NCBI RefSeq assembly: GCF_017254845.1
Contig: NZ_JAFKCU010000002.1
Location: forward strand, 744,001-808,000
From: Algoriphagus pacificus
GTDB taxonomy: Bacteria > Bacteroidota > Bacteroidia > Cytophagales > Cyclobacteriaceae
Direction: 5' to 3'
Length of the DNA stretch: 64,000 nt
Positions within the stretch are counted from its first letter, which is position 1. Each line of letters starts with the position of its first letter. The notes below the pieces were generated by a model that did no database searches, was not told where the DNA came from, and saw only the letters and a program-made list of their open reading frames with translations. Shown one piece after another: positions 1-64,000 of this stretch. Made by a program: the position numbers and the translations under genes.

Positions 1-146
1 CCCATGTCATCTGCAAAAATTAAGACAATGTTAGGCTTTGAAGGGGATTCTTGAAGGTTTTCTTCTTTCGAATTGGATTGGCATGAACTGATTCCAGCAA
101 GAATTGAAATCGTAAAAAGGAATCTATGTGTGTTTTTGAAAAGCAT
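1..146 (-). CDS. Sulfatase lipoprotein, N-terminal fragment (cut by window edge)
   Basis: Only the first 48 codons lie in the window; the rest continues beyond base 1. The reading starts with ATG at 146 and gives a basic N-terminus, a hydrophobic stretch and a lipobox ending in Cys22 (ISSC), so the product is probably a lipoprotein exported through Sec. After a short linker the motif PNIVLIFADDMG (residues 38-49) appears. This is the classic first strand of formylglycine-dependent sulfatases, whose two Asp residues bind the active-site calcium. The catalytic CxPxR motif would lie outside the window and cannot be checked. The gene follows the haloperoxidase by 20 bases on the same strand, so it is probably the last visible gene of the ROK/FG-GAP/haloperoxidase run. 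Family call is firm; substrate is unknown. Confidence 0.82.
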   Translation of the reverse strand, partial: MLFKNTHRFLFTISILAGISSCQSNSKEENLQESPSKPNIVLIFADDM

Positions 147-166
147 AACCACTGATTATTCAATAT

Positions 167-1492
167 TTATTGGATTTTATTCCAGATCATGTCACCGATT
201 TTTTCACCCTGTTTCACGCCTTCTTCGATTGCATCTCTAAAGTGAATACCTCCATATAATCTGGAAATTGCGGCTTCTTCTGAAGCTAAAAGAAATGATT
301 TGAATGGTCGCTTCGGTAGGCCGAAATAAGTTTCCGAACTGTCTATAAACTCAAAATTATCCCCAAAATAACCTGTCAAAACAACAGCAGAAGCTCTGCT
401 GATGACCGAATGCCCAGAGGTATATTCTGGGAAAGGGGGTGTTTGTAATAAAGGTCTCCAACGCTGATCTACTTTTTGATTGATGACAGTTTCAGGTCGG
501 ATTCTATCTGTGTCATATTTTGCTTTCCAGCAGGAGATAAATGCATCATGCAAAGTCATACCTACCAATGCATGGATGTAGGAGGTTTCAGCAAATGAAA
601 GATTTGCCTTCTGGGCTGCGATGCCTGTTATTCCCATCCAATGACCTCCTGGAGAAATCTTCTTTACACCAATTGCCATATGGCCTGAAAATTCTACTTT
701 GAAAGGATTACAATCCCAAAAATTGGCTATCAGCTTCCGCTCATCATTTAGCTCGTTGGTTGTGGTATAAACTTCCATCAGCTGCTTGTGAAATGAGCTT
801 CCTTCCGTCATATCAAAAGGAGCCATGGGTGCAGGTTTATACGCTTCCAAATTTTCAATAAAGAATGGTTTAATGGTTTTCCACTCAGGCTCCACTGCCG
901 CGATATATGCTGGAGGAGTAGGGTACCAAAAGCCTTCTCCTTTTTGCGGAGTATAACGTGTCAAAGTAGAAAGTTGTAAATACCCGTCTTTTTTTGCTAC
1001 TTCCATCACTTTTTTGGCAACCAGAGTCGCAAAATCAATGTGTGCCTGAAGTGATTTTTTGTTGATTATTTTGGCTCTCAAAGCTGCCTCAACCCATTCC
1101 TCTTGCTTCTCTTTCAAAAGATATCCGGATGGCATGATTGCCTCGCCAACTTTTAGCATTGCATAGATTGCTGCGAATTCTGGAGATGTGAGGGTAGGAT
1201 TTGGGATTTCCAAATTTTGATCTGAGAGATAAGTTTCTGAAAGCAAATCTTCATGATCAAAACTTTGATTAGTTTCCTTGATCACTAAATAGGAAGCAAG
1301 GTTAGAATATGCGTAGATCCTTGCTGCTACAGGAGGGCTTGCCACGTCGGTGACCATGACTTCCGTGATATGAAATAGCTCTTCGGTGTAAAGTTTTGGC
1401 CAGTTAGGATTCTTGGGATTGGCATTTACTTTTCCAATCCAAATCAATGAGATCAGAAGGAATAGCCAAAAATATTTATTAGAAATCTTCAT
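167..1492 (-). CDS. Vanadium-dependent haloperoxidase / PAP2-family secreted enzyme
   Basis: A 441-residue protein with an N-terminal hydrophobic signal segment (residues 7-22, cleavage probably near VNA-N), hence likely periplasmic or exported. The C-terminal third carries the full vanadate/phosphate-binding set shared by vanadium haloperoxidases and type 2 phosphatidic acid phosphatases: KX6RP (Lys325 to Arg332-Pro333), TSGH (358-361, His361) and SRX5HX2D (Ser410-Arg411, His417, Asp420). Length and the soluble helical N-terminal region fit the haloperoxidase branch rather than short membrane PAP2 phosphatases. Family members either oxidise halides with peroxide or hydrolyse phosphate esters; sequence alone does not decide which. 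Its ATG overlaps the stop of the upstream FG-GAP gene by four bases (ATGA), so the two are almost certainly translationally coupled. Confidence 0.85.
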   Translation of the reverse strand: MKISNKYFWLFLLISLIWIGKVNANPKNPNWPKLYTEELFHITEVMVTDVASPPVAARIYAYSNLASYLVIKETNQSFDHEDLLSETYLSDQNLEIPNPTLTSPEFAAIYAMLKVGEAIMPSGYLLKEKQEEWVEAALRAKIINKKSLQAHIDFATLVAKKVMEVAKKDGYLQLSTLTRYTPQKGEGFWYPTPPAYIAAVEPEWKTIKPFFIENLEAYKPAPMAPFDMTEGSSFHKQLMEVYTTTNELNDERKLIANFWDCNPFKVEFSGHMAIGVKKISPGGHWMGITGIAAQKANLSFAETSYIHALVGMTLHDAFISCWKAKYDTDRIRPETVINQKVDQRWRPLLQTPPFPEYTSGHSVISRASAVVLTGYFGDNFEFIDSSETYFGLPKRPFKSFLLASEEAAISRLYGGIHFRDAIEEGVKQGEKIGDMIWNKIQ

Positions 1493-4400
1493 TTCAATTG
1501 AAAGCTTCTTAAAGGCTTTTGATTTATTCCGAATAGAATTTGTGTTCCCGATTCCGATTCAATTGGAATCATAGATTTAATGTCTCCTTTAATCGCAAGA
1601 CCTGATTGTGCAGGTGTCAATGGAGTGAAATTTCCTTTTCCATCACCTTCTAATACTAGACCCAATCCTGCATCTATTAACCCAATTCGAATTCTAGTAT
1701 AGGTTTGATTTCCGCCTAAAATCAAATCAAGAATTCCATCGCCAGTCACGTCGATTGGCAGAATGCTATAAATTGGAAAGGATTGAGCTATTCTAGGAAG
1801 CTCTTTTTCCTTAAATCCATTTCCAGTATTTTCTAGATAGAATGATTTCAAAGTATTTGCCTCCAAAACCTGGGAATTTTCAAGTTCTTCTTTGGTAAAT
1901 AAATCCTCCATTGTTGCTTTGGAATAAGATGCATAATCTGTGAATCGACTGCGCATACTCGCCATTTGATCCAAAAGCTCATCTCTACTTGGGAAAGGAT
2001 ACATTTTGTCAGCTACAAAACACTCAAGAATTGGGTCAATGGATCCGTTTTGATCAAAATCGGAAGCATACAAGCGAAGGGTTTTACCTTCGTTGGTTTC
2101 AAATTGAGAATTCATTCCAAAATTTCCGGCAATTAGATCCTCGTCACCATCTCCGTCCATATCGGCTTTAGCCAAACTTCCCCACCATCCGGAAAATTCT
2201 TGATCGAAATAAGTGGATGTCTGGTTTTCAAAGGACTCTCCGTTATTTATCAGTGCAGTAATTGGGAGAAATTCACCTGCTAGGACTAAATCCATCAATC
2301 CATCTTTGTTCAGGTCAATTGCGACCGAACTTGTGATAAGTCCGATTTTCCCTTCTTTGGGCAAATATTTTATTGTCTGATCAACAAAATTACCTTTTCC
2401 GTCATTCACTAGAAGTTTGCTTTCTGAAATGATAGGGTATTTGCCAGGAATCAATTTGGCTCCAACAAAAAGGTCTAAATCGCCGTCTCCATTGACATCA
2501 ATTGCCTGGGCTGTTCCAGTGCTGAATTTATAATCTGGGAAAGTAGTACTTCGTGTCAGGGTACCGGTTCCATCATTCAAATATAGGCGATCCTGTAAAG
2601 CCTCGTCCGAACCAATGTAGTCGTGATAGCCACCGCTTCCAGCAAATAAATCCTGTTTTCCATCTCCATTAAAATCCTCAAAAATGGCCACTGCATCCGT
2701 AAATTCCGGAGTAGATTTAAATCCTGTATAGGGTTTCCAGCTTGAATTTTCGAAGCTGAAAATTTTACCAGACTGCCCTTTACTTCCTCCAATAAAAAGC
2801 TCAGGATTTCCATCAGCATTCAAATCACCTTTTGCCATGATAGGGCCTATATGACTTGGCATTGTAAGCATAAGTGGCTGACGCTTGAAGTCATTTACAT
2901 TTTCAATTGCAGGAGTGAAATTTGGGAAATTTGAGTTCTCGGTGAGAATAGGGACGATTTCAGTTCTTGAATTTGCAACAGTTTGATTCTCTTTAGAAAT
3001 TTCCAAAACTTGGTTTGCAGCGATATTTTCTAAAACCTGGTTGGTTCCGTCTGGCCAAATTATTTTTATAATGTCTATTACGTCGTTTTTGCCTAACCCA
3101 ATATTTAACCTTGGGCTGACAGATGACTGAAAACCTCTTACTGTTTGAAGTTCAAAGATCTGTGAATTTTCTTTGGTCTTTACTTCGATTTTTGAACCAA
3201 TTCCAAAAGTGTTTTTATCATTTGACTGGAGTCTCAATTGGATCCAGTTATTTCCTTTTGATTTATTTTCATAGATAGAGGCAAATTCATTGATATTATT
3301 GACCACTAAATCCAGATCTCCATCATTGTCCAAATCAGCATAGGCCGCACCACTTGAAAAACCTTTCTCCTCAAATCCCCAATCAATAGTTCGATCACTG
3401 AACTCCAGATTTCCTTTGTTTTCAAAAATATAGTTATGAATGGGGGTGGAAGTCATCGTTGTGACTAAATGGAGAGTATCAGCTTTTTCATTGGCTATGG
3501 CTTGCTTGAAATAATAATCCCCTTTGTATTTTAAAAAGTCTCGATTTGTGTAATCTCTGAAATAACCATTTGAGATAAATAGATCTTTGTTTCCATCATT
3601 CGTAGCATCAAAAAACAAAGCAGACCAACTCCAATCTGAGTTCGAAATGTTAGCCATCTGGGCTATTTCAGAGAAATTACCTTCGCCTTGATTCAGCTGA
3701 AGCATATTCCGCATGTTTTGGTGATGAAAACCTTCCTGTATCATCAGGTTGTATTGCTCATAATTTTCAGGACCATAAAGGAGTTTTTGTCGCTCATTAT
3801 CCTCTGGCAGCATGTCCAAGGTATAGATATCAAGTTTTCCATCATTATTGATGTCGGAAATATCGGCTCCCATAGAAAAGTGAGAAATGTGCTGGAAGTA
3901 ATCTGTGATTTGATCAGAAAAAGTTCCGTCACCATTATTGATATAAAGGTAATCTGGCTCTATGTAATCGTTGGTGACCAAAATGTCTGGCCAACCATCT
4001 TCATTTATATCTGAAGAAATTACGGCTAAACCAAAGCCGAGCGCAGAACCTTTTATTCCAGCTTGTTCACTGATGTCTGTGAAAGACCCATTGTTATTTC
4101 TATATAGTTTGTCGCCAGCAAATGGATGTCTGATATCTTTAACTTCGCTAAATTCTAGTTCATTGATGACTTCAATGTTATGATTTAACAAATACATATC
4201 GAGATCCCCGTCCTTATCAAAATCAAAAAATAATGCTTGAGTGCTATTGGAATTATCAGCCAATCCATATGACTTAGCTTCCTCTTTAAACTGGAAATTT
4301 CCTTGATTAATCCATAGCTCATTACCCCGCTCTGATGCAGGACCTTTACCCGAATAACAAACATAAATATCTAACAAACCGTCACCATTGACATCTGCCA

Positions 4401-4773
4401 TACTTACTCCTGTGGTCCAGGTACTTTTTCCACCCAATCCAGTGGTTTTTGTAAGGTCTTCAAATTTCCAGTTTCCAAGATTTCGAAAAACTTTGTTGGA
4501 GCTCATATTTCCAGTGAAAAAAAGATCCTCCCAACCGTCGTTATTCAGGTCGCCAACTGCTACGCCTCCTCCGTTATAAAAATACTCGTACCTTAAAATG
4601 TTATTTTGTTCGTCTTCCTTTAGTTGGTTTTTGAAGGTAACTCCTAATTTTTTGTTTGAGACTTTTTCAAAATGGGTAGAGGGTGCTTGAGCAAGGAGTT
4701 GAGTTCCTTGAAAAAGCAATAAATATGTCCCCAAAAGCAGTAAACCTGTTTTGGATTTTTGAAGAAAGTACAT
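1489..4773 (-). CDS. FG-GAP/VCBS repeat protein with ASPIC/UnbV domain (CRTAC1-like)
   Basis: A 1094-residue exported protein with a signal peptide ending near LLAQ-A (residue 29). The body is two sets of FG-GAP/VCBS repeats seen as recurring calcium-loop signatures of the DxNxDGxxD type (for example DLNNDGWED, DVNGDGLLD, DINNDGKLD, DFNGDGKQD, DMDGDGDED), which normally form seven-bladed beta-propellers. Between the sets, at about residues 500-590, lies an ASPIC/UnbV-type module (around IKIIWPDGTNQ). This is the CRTAC1-like architecture common in Bacteroidota. The role is probably extracellular binding or scaffolding; no catalytic motif is seen. It sits 20 bases after the ROK regulator gene and overlaps the haloperoxidase start, so it is an inner gene of that transcription unit. 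No type IX sorting domain is obvious at the C-terminus. Confidence 0.88.
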   Translation of the reverse strand: MYFLQKSKTGLLLLGTYLLLFQGTQLLAQAPSTHFEKVSNKKLGVTFKNQLKEDEQNNILRYEYFYNGGGVAVGDLNNDGWEDLFFTGNMSSNKVFRNLGNWKFEDLTKTTGLGGKSTWTTGVSMADVNGDGLLDIYVCYSGKGPASERGNELWINQGNFQFKEEAKSYGLADNSNSTQALFFDFDKDGDLDMYLLNHNIEVINELEFSEVKDIRHPFAGDKLYRNNNGSFTDISEQAGIKGSALGFGLAVISSDINEDGWPDILVTNDYIEPDYLYINNGDGTFSDQITDYFQHISHFSMGADISDINNDGKLDIYTLDMLPEDNERQKLLYGPENYEQYNLMIQEGFHHQNMRNMLQLNQGEGNFSEIAQMANISNSDWSWSALFFDATNDGNKDLFISNGYFRDYTNRDFLKYKGDYYFKQAIANEKADTLHLVTTMTSTPIHNYIFENKGNLEFSDRTIDWGFEEKGFSSGAAYADLDNDGDLDLVVNNINEFASIYENKSKGNNWIQLRLQSNDKNTFGIGSKIEVKTKENSQIFELQTVRGFQSSVSPRLNIGLGKNDVIDIIKIIWPDGTNQVLENIAANQVLEISKENQTVANSRTEIVPILTENSNFPNFTPAIENVNDFKRQPLMLTMPSHIGPIMAKGDLNADGNPELFIGGSKGQSGKIFSFENSSWKPYTGFKSTPEFTDAVAIFEDFNGDGKQDLFAGSGGYHDYIGSDEALQDRLYLNDGTGTLTRSTTFPDYKFSTGTAQAIDVNGDGDLDLFVGAKLIPGKYPIISESKLLVNDGKGNFVDQTIKYLPKEGKIGLITSSVAIDLNKDGLMDLVLAGEFLPITALINNGESFENQTSTYFDQEFSGWWGSLAKADMDGDGDEDLIAGNFGMNSQFETNEGKTLRLYASDFDQNGSIDPILECFVADKMYPFPSRDELLDQMASMRSRFTDYASYSKATMEDLFTKEELENSQVLEANTLKSFYLENTGNGFKEKELPRIAQSFPIYSILPIDVTGDGILDLILGGNQTYTRIRIGLIDAGLGLVLEGDGKGNFTPLTPAQSGLAIKGDIKSMIPIESESGTQILFGINQKPLRSFQLK

Positions 4774-4793
4774 GGTATTGGTTTGACGAGAAA

Positions 4794-6041
4794 TTAACTC
4801 AGTCTGTTTATAATATCTTCAAATAGCTTTTCATTCACTACTGCCACGCCTCCCAAAAGACCAACATCTTCTCCTAGTTGGTATAAAGCCAATTGGGATT
4901 TTTCCCGAGACTTCGCCATACTGTAGATATTGAGTGCTTGCTGAATTGGTGTGATTAGATATTGATTGGCTTCCGCAACAGATCCTCCAATGATGATTAA
5001 TTCAGGGTTCAATAATTGGATCAATATCGAAATACCTCTACCCAAATCAAGTCCAGCTTCGGATAAAATGGTAATAGCTCTTTGATCTCCAGCCAAAGCT
5101 GCTTCAACGACAAGTGCCGGCTCCAGATCTCCCTGGTGATCACGCACCATTCTAGCCAAAATGCTGTCTTTGTCAAGGTTGATTGCGTCTTCAGCCATTT
5201 TGACAATTGCAGTACCTGAAGCGACAGCTTCTAAACAGCCTTTTTTACCGCAGGCGCAAGTCACATCTCTGGATTCGAAGATAGGAGAGTGGGAAAACTC
5301 ACCAGCGAAACCAGATGCTCCATGGTAAATTTTACCATCGATGATGATTCCAAGTCCTATTCCCCAACCGACAAAAATTCCCAATACATTTTTATGAGAA
5401 TGATCTGAACCGAATTTGAATTCTGCCAAAGTCATCGCTCGGGCATCATTTTCCAAGAATATTTTTTTAGAGAATCTTGCTTCGAGGTTTTCTAGCAAGG
5501 TCTTTTTACCAAACCTTAGATAGGTGTAATTTACCCCACCTACAGAATCCACTAATCCAGGCATCGAAAACCCGATTGCAATGATTTTTTCTGTAGGAAT
5601 TTTGGTGTTTTTGAGGTATTCATCAATGATGTCACACAATTGATCGAATGTCTCTTTTTCGTTGTTTAGAGTGATTTTGTGACTTTCTTTTTCAGATGCC
5701 AAGATTTGATTACATGAATAAAGGGCAAGGTTTACCTGAAATTTGGATAAGTCCACAGATAGTACGTAAAACGCATCTTCCGCCAACCGGTACAGATCCG
5801 GTTTTCTTCCACCTTGGGATTCAGCTCTTCCTTGCTTGATCACCTCTCCGGAATTCATGAGATCACCCAATAGAGCATTAACTGTTGGAAGGGAAATCCC
5901 TACTTCTGCACAAATTTCACTTGCAGTATTTGCACCTTTTAGGTACAGGTTTTTTATGATTTTGATTTTATTGAGGTAGCTCTTGATTTCGACGACACCG
6001 TCCATTTTATCAATTACTTCCTGAGGGTTTATTAGATGCAT
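4794..6041 (-). CDS. ROK-family transcriptional regulator
   Basis: A 415-residue NagC/XylR-type ROK protein. A winged helix-turn-helix occupies about residues 25-75 (ASEICAEVGISLPTVNALL), followed by the sugar-kinase-like fold: GFSMPGLVD near 158-166, the ENDARA motif at 197-202 (Asp199 is the usual catalytic/sugar-contact aspartate), and the ROK zinc site CXCGXXGCXE (Cys262, Cys264, Cys269) preceded by His251. ROK regulators repress sugar or amino-sugar genes and are released by a sugar ligand; the ligand here is unknown. It heads the run towards the FG-GAP, haloperoxidase and sulfatase genes. The ATG at 6041 is only four bases from a TAACTTTG box, so the internal ATG at 6005 (Met13, just before the helix-turn-helix) is a credible alternative start. 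Confidence 0.9.
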   Translation of the reverse strand: MHLINPQEVIDKMDGVVEIKSYLNKIKIIKNLYLKGANTASEICAEVGISLPTVNALLGDLMNSGEVIKQGRAESQGGRKPDLYRLAEDAFYVLSVDLSKFQVNLALYSCNQILASEKESHKITLNNEKETFDQLCDIIDEYLKNTKIPTEKIIAIGFSMPGLVDSVGGVNYTYLRFGKKTLLENLEARFSKKIFLENDARAMTLAEFKFGSDHSHKNVLGIFVGWGIGLGIIIDGKIYHGASGFAGEFSHSPIFESRDVTCACGKKGCLEAVASGTAIVKMAEDAINLDKDSILARMVRDHQGDLEPALVVEAALAGDQRAITILSEAGLDLGRGISILIQLLNPELIIIGGSVAEANQYLITPIQQALNIYSMAKSREKSQLALYQLGEDVGLLGGVAVVNEKLFEDIINRLS

Positions 6042-6045
6042 AGGT

Positions 6046-6053
6046 CAAAGTTA
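6046..6053 (-). promoter_or_regulatory. Candidate -7 box of the ROK gene
   Basis: On the minus strand this reads TAACTTTG, a full match to the Bacteroidota -7 consensus TAnnTTTG. No clear TTG lies 17-23 bases upstream. The position, almost touching the first ATG, would give a leaderless message or imply use of the ATG at 6005. Confidence 0.4.
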
Positions 6054-6063
6054 TTGTTCAATT

Positions 6064-6150
6064 AAGGTATTTTTTGTGTTTCAAAAAAATACTTTTTTAA
6101 AAAAATAAAGAAACGTATTCAATAAATCTCTGCTATAAGAGATTTATTGA
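6064..6150. promoter_or_regulatory. Dyads upstream of the ROK gene (possible operator)
   Basis: A perfect inverted repeat has 13-base arms at 6119-6131 and 6138-6150 (TCAATAAATCTCT and its complement) around a 6-base spacer. A second, imperfect A/T-rich dyad lies at 6064-6094. No T-run follows the first dyad closely on either strand, so a terminator is less likely than a protein-binding site. ROK repressors commonly autoregulate through A/T-rich dyads; that assignment is inference. Confidence 0.4.
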
Positions 6151-6495
6151 TTGAATTGAAAGAAAAGCAAAGAAGAATTGGGGTTATTCCAATAAAAAAT
6201 TGAAATACCAAAATTTGATATCACAGATTAATGAACAAGAAAAAGAATTATTTTATTAAGCCTCTTCATTTTGGAGTAACATCGATGGTCAGAAAATTAG
6301 GATCAAAAAAAGCCCGGATAAACCGGGCTAAAAAGATTTAATAAGTTAGTCCGTAGCTCAATCACCCTTAAAATAAACTATTACAGTTTAAAAAAATATC
6401 TATCGGACAGATTTAAAAGTGATTGAATTTAAACATAATCATTTAAACATCAAAATTTTACATGTAAAAAACACTTTGATTAGTCTGTAAATTAT
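6151..6495. other. Gene-free stretch between Lacal_2735 gene and ROK promoter
   Basis: Apart from the terminator at 6304-6329 I see no credible gene here. The DNA is strongly A/T-rich. A 35-codon plus-strand reading at 6231-6338 has no recognisable features and runs across the terminator. Confidence 0.6.
6304..6329 (-). terminator. Rho-independent terminator
   Basis: On the minus strand a 7-bp stem AGCCCGG/CCGGGCT with a 5-base loop is followed by a run of T. It lies downstream of the small Lacal_2735-type gene and ends that transcript. Confidence 0.85.
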
Positions 6496-6660
6496 TTAAG
6501 GTAATTTCTCAATTTGCTTCGCCAATTCATCTGCTTCTGCTGAAAGTTTATCCGATAAAGCTCGATTGACATTGCTCATTTTAAATGCTTCTTCCAATTT
6601 TTTGGAGTAAGCAGCTTGAAGCTTTTCTTTTTCTGATTTTTTCTTGAAGATTCCGAACAT
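6496..6660 (-). CDS. Lacal_2735-type small protein (DUF6435)
   Basis: A 54-residue gene, short enough to be missed by length cut-offs. It begins MFGIFKKKSEKEKLQ, is highly charged and predicted to be almost entirely helical, and ends ADELAKQIEKLP. The MFGxFKKKSEKEKLQ opening and the NR..SD...AEAD pattern match the small Lacal_2735 family, widespread in Bacteroidota and of unknown function. ATG at 6660 is the only sensible start. It lies 39 bases downstream of the MORN-repeat gene on the same strand and has its own terminator at 6304-6329, so it may share that transcript. Confidence 0.75.
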   Translation of the reverse strand: MFGIFKKKSEKEKLQAAYSKKLEEAFKMSNVNRALSDKLSAEADELAKQIEKLP

Positions 6661-6699
6661 ACTAGTTTTTCAATGATAACACTGACAGGAATCTTTTTG

Positions 6700-8286
6700 T
6701 TAGTTCAATGGCCTGAAATAACTTTCTAAATCCTGCACAATTTCATCTTCCTTATAGTTGATCAAGTCTTCTAATCTTCCAGCAGGATTATAATACCTCC
6801 AAGGACCTTCTTTCTTACCATCTACCATTTTACCTTCTGAAGCTTTTCTTCCGTTTTCATGATAGAAAGTCCAGACTCCATCTGCTTTTCCAGCTACAAA
6901 ATTTCCTTCAGACTCCTTTTTACCTGTGATATAATAGGTGATTCTAGTTCCGTTTCCATCTTTGAGGGTTCCTTTGTCTAAAGTTTCATCTCCTTTATAA
7001 GAATAGTATTCACCTATATTTTTTAATCTACCATTATCCCAATATTCCTCTTGCGTCAATTGCTTGTTGTCGTAAAAAAGTCCCCAAATCCCATCTTCAA
7101 AGCCTAGTTTATAACTGCCGACAGATTTGAGTTGGCCACCATCGTAATAATAAAACCACTGCCCATTTTCTAGACCAAGATTATATTCACCTTCGGCAAT
7201 GAGTATTCCGATTTTATTAAAAAACTTCCAAAGTCCAGATTTCAGATCATTTCTATATTCCCCGATAGAATAGATTTCTCCATCTGGGAAAAAGCTTTTC
7301 CATAGACCAGTTTTCATTCCAGACTCGTATTGACCCGTGACAGACAATTCACCGGATTCATGGTATTCGACATATTCACCAACTGGAACTCCAAGCTCAA
7401 AGGTTTGTCTTTTTGATAGAGACTTATTTGGGAAATACTCTTCCCAAGTACCTACTGCGATTCCATTTTCATATTTTTCGACGCGAGCTAACCGACCATT
7501 GTCATAGTAATATTTCCAATCTCCGATTTTTCTTCCTTCTTCGTCGTAATATTCTTCAGCCTCAATTTTTTGGGTTTCAGCAAAGGTTCGGACCCATTTT
7601 CCAACTTTTTTACCGTTGGAATACTTTCCTGTTTCTATAGGTCGATTAGGGTAATAGTATCTTTTAAAATCTCCTTCCAACAGCCCATTTTTATACATGG
7701 CTTCAACGGTTAATACTCCGTCAGGACTGTATTCTAGATAAGGCCCCTCTCTTTTGTCATCTTTAAAAAATTCAACAATGGAAGTTTCTCCGAACTCATG
7801 ATAGCTGACCCATTGTCCTTCTTTTTTTCCATTTTCGTATTTACCCTCTCTTTTTACTTGCTTTGGAGATACGTAATCTGGTACTCCAGTACGGCCATAA
7901 TATTCAGTAAATTGCCCCACTAAAACAGAATCTTGGAAGATCATTTCGGTTATGATAGCTCCGTCCAAGTCATAAATTTCCGCAGGACCAAAAAGCTTTC
8001 CATCTCGATATTCAGCAACTACTTTTTTCTTACCGGCTGAATTATAAGACGTCCAACTTCCTTCTCTGATTCCATCTTTAAAAGTGCCTTCTGAAATAAG
8101 CTGGTTTGTCTTTGGATTGTAATATTTCCACAAGCCCTGCTTTATTACTCCATTCATTACACCAGTCGCCATAATGGAAGAATCGGGGCTATAAAGTGTT
8201 TTAATTGAAGATTGTTGGGCAAATAAGGAGGATGAAAAAAGGAAGAAACCTAGGATGAGGATATATTTCATAAAGATGTTTTTCAT
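6700..8286 (-). CDS. Secreted MORN-variant (YwqK-type) repeat protein
   Basis: A 528-residue protein with a signal peptide ending near LFAQ-Q (residue 24). Almost the whole remainder is made of repeats of about 22-24 residues with the pattern GxWxxYxxxGxLxxxxxYxxGxxxG (for example KQGLWKYYNP, REGSWTSYNS, KEGQWVSYHE, KEGPWRYYNP), at least a dozen copies. These are the MORN-variant repeats of the so-called YwqK antitoxin family. That name comes from one Bacillus pair; there is no toxin gene beside this one, and the signal peptide argues for a periplasmic or surface role. The repeats form extended beta-hairpin sheets used as binding surfaces. A second ATG at codon 6 (8271) is an equally good start. 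No function is assigned. Confidence 0.8.
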   Translation of the reverse strand: MKNIFMKYILILGFFLFSSSLFAQQSSIKTLYSPDSSIMATGVMNGVIKQGLWKYYNPKTNQLISEGTFKDGIREGSWTSYNSAGKKKVVAEYRDGKLFGPAEIYDLDGAIITEMIFQDSVLVGQFTEYYGRTGVPDYVSPKQVKREGKYENGKKEGQWVSYHEFGETSIVEFFKDDKREGPYLEYSPDGVLTVEAMYKNGLLEGDFKRYYYPNRPIETGKYSNGKKVGKWVRTFAETQKIEAEEYYDEEGRKIGDWKYYYDNGRLARVEKYENGIAVGTWEEYFPNKSLSKRQTFELGVPVGEYVEYHESGELSVTGQYESGMKTGLWKSFFPDGEIYSIGEYRNDLKSGLWKFFNKIGILIAEGEYNLGLENGQWFYYYDGGQLKSVGSYKLGFEDGIWGLFYDNKQLTQEEYWDNGRLKNIGEYYSYKGDETLDKGTLKDGNGTRITYYITGKKESEGNFVAGKADGVWTFYHENGRKASEGKMVDGKKEGPWRYYNPAGRLEDLINYKEDEIVQDLESYFRPLN

Positions 8287-8395
8287 TCAGGTATTTCAGA
8301 TATAAATCGGATTATTCTGATTTATGGTGTTGGGTCAATTGAAATTATTGTACGGTTTTACCTGATTCCAGTTTAAAAATAAGTTAAATCCTTCT

Positions 8396-8959
8396 TTATC
8401 CAATCGAAAGAATCAAGCTAATCGTATTATTTACGGTCGTAGAAATCTTATTTATGATCTCATTTCGATCCCCACCAATTTCTAATTCCTTAATCCAAAC
8501 TTGAAGTCCTTCTTGTTCAAAGTTTTGATTATCAAAGGTGTAAATTAATTTTTTTTCTAAAATGAGTCCAGGGTAATCCCATGGACTGCCTGTGTCACCA
8601 AGATTAAATCCACCCTTAAAAAGTTTAGTTGAAAGCGAACTTGAAATCTCGTTTCCAGTTAGTGCCATGAAGTACATTCCCACCCCAAACCAATTCAGAA
8701 GCCTAAAATTCAAGCCTTTTTTTTCATCAAAATCTCGGATAATATCCAAAACGTGATAAGGCATGCCTAAGAGATCATTTCCTTTGGACAGCTTAAAAGA
8801 TTTGTGTTTTGAGTGAACGGCAGAAAGCTTTTCCTCAGAAATTCCTTCAGCAACCTCATTCAAAATTGTCCAAAATTGGAGTTTGAGACGATGTTGTTTT
8901 TTGAATAATTCAAGGTCTTTCCAAAGGATTAAATCAGGATTTGATTGGTTAACATCCAT
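8396..8959 (-). CDS. Unknown 187-residue protein coupled to fabH
   Basis: I do not recognise this family. The protein has no signal peptide or membrane segment; it looks soluble, mixed helix and strand, with an aromatic middle region (LLNWFGVGMYFMAL near residues 90-105) and a hydrophobic C-terminal helix. The ATG at 8959 is one base after the TAA of fabH, which strongly suggests co-transcription and perhaps translational coupling. The context hints at a link with acyl-ACP metabolism or with the lipid product of FabH, but nothing in the sequence proves it. Coding status is supported by tight spacing, typical codon use and absence of any competing reading. Confidence 0.7.
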   Translation of the reverse strand: MDVNQSNPDLILWKDLELFKKQHRLKLQFWTILNEVAEGISEEKLSAVHSKHKSFKLSKGNDLLGMPYHVLDIIRDFDEKKGLNFRLLNWFGVGMYFMALTGNEISSSLSTKLFKGGFNLGDTGSPWDYPGLILEKKLIYTFDNQNFEQEGLQVWIKELEIGGDRNEIINKISTTVNNTISLILSIG

Positions 8960-8960
8960 T

Positions 8961-9959
8961 TTACCATCTTAAAAGTGCTGAGGCCCAAGTGAATCCGGAA
9001 CCAAATGCAGCCAGACAAATTAAATCACCTTCTTTGATTCTTCCTTGTTCCCATGCCTCACTCAGTGCAATTGGAATTGTTGCGCCAGTAGTGTTACCCA
9101 AATGCATGATATTATTGAAAACTTTTTCATCTGGGAATTTCAGTTTTTGCTGAATGTATTGGCTGATTCGTAAGTTGGCTTGATGTGGTACCAATAAGTC
9201 AATGGACTCTTTGGTTAAATTATTTTTCTCCAATGCTTCATTAATTACCTCGATGAATCTAACGATAGCATGCTTGAAGACTACATTTCCATTCATTTTT
9301 AGAAAAAAACTTCCTGAATCAAACAATTCTTTGGAAAAGCGATCTTCCCGTGAGCTTCCAGGATCTTTGCAATAAAGCTCTTCTGCGTAAGTTCCGTCCG
9401 CATGGAGATGGGTAGATAGAATTCCAGAGTTTTCATTTTCACTTACCCCAAGAACGACCGCACCTGCTCCATCTGCAAAAATTACAGCACTTGACCTTCC
9501 TTCATTACTTTTATCCAATCCTGACGATTGAATTTCTGCACCTACCACTAAAATCCTTCGATACATTCCGGTTTTTATAAATTGGTCTGCTACTGACAAA
9601 GCATAAATAAATCCAGAACATGCATTTCTGATGTCCAATGCCCCAATTCCTGGGATGCCAAGTTCTCGTTGAAGTAGAACTCCATTTCCAGGCACATAGT
9701 AGTCAGGGGTGATGGTAGCAAAAACAATAAAATCAAGTTCTTTAGCTTCTATTCCAGCTCTTTCCAAAGCAATTTCAGTAGCTTTTTTTGAAAGACTGGT
9801 AACAGTATCTACGCCAGGCGTAAACCACCTTCTTTGTTCAATTCCGGTTCTCTCCACAATCCATTCGTTGTTTGTGTCCATCATTTGAGAGAGTTCCTCA
9901 TTTGTGACAATACGCTCAGGAACGCAATGTCCTACACCCAGAATTTTGGATTTTTTCAT
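8961..9959 (-). CDS. fabH: Beta-ketoacyl-ACP synthase III
   Basis: A 332-residue KAS III enzyme of normal length, which condenses an acyl-CoA primer with malonyl-ACP to start fatty-acid synthesis in the cytoplasm. The catalytic triad is intact: Cys114 in NACSGF, His259 in PHQAN and Asn289 in GNTTGA. The N-terminus (ILGVGHCVPERIVTNEEL and NEWIVERTGI) is typical. In Bacteroidota branched-chain primers are common, and several FabH paralogues often coexist; since the plsX-fabH-type housekeeping context is absent, this may be a secondary paralogue. A promoter-like pair (9987-10018) lies just upstream, and the unknown 187-residue gene follows by one base. Confidence 0.92.
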   Translation of the reverse strand: MKKSKILGVGHCVPERIVTNEELSQMMDTNNEWIVERTGIEQRRWFTPGVDTVTSLSKKATEIALERAGIEAKELDFIVFATITPDYYVPGNGVLLQRELGIPGIGALDIRNACSGFIYALSVADQFIKTGMYRRILVVGAEIQSSGLDKSNEGRSSAVIFADGAGAVVLGVSENENSGILSTHLHADGTYAEELYCKDPGSSREDRFSKELFDSGSFFLKMNGNVVFKHAIVRFIEVINEALEKNNLTKESIDLLVPHQANLRISQYIQQKLKFPDEKVFNNIMHLGNTTGATIPIALSEAWEQGRIKEGDLICLAAFGSGFTWASALLRW

Positions 9960-9986
9960 TTTGATTTGGGTTCATTAAAAAGAAAT

Positions 9987-10018
9987 CAAATATCGGAATA
10001 CATCAGTACTCCAACAAA
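9987..10018 (-). promoter_or_regulatory. Candidate promoter of fabH
   Basis: On the minus strand TTTG is followed after 20 bases by GATATTTG, one mismatch from TAnnTTTG. The spacing is the Bacteroidota optimum and the predicted start gives a leader of about 20 bases before the ATG at 9959. Confidence 0.5.
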
Positions 10019-10049
10019 AAGACTTGCTGAGCTGGAAAAAGGTTTTGGT

Positions 10050-10748
10050 TTATCCAAATAAAGTATAATTCCCATGTTGGTCCATAGGAGAGGTTTTTCG
10101 CATAACTGCCGCAGTATCATTTGCAACCGAGTTCACAAGTGGAGAAACCGTAAAGCTCAACATTTGATCTGAGGTATAAGGAGCCAGGTATTTTTTCAAA
10201 TCTTCTTCAGAAGAATAATTATCCAACCATTTTTTTTCAGCCTCTTTGGTTAAAATAACAGGCATTCTATCATGAATTTCCGATACGACTTCATTGGGAG
10301 TGGTAGTCAAGATCAAAAAGGTGTGTTGGGTTTCTCCTGAAACTGATTCGTACTCCTCCCAAATTCCAGCCATCGAGAATAATTCATTGTCTCGAAGTGT
10401 AAATCGATAGGGGATTTTCGTCTTTTTCCCCAGTTTTTTCCACTCATAAAAGCCATCAGCTGGAATGATGCATCTTCTTCTTTGGAAAGAGCTTTTGAAA
10501 GAAATTTTCTGGTCTACTGTTTCCGCCTTAGCGTTTATAAGTTTCTGAGCCACAGGTTTGTTTTTTCCAAAATCCGGGGTAATCCCCCAATAGAAAAAAG
10601 AAAAGCCTTTGGGACTGGCAGACGTGATTACCGGAACCAACTGTGTGGGCGCAATATTATATCTGGGATTGAAGTCAGGTAGCATTTCTGCCTGAAATCT
10701 CTCCTCTAATTCGATCTTGCTTTTACTCAAAGAATATCTTCCGCACAT
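10050..10748 (-). CDS. SRAP-family abasic-site DNA-protein crosslink protein (YedK/HMCES)
   Basis: A 232-residue SOS-response-associated peptidase family protein. These proteins trap abasic sites in single-stranded DNA through a thiazolidine link to Cys2. All key residues are visible: Cys2 in MCGRY (exposed after Met removal), Asn72 in NAKAET, Glu102 in FYEW and His159 in IHDRMPVIL. The length matches E. coli YedK. The Met-Cys-Gly start fixes the start codon at 10748. It lies 34 bases after the YheT-type hydrolase gene on the same strand, so it may share that transcript; no LexA-like box was recognised. Confidence 0.93.
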   Translation of the reverse strand: MCGRYSLSKSKIELEERFQAEMLPDFNPRYNIAPTQLVPVITSASPKGFSFFYWGITPDFGKNKPVAQKLINAKAETVDQKISFKSSFQRRRCIIPADGFYEWKKLGKKTKIPYRFTLRDNELFSMAGIWEEYESVSGETQHTFLILTTTPNEVVSEIHDRMPVILTKEAEKKWLDNYSSEEDLKKYLAPYTSDQMLSFTVSPLVNSVANDTAAVMRKTSPMDQHGNYTLFG

Positions 10749-10782
10749 AATTCGGTTGGTTGTGGTGTTAAAGAGTTGGAAG

Positions 10783-11742
10783 TTAGATATCCCTGCTTAT
10801 AAATTCAACTGCCCTTTGCTCAGAATAATAAGGAATTGTGGATTTTTTTGAAGTAAATCCAACATGTCCTCCTTTTTCAGGGAATTCAAAGTAAACTTGG
10901 TCTAGCTTTTCCGCCATTTCATAGGGATAACAAGCTTTGCTTAGAAAAGGATCATTCAAGGCATTTAACACCAAAGTTGGAATTTTGATCTTATCCAGAA
11001 AGTAAAGTGATGAATTGACTTCATAATACTCTTTGGCATCCGAAAAACCATGCAAGGGACCTGTCAGGTAATCATCAAAATCTGCCAAAGTCTTGATTTG
11101 ATGAAGCATTTCCAAAGGGATTTCATTGGGATGGCTTTGTGCTTTTTGGATTACTTTTTCCTTTAATGTTTTCAAAAATCGTTTGGAATAAAGCGTGTTT
11201 TCCAAACTGGAAATTTGTGCGCTAGCACTACTGAGATGAAGGGGGACAGAAATAGCAACAGCTTTCTTGATTTTTTCGGTTTCTAGTCCCTTTTCTCCGA
11301 TATATTTTAAAACCAGGTTTCCGCCCAATGAAAATCCAATCAGAAAGATTTCATCATAATCATTGGAGGAATGAGAGACAACTTGATTTAGATCGTAAGT
11401 AGCACCGGAATGATAAAAAATCGGTTTTTGATTTAACTCATCTCCACATCCACGATAGTTCCAAGTGAGAACATCGAACCCATTTTGAAGGAAAATTTTA
11501 GCCATTCCCAAAATATATGCACGGGAACTATTTCCTTCCAGACCATGGTTGACGATAACAAGTTTGGAGCTACCTTGACGGTACCAATCCAAGTCGAGAA
11601 AATCATCATCAAACGTCTTAATTCTTTCCCTGATAGGCTTTTGCAATTCAACTTTCCTGAAAATTGCAGGATAAATTGTTTCCAAATGCCGGTTGAAAAG
11701 CCACTTTGGTCTTTGATAATTGTCGTTTCTAATGATAGGCAT
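10783..11742 (-). CDS. YheT-type alpha/beta hydrolase
   Basis: A 319-residue hydrolase of the YheT/ABHD1-3 group. The catalytic triad can be placed: Ser138 in GFSLGG, Asp264 in NALNDPF and His293 in GGHVGF. The N-terminal NHGLEGNSSRAY (residues 65-76) supplies the oxyanion-hole region characteristic of the family, and LTWNYRGCG is also typical. Members are predicted carboxylesterases or lipases with unknown physiological substrate. No signal peptide is present. The gene diverges from the pyruvate dehydrogenase E2 gene across a 120-base spacer, and the SRAP gene follows it. Confidence 0.88.
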   Translation of the reverse strand: MPIIRNDNYQRPKWLFNRHLETIYPAIFRKVELQKPIRERIKTFDDDFLDLDWYRQGSSKLVIVNHGLEGNSSRAYILGMAKIFLQNGFDVLTWNYRGCGDELNQKPIFYHSGATYDLNQVVSHSSNDYDEIFLIGFSLGGNLVLKYIGEKGLETEKIKKAVAISVPLHLSSASAQISSLENTLYSKRFLKTLKEKVIQKAQSHPNEIPLEMLHQIKTLADFDDYLTGPLHGFSDAKEYYEVNSSLYFLDKIKIPTLVLNALNDPFLSKACYPYEMAEKLDQVYFEFPEKGGHVGFTSKKSTIPYYSEQRAVEFISRDI

Positions 11743-11793
11743 ATCAGGGAATTGGTGAATAAAGGCTGAAATGCAGGGGGAAAATACTAGTTT

Positions 11794-11801
11794 TATATTT
11801 G
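11794..11801 (+). promoter_or_regulatory. Candidate -7 box for the E2 gene
   Basis: TATATTTG matches TAnnTTTG exactly, about 62 bases before the E2 start codon. No convincing -33 TTG is present. Confidence 0.4.
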
Positions 11802-11862
11802 ATTAAAGTCATTATAAAAACTATTTTTGGACACTTTAAAAACGAATAGAGCGCAATAACTC

Positions 11863-13515
11863 ATGGCCGAAATTATTAGAATGCCTAAAATGAGCGACAC
11901 CATGGAAGAAGGTGTGATCGCTGCATGGTTGAAAAAAGTAGGGGATACTGTAAAACCAGGAGATATTCTGGCAGAGGTTGAAACTGACAAAGCAACAATG
12001 GAGCTTGAATCCTACGACGAAGGTGTGCTTTTATATATTGGAGTACAAGAGAAAGATTCTGTACCTGTAAATGGTGTCATCGCTGTGATCGGGGAAAAAG
12101 GTGAAGATTACGAGCACCTGCTTAATGGATCTGATAAATCTGAGAAAAAAGAAGAAGCTCCTAAATCAGAAGAAAATGCTTCTAAATCCGAAGAGAAGGA
12201 TTCAGAAGCAAAAAAATCTGAGGCTCCGGCAGAAAAAATTGATGTATCTAACATCAATGCAACTGTCATTACCATGCCTAAAATGTCTGATACCATGCAA
12301 GAGGGAACAATTGCTTCTTGGTTGAAAAAGGTCGGAGATGACATTAAGTCCGGTGAAATTATTGCCGAAGTTGAAACCGATAAAGCAACCATGGAGCTGG
12401 AAAGCTATGAGGATGGTACTTTACTTTATATTGGTGTAGAAGCTGGTGACAGCGTGCCTGTGGATGGTGTAATTGCCGTAATCGGAGAAAAAGGAGCTGA
12501 CTTTGAGACTTTACTTAAAGCTCAAAAATCCAATGCTTCCGAACCTGCTGCCGAATCTAAGCCAGAGCCAGCTGCTGAAACAAAAACTGAATCAAAATCT
12601 CCTGCTCCTGCAACTTCTGCTCCAAGCGCACCTGCGCCTGTCAATACTGCCGATGGTGAGAGAATTAAAGCTTCTCCTTTAGCGAAGAAAATTGCAGAAG
12701 AAAAAGGTGTTGATATCCGTCAGGTAAGTGGTTCAGGGGACGGAGGAAGAATCATCAAGAAAGATGTAGAAAACTTTGTTCCAGCTGCCGCGCCTCAAGC
12801 TGCTGCTGCAGCCGGTGCACCTGCTATTGGACAAGAAAGCTTCAAAGAAGAGAAAGTTTCTCAAATGCGAAAAGTTATCGCAAAGAGACTTGCTGAAAGC
12901 AAATTCGGAGCTCCTCACTTCTATTTGACCATGGAAATCAACATGGACAAAGCAATTGAGGCTAGAAAAAGCATGAATGAAGTTTCTCCAGTGAAAATTT
13001 CCTTTAATGACATGGTGATCAAAGCTGCTGCTGCTGCTTTGCGTCAGCATCCTAAAGTAAATTCAAGCTGGTTAGGAGATAAAATCAGATACAACGAGCA
13101 TATTCATATTGGAATGGCCGTAGCGGTAGAAGAAGGTTTATTGGTTCCTGTGATCCGATTTGCTGATAACTTGTCGCTTTCGCAAATTTCTACTCAAGCA
13201 AAAACCTTGGGCGGAAAAGCTAAGAACAAAGAGCTTCAGCCTAAAGATTGGGAAGGAAATACTTTCACCATTTCAAACTTAGGAATGTTTGGAATCGATG
13301 AGTTTACTGCGATTATCAATCCGCCAGATGCATGTATTTTGGCAGTTGGTGGCATCAAAGAAACTGTTATCGTAAAAGATGGTCAGATGCAAATTGGAAA
13401 CATCATGAAAGTAACGCTTTCCTGTGACCACAGGGTGGTTGATGGATCTGTTGGTTCAGCATTCCTGATCACTTTGAAAAGCCTTTTGGAAGATCCAGTC
13501 AGAATTCTGGTTTAA
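11863..13515 (+). CDS. Pyruvate dehydrogenase complex E2, dihydrolipoyl acetyltransferase
   Basis: A 550-residue E2 subunit with the order lipoyl-lipoyl-E3/E1-binding-catalytic. Lipoyl domains lie at about 1-78 and 132-210, with lipoylated lysines Lys43 and Lys174 in identical ETDKATMELES motifs. The two Ala/Pro/Glu/Lys-rich linkers (about 88-125 and 222-262) are typical flexible arms. The peripheral-subunit-binding domain spans about 266-305 and the catalytic domain 325-550, with the active-site His523 and Asp527 in SCDHRVVDG. It transfers acetyl groups to CoA. The E1 and E3 genes are not adjacent, as is common in this phylum. A strong terminator at 13534 ends the gene. Confidence 0.95.
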   Translation: MAEIIRMPKMSDTMEEGVIAAWLKKVGDTVKPGDILAEVETDKATMELESYDEGVLLYIGVQEKDSVPVNGVIAVIGEKGEDYEHLLNGSDKSEKKEEAPKSEENASKSEEKDSEAKKSEAPAEKIDVSNINATVITMPKMSDTMQEGTIASWLKKVGDDIKSGEIIAEVETDKATMELESYEDGTLLYIGVEAGDSVPVDGVIAVIGEKGADFETLLKAQKSNASEPAAESKPEPAAETKTESKSPAPATSAPSAPAPVNTADGERIKASPLAKKIAEEKGVDIRQVSGSGDGGRIIKKDVENFVPAAAPQAAAAAGAPAIGQESFKEEKVSQMRKVIAKRLAESKFGAPHFYLTMEINMDKAIEARKSMNEVSPVKISFNDMVIKAAAAALRQHPKVNSSWLGDKIRYNEHIHIGMAVAVEEGLLVPVIRFADNLSLSQISTQAKTLGGKAKNKELQPKDWEGNTFTISNLGMFGIDEFTAIINPPDACILAVGGIKETVIVKDGQMQIGNIMKVTLSCDHRVVDGSVGSAFLITLKSLLEDPVRILV

Positions 13516-13533
13516 GAAATATAAAAATCTGTC

Positions 13534-13559
13534 AAAAAGTCCTGAATTCAGGACTTTTT
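13534..13559 (+). terminator. Terminator after the E2 gene
   Basis: A perfect 26-base palindrome (AAAAAGTCCTGAA and its complement) lies 18 bases after the E2 stop; the A-arm and T-arm make it usable in both directions. Confidence 0.88.
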
Positions 13560-13651
13560 GCTTTTTGTATGGTTATTGGTAGGATTGGGAGAGAGAAAAG
13601 TTTTTTATTAAAAGATCCAGTTTATTTAAAACTGATATTCAAGCATAAAAC

Positions 13652-14194
13652 ATGACAAAAATAAAATCAACTACCGTCGTTGCGATCAGACATAATGGAG
13701 AAGTGGTAATCGGAGCAGACGGTCAAGCTACTTTAGGAAATACTGTTGCGAAAAGTACCGTCAAAAAATTGAGGATTTTGCAAGGAGGTAAAATTGTGAC
13801 TGGTTTTGCAGGATCAACTGCGGATGCCTTTACTCTTTTAGAAAAATTCGAGGAGAAGTTAGGCGCATTTGGAAACAACATGAAGCGGGCAGCGGTAGAA
13901 TTGGCAAAAGAGTGGAGAACAGATCGAATGCTTAGCAAATTGGAAGCAATGATGATTGTTGCAGATAAGGAAGATATTTTGATTATATCAGGTACTGGAG
14001 ATGTTATCGAGCCAGATATGGAAATAGCAACAATTGGTTCGGGAAGCATGTATGCGCAATCTGCTGCTCGTGCGATGAAACAATTTGCTCCACACATGAC
14101 TGCTGAAGAAATGGTTCGGGAAAGTCTGAATATCGCTGCAGATGTGTGTATTTATACGAATCACAACCTGGTCATTGAAAAAGTCAATTCCTAA
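13652..14194 (+). CDS. hslV: ATP-dependent protease proteolytic subunit HslV
   Basis: A 180-residue N-terminal-nucleophile protease of normal HslV length. The catalytic threonine is Thr7 after removal of a short MTKIKS leader; TTVVAIRHNG, GADGQATLGNTV and the GFAGSTADAFTLL block are diagnostic. HslV forms a double hexamer capped by the HslU AAA+ unfoldase in the cytosol. The hslU gene, adjacent to hslV in many bacteria, is not in this window; the neighbour is a TetR gene beyond a strong terminator, so hslV is a single-gene unit here. Separation of hslV and hslU is known in Bacteroidota. Confidence 0.95.
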   Translation: MTKIKSTTVVAIRHNGEVVIGADGQATLGNTVAKSTVKKLRILQGGKIVTGFAGSTADAFTLLEKFEEKLGAFGNNMKRAAVELAKEWRTDRMLSKLEAMMIVADKEDILIISGTGDVIEPDMEIATIGSGSMYAQSAARAMKQFAPHMTAEEMVRESLNIAADVCIYTNHNLVIEKVNS

Positions 14195-14209
14195 AACAAG
14201 AAATTTTTA

Positions 14210-14238
14210 AGCCGGAGATTTATTCTCCGGCTTTTTTT
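14210..14238 (+). terminator. Terminator after hslV
   Basis: A 9-bp stem AGCCGGAGA/TCTCCGGCT with a 5-base loop is followed by a run of seven T residues. Confidence 0.92.
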
Positions 14239-14299
14239 GCTCTTTTTTAAACCTGATCAATGCTTTGGGTGTTATGCAAGAGATTATCATCTATTAATT

Positions 14300-14965
14300 A
14301 TGGAGTCTACCAAAACAAAAAGAACAAGCAAGAAAGATTATAGAAAACTGATTTTGGACGGTTTTAAAAACCATGTGTTGGAAAACGGAAGTTCACCAAA
14401 ATCAGTGTTCAAATTTGCCAAGGATTTGGGAATGAAGGAGGAGGATTTTTATACTTGGTTTACTTCTTTTGATGCGATCAAATCTGCAATCTGGCTAGAA
14501 ATATTTGACGATACTCTAAAGCAGATAGAAGCTCAAGAGGTCTTTAAAGAATACAGCGCAAGAGAAAAATTTCTTGGGTTTTTATTCACCTGGATTGAAG
14601 AATTGAAGAAAAACCGTTCCTATCTGTTGAGCCTATATCAAGATAATAAACCTGCAATGGCGGCTTTTCCAAAGGAAATAGGAGACTTCAAACAGAAGTT
14701 TAAGGAATTTGCAAGCGAGATTATTTTGGAAGGAAAAGAAACTGAGGAAATAGCCAATAGGCCTTTTATCAGTGATAGATACGATGAAGCCCTATGGGTT
14801 CAAGTTTGGTTTGTTTTCAAATACTGGATTGATGATAGATCTCCAAGATTCGAAAAAACAGATGCCGCTATAGAAAAATCAGTGAATTTAGCCTTTGACC
14901 TGATGGGTAAAAGTGCCTTGGATTCATTTATTGATTTTGCAAAATTCATGTACCAATCTAAATAA
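14300..14965 (+). CDS. TetR-family-like regulator paired with an AarF kinase
   Basis: A 221-residue protein with a TetR-type N-terminal helix-turn-helix (about residues 12-58: ILDGFKNHVLENG, then SVFKFAKDLGMKEEDFYTWF) and an all-helical C-terminal domain suited to dimerisation and ligand binding. The ATG at 14300 was chosen because longer readings begin with TTG at 14237 inside the hslV terminator. Its TAA is immediately followed by the ATG of the AarF/UbiB gene, so the pair is one operon; the combination recurs in Bacteroidota. The helix-turn-helix is less canonical than in classical TetR proteins, so the protein may be a non-DNA-binding relative. Ligand and targets are unknown. Confidence 0.75.
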   Translation: MESTKTKRTSKKDYRKLILDGFKNHVLENGSSPKSVFKFAKDLGMKEEDFYTWFTSFDAIKSAIWLEIFDDTLKQIEAQEVFKEYSAREKFLGFLFTWIEELKKNRSYLLSLYQDNKPAMAAFPKEIGDFKQKFKEFASEIILEGKETEEIANRPFISDRYDEALWVQVWFVFKYWIDDRSPRFEKTDAAIEKSVNLAFDLMGKSALDSFIDFAKFMYQSK

Positions 14966-16288
14966 ATGATGGCTGAAAAAATGAATGAACAGGAATCTAT
15001 TCCAGTTTCAAAAGTACAACGTGCTGCCAAGTTTATTTCTACGGGTGCGAGAGTAGGGGGGAATTATGTAAAGCATTATGCCAAAAAGGTGGTGAATCCA
15101 AGTTTGGATAAGGAAGAGCTACATCAAAATAATGCATCTGATATTTACAATTCTTTGAGTCAGTTGAAAGGTTCTGCTCTCAAAGTGGCTCAGATGATGT
15201 CCATGGATAAGAATTTGTTGCCAAGAGCTTACCAAGACAAGTTTACCATGGCGCAGTATTCTGCCCCTCCTTTGTCATTTCCATTGGTTGTAAAGACCTT
15301 TCAAAAGTATTTCGGGAAATCTCCTGAGCAGCTATTTGAAACTTTTACAAGATCGGCAGTAAATGCTGCTTCCATTGGGCAGGTTCATAAAGCCACGAAG
15401 GATGGAAAAACCTACGCAGTTAAAATTCAATATCCAGGGGTAGCAGATTCTGTAAGTTCTGATTTAAAATTGGTTAGGCCATTTGCTTTGAGGTTGTTGA
15501 ATATGAATGAGCGCGAGTTGGATCATTACATGGCGGAAGTAGAAGAAAAGCTATTAGAAGAAACCGATTACGTACTGGAAATCCAGAGATCCAGAGAGAT
15601 TTCAAGTGCCTGTGAACATATTCCTCATCTCAAGTTTCCTACCTACTATGATGAGCTTAGCTCGGATAGAATCATCACCATGGATTGGATTGAGGGGAAA
15701 CATCTAAAAGAATGGTTGGACCTTAATCCAAGTCAGGAATCAAGAAACCAAATTGGACAGGCCTTGTGGGATTTTTACCATCACCAAGTTCATAATTTAA
15801 AACAGGTCCATGCAGATCCACATCCAGGAAACTTTATCGTTCAGGAAGGAGATCAACTTGGTATAATTGATTTTGGTTGCGTTAAAGTTATTCCAGAAGA
15901 TTTTTACAATGGATATTTCGCGTTGATCAAGAAAGATCTTTTGATCAATCAGGAAGAATTAGATCAGATATTCTACGATTTAGAATTTATCACCGATAAA
16001 GATTCCAGCGAAGAGCAAGCTTATTTCAAAGGAGTATTTAAGGAAATGATTTCCTTACTTGGAAAGCCTTTTCATGTTGATAAATTTGATTTTGCGGATG
16101 ATGGGTTCTTTGAGCTGATCTTTCAGTTGGGTGATCGAATCTCGAATGATAAAATGTTTAAAAAATCAAGGCAGGCAAGGGGATCGAGACATGGTCTGTA
16201 TGTAAACCGTACCTACTTTGGATTGTATAATCTTTTGAATCAATTACAGGCAGAGGTAATCACTACCAAGCCAGCTTGGTTAAAATAA
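14966..16288 (+). CDS. ABC1/AarF/UbiB-family atypical kinase
   Basis: A 440-residue member of the UbiB/COQ8/ADCK family. The family-specific motifs are intact: the KxGQ-type region (Lys68-Gly69, Lys73, Gln76), the Ala-rich nucleotide loop AASIGQVHKA (134-143), the invariant Lys153 in AVKIQ, the catalytic HADPHPGN (282-289) and the metal-binding IDFG (Asp302). Members act as atypical ATPases or kinases supporting isoprenoid-quinone and other lipid pathways. The C-terminal membrane anchor of proteobacterial UbiB is not evident. Bacteroidota make menaquinone, so a direct ubiquinone role is unlikely. It starts directly on the stop of the TetR-like gene. Confidence 0.9.
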   Translation: MMAEKMNEQESIPVSKVQRAAKFISTGARVGGNYVKHYAKKVVNPSLDKEELHQNNASDIYNSLSQLKGSALKVAQMMSMDKNLLPRAYQDKFTMAQYSAPPLSFPLVVKTFQKYFGKSPEQLFETFTRSAVNAASIGQVHKATKDGKTYAVKIQYPGVADSVSSDLKLVRPFALRLLNMNERELDHYMAEVEEKLLEETDYVLEIQRSREISSACEHIPHLKFPTYYDELSSDRIITMDWIEGKHLKEWLDLNPSQESRNQIGQALWDFYHHQVHNLKQVHADPHPGNFIVQEGDQLGIIDFGCVKVIPEDFYNGYFALIKKDLLINQEELDQIFYDLEFITDKDSSEEQAYFKGVFKEMISLLGKPFHVDKFDFADDGFFELIFQLGDRISNDKMFKKSRQARGSRHGLYVNRTYFGLYNLLNQLQAEVITTKPAWLK

Positions 16289-16317
16289 AAAAGGGAAGCT
16301 AAATGCTTCCCTTTTTT
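16287..16317. terminator. Bidirectional terminator between convergent genes
   Basis: An A-run, the stem GGGAAGC/GCTTCCC with a 5-base loop, and a T-run sit between the aarF stop and the stop of the convergent dehydrogenase gene; it can work on both strands. Confidence 0.92.
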
Positions 16318-16318
16318 G

Positions 16319-17527
16319 TTATTCTGCAGTTTCCTGATAGGTTACTCGGTATATGACACCAGCCATATCGTCCGAAACTAACAAACTTCCATCTGGCAAT
16401 TCCTGAACATCAACTGGTCTTCCCCAAACTTCCTGAGATGCATCGTCTAGCCAGCCTTCAATAAAGATTTCTTCTCCGGTTACATTTGAATTAGCGTCTA
16501 CTTTTTCTAGCGCTACCACATAACCAGCTTTTTTACTTCTATTCCAAGATCCATGCTTTGCTACGAAGATTTGATTTTGGAAAGTATCAGGGAACATTCC
16601 ACCCTCATAAAAACGCATTCCTAGTGGTGCATTGTGTGGTCCCATCAAAGCAGCTGGAGCGACATAATCACTTTCAGCTCCTCCAGCATCACCAAATTCA
16701 GGATCTTTCACATCCCCGGCATGCCAATAAGGATATCCAAAGTGTTGTCCAGCCTCTGTGATTTTGTTTAACTCACAGTTAGGGATATCATCACCCAACA
16801 TATCACGTCCATTGTCAGTAAACCATAGATTTCCTGTTTTAGGATTCCAATCAAAACCCACGGTATTTCTTACGCCATGGGCATAAACTTCCGGGCTTGG
16901 ATTTGGAGCAGTTACATCTAAACTTGTGATACTTGCAAAAATCTCTTCTTCTGGATCACAAATATTACAAGGAGCACCTACGGGCACATATAATTTTCCG
17001 TCAGGACCAAAAGAAATAAACTTCCATCCATGATGGGTTTCAGTAGGATAGCCATCGTAAACAACTTCAAAGCTTGGATTTCCTAAGTTGTTTTTAATGT
17101 CTTTGAATTTGATGATTCTACTTACTTCTGCCACATATAAGTCTCCGTTTTTATAAGCAACTCCATTTGGCATTTGAAGATCCTCAGCGAGCACAAATTT
17201 AGAATCGGCTTTGCCATCGGCATTTTCATCTACGATCGCGTAGACTTTTCCCTCTTGTCTGCTGCCAACGAAGATGATTCCTTCTTCAGAAATCGCCATG
17301 GATCTTGCGTTAGGTACATCAGCAGCCCAGACATCAATTTTAAAATTGGCTGGAAGGGTAAGTTTATCCAACTGAACTTCTGCAGTTGCCATTGAAATGT
17401 CTGATTTGTTGGCTCCATCGACAGTTTCAATGGGTTTAAGCTTGGCTTCTTCTTTTTGGTGACATCCTACGGTAAAAGAACCTGCAGCCAAAAGCATAGA
17501 AAATGTTAATGTTGATATGGTTTTCAT
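16319..17527 (-). CDS. Sorbosone-dehydrogenase-like beta-propeller lipoprotein
   Basis: A 402-residue protein with a lipoprotein signal (lipobox TVGC, Cys22). The remainder matches the PQQ-dependent glucose/sorbosone dehydrogenase type of six-bladed propeller: MPNGVAYKNGDLYVAEVSRI, FGPDGKLYVPVGAPCN, YAHGVRNTVGFDWNPKTGNLWFTDNGRD and a C-terminal QELPDGSLLVSDD. The Cys pair in GAPCNICDPEEE (near residues 190-195) is usual in this subfamily. Enzymes of this group oxidise sugars or aldoses with PQQ, but many members are uncharacterised and PQQ use is not proven here. Placement is probably the periplasmic or outer-membrane face. It is a single gene ending at the shared terminator. Confidence 0.87.
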   Translation of the reverse strand: MKTISTLTFSMLLAAGSFTVGCHQKEEAKLKPIETVDGANKSDISMATAEVQLDKLTLPANFKIDVWAADVPNARSMAISEEGIIFVGSRQEGKVYAIVDENADGKADSKFVLAEDLQMPNGVAYKNGDLYVAEVSRIIKFKDIKNNLGNPSFEVVYDGYPTETHHGWKFISFGPDGKLYVPVGAPCNICDPEEEIFASITSLDVTAPNPSPEVYAHGVRNTVGFDWNPKTGNLWFTDNGRDMLGDDIPNCELNKITEAGQHFGYPYWHAGDVKDPEFGDAGGAESDYVAPAALMGPHNAPLGMRFYEGGMFPDTFQNQIFVAKHGSWNRSKKAGYVVALEKVDANSNVTGEEIFIEGWLDDASQEVWGRPVDVQELPDGSLLVSDDMAGVIYRVTYQETAE

Positions 17528-17607
17528 GTTTTTTGTTGTCTTTTATTAAGTAAACTAATGAATTTCAGAATGTTCTTTTTTCAAAGGTTTATGAACGGGT
17601 TAATCTT

Positions 17608-17615
17608 TATTTTTG
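17608..17615 (+). promoter_or_regulatory. Candidate -7 box of the ABC-F gene
   Basis: TATTTTTG matches TAnnTTTG and ends four bases before the ABC-F ATG, which would make the message leaderless or nearly so. A -33 TTG is not evident. Confidence 0.35.
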
Positions 17616-17619
17616 GGGC

Positions 17620-19542
17620 ATGTTATCGATTAGCAATCTCTCTTACTACATAGGCGGAAGGCCATTATACGAAAATGCCAATTTGCACATTAAACCAAAA
17701 GATAAAATTGGTTTAGTGGGTCAAAATGGTACTGGCAAATCTACGCTTTTGAAAATTATTAATGGCGATTATCAGCCAAGTTCTGGGGAAGTTCAGAAAG
17801 CAAAAGACTGTACCATTGGTTTTTTGAACCAGGATTTACTTTCCTACCAGTCTGATGAAAGTATTTTAAATGTTGCTTTGGCAGCATTTAAAGAAACGCT
17901 AGCTCTTCAGGATGAAATTGACGAGGTACTGAAGAAGATGGAAACAGATTATTCAGAAGAGATCATCAATAGATTGGCATTTCTTCAGGATCGCTTTGAG
18001 GCAAATGAAGGATATACCATCAAAGCCAAAGCGGAAGAAGTGCTGGAAGGGATTGGATTCAAATCTGCAGACCTAGATAAACCGCTTCGGACTTTTTCCG
18101 GAGGTTGGAGAATGCGAGTGATGCTCGCCAAATTATTGTTGGAAAAGCCATCCTTGCTGATGCTGGATGAACCTACCAACCACTTGGATTTGCCTTCCAT
18201 CGAATGGGTGGAAAACTACATGAAAAACTACGAAGGGGCAGTTATTGTTGTTTCTCACGATCAGACTTTTTTGGACAACTGCATCAGCAGCACAGTTGAG
18301 GTTGCAAATAATACTTTGACGCTCTATTCAGGCAATTATTCCTTCTACAAGGAAGAGAAAAAGGAGCGGATGGAAATCCAGCAGAATGCTTATGAGAATC
18401 AGCAACAGATGATCAAGCAGACGGAAAAATTCATTGAAAGATTCCGAGCTAAAGCCACAAAATCCAATCAGGTTCAATCCAGAATCAAAGCTTTGGATAG
18501 GATGGAGCGGGTTCATGAAGTAGTGAATGATGAGGTTTCGGTGAATTTCAAATTCAAATTCTCCAAACAATCTGGAAGAGATGTTGTGACCCTTGATAAT
18601 ATTTCTAAAGCCTACGGAGACAATGTGATTTTGAAAAATACCTCGGCAAGAATAGAAAGGGGAGACAAAATTGCTTTGATCGGAGCAAACGGTAAAGGGA
18701 AATCTACCTTGCTAAGGATTATTGATGGCTCTGAAAGAGGTATTGAAGGAAGAACGGAAGGTTATAATGTGATCAAATCCTTCTTTGCGCAGCACCAATT
18801 GGAAGCTTTGACCTTAGAAAATGAGATTCTTCAGGAAATGGCCCAAGCCGGAAGTGCTAAGACAGAAATGGAGCTCAGGGGAGTTTTGGGATGCTTTTTA
18901 TTTTCCAACGAGGAGGTATTCAAAAAAATCAAAGTCCTTTCAGGAGGGGAGAAATCAAGAGTTGCTCTGGCAAAAACGCTTATTTCAGAAGCTAATTTCC
19001 TCTTACTGGATGAACCGACCAACCATTTGGATTTCCAGTCAGTAAATATTTTGATTCAAGCACTTCAGCAATACGAAGGCACTTTTGTGACTGTTTCTCA
19101 CGATAGACATTTCATCAGGGGAGTGGCCAATAAAATCTGGTACATTGAAAATCACGAGATCAAAGAATACCCTGGAACTTATGCAGAATATGAGTTTTGG
19201 AGATCTCAACAGCTAGAAAACCAACAAGAAGTAACTGAAAAAGCTCCCAAGAAAGCCAAACCAGCACCACAAAAAAGTCAGGTAGAACTCAATCAAGCAA
19301 AAAAGGATTTAAGGAAATTAGAAGAAAGTCTATTTGAAGTAGAATCTGAAATTGAGAAACTTGAGACCAAAAAGGAAAAGATAGAAGCTAAAATGGCTGA
19401 TCCTGAGCTTTATTCAAAAGAAACCGAATTGAAGCAGGTACAGGATGAACATCAAGAGGTGCATAGAAAACTCGATGATTTAAATAAAAAGTGGGAAAAG
19501 TTGGTAGATGAAATTTCGACTTTGCAAGAGGCAATTGCTTGA
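17620..19542 (+). CDS. ABC-F family ribosome-associated ATPase (Uup-like)
   Basis: A 640-residue protein with two ABC ATPase domains and no membrane segment, the ABC-F layout. Domain 1: Walker A at 34-42 (GQNGTGKST), signature near 158 (SGGWRMRV), Walker B near 181-187 followed by EPTNHLD. Domain 2: Walker A at 355-363 (GANGKGKST), signature near 440 (LSGGEKSRVAL), Walker B near 461-467. Between them lies the charged P-site tRNA-interaction linker (about 245-315). A lysine/glutamate-rich C-terminal coiled coil (about 555-640) is like that of Uup. ABC-F proteins act at the ribosomal E site in translation or antibiotic protection. The start MLSISNLSYY is conserved, which supports the ATG at 17620. 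Confidence 0.93.
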   Translation: MLSISNLSYYIGGRPLYENANLHIKPKDKIGLVGQNGTGKSTLLKIINGDYQPSSGEVQKAKDCTIGFLNQDLLSYQSDESILNVALAAFKETLALQDEIDEVLKKMETDYSEEIINRLAFLQDRFEANEGYTIKAKAEEVLEGIGFKSADLDKPLRTFSGGWRMRVMLAKLLLEKPSLLMLDEPTNHLDLPSIEWVENYMKNYEGAVIVVSHDQTFLDNCISSTVEVANNTLTLYSGNYSFYKEEKKERMEIQQNAYENQQQMIKQTEKFIERFRAKATKSNQVQSRIKALDRMERVHEVVNDEVSVNFKFKFSKQSGRDVVTLDNISKAYGDNVILKNTSARIERGDKIALIGANGKGKSTLLRIIDGSERGIEGRTEGYNVIKSFFAQHQLEALTLENEILQEMAQAGSAKTEMELRGVLGCFLFSNEEVFKKIKVLSGGEKSRVALAKTLISEANFLLLDEPTNHLDFQSVNILIQALQQYEGTFVTVSHDRHFIRGVANKIWYIENHEIKEYPGTYAEYEFWRSQQLENQQEVTEKAPKKAKPAPQKSQVELNQAKKDLRKLEESLFEVESEIEKLETKKEKIEAKMADPELYSKETELKQVQDEHQEVHRKLDDLNKKWEKLVDEISTLQEAIA

Positions 19543-19582
19543 TTCTGACTTTTATCCCGGTCTAATTGATTAATTTGAAAGA

Positions 19583-20854
19583 ATGAAAATAAAAAAACTG
19601 CTTCTTTCAGTGCTTTTTTTTGGGTGGGCTTTTCTTGTTTCCGCTCAAATTGAGGACAAAGTTTTCAAAGACCATATTCAGTCTGTCAGATTATTTCCAA
19701 GAGGAGCAACTACTGGAAGTCAATTGGATTCTCCTATTGTTCCGATTTCAGAGAGTCAAAAATTAGTTCTGCTATTTGATGATCTGGCATATGATCCGGA
19801 AATGTATTCGGCTAAATTGATTCATTGTGATGCTGATTGGCAAGAGTCATCTTTAAAGAATAATGATTTTTTAAATGCTTTCAATGAATTCAATATTCAG
19901 GATTACGACTATTCAGTAAATACACGAATTCCTTACATCCATTATAGGTTTCAGATTCCCCAGGTAACCAAATCCGGGAACTATGTGGTAAAAGTTTATC
20001 GCCGAAGAGACGAAAACGAAGTGATTCTGACCAAACGATTTATGGTTTATGAGGATCTTTTGGTCGTGGGAGCGGCGGTTGTTCCTCCTTCTCAGACTTC
20101 AGGAAGAAGAGGTTCCCAACAAATCAATACCGTAGTTAATTATTCGAAACTGGATGTAATTAATCCTGATTCTCAAATCAAAGTTGTGATTAGGCAGAAC
20201 CAACGCTGGGATAATTCCAAATTCCTTACTAAGCCTACTTTTATGAACCAAAGTTCTAAAGTTCTTAGATACGAGGATTTTGATGGAGCAAATGCTTTTG
20301 ATGCCAGCAATGAGTTTAGATTTATAGATCTACGGTTTATGCGAGCGAGAGGCCAAAATATGGCTTCGGTACGAGTAGAGGAGGACGCTGTTTATGGGGA
20401 ATCTTTGGCAATCACACCAAGACCAAATGAGGTGTATTCTCAATACTTAGACTTGAACGGGCAATACATCGTAGATAATAATGATAGACCTGGAGGAGAT
20501 TCTGAGTTAGAAAGCCAATATGTTTATATGACTTTCAATGCAAGAGTTCAAAAAACTTCCCAACCCATTTATCTCTTAGGATCTTTGACTAATTGGGGAA
20601 AAGGCCCAGAATCAGAAATGAAATGGGATGAAAAAGAACAATTATACAGGACTTCTCTTTTGCTGAAGCAGGGATGGTACGATTTTCAACTTGGGGTAAA
20701 AGAACAAGGCTCCTTCGTCACTGATCTATTTGAAGGCAGTCATTTTGAAACTGAAAATATATACGAGGTACTCGTTTATTACCGAGGACTCGGATCTAGA
20801 TATGACCAGTTGGTAGGTTTTGTGAGCTTACAACCCAACCGAAGAAGGTTATAG
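19583..20854 (+). CDS. Type IX secretion plug-type protein (DUF5103)
   Basis: A 423-residue exported protein with a signal peptide ending near LVSA-Q (residue 21). The sequence (IQSVRLFPRG, PIVPISESQKLVLLFDDL, YSAKLIHCDADW, IPYIHYRFQIPQVTKSGNYVVKVYR) is the DUF5103 family. A DUF5103 protein was identified as the plug that closes the periplasmic side of the SprA channel in the type IX secretion system, and the family is restricted to Bacteroidota. The fold is predicted to be all-beta, with a C-terminal carbohydrate-module-like segment (YLLGSLTNWG). It follows the ABC-F gene by 40 bases and could be co-transcribed. No other T9SS gene is in the window. Confidence 0.87.
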   Translation: MKIKKLLLSVLFFGWAFLVSAQIEDKVFKDHIQSVRLFPRGATTGSQLDSPIVPISESQKLVLLFDDLAYDPEMYSAKLIHCDADWQESSLKNNDFLNAFNEFNIQDYDYSVNTRIPYIHYRFQIPQVTKSGNYVVKVYRRRDENEVILTKRFMVYEDLLVVGAAVVPPSQTSGRRGSQQINTVVNYSKLDVINPDSQIKVVIRQNQRWDNSKFLTKPTFMNQSSKVLRYEDFDGANAFDASNEFRFIDLRFMRARGQNMASVRVEEDAVYGESLAITPRPNEVYSQYLDLNGQYIVDNNDRPGGDSELESQYVYMTFNARVQKTSQPIYLLGSLTNWGKGPESEMKWDEKEQLYRTSLLLKQGWYDFQLGVKEQGSFVTDLFEGSHFETENIYEVLVYYRGLGSRYDQLVGFVSLQPNRRRL

Positions 20855-20866
20855 AAAAAGTGTCAT

Positions 20867-20903
20867 AAAAAAACACCTCTTGAATCTCAAGAGGTGTTTT
20901 TTT
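20867..20903. terminator. Bidirectional terminator
   Basis: An A-run, a 10-bp stem CACCTCTTGA/TCAAGAGGTG with a 3-base loop, and a T-run separate the plug-type gene from the convergent cas6-like gene. Confidence 0.93.
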
Positions 20904-20905
20904 GT

Positions 20906-21796
20906 TTATGCTTCAGAATCGCCTTCCTCAGATTCTTCATCTGCAGGAGGGGCTACGTTTTGCCTTACTCGCTCATTTGGCTTGTAAGGGACAAAACCTT
21001 CTCTTTTAAATTTATAAGTAGTTGTTCTTGCTCCCGGAGGGTGTGTCGCAAGATCAAGCATTCCAAAACCTTTGTGGGTAAATGCTCCTAATCCGCATTT
21101 GAATACAAAATCCTGAACTTCAGGTGCTGCATACAAAGTGAAAGGTAAAGTATAACCTCTTACTTCATATTTAACGTCCATGTCATATACTGCGTAGATC
21201 CTTGCAAACTTTTTCTGCTGTTCTTTCAGCTTGTTTACATAGACCATGTCAGGTACCACTTGGAACTTGAAGAAAGATTCCATTTGCTCTGGAGTATACC
21301 AGCCTGATCTCTCCATACGCGTCAAAGTAGATTCGTACAATAGATCTGAGAATTCGTCGCTATCCGGACTGATAAATCTCTTTCCTGCTTCTTCATTGAA
21401 AGCAGGAATGATCAATACCAAAGGAGAAATACAAACGAATTTATTGGAAGTCTCCAATACAGGTTCTACTTCAATTTCAGTGTACTCAGGGACCAAGATC
21501 AAGTTTCCAAGCTCCACTTTAGGAGTTGCGAAAACCTGCTCCAACAAATAATCCATAAAGTCTTCACTTTGAGAAGACAGCACTAGGGTAACTAAGCTGG
21601 AATAATAATGCAAACCACTTCTACTTACTTTAGTCTGACCTTTAAGGCCAGAAAAGTTGAAGAAATTGTAATTGTAAAATTCTTCTCGGCCACCTTTCAC
21701 GATCAATCCTTTAAGGAATTGCGCTAAGATGTACTGATGATGGAAAGGCAAATAGGAGCCTTTGTTTTTTAGGGAAAATATAAGTCTAACTCTCAC
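20906..21796 (-). CDS. Stand-alone Cas6-like endoribonuclease homologue
   Basis: A 296-residue protein with the Cas6 RAMP outline: an N-terminal strand followed by PFHHQYILAQFLKGLI (17-32), an FNFSGL segment (46-51, like FTYSLF of Pyrococcus Cas6), a second ferredoxin-like half, and the glycine-rich loop GLGAFTHKGFGML (235-247). By hand alignment the position of the Pyrococcus catalytic histidine (eight residues before FTYS) is a glutamate near 38; the only histidines are 19, 20, 63, 241 and 252. A basic stretch (about 255-280) is followed by an acidic tail EESEEGDSEA. The start is GTG at 21796, with no ATG available. No cas gene or repeat array occurs in the window. The fold assignment is good; nuclease activity is uncertain. 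Confidence 0.82.
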   Translation of the reverse strand: MRVRLIFSLKNKGSYLPFHHQYILAQFLKGLIVKGGREEFYNYNFFNFSGLKGQTKVSRSGLHYYSSLVTLVLSSQSEDFMDYLLEQVFATPKVELGNLILVPEYTEIEVEPVLETSNKFVCISPLVLIIPAFNEEAGKRFISPDSDEFSDLLYESTLTRMERSGWYTPEQMESFFKFQVVPDMVYVNKLKEQQKKFARIYAVYDMDVKYEVRGYTLPFTLYAAPEVQDFVFKCGLGAFTHKGFGMLDLATHPPGARTTTYKFKREGFVPYKPNERVRQNVAPPADEESEEGDSEA

Positions 21797-21893
21797 GGTG
21801 ATTTAAAAATAAATTGAGACAATAGATAAATTAAAATATATACGCTATTGGGTGATTATGAAATGCGAAATTACAAATTTTTTCAAGAAATTC

Positions 21894-22991
21894 TTAAACA
21901 TTAAACCTAAAATGCATGATATCGCCATCTTTCACCACGTATTCTTTCCCCTCTATGGAAATTTTTCCATTCTCACGGCACCCTGCTTCTGTTTTGAATT
22001 GTTGATAATCAGGTAATTTAATGACTTCAGCTTTAATAAATCCTCTTTCAAAATCTGTATGAATTACTCCGGCAGCTTGAGGAGCTTTCCAACCTTTCTT
22101 AATTGTCCAAGCGCGAACCTCCTGCACACCAGCTGTGAAATAGGTAATTAAGTCTAATAACGAATAAGCTGCTGCGATTAGTTTATTCAGACCACTTTCT
22201 TCTAAACCATATTCTCCTAAAAACAGTTCTTTTTCTTCAATATCCTCAAATTCTGCGATCTGAGATTCAATGGCAGCACAGAGTACAATTACCTCGGCAT
22301 TCTCCTCTTTAACATTCTCACGCAATTGATCGACAAATTTGTTTCCTGTCAATATGCTTGCCTCATCAACATTGGCAACGTAAAGCACAGGTTTGATTGT
22401 CAATAGGTGCAAATCTCTAACAGCTTCTAAGTCTTCTTTTTCGACATCTACAGAGCGTGCGTTCTTACCAGAAGTCAAAGCTTCTTTAAAAAGCATCAAC
22501 GTTTCCAGCTCTTTTCGAGCTTTGGCATCACCTGATTTTGCAACCTTTTCAGTTTTCAGGATTTTCTTGTCTACTGATTCAAGATCCTTCAACTGAAGTT
22601 CTGTATCGATGACTTCTTTGTCAAAAATAGGATCGACACTTCCTGCCACGTGAACGATATTTTCATCTTCAAAACATCTGATCACATGGATTACAGCATC
22701 AACTTCCCGGATATTCGCAAGAAATTTATTTCCAAGACCTTCACCTTTGCTGGCACCTTTTACTAAACCTGCGATGTCTACAAACTCGATAACAGTAGGT
22801 AATACACGTTGAGGATTAACCAATCCTTCTAGGATCTGCAATCTTTTGTCAGGAACGGTAACTACTCCTACGTTTGGTTCGATGGTACAAAAAGGGAAAT
22901 TTGCAGCTTCTGCTTTCGCGCTGGAAAGGGCATTAAATAGAGTGGATTTTCCAACATTTGGAAGTCCTACGATGCCACATTGTAAGGCCAT
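21894..22991 (-). CDS. ychF: Ribosome-binding GTPase/ATPase YchF
   Basis: A 365-residue Obg-superfamily protein. G1 is GLPNVGKS (9-16), G3 is DIAGLVKGA and the G4 region NVDE replaces the usual NKxD, the feature that makes YchF/OLA1 prefer ATP. A helical hairpin insertion and the C-terminal TGS domain (about 280-365, ending in [11 protein letters not shown]) complete the family layout. The protein is cytosolic and ribosome-associated, with a role in stress response. The gene lies 6 bases downstream of an AI-2E/PerM-type permease gene and is probably co-transcribed with it. Confidence 0.96.
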
Positions 22992-22997
22992 TAGTTA

Positions 22998-24089
22998 TTA
23001 TTTTATTTTAAAGATTCTATACGATTTATACCCTTGATAGAATTCCATAATTGAAACCCGAAAGATGGTATAAACCGGGATGGCAAAAATCATCCCTGCT
23101 ACGCCGGCGATTTTTGCACCGGCAAAGATAACAACAAAAATTTCAAGGGGATGCGCTTTTACAGATTTAGAAAATATCATAGGCTGTAAAAAGATGTTGT
23201 CGGTCACCTGGACAGCTCCAAATACAGACAGAATTTTTAAAAGTAGCAGATTCAATTCTTTGGTTTCTTCAAAATTACCTGTCGAAATTCCGACAATAAT
23301 CCCAAAAGAAGCCCCTAAAATGGGTCCAGCGTAAGGGATCAGATTTGCCACTGCTGCAAAAAGGGCGATGGTCAAAGCATAATCTACTCCAACAAGAGTC
23401 AGTCCAAAACTAGCCAGCGAAAAGATCGCCAACATCTGCAATAGTAAACCAGAAAGGTAATTGGAAAGTAGTTTTTCAACTTTGGTAAAAGTCGCAACAG
23501 AAAGTTCAAAATAAGGGTTAGGGATTAAATTGAGCAGGTTTCTGCGCAACAAGCCATTTTCAAGTAATAAGAAAAATGTGATAAAAAGAACTGCCAAAAG
23601 TCCGATAAATAGACTGCTGGTAGTGTTGAGGATATTTGAAATGATCATCCCAAAATCCACACTTTTGATCATATTGATGATTTGGGATTTCAACTCTTCA
23701 AAAAGATATCCCGGCTTATTTTCCAATAACTGATAACGGAACAAGAAATTTTCAACTTTAGAAACTGGAATATGAATTTCTTGGTAAATGGTATCTAAAT
23801 CCAGTTCACTCAAAATCACTATTTGATTATTGATTAATGGAAAAAATAGCAGACTTAACAAAACCAAGATTAGGACAATCGATGAGTAGGAGATGATAAT
23901 CGCCATCCATCTAGGAATGTGCTGACCTAAGAGATGGAAGTCGTTTAAATGATTTGTCATCGGTCTCAGCAAAGCCGCGATAATAAGCGAAATGACCAAG
24001 TATAGGGTGATATTGGAAAAATACCAGCCAAACAGCAGGAAGGCCACAATGATGAGAATCAGATATATAAAAAAACGCTGCATAGACAT
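22998..24089 (-). CDS. AI-2E/PerM-type membrane permease (copy 1)
   Basis: A 363-residue polytopic membrane protein with about seven or eight hydrophobic segments, two at the N-terminus, a periplasmic hydrophilic loop (about 95-150), and a conserved C-terminal half with LIPYAGPILGASFGI and IAGVAGMIFAIPVY. This is the AI-2E transporter family. Known members include the E. coli autoinducer-2 exporter TqsA and sodium/proton antiporters; substrate cannot be read from the sequence. It precedes ychF by 6 bases. A second paralogue lies at 34667-35764 with similar length and the same C-terminal motif. Confidence 0.88.
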   Translation of the reverse strand: MSMQRFFIYLILIIVAFLLFGWYFSNITLYLVISLIIAALLRPMTNHLNDFHLLGQHIPRWMAIIISYSSIVLILVLLSLLFFPLINNQIVILSELDLDTIYQEIHIPVSKVENFLFRYQLLENKPGYLFEELKSQIINMIKSVDFGMIISNILNTTSSLFIGLLAVLFITFFLLLENGLLRRNLLNLIPNPYFELSVATFTKVEKLLSNYLSGLLLQMLAIFSLASFGLTLVGVDYALTIALFAAVANLIPYAGPILGASFGIIVGISTGNFEETKELNLLLLKILSVFGAVQVTDNIFLQPMIFSKSVKAHPLEIFVVIFAGAKIAGVAGMIFAIPVYTIFRVSIMEFYQGYKSYRIFKIK

Positions 24090-24090
24090 A

Positions 24091-24117
24091 AAATAAAAGG
24101 AGGCATCTCTGCCTCCT
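24091..24117 (-). terminator. Terminator after the PUR-protein gene
   Basis: On the minus strand the stem AGGAGGCA/TGCCTCCT with a 4-base loop is followed by TTTTA. It lies between the DUF3276 stop and the permease start. Confidence 0.75.
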
Positions 24118-24165
24118 CTAATATACTATTTCTGCTCATTGAAAATAATTTTCAAAACTCAGAAA

Positions 24166-24489
24166 CTATTCCCATTTCAACTCATTGGATGATTCTTCTT
24201 CTTCTCTCTCGAATTGGTCAAAGTCTACGTCTGGAAGCAATTCATTCTTCACATGATCTACTGTTTCATTCAATGCTTCTACAAATTTGAAAAAGTCTTC
24301 CTTGTAAAGGAAAATCTTATGTTTTTCGTAGGAAAAAGAATCTCCATTGACTCTTCTTTTACTTTCCGTGATGGTTAAATAATAATCGTTAGCACGGGTC
24401 GATTTAATATCGAAAAAGTAGGTTCTCTTTCCTGCCTTCACTTTTTTCGAAAAGATTTCTTCCCTGTCGTAACCTCTTTGATCTTCCAC
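24166..24489 (-). CDS. PUR-family DNA/RNA-binding protein (DUF3276)
   Basis: A 107-residue protein with the PUR-alpha-type single repeat: REEIFSKKVKAGKRTYFFDIKSTRANDYYLTITESKR then an amphipathic helix (FFKFVEALNETVDHV) and an acidic tail. DUF3276 proteins are conserved in Bacteroidota and related to Borrelia BpuR, which binds nucleic acid. I place the start at GTG 24489 (VEDQRGYDREE) rather than the TTG at 24543: the longer reading passes through a promoter-like TTG-N19-TATCTTTA element at 24514-24543, and family members begin with this segment. It has its own terminator and is probably monocistronic. Confidence 0.85.
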   Translation of the reverse strand: MEDQRGYDREEIFSKKVKAGKRTYFFDIKSTRANDYYLTITESKRRVNGDSFSYEKHKIFLYKEDFFKFVEALNETVDHVKNELLPDVDFDQFEREEEESSNELKWE

Positions 24490-24513
24490 AGTTCTTCTTG
24501 TTAATGATTTTAA

Positions 24514-24543
24514 TAAAGATAAATACGACCTAAGATAAGACAA
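24514..24543 (-). promoter_or_regulatory. Candidate promoter of the PUR-protein gene
   Basis: On the minus strand TTG is followed after 19 bases by TATCTTTA, one mismatch from TAnnTTTG. The predicted start leaves a leader of roughly 18 bases before GTG 24489. Confidence 0.5.
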
Positions 24544-24659
24544 TTAGTAGCTAGAAATCAAAGCTTGGTAGTACTTTTTTTCAACCAAAAGTCAAATTTT
24601 ATACGTAAGATGTTAAAATTCAGGGGTGAATTTCATTGGATGAAAAGCTTGTAAAAAGT

Positions 24660-25010
<351 letters not shown>

Positions 25011-25025
25011 TCAATTATTTAAATC

Positions 25026-25056
25026 CAAAAGTAACAAGCTTGAAGAGAAGAGACAA
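25026..25056 (-). promoter_or_regulatory. Promoter of the ferredoxin gene
   Basis: On the minus strand TTG, a 20-base spacer and TACTTTTG (exact TAnnTTTG match) form the best Bacteroidota-type promoter in the window, about 18 bases upstream of the ferredoxin ATG. Confidence 0.65.
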
Positions 25057-25119
25057 TAAAAAAATGATGAGTGTGGGAATTAAAATTTATTCTTTCCTGC
25101 TCCTTCGGCTCAAAATCGA

Positions 25120-25127
25120 TAAATTTG
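25120..25127 (+). promoter_or_regulatory. Candidate -7 box of the acyl-CoA reductase gene
   Basis: TAAATTTG matches TAnnTTTG and lies 18 bases before the ATG at 25146, supporting that start over the GTG at 25071. No clear -33 TTG. Confidence 0.45.
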
Positions 25128-25145
25128 CAGCTCCAAAATTTGTCT

Positions 25146-26162
25146 ATGAACCTGAATCAAAGAATTGCCGCTTTTGTCCAACTAGGAAAAAATATCCAGC
25201 AAATGGATGAAGAAACCCAAGAGGAGCTTTTTTGGAGAGCTCAAAATGGAAATAACTGGTTTACGCAAGATTCTGTAAGTTCTGCTTTGGCAGGAATCAG
25301 TCATTTTTTATTACCTGAGAATCTAGAAAAATGGCTGGCTACTTATCGGATCCCAGAAAACATAAGACCTAAATCAGTTGGAATTCTTATGGCAGGCAAT
25401 ATTCCTGCGGTAGGTTTTCATGATCTTTTAACAGTTTTGATTTCAGGAAACAAGGCTTGTGTAAAGCTAAGTTCATCAGATTCAATTTTGATGAATTGGT
25501 TGATTTCAGAACTGAAAACTATCGAGCCAGCATTCAATGAGCTGATTTCTGTTGAGGAAATGCTAAAGGAGAAAGATGCCTATATCGCCACTGGAAGTGA
25601 TAATTCAGCGAGGTATTTCAATTACTATTTTGGTAAATATCCTAGTGTAATTAGACAGAATAGAACTTCAATTGCAATTTTATCAGGTGAGGAAACTAGC
25701 GATGAGTTGGCTGAGTTTGGAAAAGATGTATTCCAATATTTTGGTTTGGGTTGCAGAAACGTTTCTAAGGTTTTTGTGAAATCAGAGGAACAGCTGACTC
25801 AGATATTGGATGCATTTGAGGTTTATTCTAAAGTCTCAAATCATCACAAATACCACAACAATTATGACTACAATAAATCCATCTATTTAGTCAACAATGA
25901 AAAGCATCTGGATAATGGATTTCTCCTTTTGAAAGAGTCCGATGAATTAGTGTCACCTATTTCAGTTCTTTATTTTGAGTTTTATTCTGATAAAGATGCT
26001 TTAAAGCAGAAATTGGATGCCATTTCAGACAAAATTCAATGTGTGGTAGCTAATCCGGAATACTGGGAAGGTGCAGTTACATTTGGAAATGCGCAATATC
26101 CTGAATTATGGGATTATGCTGATCAAGTAGATACCTTGGCTTTTTTGATCAGTTTAAACTAG
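25146..26162 (+). CDS. LuxC-type acyl-CoA reductase
   Basis: A 338-residue aldehyde-dehydrogenase-like protein of the LuxC family, which reduces acyl-CoA to aldehyde with NADPH. Motifs: VGILMAGNIPAVGFHDLL (cofactor-side loop), CVKLSSSDS, ATGSDNSARYF, and the Cys203 region FGLGCRNVSKVFV, which holds the catalytic cysteine in this family. No lux genes are present; the role may be in lipid or aldehyde metabolism. The start is ATG 25146, because the upstream GTG reading would span the -7 box and adds a non-conserved extension. It diverges from the ferredoxin gene and its TAG overlaps the convergent histidine kinase stop by four bases (CTAG). Confidence 0.85.
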   Translation: MNLNQRIAAFVQLGKNIQQMDEETQEELFWRAQNGNNWFTQDSVSSALAGISHFLLPENLEKWLATYRIPENIRPKSVGILMAGNIPAVGFHDLLTVLISGNKACVKLSSSDSILMNWLISELKTIEPAFNELISVEEMLKEKDAYIATGSDNSARYFNYYFGKYPSVIRQNRTSIAILSGEETSDELAEFGKDVFQYFGLGCRNVSKVFVKSEEQLTQILDAFEVYSKVSNHHKYHNNYDYNKSIYLVNNEKHLDNGFLLLKESDELVSPISVLYFEFYSDKDALKQKLDAISDKIQCVVANPEYWEGAVTFGNAQYPELWDYADQVDTLAFLISLN

Positions 26163-27937
26163 GCTTTTACAGAACTTTCATCCTCCGACTTGGGTAGGTA
26201 AATACAGAATTTTGTCCCTTTTCCTAATTCAGATTGGATTTCAAGTTTTCCATTATTTTTCTGCACATATTCTCTGACCAAAATTAAGCCGAGACCTGTT
26301 CCACTCTCATTGCTTTGGCCTTTTGTAGTGAAGGATATCCCTTGATTGAGCTTCAAAAGATTCTCTTCCGAGATTCCAACACCTGAATCCTTAACACAGA
26401 TTTTGACTTGATTAGCCTCATAATGCGCTGTTAATTTTATGGTGCTGTTGATATCTGAAAATTTGATTGCATTATTAATCAAATTTCTAACTACCAATTC
26501 AATCATATTTCGATCGGCATAGACAAAAATTTCTTCTAGTTCTACCATTTCTATCCTGATTCCTTTTTCGATCGCTATTCTTTCGAGCAGATTTTTTTGT
26601 TGCACCAAGACTTTGCAAACATCAAAGGAATGTAGCTGGATGTACTCGCCTCTCAATTGGGAACTTGTCCAAGCAAGAAGGTTTTCCATGAGAATTGCCA
26701 CGTTTTCCATGTTTTTGGAAATTTCAGGCATCATTTCCATGAATTCTTCTTGCGTCACCAAGCCACTTTGAGTCAAGTGAATTAATTCTTTAACGCCGAA
26801 AATAGGACCTTTTAGATCATGAGAGATGATGCTAAAGTATTTGTCTTTCAGATCATTAAGTTGCTGAAGTTCTTCCTTTTGTTTTTGTAAAGTTTCCTTT
26901 GTATTGATTTCCTCAGTAATATTTTCAAAAAGCAATATTGTTCCACTTAGAGAGGAGCCTTTCTCCAATAGCGGGATGGATTCAACTCTATAAAATCTTT
27001 TTTCCTCTCCAAATTCTGCTGAAAACTCTATCAGTTTTTTTTCTCCTTCTTTAAGTAGTTTTTGAATGGGAGGATGGGAAGAAAAAAGCTCGAGTGCAAA
27101 ACCACCAGTTTTTACTTTATCAGGATTTTTGAAAAATCGTAGTAGTGCAGGATTGAAATCAACAATGATTTTTTTAGCATCCACCACCAAAACTCCTTTA
27201 GTCAAAGCTTCCATTACTTTACCAAGAGCAACTGGTTTGATGCTAAATAGATTGAATTTCAGGATTGCAAATGCAATAATTAGGTATGTGAGAAGGAAGG
27301 CATAAGGAGTCAGATCAATATTTGCATAGGGTCTAATCAGCCCGCTTTGATAGAAAATATTAAATAAAATCGGAATTAGGCCAGCGACAAAAATCAACCG
27401 GGTTTGGGTTTTATACAAAGGATCTGCAAACCTAAACCTTCTCCATAAAATTACCATTCCAATAACAAAAGTTAGGTAGGAGTAAACCACATTTACCAAA
27501 TACCAAGGTCCAATTGTAATTTCAAGGACAGGGAAAGGTCCTGAATTACTTACAGAGGTAGCTGCATAATGCAACTGATGAAAATCATTGGTAAGAACCA
27601 GGATGTATGAAATAATGGGTATTGCAAAAATCAGAGTAAAAAGAAGCTTTTTATTTCTTGGTCGGAATCCTGTGTAATACATACAAAATAACATCCAAAA
27701 AGGAGGTGTAGTCAGGATCCCTAAATATTCAAAATTGATGTAAAAGAGCATTCGCTCTTTAGTAGTAGATGAAAGCTCAAGGCCGTAAAAAAATCCCCAA
27801 ATCGCCACCGCTAGCATTGTCAATGCAATCCATCGTGTGGAATCTCCTAGTCTAATAGCTATGAATGCAGAAAGTAATGCAACTAAGGTTCCAGAAACAA
27901 GCAGGGCTACAGAATATGGATTTAGTATAAATTCCAC
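26159..27937 (-). CDS. Sensor histidine kinase with N-terminal 7TM module
   Basis: A 592-residue membrane kinase. Residues 1-225 form seven hydrophobic helices of the histidine-kinase N-terminal 7TM type (PYSVALLVSGTLVALLSAFIA, GPWYLVNVVYSYLTFVIGMVIL). A PAS-like domain (about 235-345) is followed by a short coiled coil and HisKA with the phosphoacceptor His373 in SHDLKGP. The ATPase domain has the N box NLINNAIKFS, G1 DSGVGIS and G2 GTGLGL. No cognate response regulator is adjacent. The start is GTG at 27937; an in-frame stop 24 bases upstream leaves no ATG. The gene converges on the acyl-CoA reductase with overlapping stop codons and no visible terminator. Confidence 0.92.
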   Translation of the reverse strand: MEFILNPYSVALLVSGTLVALLSAFIAIRLGDSTRWIALTMLAVAIWGFFYGLELSSTTKERMLFYINFEYLGILTTPPFWMLFCMYYTGFRPRNKKLLFTLIFAIPIISYILVLTNDFHQLHYAATSVSNSGPFPVLEITIGPWYLVNVVYSYLTFVIGMVILWRRFRFADPLYKTQTRLIFVAGLIPILFNIFYQSGLIRPYANIDLTPYAFLLTYLIIAFAILKFNLFSIKPVALGKVMEALTKGVLVVDAKKIIVDFNPALLRFFKNPDKVKTGGFALELFSSHPPIQKLLKEGEKKLIEFSAEFGEEKRFYRVESIPLLEKGSSLSGTILLFENITEEINTKETLQKQKEELQQLNDLKDKYFSIISHDLKGPIFGVKELIHLTQSGLVTQEEFMEMMPEISKNMENVAILMENLLAWTSSQLRGEYIQLHSFDVCKVLVQQKNLLERIAIEKGIRIEMVELEEIFVYADRNMIELVVRNLINNAIKFSDINSTIKLTAHYEANQVKICVKDSGVGISEENLLKLNQGISFTTKGQSNESGTGLGLILVREYVQKNNGKLEIQSELGKGTKFCIYLPKSEDESSVKA

Positions 27938-28264
27938 AGGACAGGGTGTTTCAGAGATTTAAAATTTAGACTCTGTTTTGGTGATTTCAGGATAATAATA
28001 AAGCATTATTTACAACTAAAAAAACTTTGTTGCCACAGTTGGTAAAATCTGGGTTTCTCTAAAATAATTAACAGAAGAAGATCTGGTTTTTTTGTTTTTT
28101 GATCAATAAAAATGCTTTTGACGACAGTCTCAGGTTTATAATGGTTTTAAATTAGGATAAACGCTGATTTACAGATTGTATGCGGCTACGTATTATTGGG
28201 CTATATTTCTATATTTGCCTTCGGTTATAAAGAACCTTTTATACAACATAAAATACCTTTACAA
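27938..28264. other. Intergenic region between divergent kinase and aconitase genes
   Basis: No gene is supported. The stretch holds the divergent control regions. Only one strong box, TATATTTG at 28210-28217 on the plus strand, was recognised; nothing convincing was found for the kinase gene. Confidence 0.6.
28210..28217 (+). promoter_or_regulatory. Candidate -7 box of the aconitase gene
   Basis: TATATTTG matches TAnnTTTG and lies about 47 bases before the ATG at 28265. A properly spaced TTG is not evident. Confidence 0.4.
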
Positions 28265-30532
28265 ATGGCATTTGATATAGAAATGATCAAGGCAGTATAT
28301 GCGAAATATCCTGAGCGTATCGCAGCTGCCAGGAAGGTGGTGGGTAAACCACTTACTTTAGCAGAGAAAATACTTTACGCTCACCTTTGGGAAGGAGATG
28401 CAACGGAAAGCTTTGAAAGAGGGAAATCTTACGTGGATTTTGCTCCTGATAGAGTTGCCATGCAAGATGCTACCGCTCAAATGGCTCTTTTGCAGTTTAT
28501 GCAAGCTGGAAAAGACAAAGTAGCTGTTCCTTCCACTGCGCATTGCGATCACTTGATTTTGGCTCAAAATGGAGCAAAGGATGATTTGAAGAGCTCTCTT
28601 ACCGCCAGCGGTGAGGTATTTAACTTTTTGGAGTCAGTTTCTAATAAATATGGAATCGGATTTTGGAAGCCAGGCGCAGGTATCATTCACCAAGTAGTTT
28701 TAGAAAACTATGCGTTCCCAGGTGGAATGATGATTGGTACTGATTCTCACACTGTAAATGCCGGAGGTTTGGGTATGGTGGCGATTGGTGTTGGTGGTGC
28801 TGATGCAGTGGATGTGATGGCAGGAATGGCTTGGGAATTGAAATTTCCTAAGTTGATTGGTGTGAAATTGACTGGCAGAATGAATGGATGGACGTCTGCG
28901 AAAGATGTCATCTTGAAAGTTGCTGGTATCCTAACAGTAAAAGGTGGTACTGGATGTATCGTTGAATATTTTGGTGACGGAGCTATTTCTCTTTCTGCTA
29001 CCGGAAAAGGAACGATCTGTAACATGGGTGCTGAAATTGGAGCGACAACCTCAACTTTCGGTTATGACGAAGCAATGGAGCGTTACCTAAAAGCTACTGA
29101 CCGTGCAGATGTTGCTGAATTGGCAAACGGTGTTAAGGAGCATTTGACTGGTGATCCTGAAGTTTACTCAAATCCTGAGAAATACTTTGATCAAGTAATT
29201 GAAATTGATCTTTCTACGTTGGAGCCTCACGTGAATGGTCCATTCACTCCAGATAGAGCAACTCCAGTTTCTCAAATTAGAGCGGAAGCAGAAAAGAATG
29301 GCTGGCCGACTAAAGTTGAGTGGGGATTGATCGGTTCTTGTACCAACTCTTCTTATGAGGATTTGTCAAGAGCGGCTTCTATTGCTCAGCAGGCTGTTGA
29401 TAAAAAATTGAAGACTAAAGCTGAGTTTGGAATCAACCCAGGTTCTGAGCAAGTTCGATATACTGCAGATAGAGATGGTTTATTGAAGATTTTCGAAGAT
29501 CTAGATGCAACAATCTTTACCAATGCTTGTGGACCTTGTATCGGTCAGTGGGCAAGGGCAGGAGCCAACAAGCAAGAAAAAAACACCATCGTTCACTCTT
29601 TCAATAGAAACTTCTCTAAAAGAGCTGATGGTAATCCAAACACGCATGCCTTTGTAACTTCTCCCGAAATGGTTGCAGCAATTGCAATTTCAGGTGATTT
29701 AGGCTTTAACCCAATCACGGATACTTTGGTAAATGCTGATGGGGTAGAAGTGAAGTTAGATCCACCGGTTGGAGATGAACTTCCAGAAAAAGGATTTGCT
29801 GTTGAGGATAATGGCTATCAAGCTCCTGCTGAAGATGGAAGTGGAGTTCAAGTAGTTGTAAACCCTGATTCTAACCGTCTTCAATTATTAGATCCTTTTG
29901 CTCCTTGGGATGGAAAAAATATCACTGGAGCCAAGCTTTTAATCAAAGCATTTGGTAAGTGTACAACTGACCACATTTCGATGGCAGGTCCTTGGTTGAG
30001 ATTCAGAGGACATTTGGATAATATCTCTGACAACTGTCTGATCGGAGCTGTTAACGCATATAATCAAGCGACTAACTCGGTTAAGAGTCAATTGACTGGT
30101 GAATACGGTCCAGTTCCTGCTACTCAAAGAGCTTACAAAGCTGCTGGAGTACCAACGATCGTAGTGGGTGACCAAAACTATGGTGAAGGTTCTTCTAGAG
30201 AGCATGCTGCTATGGAGCCAAGACATTTAGGTGTCAAAGCTGTTTTGGTTAAGTCATTTGCTCGTATTCATGAAACGAACTTGAAGAAGCAAGGTATGCT
30301 AGCTTTGACTTTTGCAAATGAAGCCGACTACGATAAAATCCAAGAAGATGACACGATCAACTTCCTTGATTTGGATCAGTTTGCTCCTGAGAAACCACTC
30401 ACGTTAGAGTTTGTTCATGCGGATGGTTCTAAGGATACTATCATAGCAAACCATACTTATAATGAAGCTCAAATCGATTGGTTTAGAGCAGGTTCTGCTT
30501 TGAACTTGATTAAGGAAAAAGCTAAGGCTTAA
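28265..30532 (+). CDS. Aconitate hydratase (mitochondrial-type)
   Basis: A 755-residue aconitase, the TCA-cycle enzyme converting citrate to isocitrate in the cytoplasm. The 4Fe-4S ligands are Cys359 ([10 protein letters not shown]), Cys422 and Cys425 (ACGPCIGQW). The C-terminal swivel domain carries the [11 protein letters not shown] substrate loop. The length of about 755 and motifs such as [10 protein letters not shown] and [23 protein letters not shown] match the eukaryotic mitochondrial ACO2 type rather than the roughly 900-residue AcnA or the AcnB type. The ATG at 28265 ([12 protein letters not shown]) is chosen; the in-frame extension to 28196 overlaps the -7 box and is not conserved. 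A terminator follows at 30551. Confidence 0.95.
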
Positions 30533-30550
30533 TAGTATAGATTCTAGTGA

Positions 30551-30582
30551 AACCGCAGCATTTAAATGTTGCGGTTTTTTTT
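30551..30582 (+). terminator. Terminator after the aconitase gene
   Basis: AACCGCAGCATTT pairs with AAATGTTGCGGTT (one G-T pair) and is followed by a T-run, 19 bases after the stop. Confidence 0.88.
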
Positions 30583-30826
30583 ATGATTTTTTTACCGAAG
30601 AAATTAAGTCTATCGGAAGTGAATTGCTTCAAATCAAAAATCCCCCGTTTATCCCGAATTTTTCATTTCAATTGTGTCGATTGAAAATTTTTTATGCAAA
30701 AAAATGTATTTATAAATCATAATATTTGTTATGAAATACAAATTGATGTATGTTTACGACAGAGATATCTAATTATGATTTTTCTGAAATAAGAAAACAA
30801 ACGCCCTTAAATAATAACTAATTCGA

Positions 30827-33763
30827 ATGCAGGAAAGAGGTATTAATAGCACCTTTAAAAAGATCATTTACGAATCCTCGGAAATGGTCTTCCTTGCTGA
30901 TGATACTTTTCCATATAGTATATTTTATGCCAATGATTCTTTTGAGAATCAAATTGGACAAGACTTGCAGGAAAAAACCTTAGCAGGTCTTGGGCTGGAT
31001 ATCAATGCATATATTTTCAAAGAAGAGTTAATCTTAACCCATGATGGGAAAGATTATAGCTTTAGGCTCGAACTTCCCCATGAAAATGGTTCTAATTATT
31101 TTCTGTTTTATAAAGGGAAAGAGGTTAGAACACATGGATTACCAAGTAAAAAGGAATCTCAGCAGTTTTTCAAATCAGGTCTCGATGTAATAGCCATTGG
31201 ACAGCACGACTACTTGACCTATTTGAATGGAACAGTACTTCCTGTTTTAGGCTATGAAGTGGAGGAGTTACTGAATACTAATCTGTGTAACTTTATTCAT
31301 CCGGACGATATTGAAAGAGTTCGGAATATTTGGAAGAACAATGCTGATCAGGATACTAATGCCTTTTTCCAAACAAGACTCAAGACGAAGCAGGGAGAAT
31401 TTAAGAATTTAGAATGTTCTGTCCAGTTCACGCCGGACAGATTTTTTATTATAGCGCGGGATATAACTGAAAAGGTAAAGTCTACAGAAATTCAGGAAAG
31501 AGTTGAGCTTCTAGCCTTAGAGACACCTGCTGAGGTAAAAACCGGAACATGGAATTTTAACCGACAAAGTTCCATTTTGACCTTTAGTCCAGTCTCTACT
31601 CAGCTTTTGGAATGTCCTGCAATTTTGGATCTTTCCAAAAATCCAATTGAAAACTCGAACAAGGAATTTGTTACTAAATGGCTTGAGTCTTTTGAACTAG
31701 TAGCTGCTGAAAAGGAAGAATTTGATTTTAGCATCCAGCTAAAAGAAGAAAAGGAGCAGTGGTTAAAAGTGAAAGGAATTGCTTCTGGAGATCATAAATT
31801 TTCCGGTGTAATTTGGGATGAATATGTGATCCAAGAGAAAACAAACAAGATTAGCCTTTTGGAAGGCCTGTTCCAAAACTCTCCTGAACCTGGAATCATT
31901 GTTTATTCTGACGGTAAGATTTTTCAGGTAAATGAGGAAGCAAAAAATCTGTTTGGGCTTGAGCAAGAAAAAGTAAATCACTTGAGCGAATTAGGGGTTT
32001 TATTTGATAATTCTGATTTATGGAAAGACTGGATCCAATTTGATGATTCAGATGCTCATATTCAGAGATTTTCATCGCTTTTGATTAGTGCTCAAGGAAA
32101 ACAGTTGACTTTGGAAGTTTCTTCCAAATCGATTTCAATAGCTTCAGAAAAATACATCAGTTTAGTTTTTAGAAACATTACTGAAAAAGTCACGCTTGAA
32201 AAAACCATTGAAGAGAGCAGTGATTTCTTGATGAATTTAACTGAGCAGGTACCTGGTGGTCTGTATCAGATGGTCTTGGATGTAGAAGGAAAAATGAAGT
32301 TTTCTTTCTTATCAAAAGGAATCAGTACTGTTCTTGGTTTGAAGAATGAGGAACTTGATCAGTTCACAGATATTTCTGCTGCAATCACTCGAGTTCATCC
32401 AATGGATTTGCCTCAAGTGATTATGAGTTCGGTTGCTTCCGCAAGGAAACAAGAACCTTGGCAATGTCAATTTAGAGTCAAGACCGATGATGAAAATAAT
32501 TTCAGATGGGTTTTGGGTGCCGCTAGACCTCAACTTTTGCCAAATGGAGATATGGTTTGGTATGGCTATCTGACCGACATCAGTAATCAGAAAGAGTTTG
32601 AGGCTAAACTAGATGAGGCTAGAAAAACTGCCGAGAAAGCCAGCCAGATTAAGTCTGATTTCCTATCTATGATCAGTCATGAATTGAGAACTCCTCTCAA
32701 TGCAATATCAGGTTCCGTTTATTCTTTGCTACAAGAGCAGCCTAATGATTCTCAAAAGACGGCTCTAAATACAATCAATTTTGCAGTGGACAATTTGATC
32801 ATAATGATCAATGATCTATTGGATTTCCAAAAAATTGAAGCTGGAAAACTTACCATAGAAAAAGCTCCTTTTAATTTCCAAGGATTAGTAAATCAAATCA
32901 TCAAAGGATTATCATTCCATGCGAGAGATAGCAAAAACAATTTAAACTTGCATATTTCGGAAGGTCTTGATATTTGGTTGAAAGGGGATAAGACAAGACT
33001 TTCTCAAATTTTGAACAACCTAATCACAAATGCCCTGAAATTCACGAATGAGGGCAATGTGGATGTGACGGTAAAATTGATAGACCGAAAAGGTGAAAAG
33101 GCTAAAGTTTATTTTGAAGTAAAAGATTCGGGAATTGGAATAGCCAAAGAAAATCAAGAGAAGATTTTCAACGATTTTGATCAAGTGAAACCGACTTTTA
33201 GTACCAAATATGGAGGTACAGGATTAGGGTTATCCATTACGAAGAAACTACTTTCTTTGATGGGCGGAGCAATTCAATTGGAGTCTGAAGAAGGAAAAGG
33301 AAGTAGATTTTATTTCAACCTAGAATTTGATTTGGCAGAGGAGCAGCCGATCTCAATCACGCCTGAAAAATCGAAAGTATTTGAACCTGCTACCCTAAAA
33401 TTATTGATGGCTGAGGATAACGATGTTAATGCTTTGGTTTTAGGAAAGATTATCAAAAAGTGGGGATACACTTTTGACCGGGTCATGAATGGGCAAGAAG
33501 CCGTGGAAGCGGTAAAATCAAACCACTACGATTGTATCTTGATGGATATTCAAATGCCGGTAATGGATGGTTTTGACGCCACTGTTGCCATAAAGTCATT
33601 TTCTAAATCTCCCGTTATTGCTTTGACTGCTGCTGCAAAACTTGAGATAATGGAGAGAATCGACGAATGTGGCTTTGATGGTTTTGTAGCAAAACCTATT
33701 GATGCAGCTGAGCTTTTGAAGAAAATAAAAGAGGTTGTCTCAGGAGAAAATTACAGCGCCTGA
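30827..33763 (+). CDS. Hybrid PAS sensor histidine kinase/response regulator
   Basis: A 978-residue soluble hybrid kinase with no membrane segment. The N-terminal 600 residues hold several PAS-type sensor modules (clear ones around 110-225, 340-460 and 465-600, including the PAC signature FRWVLGAARP...YGYLTDIS). HisKA follows with His618 in SHELRTPLNA, then the ATPase domain with NNLITNALKFT, DSGIGIA and GTGLGLSI. The C-terminal receiver (about 860-975) has the phospho-acceptor Asp907 in LMDIQMPVMDG. The signal sensed is unknown. No partner output regulator is adjacent, although REC-Hpt and REC proteins exist at 58375-59507. It converges on the TPR lipoprotein gene with a 13-base overlap. Confidence 0.93.
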   Translation: MQERGINSTFKKIIYESSEMVFLADDTFPYSIFYANDSFENQIGQDLQEKTLAGLGLDINAYIFKEELILTHDGKDYSFRLELPHENGSNYFLFYKGKEVRTHGLPSKKESQQFFKSGLDVIAIGQHDYLTYLNGTVLPVLGYEVEELLNTNLCNFIHPDDIERVRNIWKNNADQDTNAFFQTRLKTKQGEFKNLECSVQFTPDRFFIIARDITEKVKSTEIQERVELLALETPAEVKTGTWNFNRQSSILTFSPVSTQLLECPAILDLSKNPIENSNKEFVTKWLESFELVAAEKEEFDFSIQLKEEKEQWLKVKGIASGDHKFSGVIWDEYVIQEKTNKISLLEGLFQNSPEPGIIVYSDGKIFQVNEEAKNLFGLEQEKVNHLSELGVLFDNSDLWKDWIQFDDSDAHIQRFSSLLISAQGKQLTLEVSSKSISIASEKYISLVFRNITEKVTLEKTIEESSDFLMNLTEQVPGGLYQMVLDVEGKMKFSFLSKGISTVLGLKNEELDQFTDISAAITRVHPMDLPQVIMSSVASARKQEPWQCQFRVKTDDENNFRWVLGAARPQLLPNGDMVWYGYLTDISNQKEFEAKLDEARKTAEKASQIKSDFLSMISHELRTPLNAISGSVYSLLQEQPNDSQKTALNTINFAVDNLIIMINDLLDFQKIEAGKLTIEKAPFNFQGLVNQIIKGLSFHARDSKNNLNLHISEGLDIWLKGDKTRLSQILNNLITNALKFTNEGNVDVTVKLIDRKGEKAKVYFEVKDSGIGIAKENQEKIFNDFDQVKPTFSTKYGGTGLGLSITKKLLSLMGGAIQLESEEGKGSRFYFNLEFDLAEEQPISITPEKSKVFEPATLKLLMAEDNDVNALVLGKIIKKWGYTFDRVMNGQEAVEAVKSNHYDCILMDIQMPVMDGFDATVAIKSFSKSPVIALTAAAKLEIMERIDECGFDGFVAKPIDAAELLKKIKEVVSGENYSA

Positions 33764-34704
33764 GCTTTTTGAAGATACTCTTCGACTAATTCCATTTCAG
33801 GAAATTTTTGACTGACTTCTTCCAGAAACTGCAAAGCAGTCACTTTATCTCCTTTCAAAAAGTAATAAATTCCTTTGTTTCTCAAGGCATATGGATTGTT
33901 TTCATCCATTTTAATACTTTGGTTGATTAGCTCCAATCCTTCCTCTAATTCACCTGTATAAAGTAAGTATAACCCTTTGTTATTGTAGTAATAAGCTTGG
34001 CTCTTATTCAGCAAAATCGCTTTATCAACTGCTTCTATAGCTTTATTATAATCTCCCTGATCAAAGTAAATCATAGATCTTAAATTGTGAAGGTTGGCTT
34101 CAGATGGATTTACAGTTTCTGCAGTTTCCAAAATTTGTAAAGCCTCTTCAGGTTTTTTGAGGTAATAAAGCAAAGTAGCCTGGTTTACCAAAAGATCTGA
34201 GTTTTCAGGATCAAGTTCAACTGCCTTTTCAAATGCAGCTAATGCTTGTGGGTAGTTTTTTAGTTTTTCCTCTACCAGACCAGAAAGAAAATAGCCTTGC
34301 CAGCTATCGCTTTTCAACTGAAGTAGCATTTCTGCATCCTCCCGTGCTTTGTAAAATTCCCCATTATCCAAATAGGTCAGCCCTCTTTGGAAATAACTTT
34401 CAAAACTTTGATTGTTTACTTGAATGGCGTCACTTAGAGCATGAATTGCTTCATCAAACTGATTGATCTTAAGATGGGCCATTGCTTTATTGTAATAAGC
34501 ATCGAAGTAATTACTGTCGATTGAAAGGGCCTCCTCATAGAAATTAATGGCAGATTTAGGGTCGTTTTCTTCCATTTTTTCATTTCCTTTAAGAAGGAAA
34601 CGACCCTTTTTATCTTCATCTGTGTCGCAGGATACTGTAGAAATCAGAACAAAAATGACAAATAGGTTAATCGCTATCTGGTTCCTCTTCTTTACGTTTT
34701 TCAT
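33751..34704 (-). CDS. TPR-repeat lipoprotein
   Basis: A 317-residue protein with a lipoprotein signal (Lys/Arg-rich N-terminus, hydrophobic core, lipobox STVSC) followed by about seven tetratricopeptide repeats (for example NFYEEALSIDSNYFDAYYNKAMAHLK, ALAAFEKAVELDPENSDLL, AIEAVDKAILLNKSQAYYYNNKG). TPR arrays mediate protein-protein contacts; here they probably sit in the periplasm, anchored to a membrane. The ATG at 34704 is preferred over 34752 because it places the basic n-region directly before the hydrophobic core. This gene then overlaps the end of the upstream permease gene by 38 bases, suggesting coupling. Confidence 0.87.
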   Translation of the reverse strand: MKNVKKRNQIAINLFVIFVLISTVSCDTDEDKKGRFLLKGNEKMEENDPKSAINFYEEALSIDSNYFDAYYNKAMAHLKINQFDEAIHALSDAIQVNNQSFESYFQRGLTYLDNGEFYKAREDAEMLLQLKSDSWQGYFLSGLVEEKLKNYPQALAAFEKAVELDPENSDLLVNQATLLYYLKKPEEALQILETAETVNPSEANLHNLRSMIYFDQGDYNKAIEAVDKAILLNKSQAYYYNNKGLYLLYTGELEEGLELINQSIKMDENNPYALRNKGIYYFLKGDKVTALQFLEEVSQKFPEMELVEEYLQKAQAL

Positions 34705-35764
34705 GTTCTTTTTCTTCTCCCAATAACAAGGCAAATGGACTTGTCTGGTCACTTAATTCAAATATTTCTCTAAGAATTGCTAAGGTAGGAATAATCAAAA
34801 CCATCCCTGCTATTCCCCAGATGGATCCACCTACTAAAAGTCCCAAAAAGGTGATAAAAGGATTGAGGTTTACGTTTCCGCCGACAATTTTTGGAGTAAG
34901 GAAATTCCCTTCTATTAATTGAATAAGCTGATAAGATGCCAATACGGCAAGTGGATAAAAAAGGCTGTCTTTTGTTAGGAACGCATATACCATTGGCATC
35001 ATAGCACCAATCAATGGACCTACATAAGGTATAATATTTAAAAACGCAGCAATCAATCCAAAGAATATGGCATGCTTAATTCCTAATGCTGTAAAAGCAG
35101 TGATGTTTAAAATTGCCAAAATACCCATCACCTTCACAACTCCAATAATGTAATTCTGAAGTAATTTTCTCAAGCTTGTAATCCGCATTCTGACCAGTTG
35201 TGGATCTTTGTCACGATAGATTCTGATCATCACTTCCGTGAGATGATCTCTGTATAACAGGAAGAAAAACATAAAGACCGGTATCAAAACGGAGCCGGAA
35301 AGAGAACCAACAGTTCTTAAGGCGAAACCTGTAATGTTTGCACCATTTTCCTGTAGTACTGTTTTAAGGAAATCGTCGCTTGCTTTTTCTTCTAGATTCT
35401 CATCAATCCCAAAATTGGTATATGTCCATTCATCAATCTGCTTGGCATAATTACTCAGCTTATCCGATACATTGTCAAAGTCCTTGGTAAAGTTGGAAAC
35501 AGTTGTGATGATGAAAGATAAAAATCCAACAACAACCGCAATGTTGATCAATAAAGAAATAACACAGGCAAGCGTTCTTGGGACTTTTTTCTTTTCTAGC
35601 CAATTACATAGAGGGGTGAAAAGAACAGCGAAAAAGCCACCCATAAACAATGGAACCAGCAAACTTTTACCAACGATCAAAAAGAAAACCAAAACGATAA
35701 TAAATATCAAAACCGATAAGGCTTTCAAATAGGGCGGCATGTTGAGGGACTTTGGAACCATCAT
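34667..35764 (-). CDS. AI-2E/PerM-type membrane permease (copy 2)
   Basis: A 365-residue paralogue of the permease at 22998-24089. It has two N-terminal hydrophobic segments, a hydrophilic loop (about 80-140), and the conserved C-terminal half (NIIPYVGPLIGAMMPMVYAFL and IWGIAGMVLIIPTLAILREIFE). The last 20 residues are a highly charged Lys/Glu tail, expected to be cytoplasmic. Substrate unknown; the family includes autoinducer-2 exporters and sodium/proton antiporters. It is co-directional with and overlaps the TPR lipoprotein gene. Confidence 0.88.
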   Translation of the reverse strand: MMVPKSLNMPPYLKALSVLIFIIVLVFFLIVGKSLLVPLFMGGFFAVLFTPLCNWLEKKKVPRTLACVISLLINIAVVVGFLSFIITTVSNFTKDFDNVSDKLSNYAKQIDEWTYTNFGIDENLEEKASDDFLKTVLQENGANITGFALRTVGSLSGSVLIPVFMFFFLLYRDHLTEVMIRIYRDKDPQLVRMRITSLRKLLQNYIIGVVKVMGILAILNITAFTALGIKHAIFFGLIAAFLNIIPYVGPLIGAMMPMVYAFLTKDSLFYPLAVLASYQLIQLIEGNFLTPKIVGGNVNLNPFITFLGLLVGGSIWGIAGMVLIIPTLAILREIFELSDQTSPFALLLGEEKEHEKRKEEEPDSD

Positions 35765-35828
35765 AGATTATTGCTTTTTTCGATTTTGAATATAAATAAG
35801 ATTAAGCAATTAATTAGTAATCTTGATT

Positions 35829-37868
35829 TCAAGAAGTGTAAATCAATCCTGATCTTTTCAACAAAGCATCTTGTTTTGGTTCCCTTCCTCTAAATCTCTT
35901 GTAAAGAATTGAAGGATGTTCACTTCCTCCCGCTGCTAAAATATTCTTTTGGAATGAAGTGGCAGTTTCTTGGTCAAAAACTCCTTTTTCCAAGAATAAC
36001 TCGAATGCATCAGCATCTAAAACTTCAGCCCATTTGTAGCTGTAGTAGCCAGCAGAATAACCTCCTTGGAAAATATGAGAAAATGAGGTGGACATCAAAG
36101 TCCCCGGAACTGAGGGAAGTAAGTCTGTCCGCTTCATTGTTTCTTTTTCAAAAGCTGCGATATCCTCGATTTCTTCAGCTTTATGGCTGTGGTAGGCCAT
36201 GTCCAAAAGACCAAAGCTGATTTGTCTGACAGTTTGATATCCCTGTTGAAAATTCGCTGCTTTTTTGATTTTTTCGATCAAATCCGCAGGTATTTTTTCA
36301 CCGGTCTCAAAGTGCTCGGCAAATAAGTCCAAGCATTCTTTTTCATAGCACCAGTTTTCAAAAATTTGAGAAGGTAATTCAACAAAATCCCAATAGACAC
36401 TTGTTCCTGATAGAGATTCATAGGTTGTATTTGCAAGCATACCATGCAGCGCGTGACCAAACTCATGAAAAAGAGTTGTCACCTCATTAAAAGTTAACAA
36501 GCTAGGCTTGGTCTTAGTAGGCTTAGTAAAATTGCAAACTATAGAGACATGCGGTCTATTCTGAACCCCATCAATGACACTTTGACCTCTATAACTAGTC
36601 ATCCAAGCCCCATTTCTTTTGCCAGGTCTTGGGAAGTAATCTGCATAAAACACAGCCAAATGATTGCCAGCTCTATCTTTTACTTCATATGCTAAAACAT
36701 CTGGGTGATAGACTGGAATATCACGATTTTGGGTAAACTCAAGACCGTATAGCTTTTGAGCTGTTTGGAATACCCCAGAGATGACTTTTTCCAATTGAAA
36801 ATAAGGTCTAAGCAATTCATCATCGATGGCATATTTTTTCTTTTTCAAAAGCTCTGAATAATAAGCAAAATCCCATTTTTCCAGTTTTGTTATTCCATCC
36901 AATTTGGATGCAAAGGCCGTTAATTCCTCCAATTCCTGACTTGCCTTTGGTCTGGCTTTTTCCAATAAGGACTCTAGAAAAGAAATAACCTCATCAGGGC
37001 TTTTCGCCATTCTTTCAGAAAGGATGAATGCTGCATGCGTTTCATAGCCAAGAAGCTTGGCTCTTTTTTCTTTGAGTGTTAAAATGCTTTTGATGATTTC
37101 CTGATTATCCAAGGCATCACCTTTTGCACATTTGGTGTTATAGGCTTTGAATAAAGTCTCTCGCAATTCTCTATTCTTAGCATAAGTCATAGCTGGTATA
37201 TAGCTCGGGTAATCCAAAGTAAAAGCCCATTTTCCAGCTTGTCCTTTTTCTTCAGCTATTTGTGCTGCAGCTTCCTTAATACCTTCAGGTAGGCCGTCAA
37301 TTTCATCTTCTTCAGAAACGAAATGAACAAATTTGTTTGTTTCCTCCAGGACGTTTTCTCCGAATTTGAGACTTAACTGTGCAAGCTCTTGATCTATTTT
37401 CCGAAGGATTTCTCCATCAGTCTCATTCAATTTGGCCCCATTCCTGACAAACGATTTATAAGTTTTGTCAAGTAAAGTATTTTGCTCTGCGTTCAAAGAC
37501 AATTCATCTTTGCTTTCATATACGCTTGCTACTTTTTGAAAAAGCTTCTGATCCAATAAAATATCATTGGAATGCTGAGTCAAAAGTGGAGAAATCTCCC
37601 TCGCGAGCTGTTGTAACTCAGGATTAGTTTCCGCAGCATTTAAATTGAAAAATATGGAACTGACAATTCCTAAATGCTTACCAGAACGGTCCAGAGCCTC
37701 AATGACGTTTTCAAAACTTGGAGTTTCAACGCTCTTAATTTCTTCTATTTCAAGTTTAGCTTCCTCTATCGCGGTTTTGATGGCAGGAAGGAAATCTTCA
37801 TTTTTTATTAGTGTGAAAGGTGCTGAATCAAAGGGTGTGGCAAATTTCGCCAATAATGGGTTTGTCAT
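35829..37868 (-). CDS. M3-family peptidase (oligopeptidase A / Dcp type)
   Basis: A 679-residue thimet-type metallopeptidase. The zinc site HEFGH is at 468-472 (His468, Glu469, His472), with the third ligand Glu expected about 25 residues later (FVELPSQIFENW). N-terminal motifs NPLLAKFATPF and the helical lid region match the peptidyl-dipeptidase Dcp/oligopeptidase A group. There is no signal peptide, so it is probably cytoplasmic, degrading short peptides such as those from signal peptides or the proteasome-like proteases. C-terminal YSAGYYSYKWAEVLDADAFELF supplies substrate-binding tyrosines. It is apparently monocistronic. Confidence 0.94.
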   Translation of the reverse strand: MTNPLLAKFATPFDSAPFTLIKNEDFLPAIKTAIEEAKLEIEEIKSVETPSFENVIEALDRSGKHLGIVSSIFFNLNAAETNPELQQLAREISPLLTQHSNDILLDQKLFQKVASVYESKDELSLNAEQNTLLDKTYKSFVRNGAKLNETDGEILRKIDQELAQLSLKFGENVLEETNKFVHFVSEEDEIDGLPEGIKEAAAQIAEEKGQAGKWAFTLDYPSYIPAMTYAKNRELRETLFKAYNTKCAKGDALDNQEIIKSILTLKEKRAKLLGYETHAAFILSERMAKSPDEVISFLESLLEKARPKASQELEELTAFASKLDGITKLEKWDFAYYSELLKKKKYAIDDELLRPYFQLEKVISGVFQTAQKLYGLEFTQNRDIPVYHPDVLAYEVKDRAGNHLAVFYADYFPRPGKRNGAWMTSYRGQSVIDGVQNRPHVSIVCNFTKPTKTKPSLLTFNEVTTLFHEFGHALHGMLANTTYESLSGTSVYWDFVELPSQIFENWCYEKECLDLFAEHFETGEKIPADLIEKIKKAANFQQGYQTVRQISFGLLDMAYHSHKAEEIEDIAAFEKETMKRTDLLPSVPGTLMSTSFSHIFQGGYSAGYYSYKWAEVLDADAFELFLEKGVFDQETATSFQKNILAAGGSEHPSILYKRFRGREPKQDALLKRSGLIYTS

Positions 37869-38241
37869 AATTCAAAAAGGGATTTGGATACTTAAGCCAG
37901 AGGAGTCCAGGAAGGTTCCACCAGAAGTCCTGTTTTTGTCATTTCAATCTGCAATTTACTGATTTGCTCAGTAAAGATTTCCCACATTCAGACAGGATGC
38001 GGAATATTTTTCGTCTAAAGAAATTTTTTTTGAACTCTACAAAATAACCTTAACCAAAAGTGGCTTATGCTCGATTGACAGTGATCTAAAATTTCTAGAT
38101 ATAATAATATTCCCGAAGCTCTGACACTTCAATTGTTCCTGATATTAAGACTGGATTAAAACTGGTTCTTATTAATAAAAACATGTCCTTAAAAAAAAGA
38201 GCTTCCAATTTTGGAAGCTCTTTTGTCATTTTATTTGCTGA
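37869..38241. other. Gene-free stretch between peptidase genes
   Basis: No credible reading is found on either strand. It contains the terminator at 38191-38224 for the upstream metalloprotease gene and presumably the M3 peptidase promoter, for which I found no clear consensus match. Confidence 0.6.
38191..38224 (-). terminator. Terminator after the DUF5117 metalloprotease gene
   Basis: On the minus strand AAAAGAGCTTCCAA pairs with TTGGAAGCTCTTTT around a 2-4 base loop, followed by a T-run. Confidence 0.9.
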
Positions 38242-40677
38242 TTAATAATCAAAATCACAGGACATACTGTCGGATCCAATTGGCGATCCATCTGGAGCTT
38301 TCAGGGTTTCCTGAACAGTTAGTTCCTCAGGTAATTCCAAAAATGCATTGATTTTGGCAGCTAGATACTTCGAGTGCTGGGAAAATAAACCACTTGAATT
38401 TCTAGTAGCTAGGCTCTTACTTCCGTTTGCCAAAGCATCCAGTTGTGCTCTAGTGATGGCTCTTACAGAATTGGAAGCATCAGAGTTTTTTGCCAAAGCA
38501 ATCATATGATCCACCATCTTGGTTTCAGTCATCAATTTGATTTCAGTTTGTAAACCAGAAGGAACAGAAGCACTGAAAATCTTATCGCTCACCTTTTTCA
38601 AAATCACATCATATCCCGGCAAATCGCTGTTTTGAAGATTTTGAAGGTAAACTCGGTTCATTCTAGCTTCATCAAATAGGAAAGATAAAGTCAAATCTAC
38701 GACCGTCTCAGCTGGTGCAATTGGATCGAAAACAGGACCTGTTCTAGAGACAAATGTTTCTCTATTTCTTCCATACCCATAAGGTCTTGGAGGTATCAAT
38801 GCAAGAATGTGTTTTGGCACTTCCAATTGGTCTGGAGAAATCGTTAATAAAAGCGCATCTAATGCATCCATTTGATCTTTGGTAGAAACCCAAGAATGAT
38901 TTGGCTGATTATCGCCTTTTACTTTATATGTATAATCCATGCCACCAACCAATTTGGTAGTGGCTTCTACTTGGTAACGATGCATTAAATAAAGAGGTAC
39001 CAAAACTTCTTCTAACAAAGCCTCAGGCTGACCGGCAGGAATGGCATTCAATCCAAAGCTTTCAAGTTTGTTTGCTCTTAGATCCAGCATTCTTTTCAAT
39101 TCAGAAGCTGCTGAAGCACCATTATCCCAAAGGTGGGAGCGAGGATGAGCTCCACTTGGATCACGAGAGTCAGAGTCTGTGATAAACTCATAGCCAGCTG
39201 CATAAGTGTCCTGAAGGGTTTTTTCAAGAAATTCTGCTTCGCTCATTCCTGCTGGAGGAACGCCATATCCGTATTTGATTGCCCATTTGTCCCATTCACC
39301 AATTTTTTGATCATAAGCATTGCTGAGATCCAAATCTCCATTGGAATTTTGAGTGATGACAGGGTAGGGATAGTCCATTACGGAAGATCTGTTTTCTGCT
39401 GAAGTGGCATAGCTATGAGCCAAACCAATCGTGTGACCGATTTCATGGGCTGACAATTGACGAAGTCTGTCCAAAGCCAATTTTAGCATTTTAGGATCTG
39501 GCTCAGTGCCGTTTTCATAAGGTTGAATTAAGCCTTGAGCAATTAGGTAATCCTGGCGAACTCTCAATGAACCCAAGGAAACGTGTCCTTTTAGGATTTC
39601 ACCGGTTCTTGGATCTCTGACACTGCTACCATAAGACCAACCCCTAGTGGATCTGTGAACCCATTGCACCACATTGTAGCGAACATCCATTAAGTCCATT
39701 CCTTCAGGAGCAAGTTCCACCCGGAAAGCATCCTTGAAGCCAGCCGCTTCAAATGCCTGATTCCAATAATTTCCGCCTTCAATCAATGCAGAAGCAACTG
39801 GTTCTGGTGTTCCTCGATCCAAATAGTAAACGATTGGCTCGACAGCCTCAGACATTGCTGCAGTAGGGTCTTTTTTCTCGAGTCTATGTCTTGAAATAAA
39901 TCTTTTTACGATTGGCTCAGTAATCGGAGTGGTGAAATCCATGTAGCTGATTGAAAAATATCCGCCTCTTGGATCAAATTCTCTCTTCTGATAGTCTAAA
40001 TCAGGAAGCTCAATAAAGGAATGTCTCTGACGGACTGTCACAGCATCTGAACCGGGAGTTACTGATCGAAGTTCTCTTCCAGTTACCTGTCCAGTAAGGG
40101 TGATTACAGCTTCCACTTCTGTGTTTTTAGGGAAGTTTTTAATCATCGGATAATAAAGTCCAGATCTACTGGCATCCGCTCTAAAAGTTCCTTGTCTTCC
40201 TTGAGTCAATCTATTTCCTACACCATGTGTGTCTTGAAGGTAGAAAGTGGTGGCATCCACAATGAAATTATCTCCTTCTTTTTGCGCGATTTCAAATCCC
40301 CAAAGAATGGATTCAGCAAAAGCATCTTTGATGGATTTAACTTCTGCAGGATTATCAGAATAGGCTCTATAATCGTAGTTTTTTTGAACCAAAAAGACTT
40401 TGTTTCCAGTCCTTCTAAATTCAACTATTCTTGTTTCTCCTAATTGACCGCGATCTAGACCCAGATCGTTGGAGCCAACTCCAGCGGTAAGAGAACTTAC
40501 ATAAAGAAATTCCTTATTCAGGTCCTCTACTTCTAAGTAGATTTTACCCTTTTCTTCATCCAGGTAGAAATCAATGAATCCTTCAGCCTTTGAAAACTTA
40601 CTCAGATCAAGATTTTGAGCAATTGCAAAAGGAAGAATAAAGGTGAAAATGAGAAATGATAGTACTGTTTTTTTCAT
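38242..40677 (-). CDS. Secreted zinc-dependent metalloprotease (DUF5117/DUF4953)
   Basis: An 811-residue exported protein with a signal peptide ending near AIAQ-N (residue 20). The N-terminal part (IYLEVEDLNKEFLYVSSLTAGVGSNDLGLDRGQ) is the DUF5117 module; the central part has the extended metzincin zinc site HEIGHTIGLAH (411-421: His411, Glu412, His415, His421), preceded by the typical SLGSLRVRQDYLIAQGL segment. A methionine-turn candidate is SSVMDYPYP about 12 residues later. It is expected to be a periplasmic or outer-surface protease of unknown substrate, common in Bacteroidota. The C-terminus ends DSMSCDFDY without an obvious type IX sorting domain. A terminator follows. Confidence 0.9.
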   Translation of the reverse strand: MKKTVLSFLIFTFILPFAIAQNLDLSKFSKAEGFIDFYLDEEKGKIYLEVEDLNKEFLYVSSLTAGVGSNDLGLDRGQLGETRIVEFRRTGNKVFLVQKNYDYRAYSDNPAEVKSIKDAFAESILWGFEIAQKEGDNFIVDATTFYLQDTHGVGNRLTQGRQGTFRADASRSGLYYPMIKNFPKNTEVEAVITLTGQVTGRELRSVTPGSDAVTVRQRHSFIELPDLDYQKREFDPRGGYFSISYMDFTTPITEPIVKRFISRHRLEKKDPTAAMSEAVEPIVYYLDRGTPEPVASALIEGGNYWNQAFEAAGFKDAFRVELAPEGMDLMDVRYNVVQWVHRSTRGWSYGSSVRDPRTGEILKGHVSLGSLRVRQDYLIAQGLIQPYENGTEPDPKMLKLALDRLRQLSAHEIGHTIGLAHSYATSAENRSSVMDYPYPVITQNSNGDLDLSNAYDQKIGEWDKWAIKYGYGVPPAGMSEAEFLEKTLQDTYAAGYEFITDSDSRDPSGAHPRSHLWDNGASAASELKRMLDLRANKLESFGLNAIPAGQPEALLEEVLVPLYLMHRYQVEATTKLVGGMDYTYKVKGDNQPNHSWVSTKDQMDALDALLLTISPDQLEVPKHILALIPPRPYGYGRNRETFVSRTGPVFDPIAPAETVVDLTLSFLFDEARMNRVYLQNLQNSDLPGYDVILKKVSDKIFSASVPSGLQTEIKLMTETKMVDHMIALAKNSDASNSVRAITRAQLDALANGSKSLATRNSSGLFSQHSKYLAAKINAFLELPEELTVQETLKAPDGSPIGSDSMSCDFDY

Positions 40678-40741
40678 GGTTTAGTGGTTTGATGACAAAT
40701 TATCAAAAAAACAGGCTGAAAATTGTACCATTGATGGAAAT

Positions 40742-42850
40742 TTACTGATGGAGCATGTATCGAAGTAAAAATGTGGTCTCAGTTTGATGGTTGGATTCTA
40801 TTGTTTGCAACCCAGAACTTATTGATTCACGGTCTGTATAAACTGTTCTGGCGAATCTAAGATAAGCGGTCAACTGGCTGTTGAAACTGTATTGTCCCAA
40901 AAGGTAATATCGCATGCCCTGACCAGAAAATGCAGGAACTGAGAAGGTCCAGAGTACATTGTTTTCAAATGCATATTGGCGATTATCGTAATCGTCTGTA
41001 TCAAACATCGCAACCCTTCCAGTCATTCTCCATTTTTCTTTTCCATATTGGACATCCTGCAAAATCATGAAACCATTGCTTTTTTTGTTTTCAAAATCAA
41101 CTTGACTTCCCAAGATTCTGGATCTTAAAAAGACCTGCGAGTTGATGCGATATTCCAAACTGATCATTGTATTCGTTTTGGAAATCGTACCAATCTGATA
41201 GGGGAGTTGGGCTTCCCCCGAATCAGAAAAATTCCGGTCTTTTTTTTCAGTTCTTACCTGTAGAAAAGCGAGTAAAGTTTTGGACGGCTGGTAGCTTATT
41301 CGGGTCAACCATTCCGATCCATCGGATGGAGCATAAACTCTGTAACGAAGCCAAGGAAATTTAAAAGCATCGTAATAGGCATTGATTTTCCAAGTCTTTG
41401 TTGGGGTTATTTGAATGCCCATATACAATCCTTGCTCATTGATTGGGTTTGTACCTTCGGAAAAGGCATTGGAATAAAAACTGTGGAAGTTTCTGTCATA
41501 TTTTCTCCAAACTAAAGAAAAATCAACTTGCTTGCTAAGACTCGTGATAAAGCCAAAAACGGAACCTGCCCCTTTTGATTTAGAAAGACCTGACTCTCCA
41601 AATAAGAAGAAGTTTTTCCAATTGAAATTGAAATATAGGCTGCCAACCCAATTTTGTTTTCCAGCAAAGTCAAAGCGGTTGTAAATCGTTGGGCTTTTTA
41701 TCCACGGATTATCAAATTTGGTGAAGAGAAAATTGCTACCAACTTGAAGCTTTCTGGAGAAATCGTATTGAATATTTGACCCAAGATTCATCTCCCGAAA
41801 CTGGTTTTTTGTCGATAGCTCACTTGGGGTCCGATGGAGTCCGCTTTGACTCAAGGAAGAAATGACTTCAAGTTCATTGGATAGCGTATCTCTATTCAAC
41901 TCGGATCTACCATCTCTAGGTGCATGGGAGGCGATGATGGAGCTTTGCCATTTGCCAGCTTGATATGTGGCGCCAATTCCTCTGAAAAATCCAGCTTCCA
42001 ATGCAGCTGTATAAGGTAAAATTCCCACACTACTTTTGCGAACCGTTGGAACGGTTTCGGCTCCTTTCCCTAAGGAATACCCGGCACCGAACACCAAACC
42101 CTGGCCGAATTGTGCCTGAAAATCACCTAGGCTAATCACTTTCCATTTTCTGAATTGGAACTTCGTGAAATGAAAAGAAAAGAAATTGAATCCGTATCGT
42201 TTGGTTTTATTGTCCCAGGTAAATTCCTCTCCAGCGTCTTTATCCAGAGTGATTCCTAAACTAAAATCCCGTGCATGCTGAATTCTAAATCTTACATAAA
42301 GATCATTTGGATCGCCTAAGTACCGAGTAGAAAGAGATCCGTTTTTGGCAGTGTCTGGTTCGGAAAATCCTCTTCTTTCCTCCCAAACTCTTCTATGGCG
42401 AACCAATAGATAAGCTTGTTCTTCTTCCAAAATTCGATTGATTAAACTCTTATTGGAGGGGTTTCCAGAAGTTCCCAGCGTGATAAAAGGTAAGATTTGC
42501 TGGATGGTTTGTAAATCAAAATTTGGAATTGCCTGCAGCTCATAGAGAGAAAGTAAATCTCCAAATTCGGATCGATAAGTGAGTAGGGAAGATATCTGAA
42601 GCGGACTAAGTAGATAAGTTGCCTGAAGCGCTTCTGTATTTGCTTGATTGATGTTAATCGGATTAGAATTTAGCTGAAACAGAACTTCATAAATGGATTC
42701 GTAATCCAAATCTTCGTCTTGAACCGAAAACAGCCTCTCAGCAAAACTTTCAAGATCAATACTTTCTTTGGGAGGAGTTTGGGCAAAAAGCTGGAAGCCC
42801 TGAAAAATCAGGAAGAAAAGAAGGAAAGATCGTCCTAATTTCAATCCCAT
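40742..42850 (-). CDS. Secreted helix-hairpin-helix plus beta-barrel protein
   Basis: A 702-residue exported protein with a signal peptide ending near LFAQ-T (residue 24). Residues about 45-135 hold ComEA-like helix-hairpin-helix repeats (NINQANTEALQATYLLSPLQISSLLTYRSEFG then LQAIPNFDLQTIQQILPFI). The remaining 550 residues are alternating polar/aromatic strands ending in an aromatic-rich segment (TETTFLLRYMLHQ), as expected for an outer-membrane barrel. The combination is found in Bacteroidota but its role is not established; the HhH part could bind DNA or merely act as a protein-interaction helix set. Its start overlaps the end of the PorV-like gene by ten bases. Confidence 0.78.
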   Translation of the reverse strand: MGLKLGRSFLLFFLIFQGFQLFAQTPPKESIDLESFAERLFSVQDEDLDYESIYEVLFQLNSNPININQANTEALQATYLLSPLQISSLLTYRSEFGDLLSLYELQAIPNFDLQTIQQILPFITLGTSGNPSNKSLINRILEEEQAYLLVRHRRVWEERRGFSEPDTAKNGSLSTRYLGDPNDLYVRFRIQHARDFSLGITLDKDAGEEFTWDNKTKRYGFNFFSFHFTKFQFRKWKVISLGDFQAQFGQGLVFGAGYSLGKGAETVPTVRKSSVGILPYTAALEAGFFRGIGATYQAGKWQSSIIASHAPRDGRSELNRDTLSNELEVISSLSQSGLHRTPSELSTKNQFREMNLGSNIQYDFSRKLQVGSNFLFTKFDNPWIKSPTIYNRFDFAGKQNWVGSLYFNFNWKNFFLFGESGLSKSKGAGSVFGFITSLSKQVDFSLVWRKYDRNFHSFYSNAFSEGTNPINEQGLYMGIQITPTKTWKINAYYDAFKFPWLRYRVYAPSDGSEWLTRISYQPSKTLLAFLQVRTEKKDRNFSDSGEAQLPYQIGTISKTNTMISLEYRINSQVFLRSRILGSQVDFENKKSNGFMILQDVQYGKEKWRMTGRVAMFDTDDYDNRQYAFENNVLWTFSVPAFSGQGMRYYLLGQYSFNSQLTAYLRFARTVYTDRESISSGLQTIESNHQTETTFLLRYMLHQ

Positions 42851-43656
42851 TGGAATCCCAAACTTACGTGATGTGTACTTCCCAAAGCTGTGTTTTGTCC
42901 CATTCCATAATCCAAAAGGAACTTACCAGGCCTAATACCCAGTCCAAAAAATAACCTGGATGGATTGCTGTTTACTCCAGCTCGCAGCAAAACCAAATCA
43001 TGAATCCCGTATTCTAACCCGGCTTTTACCACAGGTTTGATCAAGATATCCTTCTCAGTTTCGAGATGGATTTTGAGTGTGGAAATAGGGACATAGGTTA
43101 GGCCTAGATTAATAGCAGTAGGTAAATGATCTTGGGAGTTATTACTTATTTTGGCTCGATTGATATTTGAGAAATAGCCACCAATCTGGATTTTTGGCCC
43201 TAAATCTGCCACGCCGCCTAGACTGAAAACGAAAGAATTTCCGGTTCCAAAATCTTGAATTTGAGTTTGAAACCAATCTGCTTTCACTCCAAAACTGGAA
43301 ATCCCGAGTTTTTGGGAATAACCAATTCCAAACATTTGCTGGTTAAATAGCTTTCCTCCGAACCTTGAAAGGCCAAGACCGAAGCTTCCCTTTTCTGTTT
43401 TCAGAGATGCCGCTAAATCAAGCGTACTTAATTCATTTAGACCAAATCTTTGATCATAGCCTACGGCAATTTCTGAAGCAGAAATCCGGTCCAATGCCCC
43501 AATATTATTGAAGACAGTCCAAGCATCTGGAAGATTGACTTTAAGATTTCCCATTCCCTGGCTTCTTGCTCCATGGGCTTGGGTCAAAGGATCAGTTTGT
43601 GAATTCGCCTGGAAATAAAAAAAGCAAGCGATGCATAAAAAAGTTAGCCGCCACAT
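42841..43656 (-). CDS. PorV/PorQ-like outer-membrane protein
   Basis: A 271-residue exported protein with a signal peptide ending near ANSQ-T (residue 19-20). The early motif GARSQGMGNLKVNLPDAWTVFNNIGAL resembles the ARAxGMGGAxVAxxDDxxAxxxNPA opening of the OmpP1/FadL-related PorV/PorQ family, and the rest alternates strands typical of a 14-stranded barrel, ending in GFQWD. PorV-type proteins shuttle type IX substrates; this shorter, divergent member cannot be assigned to that system. It precedes and overlaps the helix-hairpin-helix/barrel gene, suggesting the two products work together. Confidence 0.68.
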   Translation of the reverse strand: MWRLTFLCIACFFYFQANSQTDPLTQAHGARSQGMGNLKVNLPDAWTVFNNIGALDRISASEIAVGYDQRFGLNELSTLDLAASLKTEKGSFGLGLSRFGGKLFNQQMFGIGYSQKLGISSFGVKADWFQTQIQDFGTGNSFVFSLGGVADLGPKIQIGGYFSNINRAKISNNSQDHLPTAINLGLTYVPISTLKIHLETEKDILIKPVVKAGLEYGIHDLVLLRAGVNSNPSRLFFGLGIRPGKFLLDYGMGQNTALGSTHHVSLGFQWD

Positions 43657-43742
43657 TTCAATAAAAATTTGAATGAATAATTAAGTTAACTAATTTTTCA
43701 TTCAAACTATTTGTGGAGACAAATTATTTAGCTATCAGTAGG

Positions 43743-45203
43743 TTAGAATGGAGTCTTGAAGTTGAAAAAGAAGTTTCCACTTCCCGTATTGTTGAATGAG
43801 TATTCAAATCTCAGGACCGAATCGTAAAAACTCACCATGTCAATACCTAGTCCATAACCCATCAAGTATTTGTTTGCCAATCGGGCATTGGAAGGAATGT
43901 TGTTTCTGTCTTTTACAAATCCATGATCGAAGTTTGCTGAGAGGTAGAATCTGATTGGAATTGTATTGAATTGATCCAATGGAACAGTTCTCGAAATATC
44001 GAAGGCATAGTCAAAGAATTTCCATCTAAAGCTGTTTTTATGAACATAAAGCTGCTGTCCCTCAATGACATTCAATTCATAGCCACGGATAAAATTAGGG
44101 CTGTAGCCTATACCCCTAACTAACGTGTAGGGTTGCGAAGCACTCAAAAACCAATTGGCTGTCAAACCTGTGTTAAAGTGAAACTTTTCGCTAAGTTTAA
44201 AATACTTATTAGCAGTCAAATTGACCTCTACCTCATCTAATTCCTCGGTAAAAAACACGCCATACTTAGTAGCTGTAAAGACTAAGAGTTCACCATCTGT
44301 GGCATAGGAAATGTTGTCTCTTCTGTCGTGGCGAAAGCTATATGTCAAGAACAAGTATCTAAGTGTATTGCTACCGTGCTGGAAGTAGTTCGGACTTTGC
44401 TCCAAAGCCAAGGGGTTGATCCAGGTGTGGTTAAAACCTAAGGTGACAAAATGGAAATTATAAAAACTCCTTCTGTAGGTATAGCGAATCGCAGCTGCCA
44501 AATTTTTTCTTAAAACCTCCTCATTAGGTGCTGTATAGAACACTTGCTTATTGTTTTCAGATTTTATCGCCAGCGTTTTATTGTTGTAATAAGTAAACTG
44601 AGCAGCTAAACCATGCTTTTGGTTTTTGTCAATGTAAGGTTTACTGTACTGCACGTCCAATGCTTTAGTAAAACCAAGTTGACCGGCGAATTTTAATTTT
44701 TCATTTCTTCCAGCCACGTTATTATGACTTAATCGAAGTCCATAATTGACTCTGGAGAAATCCCTGCCTTGATTTGTCCACCACTCAGCGAAATTTCTAT
44801 CTGCCAAGTTAAAAATCAAAGATGGTAGAATATACCATCGCTCTTTCACTGTAATGAGTACTTCTACTTCTTCATCACCAGTAATCAGAGGAGTGATTTC
44901 AACAGAGGTAAATAACCTGAGGTTGTAGATTTTCTTCTGGTCTGCTTGGATGATTTCCAAAAAAGTCTCCCAGTCATAATAATAGTCTGTAGTAAAATCC
45001 AGCTCTCTCAGAATTATGCTTTTCTTTGTTTTCTCATTTCCGATGATGAAAATATTATTCACCTTGACTTTTTCAGGTGTTTCTTTATTCGCCGGACGCA
45101 AAGCTGTATCTACCTGTGCGGTAGACCTAGGGATTCCAAGCCCAAGAAAAATGCTTGAAAAGAGCAAACCAACATAAATAATATTTCTAATCTTGGAAGA
45201 CAA
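43743..45203 (-). CDS. BamA/TamA-like outer-membrane protein with one POTRA domain
   Basis: A 486-residue exported protein of the Omp85 group. After a signal peptide (to about STAQ, residue 30), a single POTRA-like domain (about 47-120: VKVNNIFIIGNEKTKKSIILREL...LFTSVEI) leads into a barrel of about 16 strands that ends in a terminal Phe, the usual Omp85 C-terminal signal. Full BamA is about 800-850 residues with five POTRAs, so this is one of the short Bacteroidota paralogues. The start is TTG at 45203; the reading is closed by a stop ten codons upstream and contains no ATG before the signal peptide. It diverges from yidD over 57 bases. Confidence 0.8.
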   Translation of the reverse strand: MSSKIRNIIYVGLLFSSIFLGLGIPRSTAQVDTALRPANKETPEKVKVNNIFIIGNEKTKKSIILRELDFTTDYYYDWETFLEIIQADQKKIYNLRLFTSVEITPLITGDEEVEVLITVKERWYILPSLIFNLADRNFAEWWTNQGRDFSRVNYGLRLSHNNVAGRNEKLKFAGQLGFTKALDVQYSKPYIDKNQKHGLAAQFTYYNNKTLAIKSENNKQVFYTAPNEEVLRKNLAAAIRYTYRRSFYNFHFVTLGFNHTWINPLALEQSPNYFQHGSNTLRYLFLTYSFRHDRRDNISYATDGELLVFTATKYGVFFTEELDEVEVNLTANKYFKLSEKFHFNTGLTANWFLSASQPYTLVRGIGYSPNFIRGYELNVIEGQQLYVHKNSFRWKFFDYAFDISRTVPLDQFNTIPIRFYLSANFDHGFVKDRNNIPSNARLANKYLMGYGLGIDMVSFYDSVLRFEYSFNNTGSGNFFFNFKTPF

Positions 45204-45260
45204 AGTGGAATTCTGATTGAATAATTTTAGTTACTAATTTGACAGATTATTAGTGGGGCG

Positions 45261-45491
45261 ATGATACCAATGAAAACTTTAATTCGAAAGATAGCCATAT
45301 TTCCCGTTTTGGTCTACCAATACACCATTTCTCCACTTTTTCCTACCAGTTGCCGCTATACACCAACTTGTAGTCAATATACTAAAGAAGCAATATTGAA
45401 GCATGGAGTTTTCAAAGGCGGCTGGTTGGGAATCAAACGGATAGCAAGCTGTAACCCTTGGGGAGGTCACGGCCATGATCCAGTACCTTAA
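45261..45491 (+). CDS. yidD: Membrane protein insertion efficiency factor YidD
   Basis: A 76-residue protein with the compact YidD core: an amphipathic N-terminal helix ([22 protein letters not shown]), then the invariant [15 protein letters not shown] and [23 protein letters not shown]. YidD sits on the inner face of the plasma membrane and assists YidC-dependent insertion. ATG 45261 and ATG 45270 are both possible; the second gives the more usual N-terminus. The gene is not next to rpmH/rnpA/yidC here. Its TAA overlaps the convergent lgt stop (TTAA). Confidence 0.95.
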
Positions 45492-46591
45492 TTTTTTGCA
45501 GGCTTTAGTCCATTTTTCAAAGCTCGGATCACCAAAATGATACCCGCGATAACCAATGGAATACTAAGAATCTGCCCCATGTTTAATGCCATAGTTTCTT
45601 CAAAGTCTACTTGAGCTGCTTTGAAATATTCCCAAATGAATCGCATTCCAAATACTGAAATCAGGAATAAGCCTAATAAAATGCCCTCTGGTAATCTTTC
45701 TTTATACTTGTTCCAAATGCCAAACAAAACCAAGAAAATGGCAAAATAAGACAGGGATTCATAGATCTGCGTAGGGTATTTGGTACGGCCAAATGTCTTT
45801 ACAGTAGCAAGGTAGAAATCTCCCTTATCAGTCAAAGTCAGATTCAAAGGTGGTTCAATTGGTTCCGCTAAGTATTCTCTGGAAGAATTAAACTGAGTCA
45901 AAGCATACTTAATATCTCTACGTAAAGTGGATTCCAAATCATCAACTGAATAACTTCCTTTCTCGATTTTCAAGTCAATATTTAAAGGGACAATTCCATT
46001 GTTCTGTAATTCGGATTGTCTATCCTCTGGCTTGTAAGCATCTATTGATTCAATAGGAACTCTTAGTGTAGCGAGAATATCTTCCGCTTCCCAAGCGTAA
46101 ACGAACCCAAAATCACTTCCGGTATCTTTTCCGCCGATTTCTGAATTCATCAAATTACCAAATCTAATCAAGGCTCCAGTCATCGCTGTGACGATCACAA
46201 TTCTATCCACAACCCATAAATAACTCTGTCCTGGAGTTCTTTTAGCATATAACCATAGGGCAAAAAGAATAGCTATAGCCGCTCCATGACTCGCAAGTCC
46301 GCCTTCCCAAACCTTCAAAATATCGATTGGGTTGCTCAAATATTTCTCAGGCTCATAAAACAACACGTGACCTAATCTGGCTCCAATGATTGTTGCCAAA
46401 ACCATATAAATGGTCAGCTTATCAACCAGAGTTTCATCATGTCCTTCTTTTCTGAAAAAGTGAACCATAAACTGCTGGGAAATAATAAATCCCAGGGCAA
46501 ATAAAAGACTGTACCATCTTAGTCTCTCAAAACCCGCAAAGACTGCAGGATTAGGGTCCCAAACGACATAATTCAGCAATGATTCAATCAT
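45488..46591 (-). CDS. lgt: Prolipoprotein diacylglyceryl transferase (with insertion)
   Basis: A 367-residue polytopic membrane enzyme that transfers diacylglycerol from phosphatidylglycerol to the lipobox cysteine, the first step in lipoprotein maturation. Diagnostic pieces are [23 protein letters not shown] and the signature [12 protein letters not shown]; the C-terminal [20 protein letters not shown] also fits. E. coli Lgt has 291 residues: here an extra hydrophilic segment of about 80 residues (roughly 172-255) lies after the signature and should face the periplasm. It follows nadE by one base, and its stop overlaps yidD. The many lipoproteins in this window depend on this enzyme. Confidence 0.95.
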
Positions 46592-46592
46592 A

Positions 46593-48437
46593 TTATAGTT
46601 GATCTAATTGTTCTAATTCTTCGGCATAGCCTCCTGATAAAATTGGGAAGCGATACCAAGTTTTTGGATCCACATTGAATTCATCCAAGTGAAAGGAAGG
46701 AGCAAGACGCTCACGCTTCCATTGATTTCTGGACCAAAGACGAAAGAATTTTTTGATGTATTCTTTCAGCAAGGCTGGCTCAATTTCTAATTCATCCTTC
46801 AAAATCAAAAATGTATCCATAGGAGATCTTTTGTCTCTAATGGCCAGTTTTTCGATTTCAACAATGACAGCATAGGGCATCAAGTCCTTTTCATCCGTTT
46901 GGGTTCTTTCCAAAGGCCTTAACTCAGCACTTGGCTGAAGGGAGTTGACGAGCTTTAAACCCGGTTGGTTTAATTTTTTCTCCGCCCAAGATAGCCATTG
47001 TAGAATGAAATACTTGTCGACAGCTGCAATAGGAGAGATGCTGCCACTTGTATCCCCATCCATCGTTGCATAACCTACGTCACCTTCACTTCTATTGGAT
47101 GTAGAGAGCAAAAGCGCATTATTTATATTCGCAAGCATCCAAATTATCGGTGAACGGGTTCTTGCTTGGATATTTTGCAATGTAATATCGTCCTGTTCCC
47201 AAGTAAGTTTTCTGCCTATTGCATGCTCAATTTTTTGGGTATAGGAACTCACTTCGTCATCGATTTCCCAATGATAAAACTTTGCTCCGATACTTTCAGC
47301 CAATGTTTTGGCGCTTTGAAAGGTGTCATCGGATGAGTTTTTTGTTCCTTGATAAGCGGTGGTAAGTAATTCACCAACCAAATATTTTTCTACATCCTCA
47401 ATTTCAGATGGAGGAAGTGAGATGTTTATTTTTTTGCAAAATAAAAGCAAACCCAAGTCTTGGATTCCTCTTTTGACCATTTCTGAAACCAGAATGGCTA
47501 TGGTAGAAGAATCGGCACCACCGCTAAGGGATAAGACAAATCCTCTGCTCTTACTTTTTCTCAAATAATCAAACAATCCCAAGGCTGAAGCCTGGACAAA
47601 TTCCTCCTCTTTCGGTTGAATTGGGGCTACATCTTGAATTCTATCTTCTAGGTAAAAGCTCTTTACCTGAAAACCCTGAAACGAAAGTAGGTCATTCCTT
47701 GAAAGGATTTCGCCGGACTTTCCGAGCATGATTTCTCCGTCAAAAATCATTCTACCAGCCTCATTGCCCAATAAGTTTGCGTAGCAATAATAACAATCGA
47801 AAATCTTGGAGCTATTGGCGATTAATTCTAATCGCTCTTTGGTTTTGCCCATTGCAAAATGACTTGCGCTGGGGTTGAAGATCAAATCAACTTTTCTTTC
47901 ACAAAGTCTATAGCCTGGTCGGATTGATCCTCTCCATGCGTCCTCACAGATTTCAAATCCATAATGAATGTCTTTGTGATAAAAAGTCAAATCACCCAAA
48001 GGATAATTCGCCCCTTCAAATTCTATTTGGACCACCTCTTTCGCTTTCCATGGTGTAAACCAGCGGAATTCGTAATGAACTCCGTCAATTGCCATGTATT
48101 GCTTGGCCACAAAACCTTTCAGCTTTGCATTTTCTATGACGGCAACTGTATTGTAAACTTTCTCTTGAATTCTAACCGGCAAGCCCACAGCAACGGTAAT
48201 GCCTTCGCATTCCGGGATTAATTTTGAAAGTTGCTGTAAAGCTTTTTGAGGAAACCAATAGCTTAAAAATAAATCTTCGCTTCCATAACCTGTGATTGCT
48301 AGCTCTGGAAGACAGAGAATTTCTGCTTTTTCGGATTTTGCCTCCCTGATTGCCCGGATAATCCTGTCAAGGTTTCCGCTCCAATCCAATGGAGTTTGAT
48401 TGACGGTGGCAGCTGCAATTTTTATGGGAGACTTCAT
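46593..48437 (-). CDS. nadE: Glutamine-dependent NAD+ synthetase
   Basis: A 614-residue two-domain enzyme that amidates nicotinate adenine dinucleotide. The N-terminal nitrilase-type glutaminase domain has the nucleophile Cys164 in FEICEDAWRG and a catalytic Glu in CLPELAITGYG. The C-terminal synthetase domain has the ATP-PPase loop SGGADSST (near 305) and STSNRSEGDVGYATMDGDTSG. The length is that of the eukaryote-like glutamine-dependent form. It is the penultimate gene of acpP-fabF-rnc-nadE-lgt, 28 bases after rnc and one base before lgt. Confidence 0.95.
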   Translation of the reverse strand: MKSPIKIAAATVNQTPLDWSGNLDRIIRAIREAKSEKAEILCLPELAITGYGSEDLFLSYWFPQKALQQLSKLIPECEGITVAVGLPVRIQEKVYNTVAVIENAKLKGFVAKQYMAIDGVHYEFRWFTPWKAKEVVQIEFEGANYPLGDLTFYHKDIHYGFEICEDAWRGSIRPGYRLCERKVDLIFNPSASHFAMGKTKERLELIANSSKIFDCYYCYANLLGNEAGRMIFDGEIMLGKSGEILSRNDLLSFQGFQVKSFYLEDRIQDVAPIQPKEEEFVQASALGLFDYLRKSKSRGFVLSLSGGADSSTIAILVSEMVKRGIQDLGLLLFCKKINISLPPSEIEDVEKYLVGELLTTAYQGTKNSSDDTFQSAKTLAESIGAKFYHWEIDDEVSSYTQKIEHAIGRKLTWEQDDITLQNIQARTRSPIIWMLANINNALLLSTSNRSEGDVGYATMDGDTSGSISPIAAVDKYFILQWLSWAEKKLNQPGLKLVNSLQPSAELRPLERTQTDEKDLMPYAVIVEIEKLAIRDKRSPMDTFLILKDELEIEPALLKEYIKKFFRLWSRNQWKRERLAPSFHLDEFNVDPKTWYRFPILSGGYAEELEQLDQL

Positions 48438-48465
48438 GGATTGAAATGAACGTAAAAGTACACCA

Positions 48466-49218
48466 CTAGTTGGTTATATTCAGTTGATCGCAGGCATTTT
48501 TGGAAGCTTCCTGCTCGGCTTTCTTTTTAGTACTGCCTTTTCCCTGAGCAGCCTCTTGTCCATCAATTTCCAAAGCGACGATAAACTCCTTGAATCTTTG
48601 GTTTCCATGCACATGAAGAACTTTGTAATCAACCGATTTATTTTCTTTTTGCGACCATTCGATGATTTTACTCTTGTAATTGGTCACTGTTGCGATCATC
48701 CCATCTAAATCAAAATGAAGTAATATCCTTTTTAAGATGAATTTTTTAGTGAAATGGTAGCCTTTGTCAAGGTAAACAGCACCCAAAAATGCCTCTAAAA
48801 TATCTCCATAAAGGGATTTGTTTCCGATGAAGTTCCTATCGCCAATTTCAATATTCAGGATTTTTTTTAATCCTATTTTGATGCCTGTGGCATTCAGGGA
48901 TTCTCGGTTGACTAGCTTGGATCTTGTTTCGGTAAGAAAGCCTTCGTCACGGAAAGGATATTTTTGGAAAAGATACTCTGCTACAACTGCCCCAAGAATC
49001 GCATCACCCAAAAACTCCAGTCTTTCATTGGAGATTTTGAAACCTTTCATGGTTTCTTCTCCCAATCCGGAAGGGGTGAGGGCAAGTTTGTAGAGTGTAA
49101 TGTTAAAAGGCCTGCTGCCCATCATCATTTTGATGGAGGCAGCAAGCCTTTTATCTTTTTTGCTAAAGAAGAGAGTGTTGATTCCGAGTCTCTGAAGAAT
49201 TTTCAAGTTCCGGTTCAA
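48466..49218 (-). CDS. rnc: Ribonuclease III
   Basis: A 250-residue double-strand-specific endoribonuclease. The catalytic signature ERLEFLGDAILG (about 67-78) and GDILEAFLGAVYLDKG hold the metal-binding acidic residues; a double-stranded-RNA-binding domain occupies about 180-248 (VALEIDGQEAAQGKGSTKKKAEQEAS). The start is TTG at 49218, overlapping the fabF TGA as TTGA, so translation is probably coupled. The next in-frame ATGs (residues 31-33) would remove a conserved N-terminal helix. The fabF-rnc pairing is standard for Bacteroidota. Confidence 0.95.
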   Translation of the reverse strand: MNRNLKILQRLGINTLFFSKKDKRLAASIKMMMGSRPFNITLYKLALTPSGLGEETMKGFKISNERLEFLGDAILGAVVAEYLFQKYPFRDEGFLTETRSKLVNRESLNATGIKIGLKKILNIEIGDRNFIGNKSLYGDILEAFLGAVYLDKGYHFTKKFILKRILLHFDLDGMIATVTNYKSKIIEWSQKENKSVDYKVLHVHGNQRFKEFIVALEIDGQEAAQGKGSTKKKAEQEASKNACDQLNITN

Positions 49219-50465
49219 TTATATTTTTTGAAGATGACGGAACAGTTATGTCCACCAAATCCAAAGGTGTTGCTTAAAGCGTAATTTATTTCTCTCTTTT
49301 GGGCTTTATTGAATGTTAAATTCAACCTTGGATCAAAGCTTTCATCATCTGTGAAATGATTGATCGTCGGAGGAACTATTCCATTTCTGATTGCAAAAAT
49401 GGATGCAATCGCTTCAATGGCTCCTGCTGCACCCAATAGGTGACCAGTCATTGATTTGGTACTACTGATATTCAACTTGTAAGCATGGTCGCCAAAAACT
49501 TTTTGAATCGCTTTTGTCTCTCCCACATCACCTAGAGGAGTGGAAGTACCATGAACGTTGATGTAATCAATTTCCTCTGGTTTTAGGTTTGCATCAGCCA
49601 ATGCAATTTCCATTACATTGCTGGCTCCTAAGCCCTCTGGATGTGGCGCAGTGATATGATAAGCATCTGCAGTCATTCCACCGCCAACTAATTCAGCATA
49701 AATTTTAGCACCCCTTGCTTTGGCATGCTCGTATTCTTCAAGGATTAAAGCACCGGCTCCTTCGCCAAGTACAAATCCATCTCTATCCTTATCGAACGGT
49801 CTTGAGGCCGTTTCAGGAGACTCATTTCTTTGAGAAAGTGCTTTCATGGCATTAAATCCGCCAATTCCAGCTTCAGTAACTGCCGCCTCAGAACCACCGC
49901 TGATGAAAATATCAGCTTTGCCTAGACGGATGTAATTGAATGCATCGATCAATGCGTTGGTAGCAGAAGCACATGCCGAAACAGTGACAAAGTTTGGACC
50001 TCTGAAACCATATTTAATAGACAAGAATCCTGCACTAATGTCAGCAATCATCTTTGGAATAAAGAAAGGGTTGAAACGTGGAGTGCCATCACCATTGGCA
50101 AAATCCTTCACTTCATCCTGAAATGTCTTTAATCCTCCGATACCGGACCCCCAAATTACTCCAGCTCTGGATTTGTCGATTTTTTCCAAATCGAATCCAG
50201 CGTCATTCATGGCCTCTTCTACAGAGATCATTGCATACTGGGTAAACGGATCCATCTTCCGAGCTTCTTTTCTATCAATAAACTGCTCTACATCAAGATT
50301 TTTGATTTCGCAGGCAAATTGAGTTTTGAAAAGAGAGGCATCGAATCTGGTGATCGGCGCAGCACCGCTCACCCCATTAATCAATCCGGACCAGAATTCT
50401 TCTGCCGTATTGCCTATTGGGGTGAGGGCACCTATACCTGTTACAACAACTCTTTTTAAATTCAT
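49215..50465 (-). CDS. fabF: Beta-ketoacyl-ACP synthase II
   Basis: A 416-residue KAS II elongation enzyme of fatty-acid synthesis. The nucleophile is Cys165 in VSACASA; the two active-site histidines are in NVHGTSTPLGD and KSMTGHLLGAAG. N-terminal RVVVTGIGALTPIG is typical. It lies 19 bases after acpP and overlaps rnc, forming the conserved acpP-fabF-rnc cluster. Confidence 0.97.
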   Translation of the reverse strand: MNLKRVVVTGIGALTPIGNTAEEFWSGLINGVSGAAPITRFDASLFKTQFACEIKNLDVEQFIDRKEARKMDPFTQYAMISVEEAMNDAGFDLEKIDKSRAGVIWGSGIGGLKTFQDEVKDFANGDGTPRFNPFFIPKMIADISAGFLSIKYGFRGPNFVTVSACASATNALIDAFNYIRLGKADIFISGGSEAAVTEAGIGGFNAMKALSQRNESPETASRPFDKDRDGFVLGEGAGALILEEYEHAKARGAKIYAELVGGGMTADAYHITAPHPEGLGASNVMEIALADANLKPEEIDYINVHGTSTPLGDVGETKAIQKVFGDHAYKLNISSTKSMTGHLLGAAGAIEAIASIFAIRNGIVPPTINHFTDDESFDPRLNLTFNKAQKREINYALSNTFGFGGHNCSVIFKKYN

Positions 50466-50484
50466 ACAATGAATTTATGGGTTA

Positions 50485-50721
50485 TTATTTTACGTTAGCC
50501 TCGAGGTAGGAAACAGCTTGTCCTACCGTGCCAATTTGCTCAGCCTGATCATCTGGGATGGAGATATTGAATTCTTTTTCAAACTCCATGATCAATTCTA
50601 CAGTGTCCAGAGAGTCAGCTCCAAGGTCATTGGTGAAGCTAGCTTCTAAAGTAACTTCAGACTCTTCTACGCCAAGTTTGTCTACGATAATGGCTTTTAC
50701 TTTTTGTGCAATTTCAGACAT
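50485..50721 (-). CDS. acpP: Acyl carrier protein
   Basis: A 78-residue acidic helical protein with the phosphopantetheine attachment serine Ser37 in [10 protein letters not shown]. It carries the growing acyl chain for FabF, which is encoded immediately downstream. A promoter pair at 50752-50783 precedes it, and the divergent IPExxxVDY gene shares the intergenic region. Confidence 0.98.
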
Positions 50722-50751
50722 TTTGTGATCAGTTTAGTTATTAACACTTCG

Positions 50752-50783
50752 CAAAGAAATATATTTAATGCCTAATTGGCAAA
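50752..50783 (-). promoter_or_regulatory. Candidate promoter of the acpP-fabF-rnc-nadE-lgt run
   Basis: On the minus strand TTTG, a 20-base spacer and TTTCTTTG (one mismatch from TAnnTTTG) lie about 30 bases upstream of the acpP ATG. Confidence 0.5.
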
Positions 50784-50843
50784 GAAAAGATTCAAGTTAA
50801 TTTTAATATAAAAGTCAGTTCTGCTTCGTTGGATTTAAATTTC

Positions 50844-50851
50844 TAACTTTG
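50844..50851 (+). promoter_or_regulatory. Candidate -7 box of the IPExxxVDY-pyk operon
   Basis: TAACTTTG matches TAnnTTTG, with TCTG 20 bases upstream as a weak -33 element, 22 bases before the ATG at 50874. Confidence 0.5.
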
Positions 50852-50873
50852 ACCTCATCTATTTTCTTCCTCA

Positions 50874-51302
50874 ATGAAGAAGACAAAATTACTTGTAGAA
50901 CATACGTATGATTTTGAACTTCTAGGCCTCCAGTCCCCTGTAAAGGACTATAAGATGGCCTGGTTGATCAATCGTGACTTAGATATAAACTTGGTCAGAA
51001 AAGAGGATCTTGAATTAGAGTTTCTTACCTCACCTAGTCTGAAAATATCACAATATTTCCTTTCTTTACCACATGGTTATATTCAACTTTTGAAAAACAA
51101 AGCACTTAATTCCGGTAATCAAGTCACCTATCTGATACCAGAATTAAAATTTATGGATTATTTCTTATTGGTACAAGACCATACGTTTCAAACGAGTATT
51201 CATACATTTGTAAACCAACTAGCAAAAAATTCATTTGTACAAAACATTGTCAAACTGGATATTTCAAAAATTAAATCAAAAGAGAACCTATTAACTTATT
51301 AA
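50874..51302 (+). CDS. IPExxxVDY-family protein
   Basis: A 142-residue protein named for the conserved IPExxxVDY motif, here LIPELKFMDYFLL (residues 102-114). The family is found in Bacteroidota immediately upstream of pyruvate kinase, exactly as here (7 bases to pyk). No known catalytic motif, signal peptide or membrane segment is visible; the predicted fold is mixed alpha/beta. The function is unknown; the fixed position suggests a role linked to pyruvate kinase or to lipid/RNA genes across the divergent promoter. Confidence 0.85.
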   Translation: MKKTKLLVEHTYDFELLGLQSPVKDYKMAWLINRDLDINLVRKEDLELEFLTSPSLKISQYFLSLPHGYIQLLKNKALNSGNQVTYLIPELKFMDYFLLVQDHTFQTSIHTFVNQLAKNSFVQNIVKLDISKIKSKENLLTY

Positions 51303-51309
51303 TGTTCCA

Positions 51310-52740
51310 ATGAGCTATACTCAATTCAACAAGACTAAAATTCTTGCAACAATCGGCCCTGCTTCAAATAACTACGAAACCATCTCTAGTCTGGCAGCAG
51401 CCGGAGCGAATGTTTTTCGTCTTAATTTTTCTCATGGTAGTCATGATATTCACAAAGAAGTAATTGAAATCATCCGTAGAGTCAATAAAGAGCAAAAATT
51501 AAACTTGGGAATCCTTCAGGATTTGCAAGGACCAAAAATCCGTGTCGGCGAAGTCGAAAACAATGGTGTTGAAATTAAATCCGGTGAGAAAATCACTATC
51601 ACAAACGATCCTGTTGTAGGTACCAGTAGTTTGGTAAGTACTGTTTATCAGAACCTTCCTCAAGATGTGGTGACTGGAGACAGAATTCTAATTGATGATG
51701 GAAATCTGGAAGTGGTAGTAAACGATACCGATGGAAAAAATGTCAATTGCACCGTTATTCATGGTGGTATTTTGAAATCCAGAAAAGGAATCAACCTTCC
51801 AAATACCAAAGTTTCTGCTCCATCTCTTACAGAAAAAGATATTGAAGATTTAGCCTTTGGATTATCTCAAGAAGTAGATTGGATCGCACTATCTTTTGTA
51901 AGATCTGCTGAAGATATCGTTGATCTTAGAGAAAGAATCGAAGCTGAAGGTAAGGTTTGTAAAATTGTCGCAAAAATCGAAAAGCCTGAGGCTCTAGAAA
52001 ATATCGATTCCATCATCGAAGCTACCGATGGTATCATGGTTGCTCGTGGCGATTTGGGAGTGGAAGTTCCAATGGAAATCGTTCCGCTTTGGCAAAAGAA
52101 AATCGTTGAGAAGTGTAAACTAGCTTGTAAGCCAGTGATTATTGCTACTCAGATGATGGAAAGTATGATTGTGAATCCAAGACCAACAAGAGCAGAAACC
52201 AATGATGTGGCTAATGCAGTTTTGGATGGTGCGGATGCTGTGATGCTATCTGCTGAAACTGCTTCCGGAAAATATCCTGTCAATGCGGTGAAAGCGATGA
52301 GCAGCATTATTGGGTACCTAGAAGCCAATGCTGAGATCTATCACAATCTTTATAAGATTCCAGAAGACGATGAGACTTTCTTGAGCAATAACTTGATTTT
52401 GATGGCATCTAGACTTTCTAGAAACGTTAAAGCTAAGGCAATTGTAGGTATTACATCTTCAGGATTTACAGGATTCAGAATTGCTTCCCACAGACCTTTG
52501 GCGAATATTTTTGTCTTTACCAGCAAAAAATCTTTGATCACCCAAATGTCTTTGGTTTGGGGTGTAAGAGCATATTACTATGATAAATTAGTCTCTACTG
52601 ATGCTACTTTTGAGGATATCGAAAATATGCTTAAAAATGATGATCACGTGAATACAGACGATATTATCATCAATACTGCTAGTATGCCTTTGAAAGAAGA
52701 AGGTCGTACCAACATGTTGAAAATTCATGTGGTTAACTAA
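51310..52740 (+). CDS. pyk: Pyruvate kinase
   Basis: A 476-residue glycolytic enzyme that makes ATP and pyruvate from phosphoenolpyruvate. Motifs: TKILATIGPASNNYETI, FRLNFSHGSH, the catalytic KIVAKIEKPEALENI (lysine of the active site), the metal-binding GIMVARGDLGVE and ATQMMESMI. The length and the C-terminal allosteric domain are normal. It is the second gene of the IPExxxVDY-pyk operon and ends with a clear terminator at 52765. Confidence 0.97.
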   Translation: MSYTQFNKTKILATIGPASNNYETISSLAAAGANVFRLNFSHGSHDIHKEVIEIIRRVNKEQKLNLGILQDLQGPKIRVGEVENNGVEIKSGEKITITNDPVVGTSSLVSTVYQNLPQDVVTGDRILIDDGNLEVVVNDTDGKNVNCTVIHGGILKSRKGINLPNTKVSAPSLTEKDIEDLAFGLSQEVDWIALSFVRSAEDIVDLRERIEAEGKVCKIVAKIEKPEALENIDSIIEATDGIMVARGDLGVEVPMEIVPLWQKKIVEKCKLACKPVIIATQMMESMIVNPRPTRAETNDVANAVLDGADAVMLSAETASGKYPVNAVKAMSSIIGYLEANAEIYHNLYKIPEDDETFLSNNLILMASRLSRNVKAKAIVGITSSGFTGFRIASHRPLANIFVFTSKKSLITQMSLVWGVRAYYYDKLVSTDATFEDIENMLKNDDHVNTDDIIINTASMPLKEEGRTNMLKIHVVN

Positions 52741-52764
52741 ATGAAACTGCAAAAATCATAAATG

Positions 52765-52795
52765 AAATACCCTCCGTTTGGAGGGTATTTTTTTT
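52765..52795 (+). terminator. Terminator after pyk
   Basis: An 11-bp stem AAATACCCTCC/GGAGGGTATTT with a 4-base loop is followed by a T-run. Confidence 0.92.
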
Positions 52796-52825
52796 GTTCA
52801 GATTAAAAGGGAAATAGATTTTTAC

Positions 52826-52874
52826 AATTCAAATTTGAATTAAGACAGTTCAAAACTAGAAAAAGACAGTTCAA
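52826..52874. repeat. Palindrome plus paired direct repeats upstream of the fasciclin gene
   Basis: A perfect 16-base palindrome AATTCAAATTTGAATT (52826-52841) is directly followed by two copies of AAGACAGTTCAA at 52842-52853 and 52863-52874, 21 bases apart (two helical turns). This is consistent with a regulator-binding site, roughly 60-110 bases before the ATG. The binding protein is unknown. Confidence 0.5.
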
Positions 52875-52909
52875 CTCTTTTTAAAAATCTAATTTGAGAT
52901 GTCATAGTT

Positions 52910-52917
52910 AAGGAGGT
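52910..52917 (+). promoter_or_regulatory. Consensus Shine-Dalgarno-like AAGGAGGT with long spacing
   Basis: AAGGAGGT is a full anti-16S match, rare in this phylum, but it lies 17 bases before the ATG at 52935, longer than the usual 5-9. No alternative start lies nearer, so its use is uncertain. Confidence 0.4.
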
Positions 52918-52934
52918 AACTAACCTAAATAACT

Positions 52935-54797
52935 ATGTACAACTATTTAAAATATTTTCTACTGGGATCATTGTTTTTCATGATCCTTTCTTGCAGTGAC
53001 GACTACCAGGGTCCGATCCCTTACCCAACCTTAACTGAAGCAGCTCAAGAAGCCGGTTTAACCACTTTAGTAACTGCTGTGAATGCTATTCCTGGTCTTA
53101 CAAATACCCTTCAATCCCAACCTGAAATTACTGTTTTTGCGCCGACCAATGATGCTTTCGCAAATGCATTGGCTGAATTTGGTGCGTCAGATCTAAATGA
53201 TCTAGTAGCAAAACTTGGTGGTGCAGCAAATTTGGAAACTGTTTTAGGATTCCATGTTGTACCAGCAGTAGCTTTTTCTAGAAACTTGAATGAGGTGAAT
53301 ATTTTCACGACTGTTTCAGGCCAACAATTAAGAGTAAATTCTACTCCAGGTTCAGTAACTGTTGTGGATGCTGCAGGTAACACTGCTAGAGTAGTTCAAG
53401 CTGATGTTCAAATTGAAAATGGAGTTGTGCATGTAATTGACCGTGTGTTGATTCCAAGTATCGAACTACCAAAGCCAACTTTGGTAGAAGCAGCAACTAG
53501 TGCTGGTTTGACAACTTTGATTTCAGCAGTTACTGCTGTAGATGGATTAGCAGAGCAACTACTTTCTGCTGATGCAATTACTGTTTTTGCACCTACAAAT
53601 GAAGCTTTTGCAGCAGCATTAGATGTTTTTGGAGCAGCCGATCTAAATGAATTGGTGATTAAAATCGGAGGTGCCGTAAATCTTGAAAAAGTTCTTGGAT
53701 TCCACGTTGTTCCAGCTGTAGCATTCTCTACCGACTTAGCCGCAACAAATTCATTTACAACATTATCAGGACAAAATATCACAGTTGAGAAAAGTGGTTC
53801 CACAGTTTCAGTAACAGATCCTTTGGGACGAGTTGCTCAAGTAGTAGCTGCAGATATTGCGATTTCAAATGGAGTTGTTCATGTCTTGAACGGAGTAATG
53901 TTGCCTGATTTGATGCTTCCAAATATTGTAGAAGCTGCAACAGCTGCCAATCTTTCTGTTCTGATTGATGCAGTAACAGCTGCCGGTTTGGGAAATGCAT
54001 TGTTGAATGCTGATGCAATTACTGTTTTTGCTCCAACAAATGATGCTTTCATGGCTGCCCTTGATGCATATGATGCTGATGATTTAAATCAACTAGTAGC
54101 TAAGATTGGAGGAATTGAAAACCTTCAAACAATCCTTGGATTCCACGTAGTACCTGCAGTTGCATTCTCAACAGATTTGGCAGCTACAAACACATTTACC
54201 ACCCTTGCAGGGCAGGAGTTGACAGTAACCGCTGGATCCTCAGGAGTAACTTTAACCGATGCTTTGGGAAATACTGCTAATGTTGTTACAGCTGATGTTG
54301 CGATAGAAAACGGTGTTGTTCACGTAATCGACGGAGTGCTATTACCGGAATTTTCTCTTCCTAACTTAGTTGAAGCTGCTACAGCTGCAAACTTGACAGT
54401 TCTCCTTGACGCAGTCACTGCAGCCAATCTTGGTGGAGCTTTGTTAGATGCTGAAGCAATTACAGTTTTTGCTCCTACTAATCAGGCATTTTTGGATCTA
54501 CTTGATGCTTTGAGTTTAAACTCTTTGGAAGAATTGATTTCAACTTTAGGAGCTGAGGCAGTTACTAAAGTACTACAATTCCACGTAGTTCCAGCTACAG
54601 CATTTTCTTTTGATTTGGCATCAGGTTCTCAAATGGTACCAACTCTTTCAGGTGAGATGCTAACAGTAACTAGAAACGGATCTAATGTGACTGTAACAGA
54701 TAAAGCAGGAAATACTTTCAATGTAGTCGCAGCCGATGTAGCCATTCAAAATGGAGTAGTACATGTCATCGACGGTGTACTCCTTCAGACACTATAA
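52935..54797 (+). CDS. Lipoprotein with four fasciclin (FAS1) domains
   Basis: A 620-residue lipoprotein (lipobox MILSC, Cys20) followed by four tandem FAS1 domains at about 31-174, 181-324, 330-471 and 477-620. Each carries the H1 motif ITVFAPTNxAF and the H2 motif NGVVHVIDxVLLP, with the shared internal segment FHVVPAVAFS. FAS1 modules mediate adhesion and matrix contacts, so the product is probably a surface or periplasmic adhesin-like lipoprotein. The protein is rich in Ala, Val and Thr with few Lys or Cys. The domains are closely alike in protein but differ at many synonymous positions, so the duplication is not recent. It is flanked by terminators and forms its own unit. Confidence 0.94.
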   Translation: MYNYLKYFLLGSLFFMILSCSDDYQGPIPYPTLTEAAQEAGLTTLVTAVNAIPGLTNTLQSQPEITVFAPTNDAFANALAEFGASDLNDLVAKLGGAANLETVLGFHVVPAVAFSRNLNEVNIFTTVSGQQLRVNSTPGSVTVVDAAGNTARVVQADVQIENGVVHVIDRVLIPSIELPKPTLVEAATSAGLTTLISAVTAVDGLAEQLLSADAITVFAPTNEAFAAALDVFGAADLNELVIKIGGAVNLEKVLGFHVVPAVAFSTDLAATNSFTTLSGQNITVEKSGSTVSVTDPLGRVAQVVAADIAISNGVVHVLNGVMLPDLMLPNIVEAATAANLSVLIDAVTAAGLGNALLNADAITVFAPTNDAFMAALDAYDADDLNQLVAKIGGIENLQTILGFHVVPAVAFSTDLAATNTFTTLAGQELTVTAGSSGVTLTDALGNTANVVTADVAIENGVVHVIDGVLLPEFSLPNLVEAATAANLTVLLDAVTAANLGGALLDAEAITVFAPTNQAFLDLLDALSLNSLEELISTLGAEAVTKVLQFHVVPATAFSFDLASGSQMVPTLSGEMLTVTRNGSNVTVTDKAGNTFNVVAADVAIQNGVVHVIDGVLLQTL

Positions 54798-54820
54798 TTT
54801 AACTACCACAATAACTCAAA

Positions 54821-54851
54821 AATAGGGCGATTTTATCGTCCTATTTTTTTT
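54821..54851 (+). terminator. Terminator after the fasciclin gene
   Basis: An 11-bp stem (one G-T pair) AATAGGGCGAT/ATCGTCCTATT with a TTT loop is followed by a T-run. Confidence 0.88.
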
Positions 54852-54870
54852 GTGCTAATCTCAAAAATTC

Positions 54871-54941
54871 AAGATTTAAAACAATCTAAAAGGAAGCGTG
54901 TTACAGTATTGTTTCACAGAATCTAAGTTGTTTTAAATCTT
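54871..54941. repeat. Widely spaced perfect inverted repeat upstream of the LytTR gene
   Basis: AAGATTTAAAACAA at 54871-54884 and its exact complement at 54928-54941 are separated by 43 bases, and the right arm ends 20 bases before the LytTR gene start. It may be two binding half-sites for a looping regulator or a long leader hairpin. Confidence 0.5.
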
Positions 54942-54961
54942 ACCTCTGTTTTTTAGAGCCC

Positions 54962-55732
54962 ATGAACCTACTTTTAATAACCAATGATCAGGAAGCAAAA
55001 AGCAGAATTATTTCTCTGTTAGAAAGATCTTTCCCTGGTTGGAGAATCTTGGATGAAATTCAAACTGAATCGGCTTCCAAATCAAGATTAAAGGATTTGG
55101 AGGTTTTTGATTTTATCATCGGAGACATGGATTTGCTGAATAATTGGAAATCTTTGGATGAATTGAAATCGCAAGATGAGATTCCTTTGGTGTTTATGTC
55201 TGATTCGGATCAATTTGCAATTCAGGCATTTGATTACAATTGTTTGGATTATTTGATCAAACCGATTCAGGAAAAAAAGGCGGTAAGAGCCTTCCAAAAA
55301 GTAAGCAAATATTTAAGTTCTAAAACTTCTCAAAAAATTGAAAATCAATTAATTGAGAGAATTATGGAAAGCTACTCTAATGAGAGTTATAAGAAGAGAT
55401 TTCTGGTGAAAATTGGGAACAGGTTTACTTTTGTTCCGACTGAAAAGGTATCATTTTTTTACTCTGAAAATGGAGTGACTTATATGGTAGAGAGCAATTC
55501 TTCCCAGAAATATATTGTTGAAAATTCTCTCAATGAACTTCAGGATAAGCTGCTGGATCCCACTAGATTTTATAGAGTTAATCGATCCATGATCATCAAT
55601 CTAGATGATGTTTCTACTATCAAACCTTATGTGAATGGTCGCCTTATTCTCTCCCTTAATACCAAAAGTGATTATGAACCAATTGTAGCGAGAGAAAGGG
55701 TATCTGAATTCAAAAATTGGATCAACCAATAA
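54962..55732 (+). CDS. Orphan LytTR-family response regulator
   Basis: A 256-residue regulator with an N-terminal receiver (about 1-115) and a C-terminal LytTR DNA-binding domain (about 150-250: FLVKIGNRFTFVPTEKVSFFYSENGVTYM, FYRVNRSMIINLDDVSTIKPY). The receiver keeps the phospho-acceptor Asp55 (FIIGDMDL), a Ser at the switch position (FMSDSD) and Lys in YLIKPI, but the N-terminal acidic pair is reduced to Asn8-Asp9 and the loop after Asp55 lacks the usual MP. No partner histidine kinase (usually of the LytS/5TM type) is adjacent. LytTR proteins bind paired direct repeats. A 14-base inverted repeat lies just upstream. Convergent with rqcH. Confidence 0.9.
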   Translation: MNLLLITNDQEAKSRIISLLERSFPGWRILDEIQTESASKSRLKDLEVFDFIIGDMDLLNNWKSLDELKSQDEIPLVFMSDSDQFAIQAFDYNCLDYLIKPIQEKKAVRAFQKVSKYLSSKTSQKIENQLIERIMESYSNESYKKRFLVKIGNRFTFVPTEKVSFFYSENGVTYMVESNSSQKYIVENSLNELQDKLLDPTRFYRVNRSMIINLDDVSTIKPYVNGRLILSLNTKSDYEPIVARERVSEFKNWINQ

Positions 55733-55748
55733 GGAAATCAAATTCTTT

Positions 55749-57332
55749 TTATGATTTAGCCATGGCGATACTGTCATCGGGTCCGATCGGTTTGACCATC
55801 AATACATTTTCCCGATCTACTTTAACTGAACCTGCAGGTGAACCTTTTACTTTTCTTACAAATTTTGCTTCTGTGTAGATTACTGGCGCAAGAGATTCAC
55901 TTTTGTATTTGGAATAAAAGGCCGCTAGAGATGCCGCTCGTTCCAAAACATGAGTTGGAAGTGATTTTTGCCCTTTCATTTTGATGATAGTATGAGATCC
56001 TGGAACAAGTCTCGCGTGCAGCCAAATATCATCTTTGTGTGCAAAACCTCTGAGCATTTCATCATTGTCTTTAGCTGATTTCCCAACCCAGATCGTAAAA
56101 CCTTCAACTTCAAATATTTTGAAAGGCAGGGAACTGGACTCTTTTAGAAGCGATTTTTCTGGGACATCTTCTTTTTTGAATGACTTAAGTCCTCTGAAAT
56201 CATCGACCGATTCCAGTTTTTCTATTTGTCTTTGCAGCTCCGTTTCTTGTTGTTTTTTAGCTTCAATGGTTTTCTCGATTTGTTCCCATTCCAGCTTACG
56301 ATTCTTGCTTTTCCGATACAGTTGAGCTGCTAAATCCTGAGGTTTTTGTTGAGGTTTTAGGGTGACTTTTACTTGTTGACCGGTATAAAAATCCAATAAT
56401 TCAACATCCATTTTACCTCCTGAAAATTCATGGAGATTTGCCATGATCACATCTGCCAAATGGGAGGGAGGAGCACTATTTTTAAGTTCATCCAGCTTCG
56501 CTGTGGCTTTTGCCAGATAGGATTTCGTTTTTTTTAATTGATCTTGAAGCTTTTTGAGTAAATCATTTTTATCCTTCTCAAAATTCCCTTTGACCAAAGC
56601 CAAATAGAATAGTTCATTTACTGCCGTAATTGGATCCGAAAAGACTTTGATAGGATTTGATTCAGGAAGAAGACTAAGAATCACTCCCGCATCAGTTTCC
56701 ACCAAAGCAAAAAGTGGAGAATCTAAAATATCCAAAACTTCCTCCATCAGCCGCCATTTTGTTTCAATGGATGAACTGGGATAGTTTCTTTCTTTCAACC
56801 AAGCCCTTGGAATAGCCCCAAGTGTTGGGAGAAATTGAGAAGCATTCCCATCCAATTCCCAAAACCGATCTTTACTCAAGTCTATTTCGCGATTGAGTGT
56901 ATGCCAATCAAGATCTTTATCTTCTGAAATCGCATTTCTGAAAACTCGACTTGGGACTTTTTCGCCAGCTTGGTAAAAAAAAACGTTACTTCTGTTGCCA
57001 TGGAGTTTAAAAAGCAGAATCCCTCCCGATTCAAGAATGAAAATGAAAGCCCTTTCGAAAGTCAATACCTGGCAGGAGATGATTTTATCGCCTATTAATT
57101 CCTGAAATAAATTGATGCTGTTTCTTTTCGCTCTTCTAAATTGATCTGGAAAGCTCAGATAAATTTGGGGAGTTTTGAAATGGGCTCTTATCCAACATTC
57201 TTCTTCTCCTGAAGTGGTTTCGATCACCAACTCGTCTTTGTTTTGTGAGAAACAGGATTGAATTGTTTTCCCTGCAAATTTTTCATTTAAAGCAGGGCAG
57301 AGGTATTTCAGAAAATGATAATTGAGATGCAT
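55749..57332 (-). CDS. rqcH: NFACT-family ribosome quality-control protein RqcH
   Basis: A 527-residue protein with the NFACT-N domain at the start (YHFLKYLCPALNEKFAGKTIQSCF), helix-hairpin-helix, a central coiled coil (about 250-300 and 340-385), and the NFACT-R domain (about 405-510) with the signature KDDIWLHARLVPGSHTIIK. Bacterial RqcH binds stalled 50S subunits and adds C-terminal alanine tails to nascent chains. The length is slightly shorter than Bacillus RqcH (about 570). It is the last gene of a run with two receiver proteins, an unknown 92-residue protein and an MBL hydrolase; its ATG shares one base with the MBL stop (TGATG). No terminator is evident. Confidence 0.88.
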   Translation of the reverse strand: MHLNYHFLKYLCPALNEKFAGKTIQSCFSQNKDELVIETTSGEEECWIRAHFKTPQIYLSFPDQFRRAKRNSINLFQELIGDKIISCQVLTFERAFIFILESGGILLFKLHGNRSNVFFYQAGEKVPSRVFRNAISEDKDLDWHTLNREIDLSKDRFWELDGNASQFLPTLGAIPRAWLKERNYPSSSIETKWRLMEEVLDILDSPLFALVETDAGVILSLLPESNPIKVFSDPITAVNELFYLALVKGNFEKDKNDLLKKLQDQLKKTKSYLAKATAKLDELKNSAPPSHLADVIMANLHEFSGGKMDVELLDFYTGQQVKVTLKPQQKPQDLAAQLYRKSKNRKLEWEQIEKTIEAKKQQETELQRQIEKLESVDDFRGLKSFKKEDVPEKSLLKESSSLPFKIFEVEGFTIWVGKSAKDNDEMLRGFAHKDDIWLHARLVPGSHTIIKMKGQKSLPTHVLERAASLAAFYSKYKSESLAPVIYTEAKFVRKVKGSPAGSVKVDRENVLMVKPIGPDDSIAMAKS

Positions 57333-58096
57333 CAGGGCAAAGTTACCTGAAGCCCATCGTAGGCCAAAGCAATTCCTTCAGGTAATTCCTCTTCAATTGC
57401 TGCATGCAGTCCGATTTTATGAGACATATGCGTGAAATAGGTCTGTTCAGCACCGATTTCTTTCGCTTTTTGGATGGCTTCGTCCAAGGTGAAATGCGAA
57501 ATGTGAGATTCCTTCTGAAGTGCATTTAACACCAATACCTTACTGCCACGGATCAGTTCAAAGGATTCATCAGGAATGTGATTGCAATCAGTAATGTAAG
57601 TGAAGTCACCTATCCGAAATCCCAAAACCGGAAGTTTATAATGAAAAACAGGAATTGGGGTAATTTGAATTCCTTCGATTGTAAATGGAGATTCGTCAAT
57701 TTCTACGGGAGCGATCTGAGGAACTCCAGGATATTTTTTGCTGGAAAACACATATGCAAACTCTCTTTTTATTTGCTCTAAAACCTGTGATCTTCCAAAA
57801 ATGGGCATGTCTTTTTGCTGCGCAAAGTTAAAAGGCCGAATATCATCCAGTCCAGCCGTATGATCCTTATGCTCGTGGGTAAATATGACGGCGTCTAAGC
57901 GCTTTACTCCCGCGCGAAGCATCTGACTGCGAAAATCCGGACCAGTGTCTATTACAAGGCTTAATTCACCTATCTGGAAGTGCACACTTGAACGAAAGCG
58001 CTTATCCCGAAAATCCAATGAAGTACAAACCTGACAGTCACAGCCAATCACTGGTACTCCCTGTGAAGTGCCGGTTCCTAGAAAAGTAACTTTCAA
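57332..58096 (-). CDS. MBL-fold metal-dependent hydrolase (PhnP-like)
   Basis: A 254-residue metallo-beta-lactamase-fold protein. The metal site motif is HEHKDH (FTHEHKDHTAGLDD, about residues 74-87), with the N-terminal TFLGTGTSQGVPVIGCDC stretch typical of the PhnP/RNase-Z-like hydrolases and later ligands in YITDCNH and YFTHMSHKIG. PhnP is a cyclic phosphodiesterase; the substrate here is unknown. The start is TTG at 58096, overlapping the upstream stop as TTGA; the sequence following it (MKVTFLGTGTSQG) is the conserved family start. It is co-transcribed with rqcH. Confidence 0.88.
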   Translation of the reverse strand: MKVTFLGTGTSQGVPVIGCDCQVCTSLDFRDKRFRSSVHFQIGELSLVIDTGPDFRSQMLRAGVKRLDAVIFTHEHKDHTAGLDDIRPFNFAQQKDMPIFGRSQVLEQIKREFAYVFSSKKYPGVPQIAPVEIDESPFTIEGIQITPIPVFHYKLPVLGFRIGDFTYITDCNHIPDESFELIRGSKVLVLNALQKESHISHFTLDEAIQKAKEIGAEQTYFTHMSHKIGLHAAIEEELPEGIALAYDGLQVTLP

Positions 58097-58371
58097 AATT
58101 TAAGGGTAGTTTGTCGGAGTTCGCGAAGGAAATCGTGATTGGTTTTATCCGCAAAGTCCTGGGGATTAAAATTCAATTCAGCTAGTATATCGATCAAGGC
58201 ATTGATCTTTCCTTCGAGTGGAAAATATTTATTGATGATGACGATTTTGGTATCTCTTAGTACACAATACCCGGATTTGAAATTCCCTTTTTCATAGCGC
58301 AGCATGTATTCGGATGCGGCAAAGAGGTTTTCAAGTTTATCCAGAAAATGCTTTGTGTACTTGACAGCCAT
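58093..58371 (-). CDS. Unknown 92-residue protein in the rqcH run
   Basis: I cannot name this family. The protein is soluble, with an N-terminal helix (KHFLDKLENLFAASEYMLRYEKG), a strand-rich middle (SGYCVLRDTKIVIINKYFPLEGK) and a C-terminal helix. It lies three bases after the receiver gene and overlaps the MBL gene start by four bases, so translation of all is likely linked. The tight packing and lack of any competing reading make it a real gene. Confidence 0.72.
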   Translation of the reverse strand: MAVKYTKHFLDKLENLFAASEYMLRYEKGNFKSGYCVLRDTKIVIINKYFPLEGKINALIDILAELNFNPQDFADKTNHDFLRELRQTTLKF

Positions 58372-58374
58372 TTT

Positions 58375-58752
58375 TCAACTCAAATATTTCTTGACAGTGG
58401 CTAATACCTTGTCGTAATCCAATGGTTTTTGGATAAAATCATCGAATCCGAATTTTCTAAATTCATCCATGGTGTAATTATGGACATTTCCTGAAATAGC
58501 GATGATTGGAAGTTTGGACTTTACAGGATCTTCCAATTTACGGATGGCTTGAGTACAGGCTGCTCCGTCCATCACCGGCATGCTGATGTCCATCAAAATC
58601 AAATCAAAATCCTCTTTATCCAACAAATCCAAAACTTGCTGACCATTTCTAGCTGCTTTCATCTCATATTTTTCAAAAGCCAAAACGCTTTTGGTCAAAT
58701 TGATAATGACGGAACTGTCTTCGCCGACTAGAATTCTTTTAGGTTTATCCAT
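58375..58752 (-). CDS. Single-domain response regulator (CheY-like)
   Basis: A 125-residue stand-alone receiver. The acidic pair (Glu11-Asp12 in VGEDSS), the phospho-acceptor Asp55 in LMDISMPVMDG, the switch Ser in AISGN and Lys in FIQKPLD are intact. There is no output domain, so it probably relays phosphate or acts by protein contact. Its ATG overlaps the stop of the upstream REC-Hpt gene (TAATG). Confidence 0.92.
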   Translation of the reverse strand: MDKPKRILVGEDSSVIINLTKSVLAFEKYEMKAARNGQQVLDLLDKEDFDLILMDISMPVMDGAACTQAIRKLEDPVKSKLPIIAISGNVHNYTMDEFRKFGFDDFIQKPLDYDKVLATVKKYLS

Positions 58753-59507
58753 TATTCAAAAATAGTTTCTTCTTGTATATAATCATCAAGTTTTGATAGT
58801 TCATTTTTAAGGTTGGGAATTAAAAGCTGGGTTTCATCCCATTTGTTATTTCTAGCCAAGAATTCACATTCTTTTGCTATTAAAAATACCTGGTTTGCAC
58901 CCAAAGTCCCACTATTCCCTTTTAATATATGGAGTTTTTCTATGAGACAGTTCAGATTTCCTTCGGATTTGATAGAAATAATTTCTGACATGAGTTTTTC
59001 GCTTTCCTTCAAAAAGTCCAGATAGACATTTCTTATGGTTTCACCGGAATTGTATTTCATGAGTTGTTTTACAATGCCATGATCCAAAACAACTTCAGGT
59101 ACTCCAGTTTCCTCCTTTTGAGTCTCTTCATTTTTTTTATCCGATTTCTGAAGCAATTTTTTGACTGTTTCCAAAAACTCTCTAGGACGGATTGGCTTGG
59201 TCAAGAACTCGTCAAAACCCTGATCCAGAAAGCTATACTTGTCCTCCATATCGGCATATGCTGTAATAGCCATGATAGGGCAAGTACTGATCTTATTCAT
59301 TCGAATTTGTTTCATAGCCGTTAGTCCATCCATTTGAGGCATTTGAATATCCATCAGGATTAAGTCAAATTGCTCTGTTTTTAAGATGTCCAAAGCTTCA
59401 AGACCATTTTTCACACTCTTGAAAGTACATAGCTGCGCGACCAGATTCTCAAAAAGTTTTCTATTGAGATCATTATCATCTACGATCAACACTCTTTTGC
59501 TTTTCAT
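58752..59507 (-). CDS. Receiver-histidine phosphotransfer (REC-Hpt) protein
   Basis: A 251-residue protein with an N-terminal receiver (Asp10-Asp11, phospho-acceptor Asp53 in LMDIQMPQMDG, Lys in FLTKPIRP) and a C-terminal Hpt domain whose phosphorylatable His193 is in LHILKGNSG. Such proteins carry phosphate between hybrid kinases and downstream receivers; the single-domain receiver encoded next is the obvious partner. The ATG at 59507 (MKSKRVLIVDDND) is chosen because the upstream ATG at 59561 would overlap the divergent miaA start and adds a non-conserved segment. Confidence 0.9.
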   Translation of the reverse strand: MKSKRVLIVDDNDLNRKLFENLVAQLCTFKSVKNGLEALDILKTEQFDLILMDIQMPQMDGLTAMKQIRMNKISTCPIMAITAYADMEDKYSFLDQGFDEFLTKPIRPREFLETVKKLLQKSDKKNEETQKEETGVPEVVLDHGIVKQLMKYNSGETIRNVYLDFLKESEKLMSEIISIKSEGNLNCLIEKLHILKGNSGTLGANQVFLIAKECEFLARNNKWDETQLLIPNLKNELSKLDDYIQEETIFE

Positions 59508-59551
59508 CTTGTAAGTTTGGATTTTTGACTCCCGCCTAATCAAATTAAATC

Positions 59552-60463
59552 TTGGCAGCACAAAATTACCTTATCCTGATAGTAGGACCAACTGCGGTTG
59601 GAAAAACTGATTTATGTATAAATCTAGCCAAAAAATTTAATACAGAAATCATCTCCTGTGACAGTAGGCAATTTTATCGTGAAATGAATCTCGGCACTGC
59701 AAAGCCCACAAAACAGGAATTGGAACAAGTTCCACATCATTTTATCAACTCACTTTCTATTGAAGACTCGTATGATGTCAAAATGTTTGAAAAGGAAGCG
59801 ATAGAACTTTTAGAAGACCTTTTTGAGGAGCATCAGCAGGTGATTATGACGGGTGGATCAGGTTTATTTGCAGATGCTGTAGTGGATGGTCTAGATGAAA
59901 TGCCAACCTTAGATCCTTCGATTCGGGAGGGAGTTATTCAAGATTATGAGACCAAAGGATTGGAGTTTTTGCAGGAAGAAGTGAAAAGAAATGATCCGGA
60001 ATATTTCGAAAAAGTAGATCAAAATAACCCACAGCGTCTGATGAGGGCTTTGGAAATATTTCGTGGGACTGGAAAGCCATTTAGTAGTTTTCGTGTCAAA
60101 TCGAAAAAAGAAAGACCTTTCAAAACCCTAAAAATCGGCCTCGAAAGGGACCGAGAAGAACTTTACAGCAGAATCGATTTCCGCATGGATCAGATGATTG
60201 AAGCAGGATTGTTTGATGAAGCGGATGCCTTATTTGGAAAGCGACATCTCAACGCGCTACAAACAGTCGGCTATTCGGAAATCTTTGGCTTTATGGAAGG
60301 GAAATACGATAAAGAAGAAGCTATTCGCTTGTTAAAAAGAAATTCCCGTCGCTACGCCAAAAGGCAATTGACTTGGTTCAGAAGAGATCCTGAAATCACC
60401 TGGTTTCACCCTCAGGAAGAATCAAAAATCATTCAGTGGATTTCCGATCAGATCGGAGAATAA
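59552..60463 (+). CDS. miaA: tRNA dimethylallyltransferase
   Basis: A 303-residue enzyme that prenylates A37 of tRNAs reading UNN codons. The P-loop GPTAVGKTD (about 12-20), DSRQFYREMNLGTAKP, the HHFIN block and GGSGLFADAVVDGLDE are diagnostic. The start is TTG at 59552: an in-frame TAA lies six bases upstream and no ATG lies before the P-loop strand. It is divergent from the REC-Hpt gene and converges with a small membrane-protein gene, overlapping by 16 bases. Confidence 0.95.
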   Translation: MAAQNYLILIVGPTAVGKTDLCINLAKKFNTEIISCDSRQFYREMNLGTAKPTKQELEQVPHHFINSLSIEDSYDVKMFEKEAIELLEDLFEEHQQVIMTGGSGLFADAVVDGLDEMPTLDPSIREGVIQDYETKGLEFLQEEVKRNDPEYFEKVDQNNPQRLMRALEIFRGTGKPFSSFRVKSKKERPFKTLKIGLERDREELYSRIDFRMDQMIEAGLFDEADALFGKRHLNALQTVGYSEIFGFMEGKYDKEEAIRLLKRNSRRYAKRQLTWFRRDPEITWFHPQEESKIIQWISDQIGE

Positions 60464-60783
60464 CCTGAGATTTTAGCTACCCAATTATAAGGTGCTTTTT
60501 TGATCAATTGATTGTATTGGAGTCGGTTTATCTTCAGTTCCCTCACCAATTCCTGACTTTTTTTAGGGAGAGATTTATCTGGATGGGCTTTGGTCCAAGC
60601 AGAGAAAACCTGCTCAGGCTCAATCATTTCTCCAAGGATAATATTTAGTTCGGGATGAGCCAATGCCAGTTTAGATGCAATTTCTCGTTGGGCATTCAGC
60701 TTGCGCTGCATGGTAGTTCGAACTGTAAGAAAAAACAGGAGGCAGGCGCCTCCCATTGTTAAGAATATTGGAATAAACCCCAT
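60448..60783 (-). CDS. Small single-pass membrane protein, unknown
   Basis: A 111-residue protein with an N-terminal membrane helix (residues 2-22) followed by a charged, helical cytoplasmic part. No family recognised. Its ATG lies one base after the pfkA stop, so it is probably co-transcribed with pfkA. Its 3-prime end overlaps miaA by 16 bases on the other strand. Confidence 0.7.
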   Translation of the reverse strand: MGFIPIFLTMGGACLLFFLTVRTTMQRKLNAQREIASKLALAHPELNIILGEMIEPEQVFSAWTKAHPDKSLPKKSQELVRELKINRLQYNQLIKKAPYNWVAKISGYSPI

Positions 60784-60784
60784 A

Positions 60785-61759
60785 TTAAATACTTAGAATT
60801 TCCATCAATTTAAGATGTTCTTTATTGAGAGGTTTTTCTTTGCCAATGCAATCTCCAAAAGGTGTGTAGACGATTTCTTGGTTCATCACGCCTGCCATGC
60901 AGTTCATACGTCCTTCCAATAATCCCTCTACTGCGGCCATTCCACACAAACTACCCAACACTCGATCTTTGGCAGTAGGGCTTCCACCTCTTTGTATATG
61001 TCCCAAAGTTGTCACTTTGAAGTCTTTTTCTTTGTCATTGATCTTCTCTTTGACTTTCTGACAGATAGCTTCAGCATTTCCTTCTTCATCTCCTTCAGCA
61101 ACTACTACGATACTCGAGCTTTTGCTTTTTCTGAGATTTTTGAGGCTTTTGACCACAATATTTAAATCAGTTTTGGTTTCCGGAACCATCACATATTCTG
61201 CTCCTCCACCGATTCCGCAATCCACGGCAATAAATCCGGCATCTCTTCCCATGACTTCGATAAAGAAAATTCTGTCATGAGCCGCAGCAGTATCTCTGAT
61301 TTTATCAATTGCTTCCAAAGCTGTATTTACAGCAGTATCAAATCCAATTGTATAATCCGTGCCATAGATATCATTATCGATTGTACCCGGACATCCAACG
61401 GTTGGGATTCCAAATTCTTCCTGAAAAATCTTGGCTCCTGTAAAAGTACCGTCACCTCCGATTGCTACAATCCCTTCGATTCCATGTGCCACTAGGTTGT
61501 CATATGCTTTTTTTCTGCCTTCAGGAGTTTTAAACTCCATTGACCTTGCAGATTTCAGCACCGTCCCACCTCTTTGAATAATATTACTTACTGAGTGTGA
61601 ATGCATCCTCTTGATGTCACCCTCGATCATTCCTTCGTATCCTCTATATATTCCGTATACTTCTAGACCTTTGAAAATAGCTGTTCTGACCACTGCTCTC
61701 ACGCAAGCGTTCATGCCAGGACTATCTCCACCAGAAGTAAAAACTGCGATTTTCTTCAT
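60785..61759 (-). CDS. pfkA: ATP-dependent 6-phosphofructokinase
   Basis: A 324-residue PfkA of normal length, which phosphorylates fructose 6-phosphate in glycolysis. The ATP site GGDSPGMNACVR (10-21) and GGDGTFTGA are present; Gly at the position after GGDGT, in a family where Asp instead marks PPi-dependent forms, supports ATP use. The catalytic block GTIDNDIYGTDYTIGFDTA and the substrate loop MGRDAGFIA are intact. A TATTTTTG box lies about 20 bases upstream. It leads a two-gene unit with the small membrane protein gene. Confidence 0.95.
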   Translation of the reverse strand: MKKIAVFTSGGDSPGMNACVRAVVRTAIFKGLEVYGIYRGYEGMIEGDIKRMHSHSVSNIIQRGGTVLKSARSMEFKTPEGRKKAYDNLVAHGIEGIVAIGGDGTFTGAKIFQEEFGIPTVGCPGTIDNDIYGTDYTIGFDTAVNTALEAIDKIRDTAAAHDRIFFIEVMGRDAGFIAVDCGIGGGAEYVMVPETKTDLNIVVKSLKNLRKSKSSSIVVVAEGDEEGNAEAICQKVKEKINDKEKDFKVTTLGHIQRGGSPTAKDRVLGSLCGMAAVEGLLEGRMNCMAGVMNQEIVYTPFGDCIGKEKPLNKEHLKLMEILSI

Positions 61760-61778
61760 TTCAATAGGTTTAAGTCCC

Positions 61779-61786
61779 CAAAAATA
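61779..61786 (-). promoter_or_regulatory. Candidate -7 box of pfkA
   Basis: On the minus strand TATTTTTG matches TAnnTTTG 19 bases before the pfkA ATG. No clear -33 TTG was found. Confidence 0.4.
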
Positions 61787-61888
61787 GGAATTCTGAAAGG
61801 AATAAAGGAGTTCGGGGATTTTAAAAGCCCAAAAAAATCAGCTTTATTGAAAAACAAGAAATTAAGATTATAAACAAGTTAATTTTTT

Positions 61889-62779
61889 ATGAAAAACAGT
61901 ACGATTTCCGATTCCAATATTCAAATAACACCGATTGGCTTGGGAGGCATGTCGCTTCCGGAGGATTTTGAAACCAGTCAAAAAATAATAGATGCGTGTC
62001 TGGATCATGGAATTAATTTTTTGGATACGGCAGATTTATACCAAGGAGGATGGAATGAAGAAATGATCGGGAAAACGATCCAAGGAAAGAGAAGTTCTGT
62101 GGTTTTGGCCACAAAAGTTGGGAATCAACTAAGGCCAGATGGGAGTGGATGGGACTGGAACCCAAGAAAATCCTACATTTTGGAAGCTGTGGATAAAAGT
62201 CTGAAAAGACTCCAAACAGATTTTATCGACCTATACCAATTGCATGGAGGAACCATCGAGGATCCTTGGGATGAAACCTTGGAAGCCTTCGAGATTTTGA
62301 AAAAGCAGGGAAAAATCAAGGCATTTGGAATTTCTTCAATCCGACCAAATGTGATCAGAAAAGTTCTTTCAGATTCCAATCCTGCAACTGTGATGATGCA
62401 GTATTCACCTTTAGACAGAAGACCGGAGGAAGAAGCATTTCCTTTGATATCCACTACCCAAACAAAAGTTTTGGTACGTGGAAGCCTTGCCAAAGGTATG
62501 TTGATCAATAAAGCAGCCGGAGAATATCTGGATAGGACGAAAGAAGAAGTGCAAGCTATGAAGATTGCTATTCAGGAATCTGGTTTCTCTCCAGAGGCAT
62601 TTTTGATCAAATTTGGATTGATGGAGTCTTCCGTAGGAGCTTTAATCATAGGGGCAAGTTCAGTAAGCCAAATCGAAAAAATGGCTCAAGGATACGAGGA
62701 GAGTATGCAAATTCCAGATCAGCTGATCATTGATTTTAAAGAAAAATTCAGTCCAAACTACTACCAACAGCATCGGTAA
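61889..62779 (+). CDS. Aldo/keto reductase
   Basis: A 296-residue NADPH-dependent oxidoreductase of the AKR barrel fold. The catalytic tetrad is visible: Asp46 and Tyr51 in FLDTADLYQGG, Lys76 in LATKVG and His119 in YQLHGG. The GIGLGGM-like opening and the coenzyme-binding segment GALIIGASSVSQIEKM near the C-terminus fit the AKR11/13-like bacterial groups. Substrate unknown. It diverges from pfkA across about 130 bases and precedes the penicillin-acylase-type gene. Confidence 0.92.
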   Translation: MKNSTISDSNIQITPIGLGGMSLPEDFETSQKIIDACLDHGINFLDTADLYQGGWNEEMIGKTIQGKRSSVVLATKVGNQLRPDGSGWDWNPRKSYILEAVDKSLKRLQTDFIDLYQLHGGTIEDPWDETLEAFEILKKQGKIKAFGISSIRPNVIRKVLSDSNPATVMMQYSPLDRRPEEEAFPLISTTQTKVLVRGSLAKGMLINKAAGEYLDRTKEEVQAMKIAIQESGFSPEAFLIKFGLMESSVGALIIGASSVSQIEKMAQGYEESMQIPDQLIIDFKEKFSPNYYQQHR

Positions 62780-62787
62780 AATTTCTG

Positions 62788-62818
62788 TTGTCCACTGAAA
62801 ACAAATAGTTTATTTTCG
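62788..62818 (+). promoter_or_regulatory. Candidate promoter of the penicillin-acylase-type gene
   Basis: TTG, a 20-base spacer and TATTTTCG (one mismatch from TAnnTTTG) lie about 48 bases upstream of the ATG at 62866. Confidence 0.35.
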
Positions 62819-62865
62819 GCAACCCTGGATTTGATTCCTATAACCACCCAAATTTTAAAACAAAG

Positions 62866-64000
62866 ATGAAGTTTCGATTACTCTATTTGGCATTGCCACT
62901 TTTGGTATTTGCCTGCCAACCTAAAGAACTCACTGAACAAGAACGCTGGGAAGCTACTGCAGAACGAGTAGAGATTATCCGTGATGATTTTGGCGTTCCG
63001 CATATTTATGGCGCAACCGATGCGGATGCAGTTTTTGGAATGCTCTATGCCCAGTGTGAAGATGACTTTAGGAGAGTAGAGCGAAACTATGTTTGGGCGA
63101 CTGGTAGATTAGCCGAATTGGAAGGAGAGGAGGCGATTTACTCTGATCTTCGTGCCAATCTCTACATGACAGAAGCGGAGGCTAAAGCGGCCTATGATAC
63201 AGCGCCGGACTGGTTGAAAAAGCTTTGTATAGCCTTTGCTGATGGGGTTAATTATTATTTAGCTACGCATCCAGAAGTCACTCCTCAGGTGATTACACAC
63301 TATGAACCATGGATGCCCATGTTCTTCTCAGAGGGTTCCATTGGCGGAGACATTGAGCAGATTCCAACCCGAAGAATTGCTGCTTTTTATGGGGATAACC
63401 AATCCTTGGCTTTGAATGAATTTGGCAGTGGGTTAGATCCTGTGGATCTGACTGAAGAACCGAAAGGTTCCAATGGAATTGCTGTTTCTGGGAAATTAAC
63501 AGAATCAGGAAATGCCATGTTACTTATCAATCCTCATACTTCTTTTTATTTCCGACCAGAAATCCATGTGGTCAGCGAAGAAGGCCTGAATGCCTATGGA
63601 GCGGTGACTTGGGGGCAGTTTTTTGTCTATCAGGGATTCAATGAAAAGACCGGTTGGATGCATACCTCCACAGGAGTGGATTTTATCGATGAATTTGTGG
63701 AGGATGTGACAGAGACAGAGGGAAAATTGACCTACAAATATGGAGAAGAAAGCAGAGCTGTAACCGAGCTTCCGATTACGATCAAGTATAAAGAAGGAAG
63801 TGAGATCAAGGAAAAATCTTTTACCATGTATCGCACGCATCATGGTCCAGTGACGCACAAACTCGATGATAAATGGGTTGTGACCAAAATCAATTGGGAC
63901 CCAGTAAATGCTTTGACGCAAAGTTTTACAAGAACCAAGTTGAACAACCATGCGGAGTTTAAGGAAATGATGAACATCCGTACCAATTCCTCAAACAACA
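62866..64000 (+). CDS. Penicillin-acylase-family lipoprotein (N-terminal part, cut by window edge)
   Basis: The reading is open to the window end (378 codons). It begins with a lipoprotein signal (lipobox VFAC, Cys17), then VEIIRDDFGVPHIYGATDADAVFGMLYAQCEDDFRR, the standard opening of the penicillin acylase/acyl-homoserine-lactone acylase precursor. Autocatalytic cleavage should occur before the Ser of GSNGIAVSG (Ser about residue 203), making it the N-terminal nucleophile of the beta subunit. NPHTSFYFRPEIH and WGQFFVYQGFNEKTGWMHTS follow as usual. The substrate may be beta-lactams, aculeacin-type lipopeptides or N-acyl homoserine lactones; the sequence does not tell. The C-terminal part is missing. 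Confidence 0.9.
   Translation, partial: MKFRLLYLALPLLVFACQPKELTEQERWEATAERVEIIRDDFGVPHIYGATDADAVFGMLYAQCEDDFRRVERNYVWATGRLAELEGEEAIYSDLRANLYMTEAEAKAAYDTAPDWLKKLCIAFADGVNYYLATHPEVTPQVITHYEPWMPMFFSEGSIGGDIEQIPTRRIAAFYGDNQSLALNEFGSGLDPVDLTEEPKGSNGIAVSGKLTESGNAMLLINPHTSFYFRPEIHVVSEEGLNAYGAVTWGQFFVYQGFNEKTGWMHTSTGVDFIDEFVEDVTETEGKLTYKYGEESRAVTELPITIKYKEGSEIKEKSFTMYRTHHGPVTHKLDDKWVVTKINWDPVNALTQSFTRTKLNNHAEFKEMMNIRTNSSNN

Follow-up and report, generated by a model that had tools for sequence, protein, structure and literature searches.

The window, a 64,000-nucleotide stretch of the Algoriphagus pacificus genome, contains a Cas6-like gene, named C6 here, located between ychF and a T9SS plug-type gene (Table 1). 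This placement had been described in a first-pass annotation and was confirmed by Pfam matches to PF06071 upstream and to PF17116 downstream, in convergent orientation. Frame 1 of the plus strand is broken by stops across 20906-21796, and the C6 open reading frame is that of the minus strand. Rfam searches of window positions 12000-32000 yielded three matches, all below gathering and dismissed as chance, including a weak mir-5045 match at the hairpin that follows the C6 stop codon.

Table 1. Features at the C6 locus (window positions or C6 residues) and CRISPR-Cas loci elsewhere in the same genome (contig:positions)
Feature	Position	Strand	Remarks
Cas6-like gene C6	20906..21796	minus	296 aa, GTG start
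Cas_Cas6_C match in C6	residues 113-249
Glycine-rich loop GLGAFTHKGFGML of C6	residues 235-247
Clade-specific C6 tail	from about residue 252		from orthologue alignments
C6 start codon	21794-21796		mostly non-ATG among orthologues
ychF-C6 spacer, 97 nt	21797..21893	minus	A+T-rich, TAnnTTTG-like box
ychF (Obg-family ATPase, PF06071)	21894..22991	minus	directly upstream of C6
AI-2E family transporter gene (PF01594)	22998..24089	minus	in block at 13/46 loci
DUF3276 gene (PF11680)	24166..24543	minus	in block at 20/46 loci
T9SS_plug_1st gene (PF17116)	19583..20854	plus	convergent with C6; 21/46 loci
Hairpin then T-run just past C6 stop	20862..20905	.	intrinsic-terminator-like, between convergent genes (sequence by eye)
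Type I-B operon cas8b-cas7b-cas5b-cas3-cas6-cas1-cas2-cas4	L119:3997-12179		own genome, arrays after it
Type I-B Cas6, 227 aa	L119:9615-10298		own genome; best PADLOC model PDLC02104, E 8.6e-93
cas9-cas1 locus	L120:8100-15206		own genome, near 26-copy array

C6 matches Pfam Cas_Cas6_C at 75.1 bits (cut-off 23) and NCBIfam TIGR01877 cas_cas6 at 67.9 bits (cut-off 58.65). All 12 PADLOC models that matched at E <= 10 are Cas6-named, with Cas6b the best (90.8 bits), and PF10040, another Cas6 model, had no match in the A. pacificus genome. The Cas6 hallmark motifs quoted in the first-pass annotation (PFHHQY, FNFSGL and the glycine-rich loop) are all present, and within the loop glycines 235, 243 and 245 are invariant and glycine 237 is found in 45 of 46 sequences. 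The basic segment and acidic tail that had been noted in place of the usual C-terminus are absent from most of 23 aligned orthologue rows, a few of which carry unrelated tails; judged from these alignments, the acidic tail is not a feature of the C6 family.

Start codons among 89 close C6 orthologues are GTG in 87 and TTG in two. A wider, redundant set of 103, for which a script picks the start nearest model position 1, gave 63 GTG, 16 TTG and 24 ATG. The box in the spacer between ychF and C6 resembles a Bacteroidetes -7 element, and inspection of this spacer by eye revealed no conserved hairpin.

Catalytic positions and related Cas6 proteins

The catalytic triad of P. furiosus Cas6 is numbered Tyr31/His46/Lys52 (PMC3652601). 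Profile alignment of 46 C6 sequences (alignment A3) with this protein places Tyr31 on Lys29, His46 on Glu38 and Lys52 on Asn44 of C6. The active site was further compared in a joint alignment of 46 C6 and 20 other Bacteroidota Cas6 sequences; at least one further cas-like gene was found in the fetched stretch for 16 of these 20 (cas3-only cases may be generic helicases), and cas1 for 11. The column taken as the catalytic His, through its likeness to the P. furiosus Cas6 segment, holds His in 17/20 other Cas6, mostly as LHxxGY, and is a gap in 46/46 C6. At the Tyr position, 16/20 other Cas6 have Tyr and C6 has a mix of Lys, Glu and Gln, while at the Lys position 15/20 have Lys and C6 has a mix of Asn, Glu and Thr. 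In 19/46 C6 some His does occur, at varied places, on the stretch from the HHQ motif to the FxFS strand. Glu38 is invariant in a 34-row alignment of near relatives and is present in only 7/46 sequences of the wider set. The earlier claim that the catalytic His is absent, with its position falling near Glu38, is borne out as to the absence and as to the alignment with P. furiosus His46, but replacement by Glu is not: because the Bacteroidota alignment shows an apparent deletion, it is more accurate to describe the His-bearing segment as missing. On the evidence of these alignments, C6 very probably lacks the canonical catalytic residues.

Loss of the His does not prove C6 inactive, since SsoCas6 is described as having no catalytic His and still cutting, with lysines important (PMC3652601). 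SsoCas6 and other crenarchaeal Cas6 without His share with C6 the lack of His at the canonical place; SsoCas6 is active and makes crRNA, whereas C6 occurs in genomes without Cas1. Residues invariant in 46/46 C6 include H20, S49, K52, S66, P125, P144, Y186, K195, P218, A223, G235, G243, G245 and D248, and H20 stands where 14/20 other Cas6 have Tyr. Invariance of H20, K52 and K195, together with the reported variability of Cas6 active sites (His in alpha-1 for Cas6e and Cas6f, none for SsoCas6; PMC3652601), would fit an active endoribonuclease with a re-invented site, in which H20, located towards the beginning of the first helix, works with K52, Y186 or K195 to cleave a specific cellular RNA. 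We consider such an enzyme possible but unlikely, as C6 keeps none of the three canonical residues in place, the spacer offers no noticed conserved hairpin as substrate, no Rfam match reaches gathering in window positions 12000-32000, and, by profile alignment, the P. furiosus Cas6 residue opposite H20 is likewise a His and lies outside the triad of that protein, so that H20 may serve binding alone.

AF2 models of C6 built from 34- and 54-sequence alignments were poor (mean pLDDT 48.2 and 52.6), and for this reason no C6 residue was placed in three dimensions. Foldseek searches with these poor models gave seven PDB matches at E <= 0.001, all of them Cas6 chains (5yi6, 3qjj, 3ufc, 3i4h), with query TM-scores of 0.32-0.42. 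Searched as a profile against solved structures, C6 matched 5yi6 best (3.8e-17); other matches include 3ufc (4e-17) and PH0350 (3qjj, 5e-16), both scoring better than catalytic P. furiosus Cas6 (4e-9). We take PH0350 (PDB 3QJJ/3QJL/3QJP) to be PhCas6nc, and PfuCas6nc (3UFC) and PhCas6nc are thus among the best solved-structure matches of C6. The former is called non-catalytic (PMC3652601), and the latter is described as inactive, with unstructured RNA bound in its inter-domain cleft (PMC3727216). C6 shares with these Cas6nc proteins the absence of canonical catalytic residues; they are archaeal, while C6 is widely conserved across a bacterial order and its RNA binding is predicted. The nearness of C6 to inactive Cas6 is not exclusive, because the best match, 5yi6, is named an endoribonuclease and has LH at the catalytic His place. 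Catalytic P. furiosus Cas6 (3I4H/3PKM; TIGR01877; PF01881) belongs to the same sequence family as C6 and has a similar glycine-rich loop and a similar P-x-x-H-Q segment; it differs in its Tyr31/His46/Lys52, which are replaced or missing in C6, and C6 lies outside a cas operon.

Distribution and conservation of C6

A scan of genome contigs found 119 relatives of C6, the best 80 of which show 83-98% identity and are mostly from Algoriphagus, the rest of these 80 being from other genera (e.g. Belliella) or from MAGs labelled Cyclobacteriaceae, Cytophagales, Bacteroidetes or Spirosoma fluviale. Algoriphagus itself is classified in Cyclobacteriaceae, Cytophagales. No relatives were found in a scan of viral contigs. 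The genome panels used for counting follow GTDB ranks. A profile of 14 orthologues (A1), used for the family panel, detected full-length C6 in 128/148 genomes of its own family at 307-582 bits, with further matches in those genomes at no more than 32 bits. Of the 20 family genomes without C6, 17 are at least 90% complete. Within the order panel, C6 was found in 129/241 genomes at 194-580 bits, 25 from its own family and 104 from 12 other families (f56, f58, f59, f61, f63, f67, f68, f69, f70, f71, f72 and f74); families f2 and f3, among others, had no match in this panel. The class panel gave 18 matches among 247 genomes, of which 6 are from the own family, 10 score 143-228 bits and 2, at about 25 bits, were not counted. 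Those 10 lie outside the order, in families f93 (5), f108 (3) and f125 (2), and this scattered occurrence could reflect transfer rather than old age. Searched with the deeper profile A3, 61/296 genomes of the phylum panel matched, 8 of them at 378-409 bits, all from the own family, and the rest at no more than 105 bits.

A 66-protein tree groups the 46 C6 in one clade apart from the 20 other Bacteroidota Cas6 with a support of 100/100, in which two of the other Cas6 (L227, L230) and one C6 (L195) have long branches of unsure place. Two Cas6-like proteins outside the C6 clade, L230:7544-8359 (genome G575) and L232:6859-7647 (genome G433), have no His at the catalytic column, lie in surroundings that do not look like CRISPR loci, with no cas gene seen nearby in a limited blastp search, and could represent further lineages of solitary Cas6. 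A Cas6-like match at G173:C1:1060521-1061253 falls within a 649-aa open frame and might be a Cas6 fusion protein.

C6 is under purifying selection. Calculated from the first 250 codons, dN/dS against three close relatives (L001, L003 and L012) takes the values 0.008, 0.006 and 0.023, respectively; dS was computable in these 3 of 10 C6 pairs, synonymous sites being saturated in the other 7. Identity of the C6 core to the same three relatives is 99.6, 100 and 95.2%, compared with 95.3, 95.3 and 89.9% for YchF and 85.6, 90.1 and 75.4% for the AI-2E gene, so that the C6 core is more conserved than YchF among them; in a wider set this order is reversed, with mean distances of 0.29 for YchF and 0.55 for C6. 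Across 89 C6 sequences, including the copy in the window, 105 columns are invariant, and C6 from other families of the order is 39-57% identical to that copy. These data contradict the notion of C6 as an inert relic or passenger, which could have drawn on its absence from 20/148 family genomes and on the lack of any C6 remnant beside ychF in 14 genomes without C6 (one of these possibly ending in a contig break). Given the low dN/dS in the three computable pairs, the conservation above that of YchF in the same relatives and the invariant columns, this notion is extremely unlikely.

CRISPR loci and their relation to C6

Two repeat searches found no CRISPR-like direct repeats in the 64-kb window, in agreement with the previous report of no array there. 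The accompanying statement that the window has no other cas gene rests on a genome-wide Cas1 search, in which the only two matches are each on another contig; family-library searches within the window covered C6 and five neighbours, and no cas genes were found among these five. The genome does contain CRISPR-Cas loci (Table 1). In the arrays that follow the type I-B operon, a script counted a 23-nt core 25 and 9 times. A cas operon and array elsewhere in the genome, with a repeat cleaved by C6, had been named as a finding that would speak against domestication of C6; an operon and arrays do exist, but the operon brings its own cas6. Both this Cas6 and C6 are Cas6-named by PADLOC, but the best model for the former is PDLC02104 and for the latter PDLC01782, and the I-B Cas6 is inside a cas operon near arrays while C6 has no cas genes around it.

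Independence from CRISPR was judged by Cas1 and Cas10-palm matches in the family panel, and arrays were looked for in the window and some fetched stretches. Cas1 (PF01867) was found in 60/148 genomes: 55 carry both C6 and Cas1, 73 C6 alone, 5 Cas1 alone and 15 neither, and the association between the two is not significant (55:73 vs 5:15, Fisher p = 0.15). The Cas10 palm (PF22335) was matched in 10/148 genomes, all Cas1-positive, counts that are upper bounds because the model also matches in an E. coli control. Of the 128 C6-positive genomes, 73 thus lack matches to Cas1 and to the Cas10 palm alike. Where both are on one contig, no strong C6 match is nearer than about 93 kb to Cas1, and 6/9 weak Cas6 matches in the same panel are within 10 kb of Cas1 (by-eye comparison of tables; distances are limited by contig breaks).

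Cas6 apparently acts in trans for the majority of type III loci (PMC12669027), and with CRISPR loci present in its own genome C6 might likewise serve loci encoded elsewhere. On the Cas1 and Cas10-palm counts in the family panel, we rejected this reading as very unlikely: over half of the C6-positive family genomes lack both markers, the I-B locus carries its own cas6, the canonical residues are lost in 46/46 C6, and strong C6 matches, unlike most weak Cas6 matches, stay far from Cas1. The proposal that C6 is a descendant of Cas6 kept as a conserved gene outside any CRISPR locus agrees with its presence in 128/148 family genomes, including 73 that gave no match to Cas1, and C6 is very likely a CRISPR-independent, domesticated Cas6. 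By homology C6 belongs to the Cas6 family, yet as far as its sequence and setting tell, it departs from the CRISPR endoribonuclease Cas6 in two defining features, as it has no catalytic His with Tyr and Lys at the canonical place and is neither encoded in nor dependent on a CRISPR-cas locus. It should not be filed as such an enzyme.

Linkage to ychF and a proposed role in RNA binding

Neighbourhoods were compared at 46 loci (16 from the own family and 30 others), a set distinct from the 46 sequences of A3. At 28 of them ychF is directly upstream of C6 on the same strand, comprising 16/16 in the own family and 12/30 elsewhere. In a redundant set of 187 loci, 160 have ychF within 3 kb upstream, mostly 91-111 nt away. 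The linkage was seen at least once in 11/16 families (f1, f59, f61, f63, f67, f68, f69, f72, f74, f93 and f108), with one locus in f67 (390 nt apart), 1/4 loci in f93 and 2/2 in f108, and was not seen in the loci of f56, f58, f70, f71 and f125. YchF was confirmed by PF06071 in the window and at two loci outside the order (L200, L202), and the YchF encoded beside C6 in f93 and f108 is 60-65% identical. At L200, L202 and L203 ychF is the sole member of the block kept beside C6; no DUF3276, AI-2E or T9SS plug gene was found within four genes on either side of C6 in the rows displayed for loci outside the order. The DUF3276 gene at 24166-24543, recurrent near ychF-C6, could be a further functional partner.

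A search of 14 genomes without C6 (11 of the family's 20 and 3 from other families) detected ychF in every one, with no C6 remnant found within about 1.5 kb on either side, although one of them (L257) ends at a truncated ychF and its lack of C6 may be a contig break. YchF therefore does not need C6, and C6 as an obligate YchF partner was rejected. For the 25 of 46 A3 loci with both genes, C6 and YchF distances are correlated (Spearman 0.57, 0/2000 permutations as high), as expected from shared descent. We know of no ychF linkage for archaeal non-catalytic Cas6. In E. coli, YchF is reported to contact IF3 as well as proteins of the small subunit, and translation of leaderless mRNA to be stimulated when YchF is absent (PMC8138138); in enterobacteria, ychF is described in one operon with pth (PMC8779481).

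The explanation that we favour, and hold to be probable, is that C6 is an exapted Cas6 that likely binds RNA and does not cut it. A CRISPR Cas6 would have been captured, probably early in Bacteroidia, and would then have lost the catalytic-His segment together with its Tyr and Lys partners. Since then its transmission has probably been vertical for the most part, as a chromosomal gene that often follows ychF directly. The protein is predicted to have two ferredoxin-like RAMP domains and to bind a short RNA in the cleft that separates them, in the manner of the inactive Pyrococcus protein, and, with the canonical nuclease site gone, presumably leaves that RNA uncleaved. Gene linkage to ychF suggests that the RNA is tied to translation: it may belong to the translation machinery or be a transcript whose translation YchF regulates. 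A more specific proposal, that C6 and YchF act jointly, either at the ribosome or on particular mRNAs, with the conserved non-AUG start of C6 serving as a feedback switch that YchF/IF3 would read, is doubtful, and we count against the YchF part the 18/46 loci without a ychF neighbour, including 3/4 of those in f93.

Exaptation of CRISPR-Cas, notably by mobile elements, is described as widespread (PMC12669027). If the favoured explanation is true, a Cas6 kept as a conserved chromosomal gene in 13 families of one order, frequently adjacent to ychF, would be a clear recruitment into the cell's own RNA biology. Among the matches listed from the open PMC literature, a scope outside which preprints and most subscription papers fall, no paper was on C6 by title or abstract opening. 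C6 also offers a candidate RNA-binding protein amenable to tests in cultured Algoriphagus. Naming models label this non-CRISPR protein 'CRISPR-associated endoribonuclease Cas6', with TIGR01877 matching 46/46 members of A3 at E <= 1e-5, and CRISPR counts in Bacteroidota may be inflated as a result.
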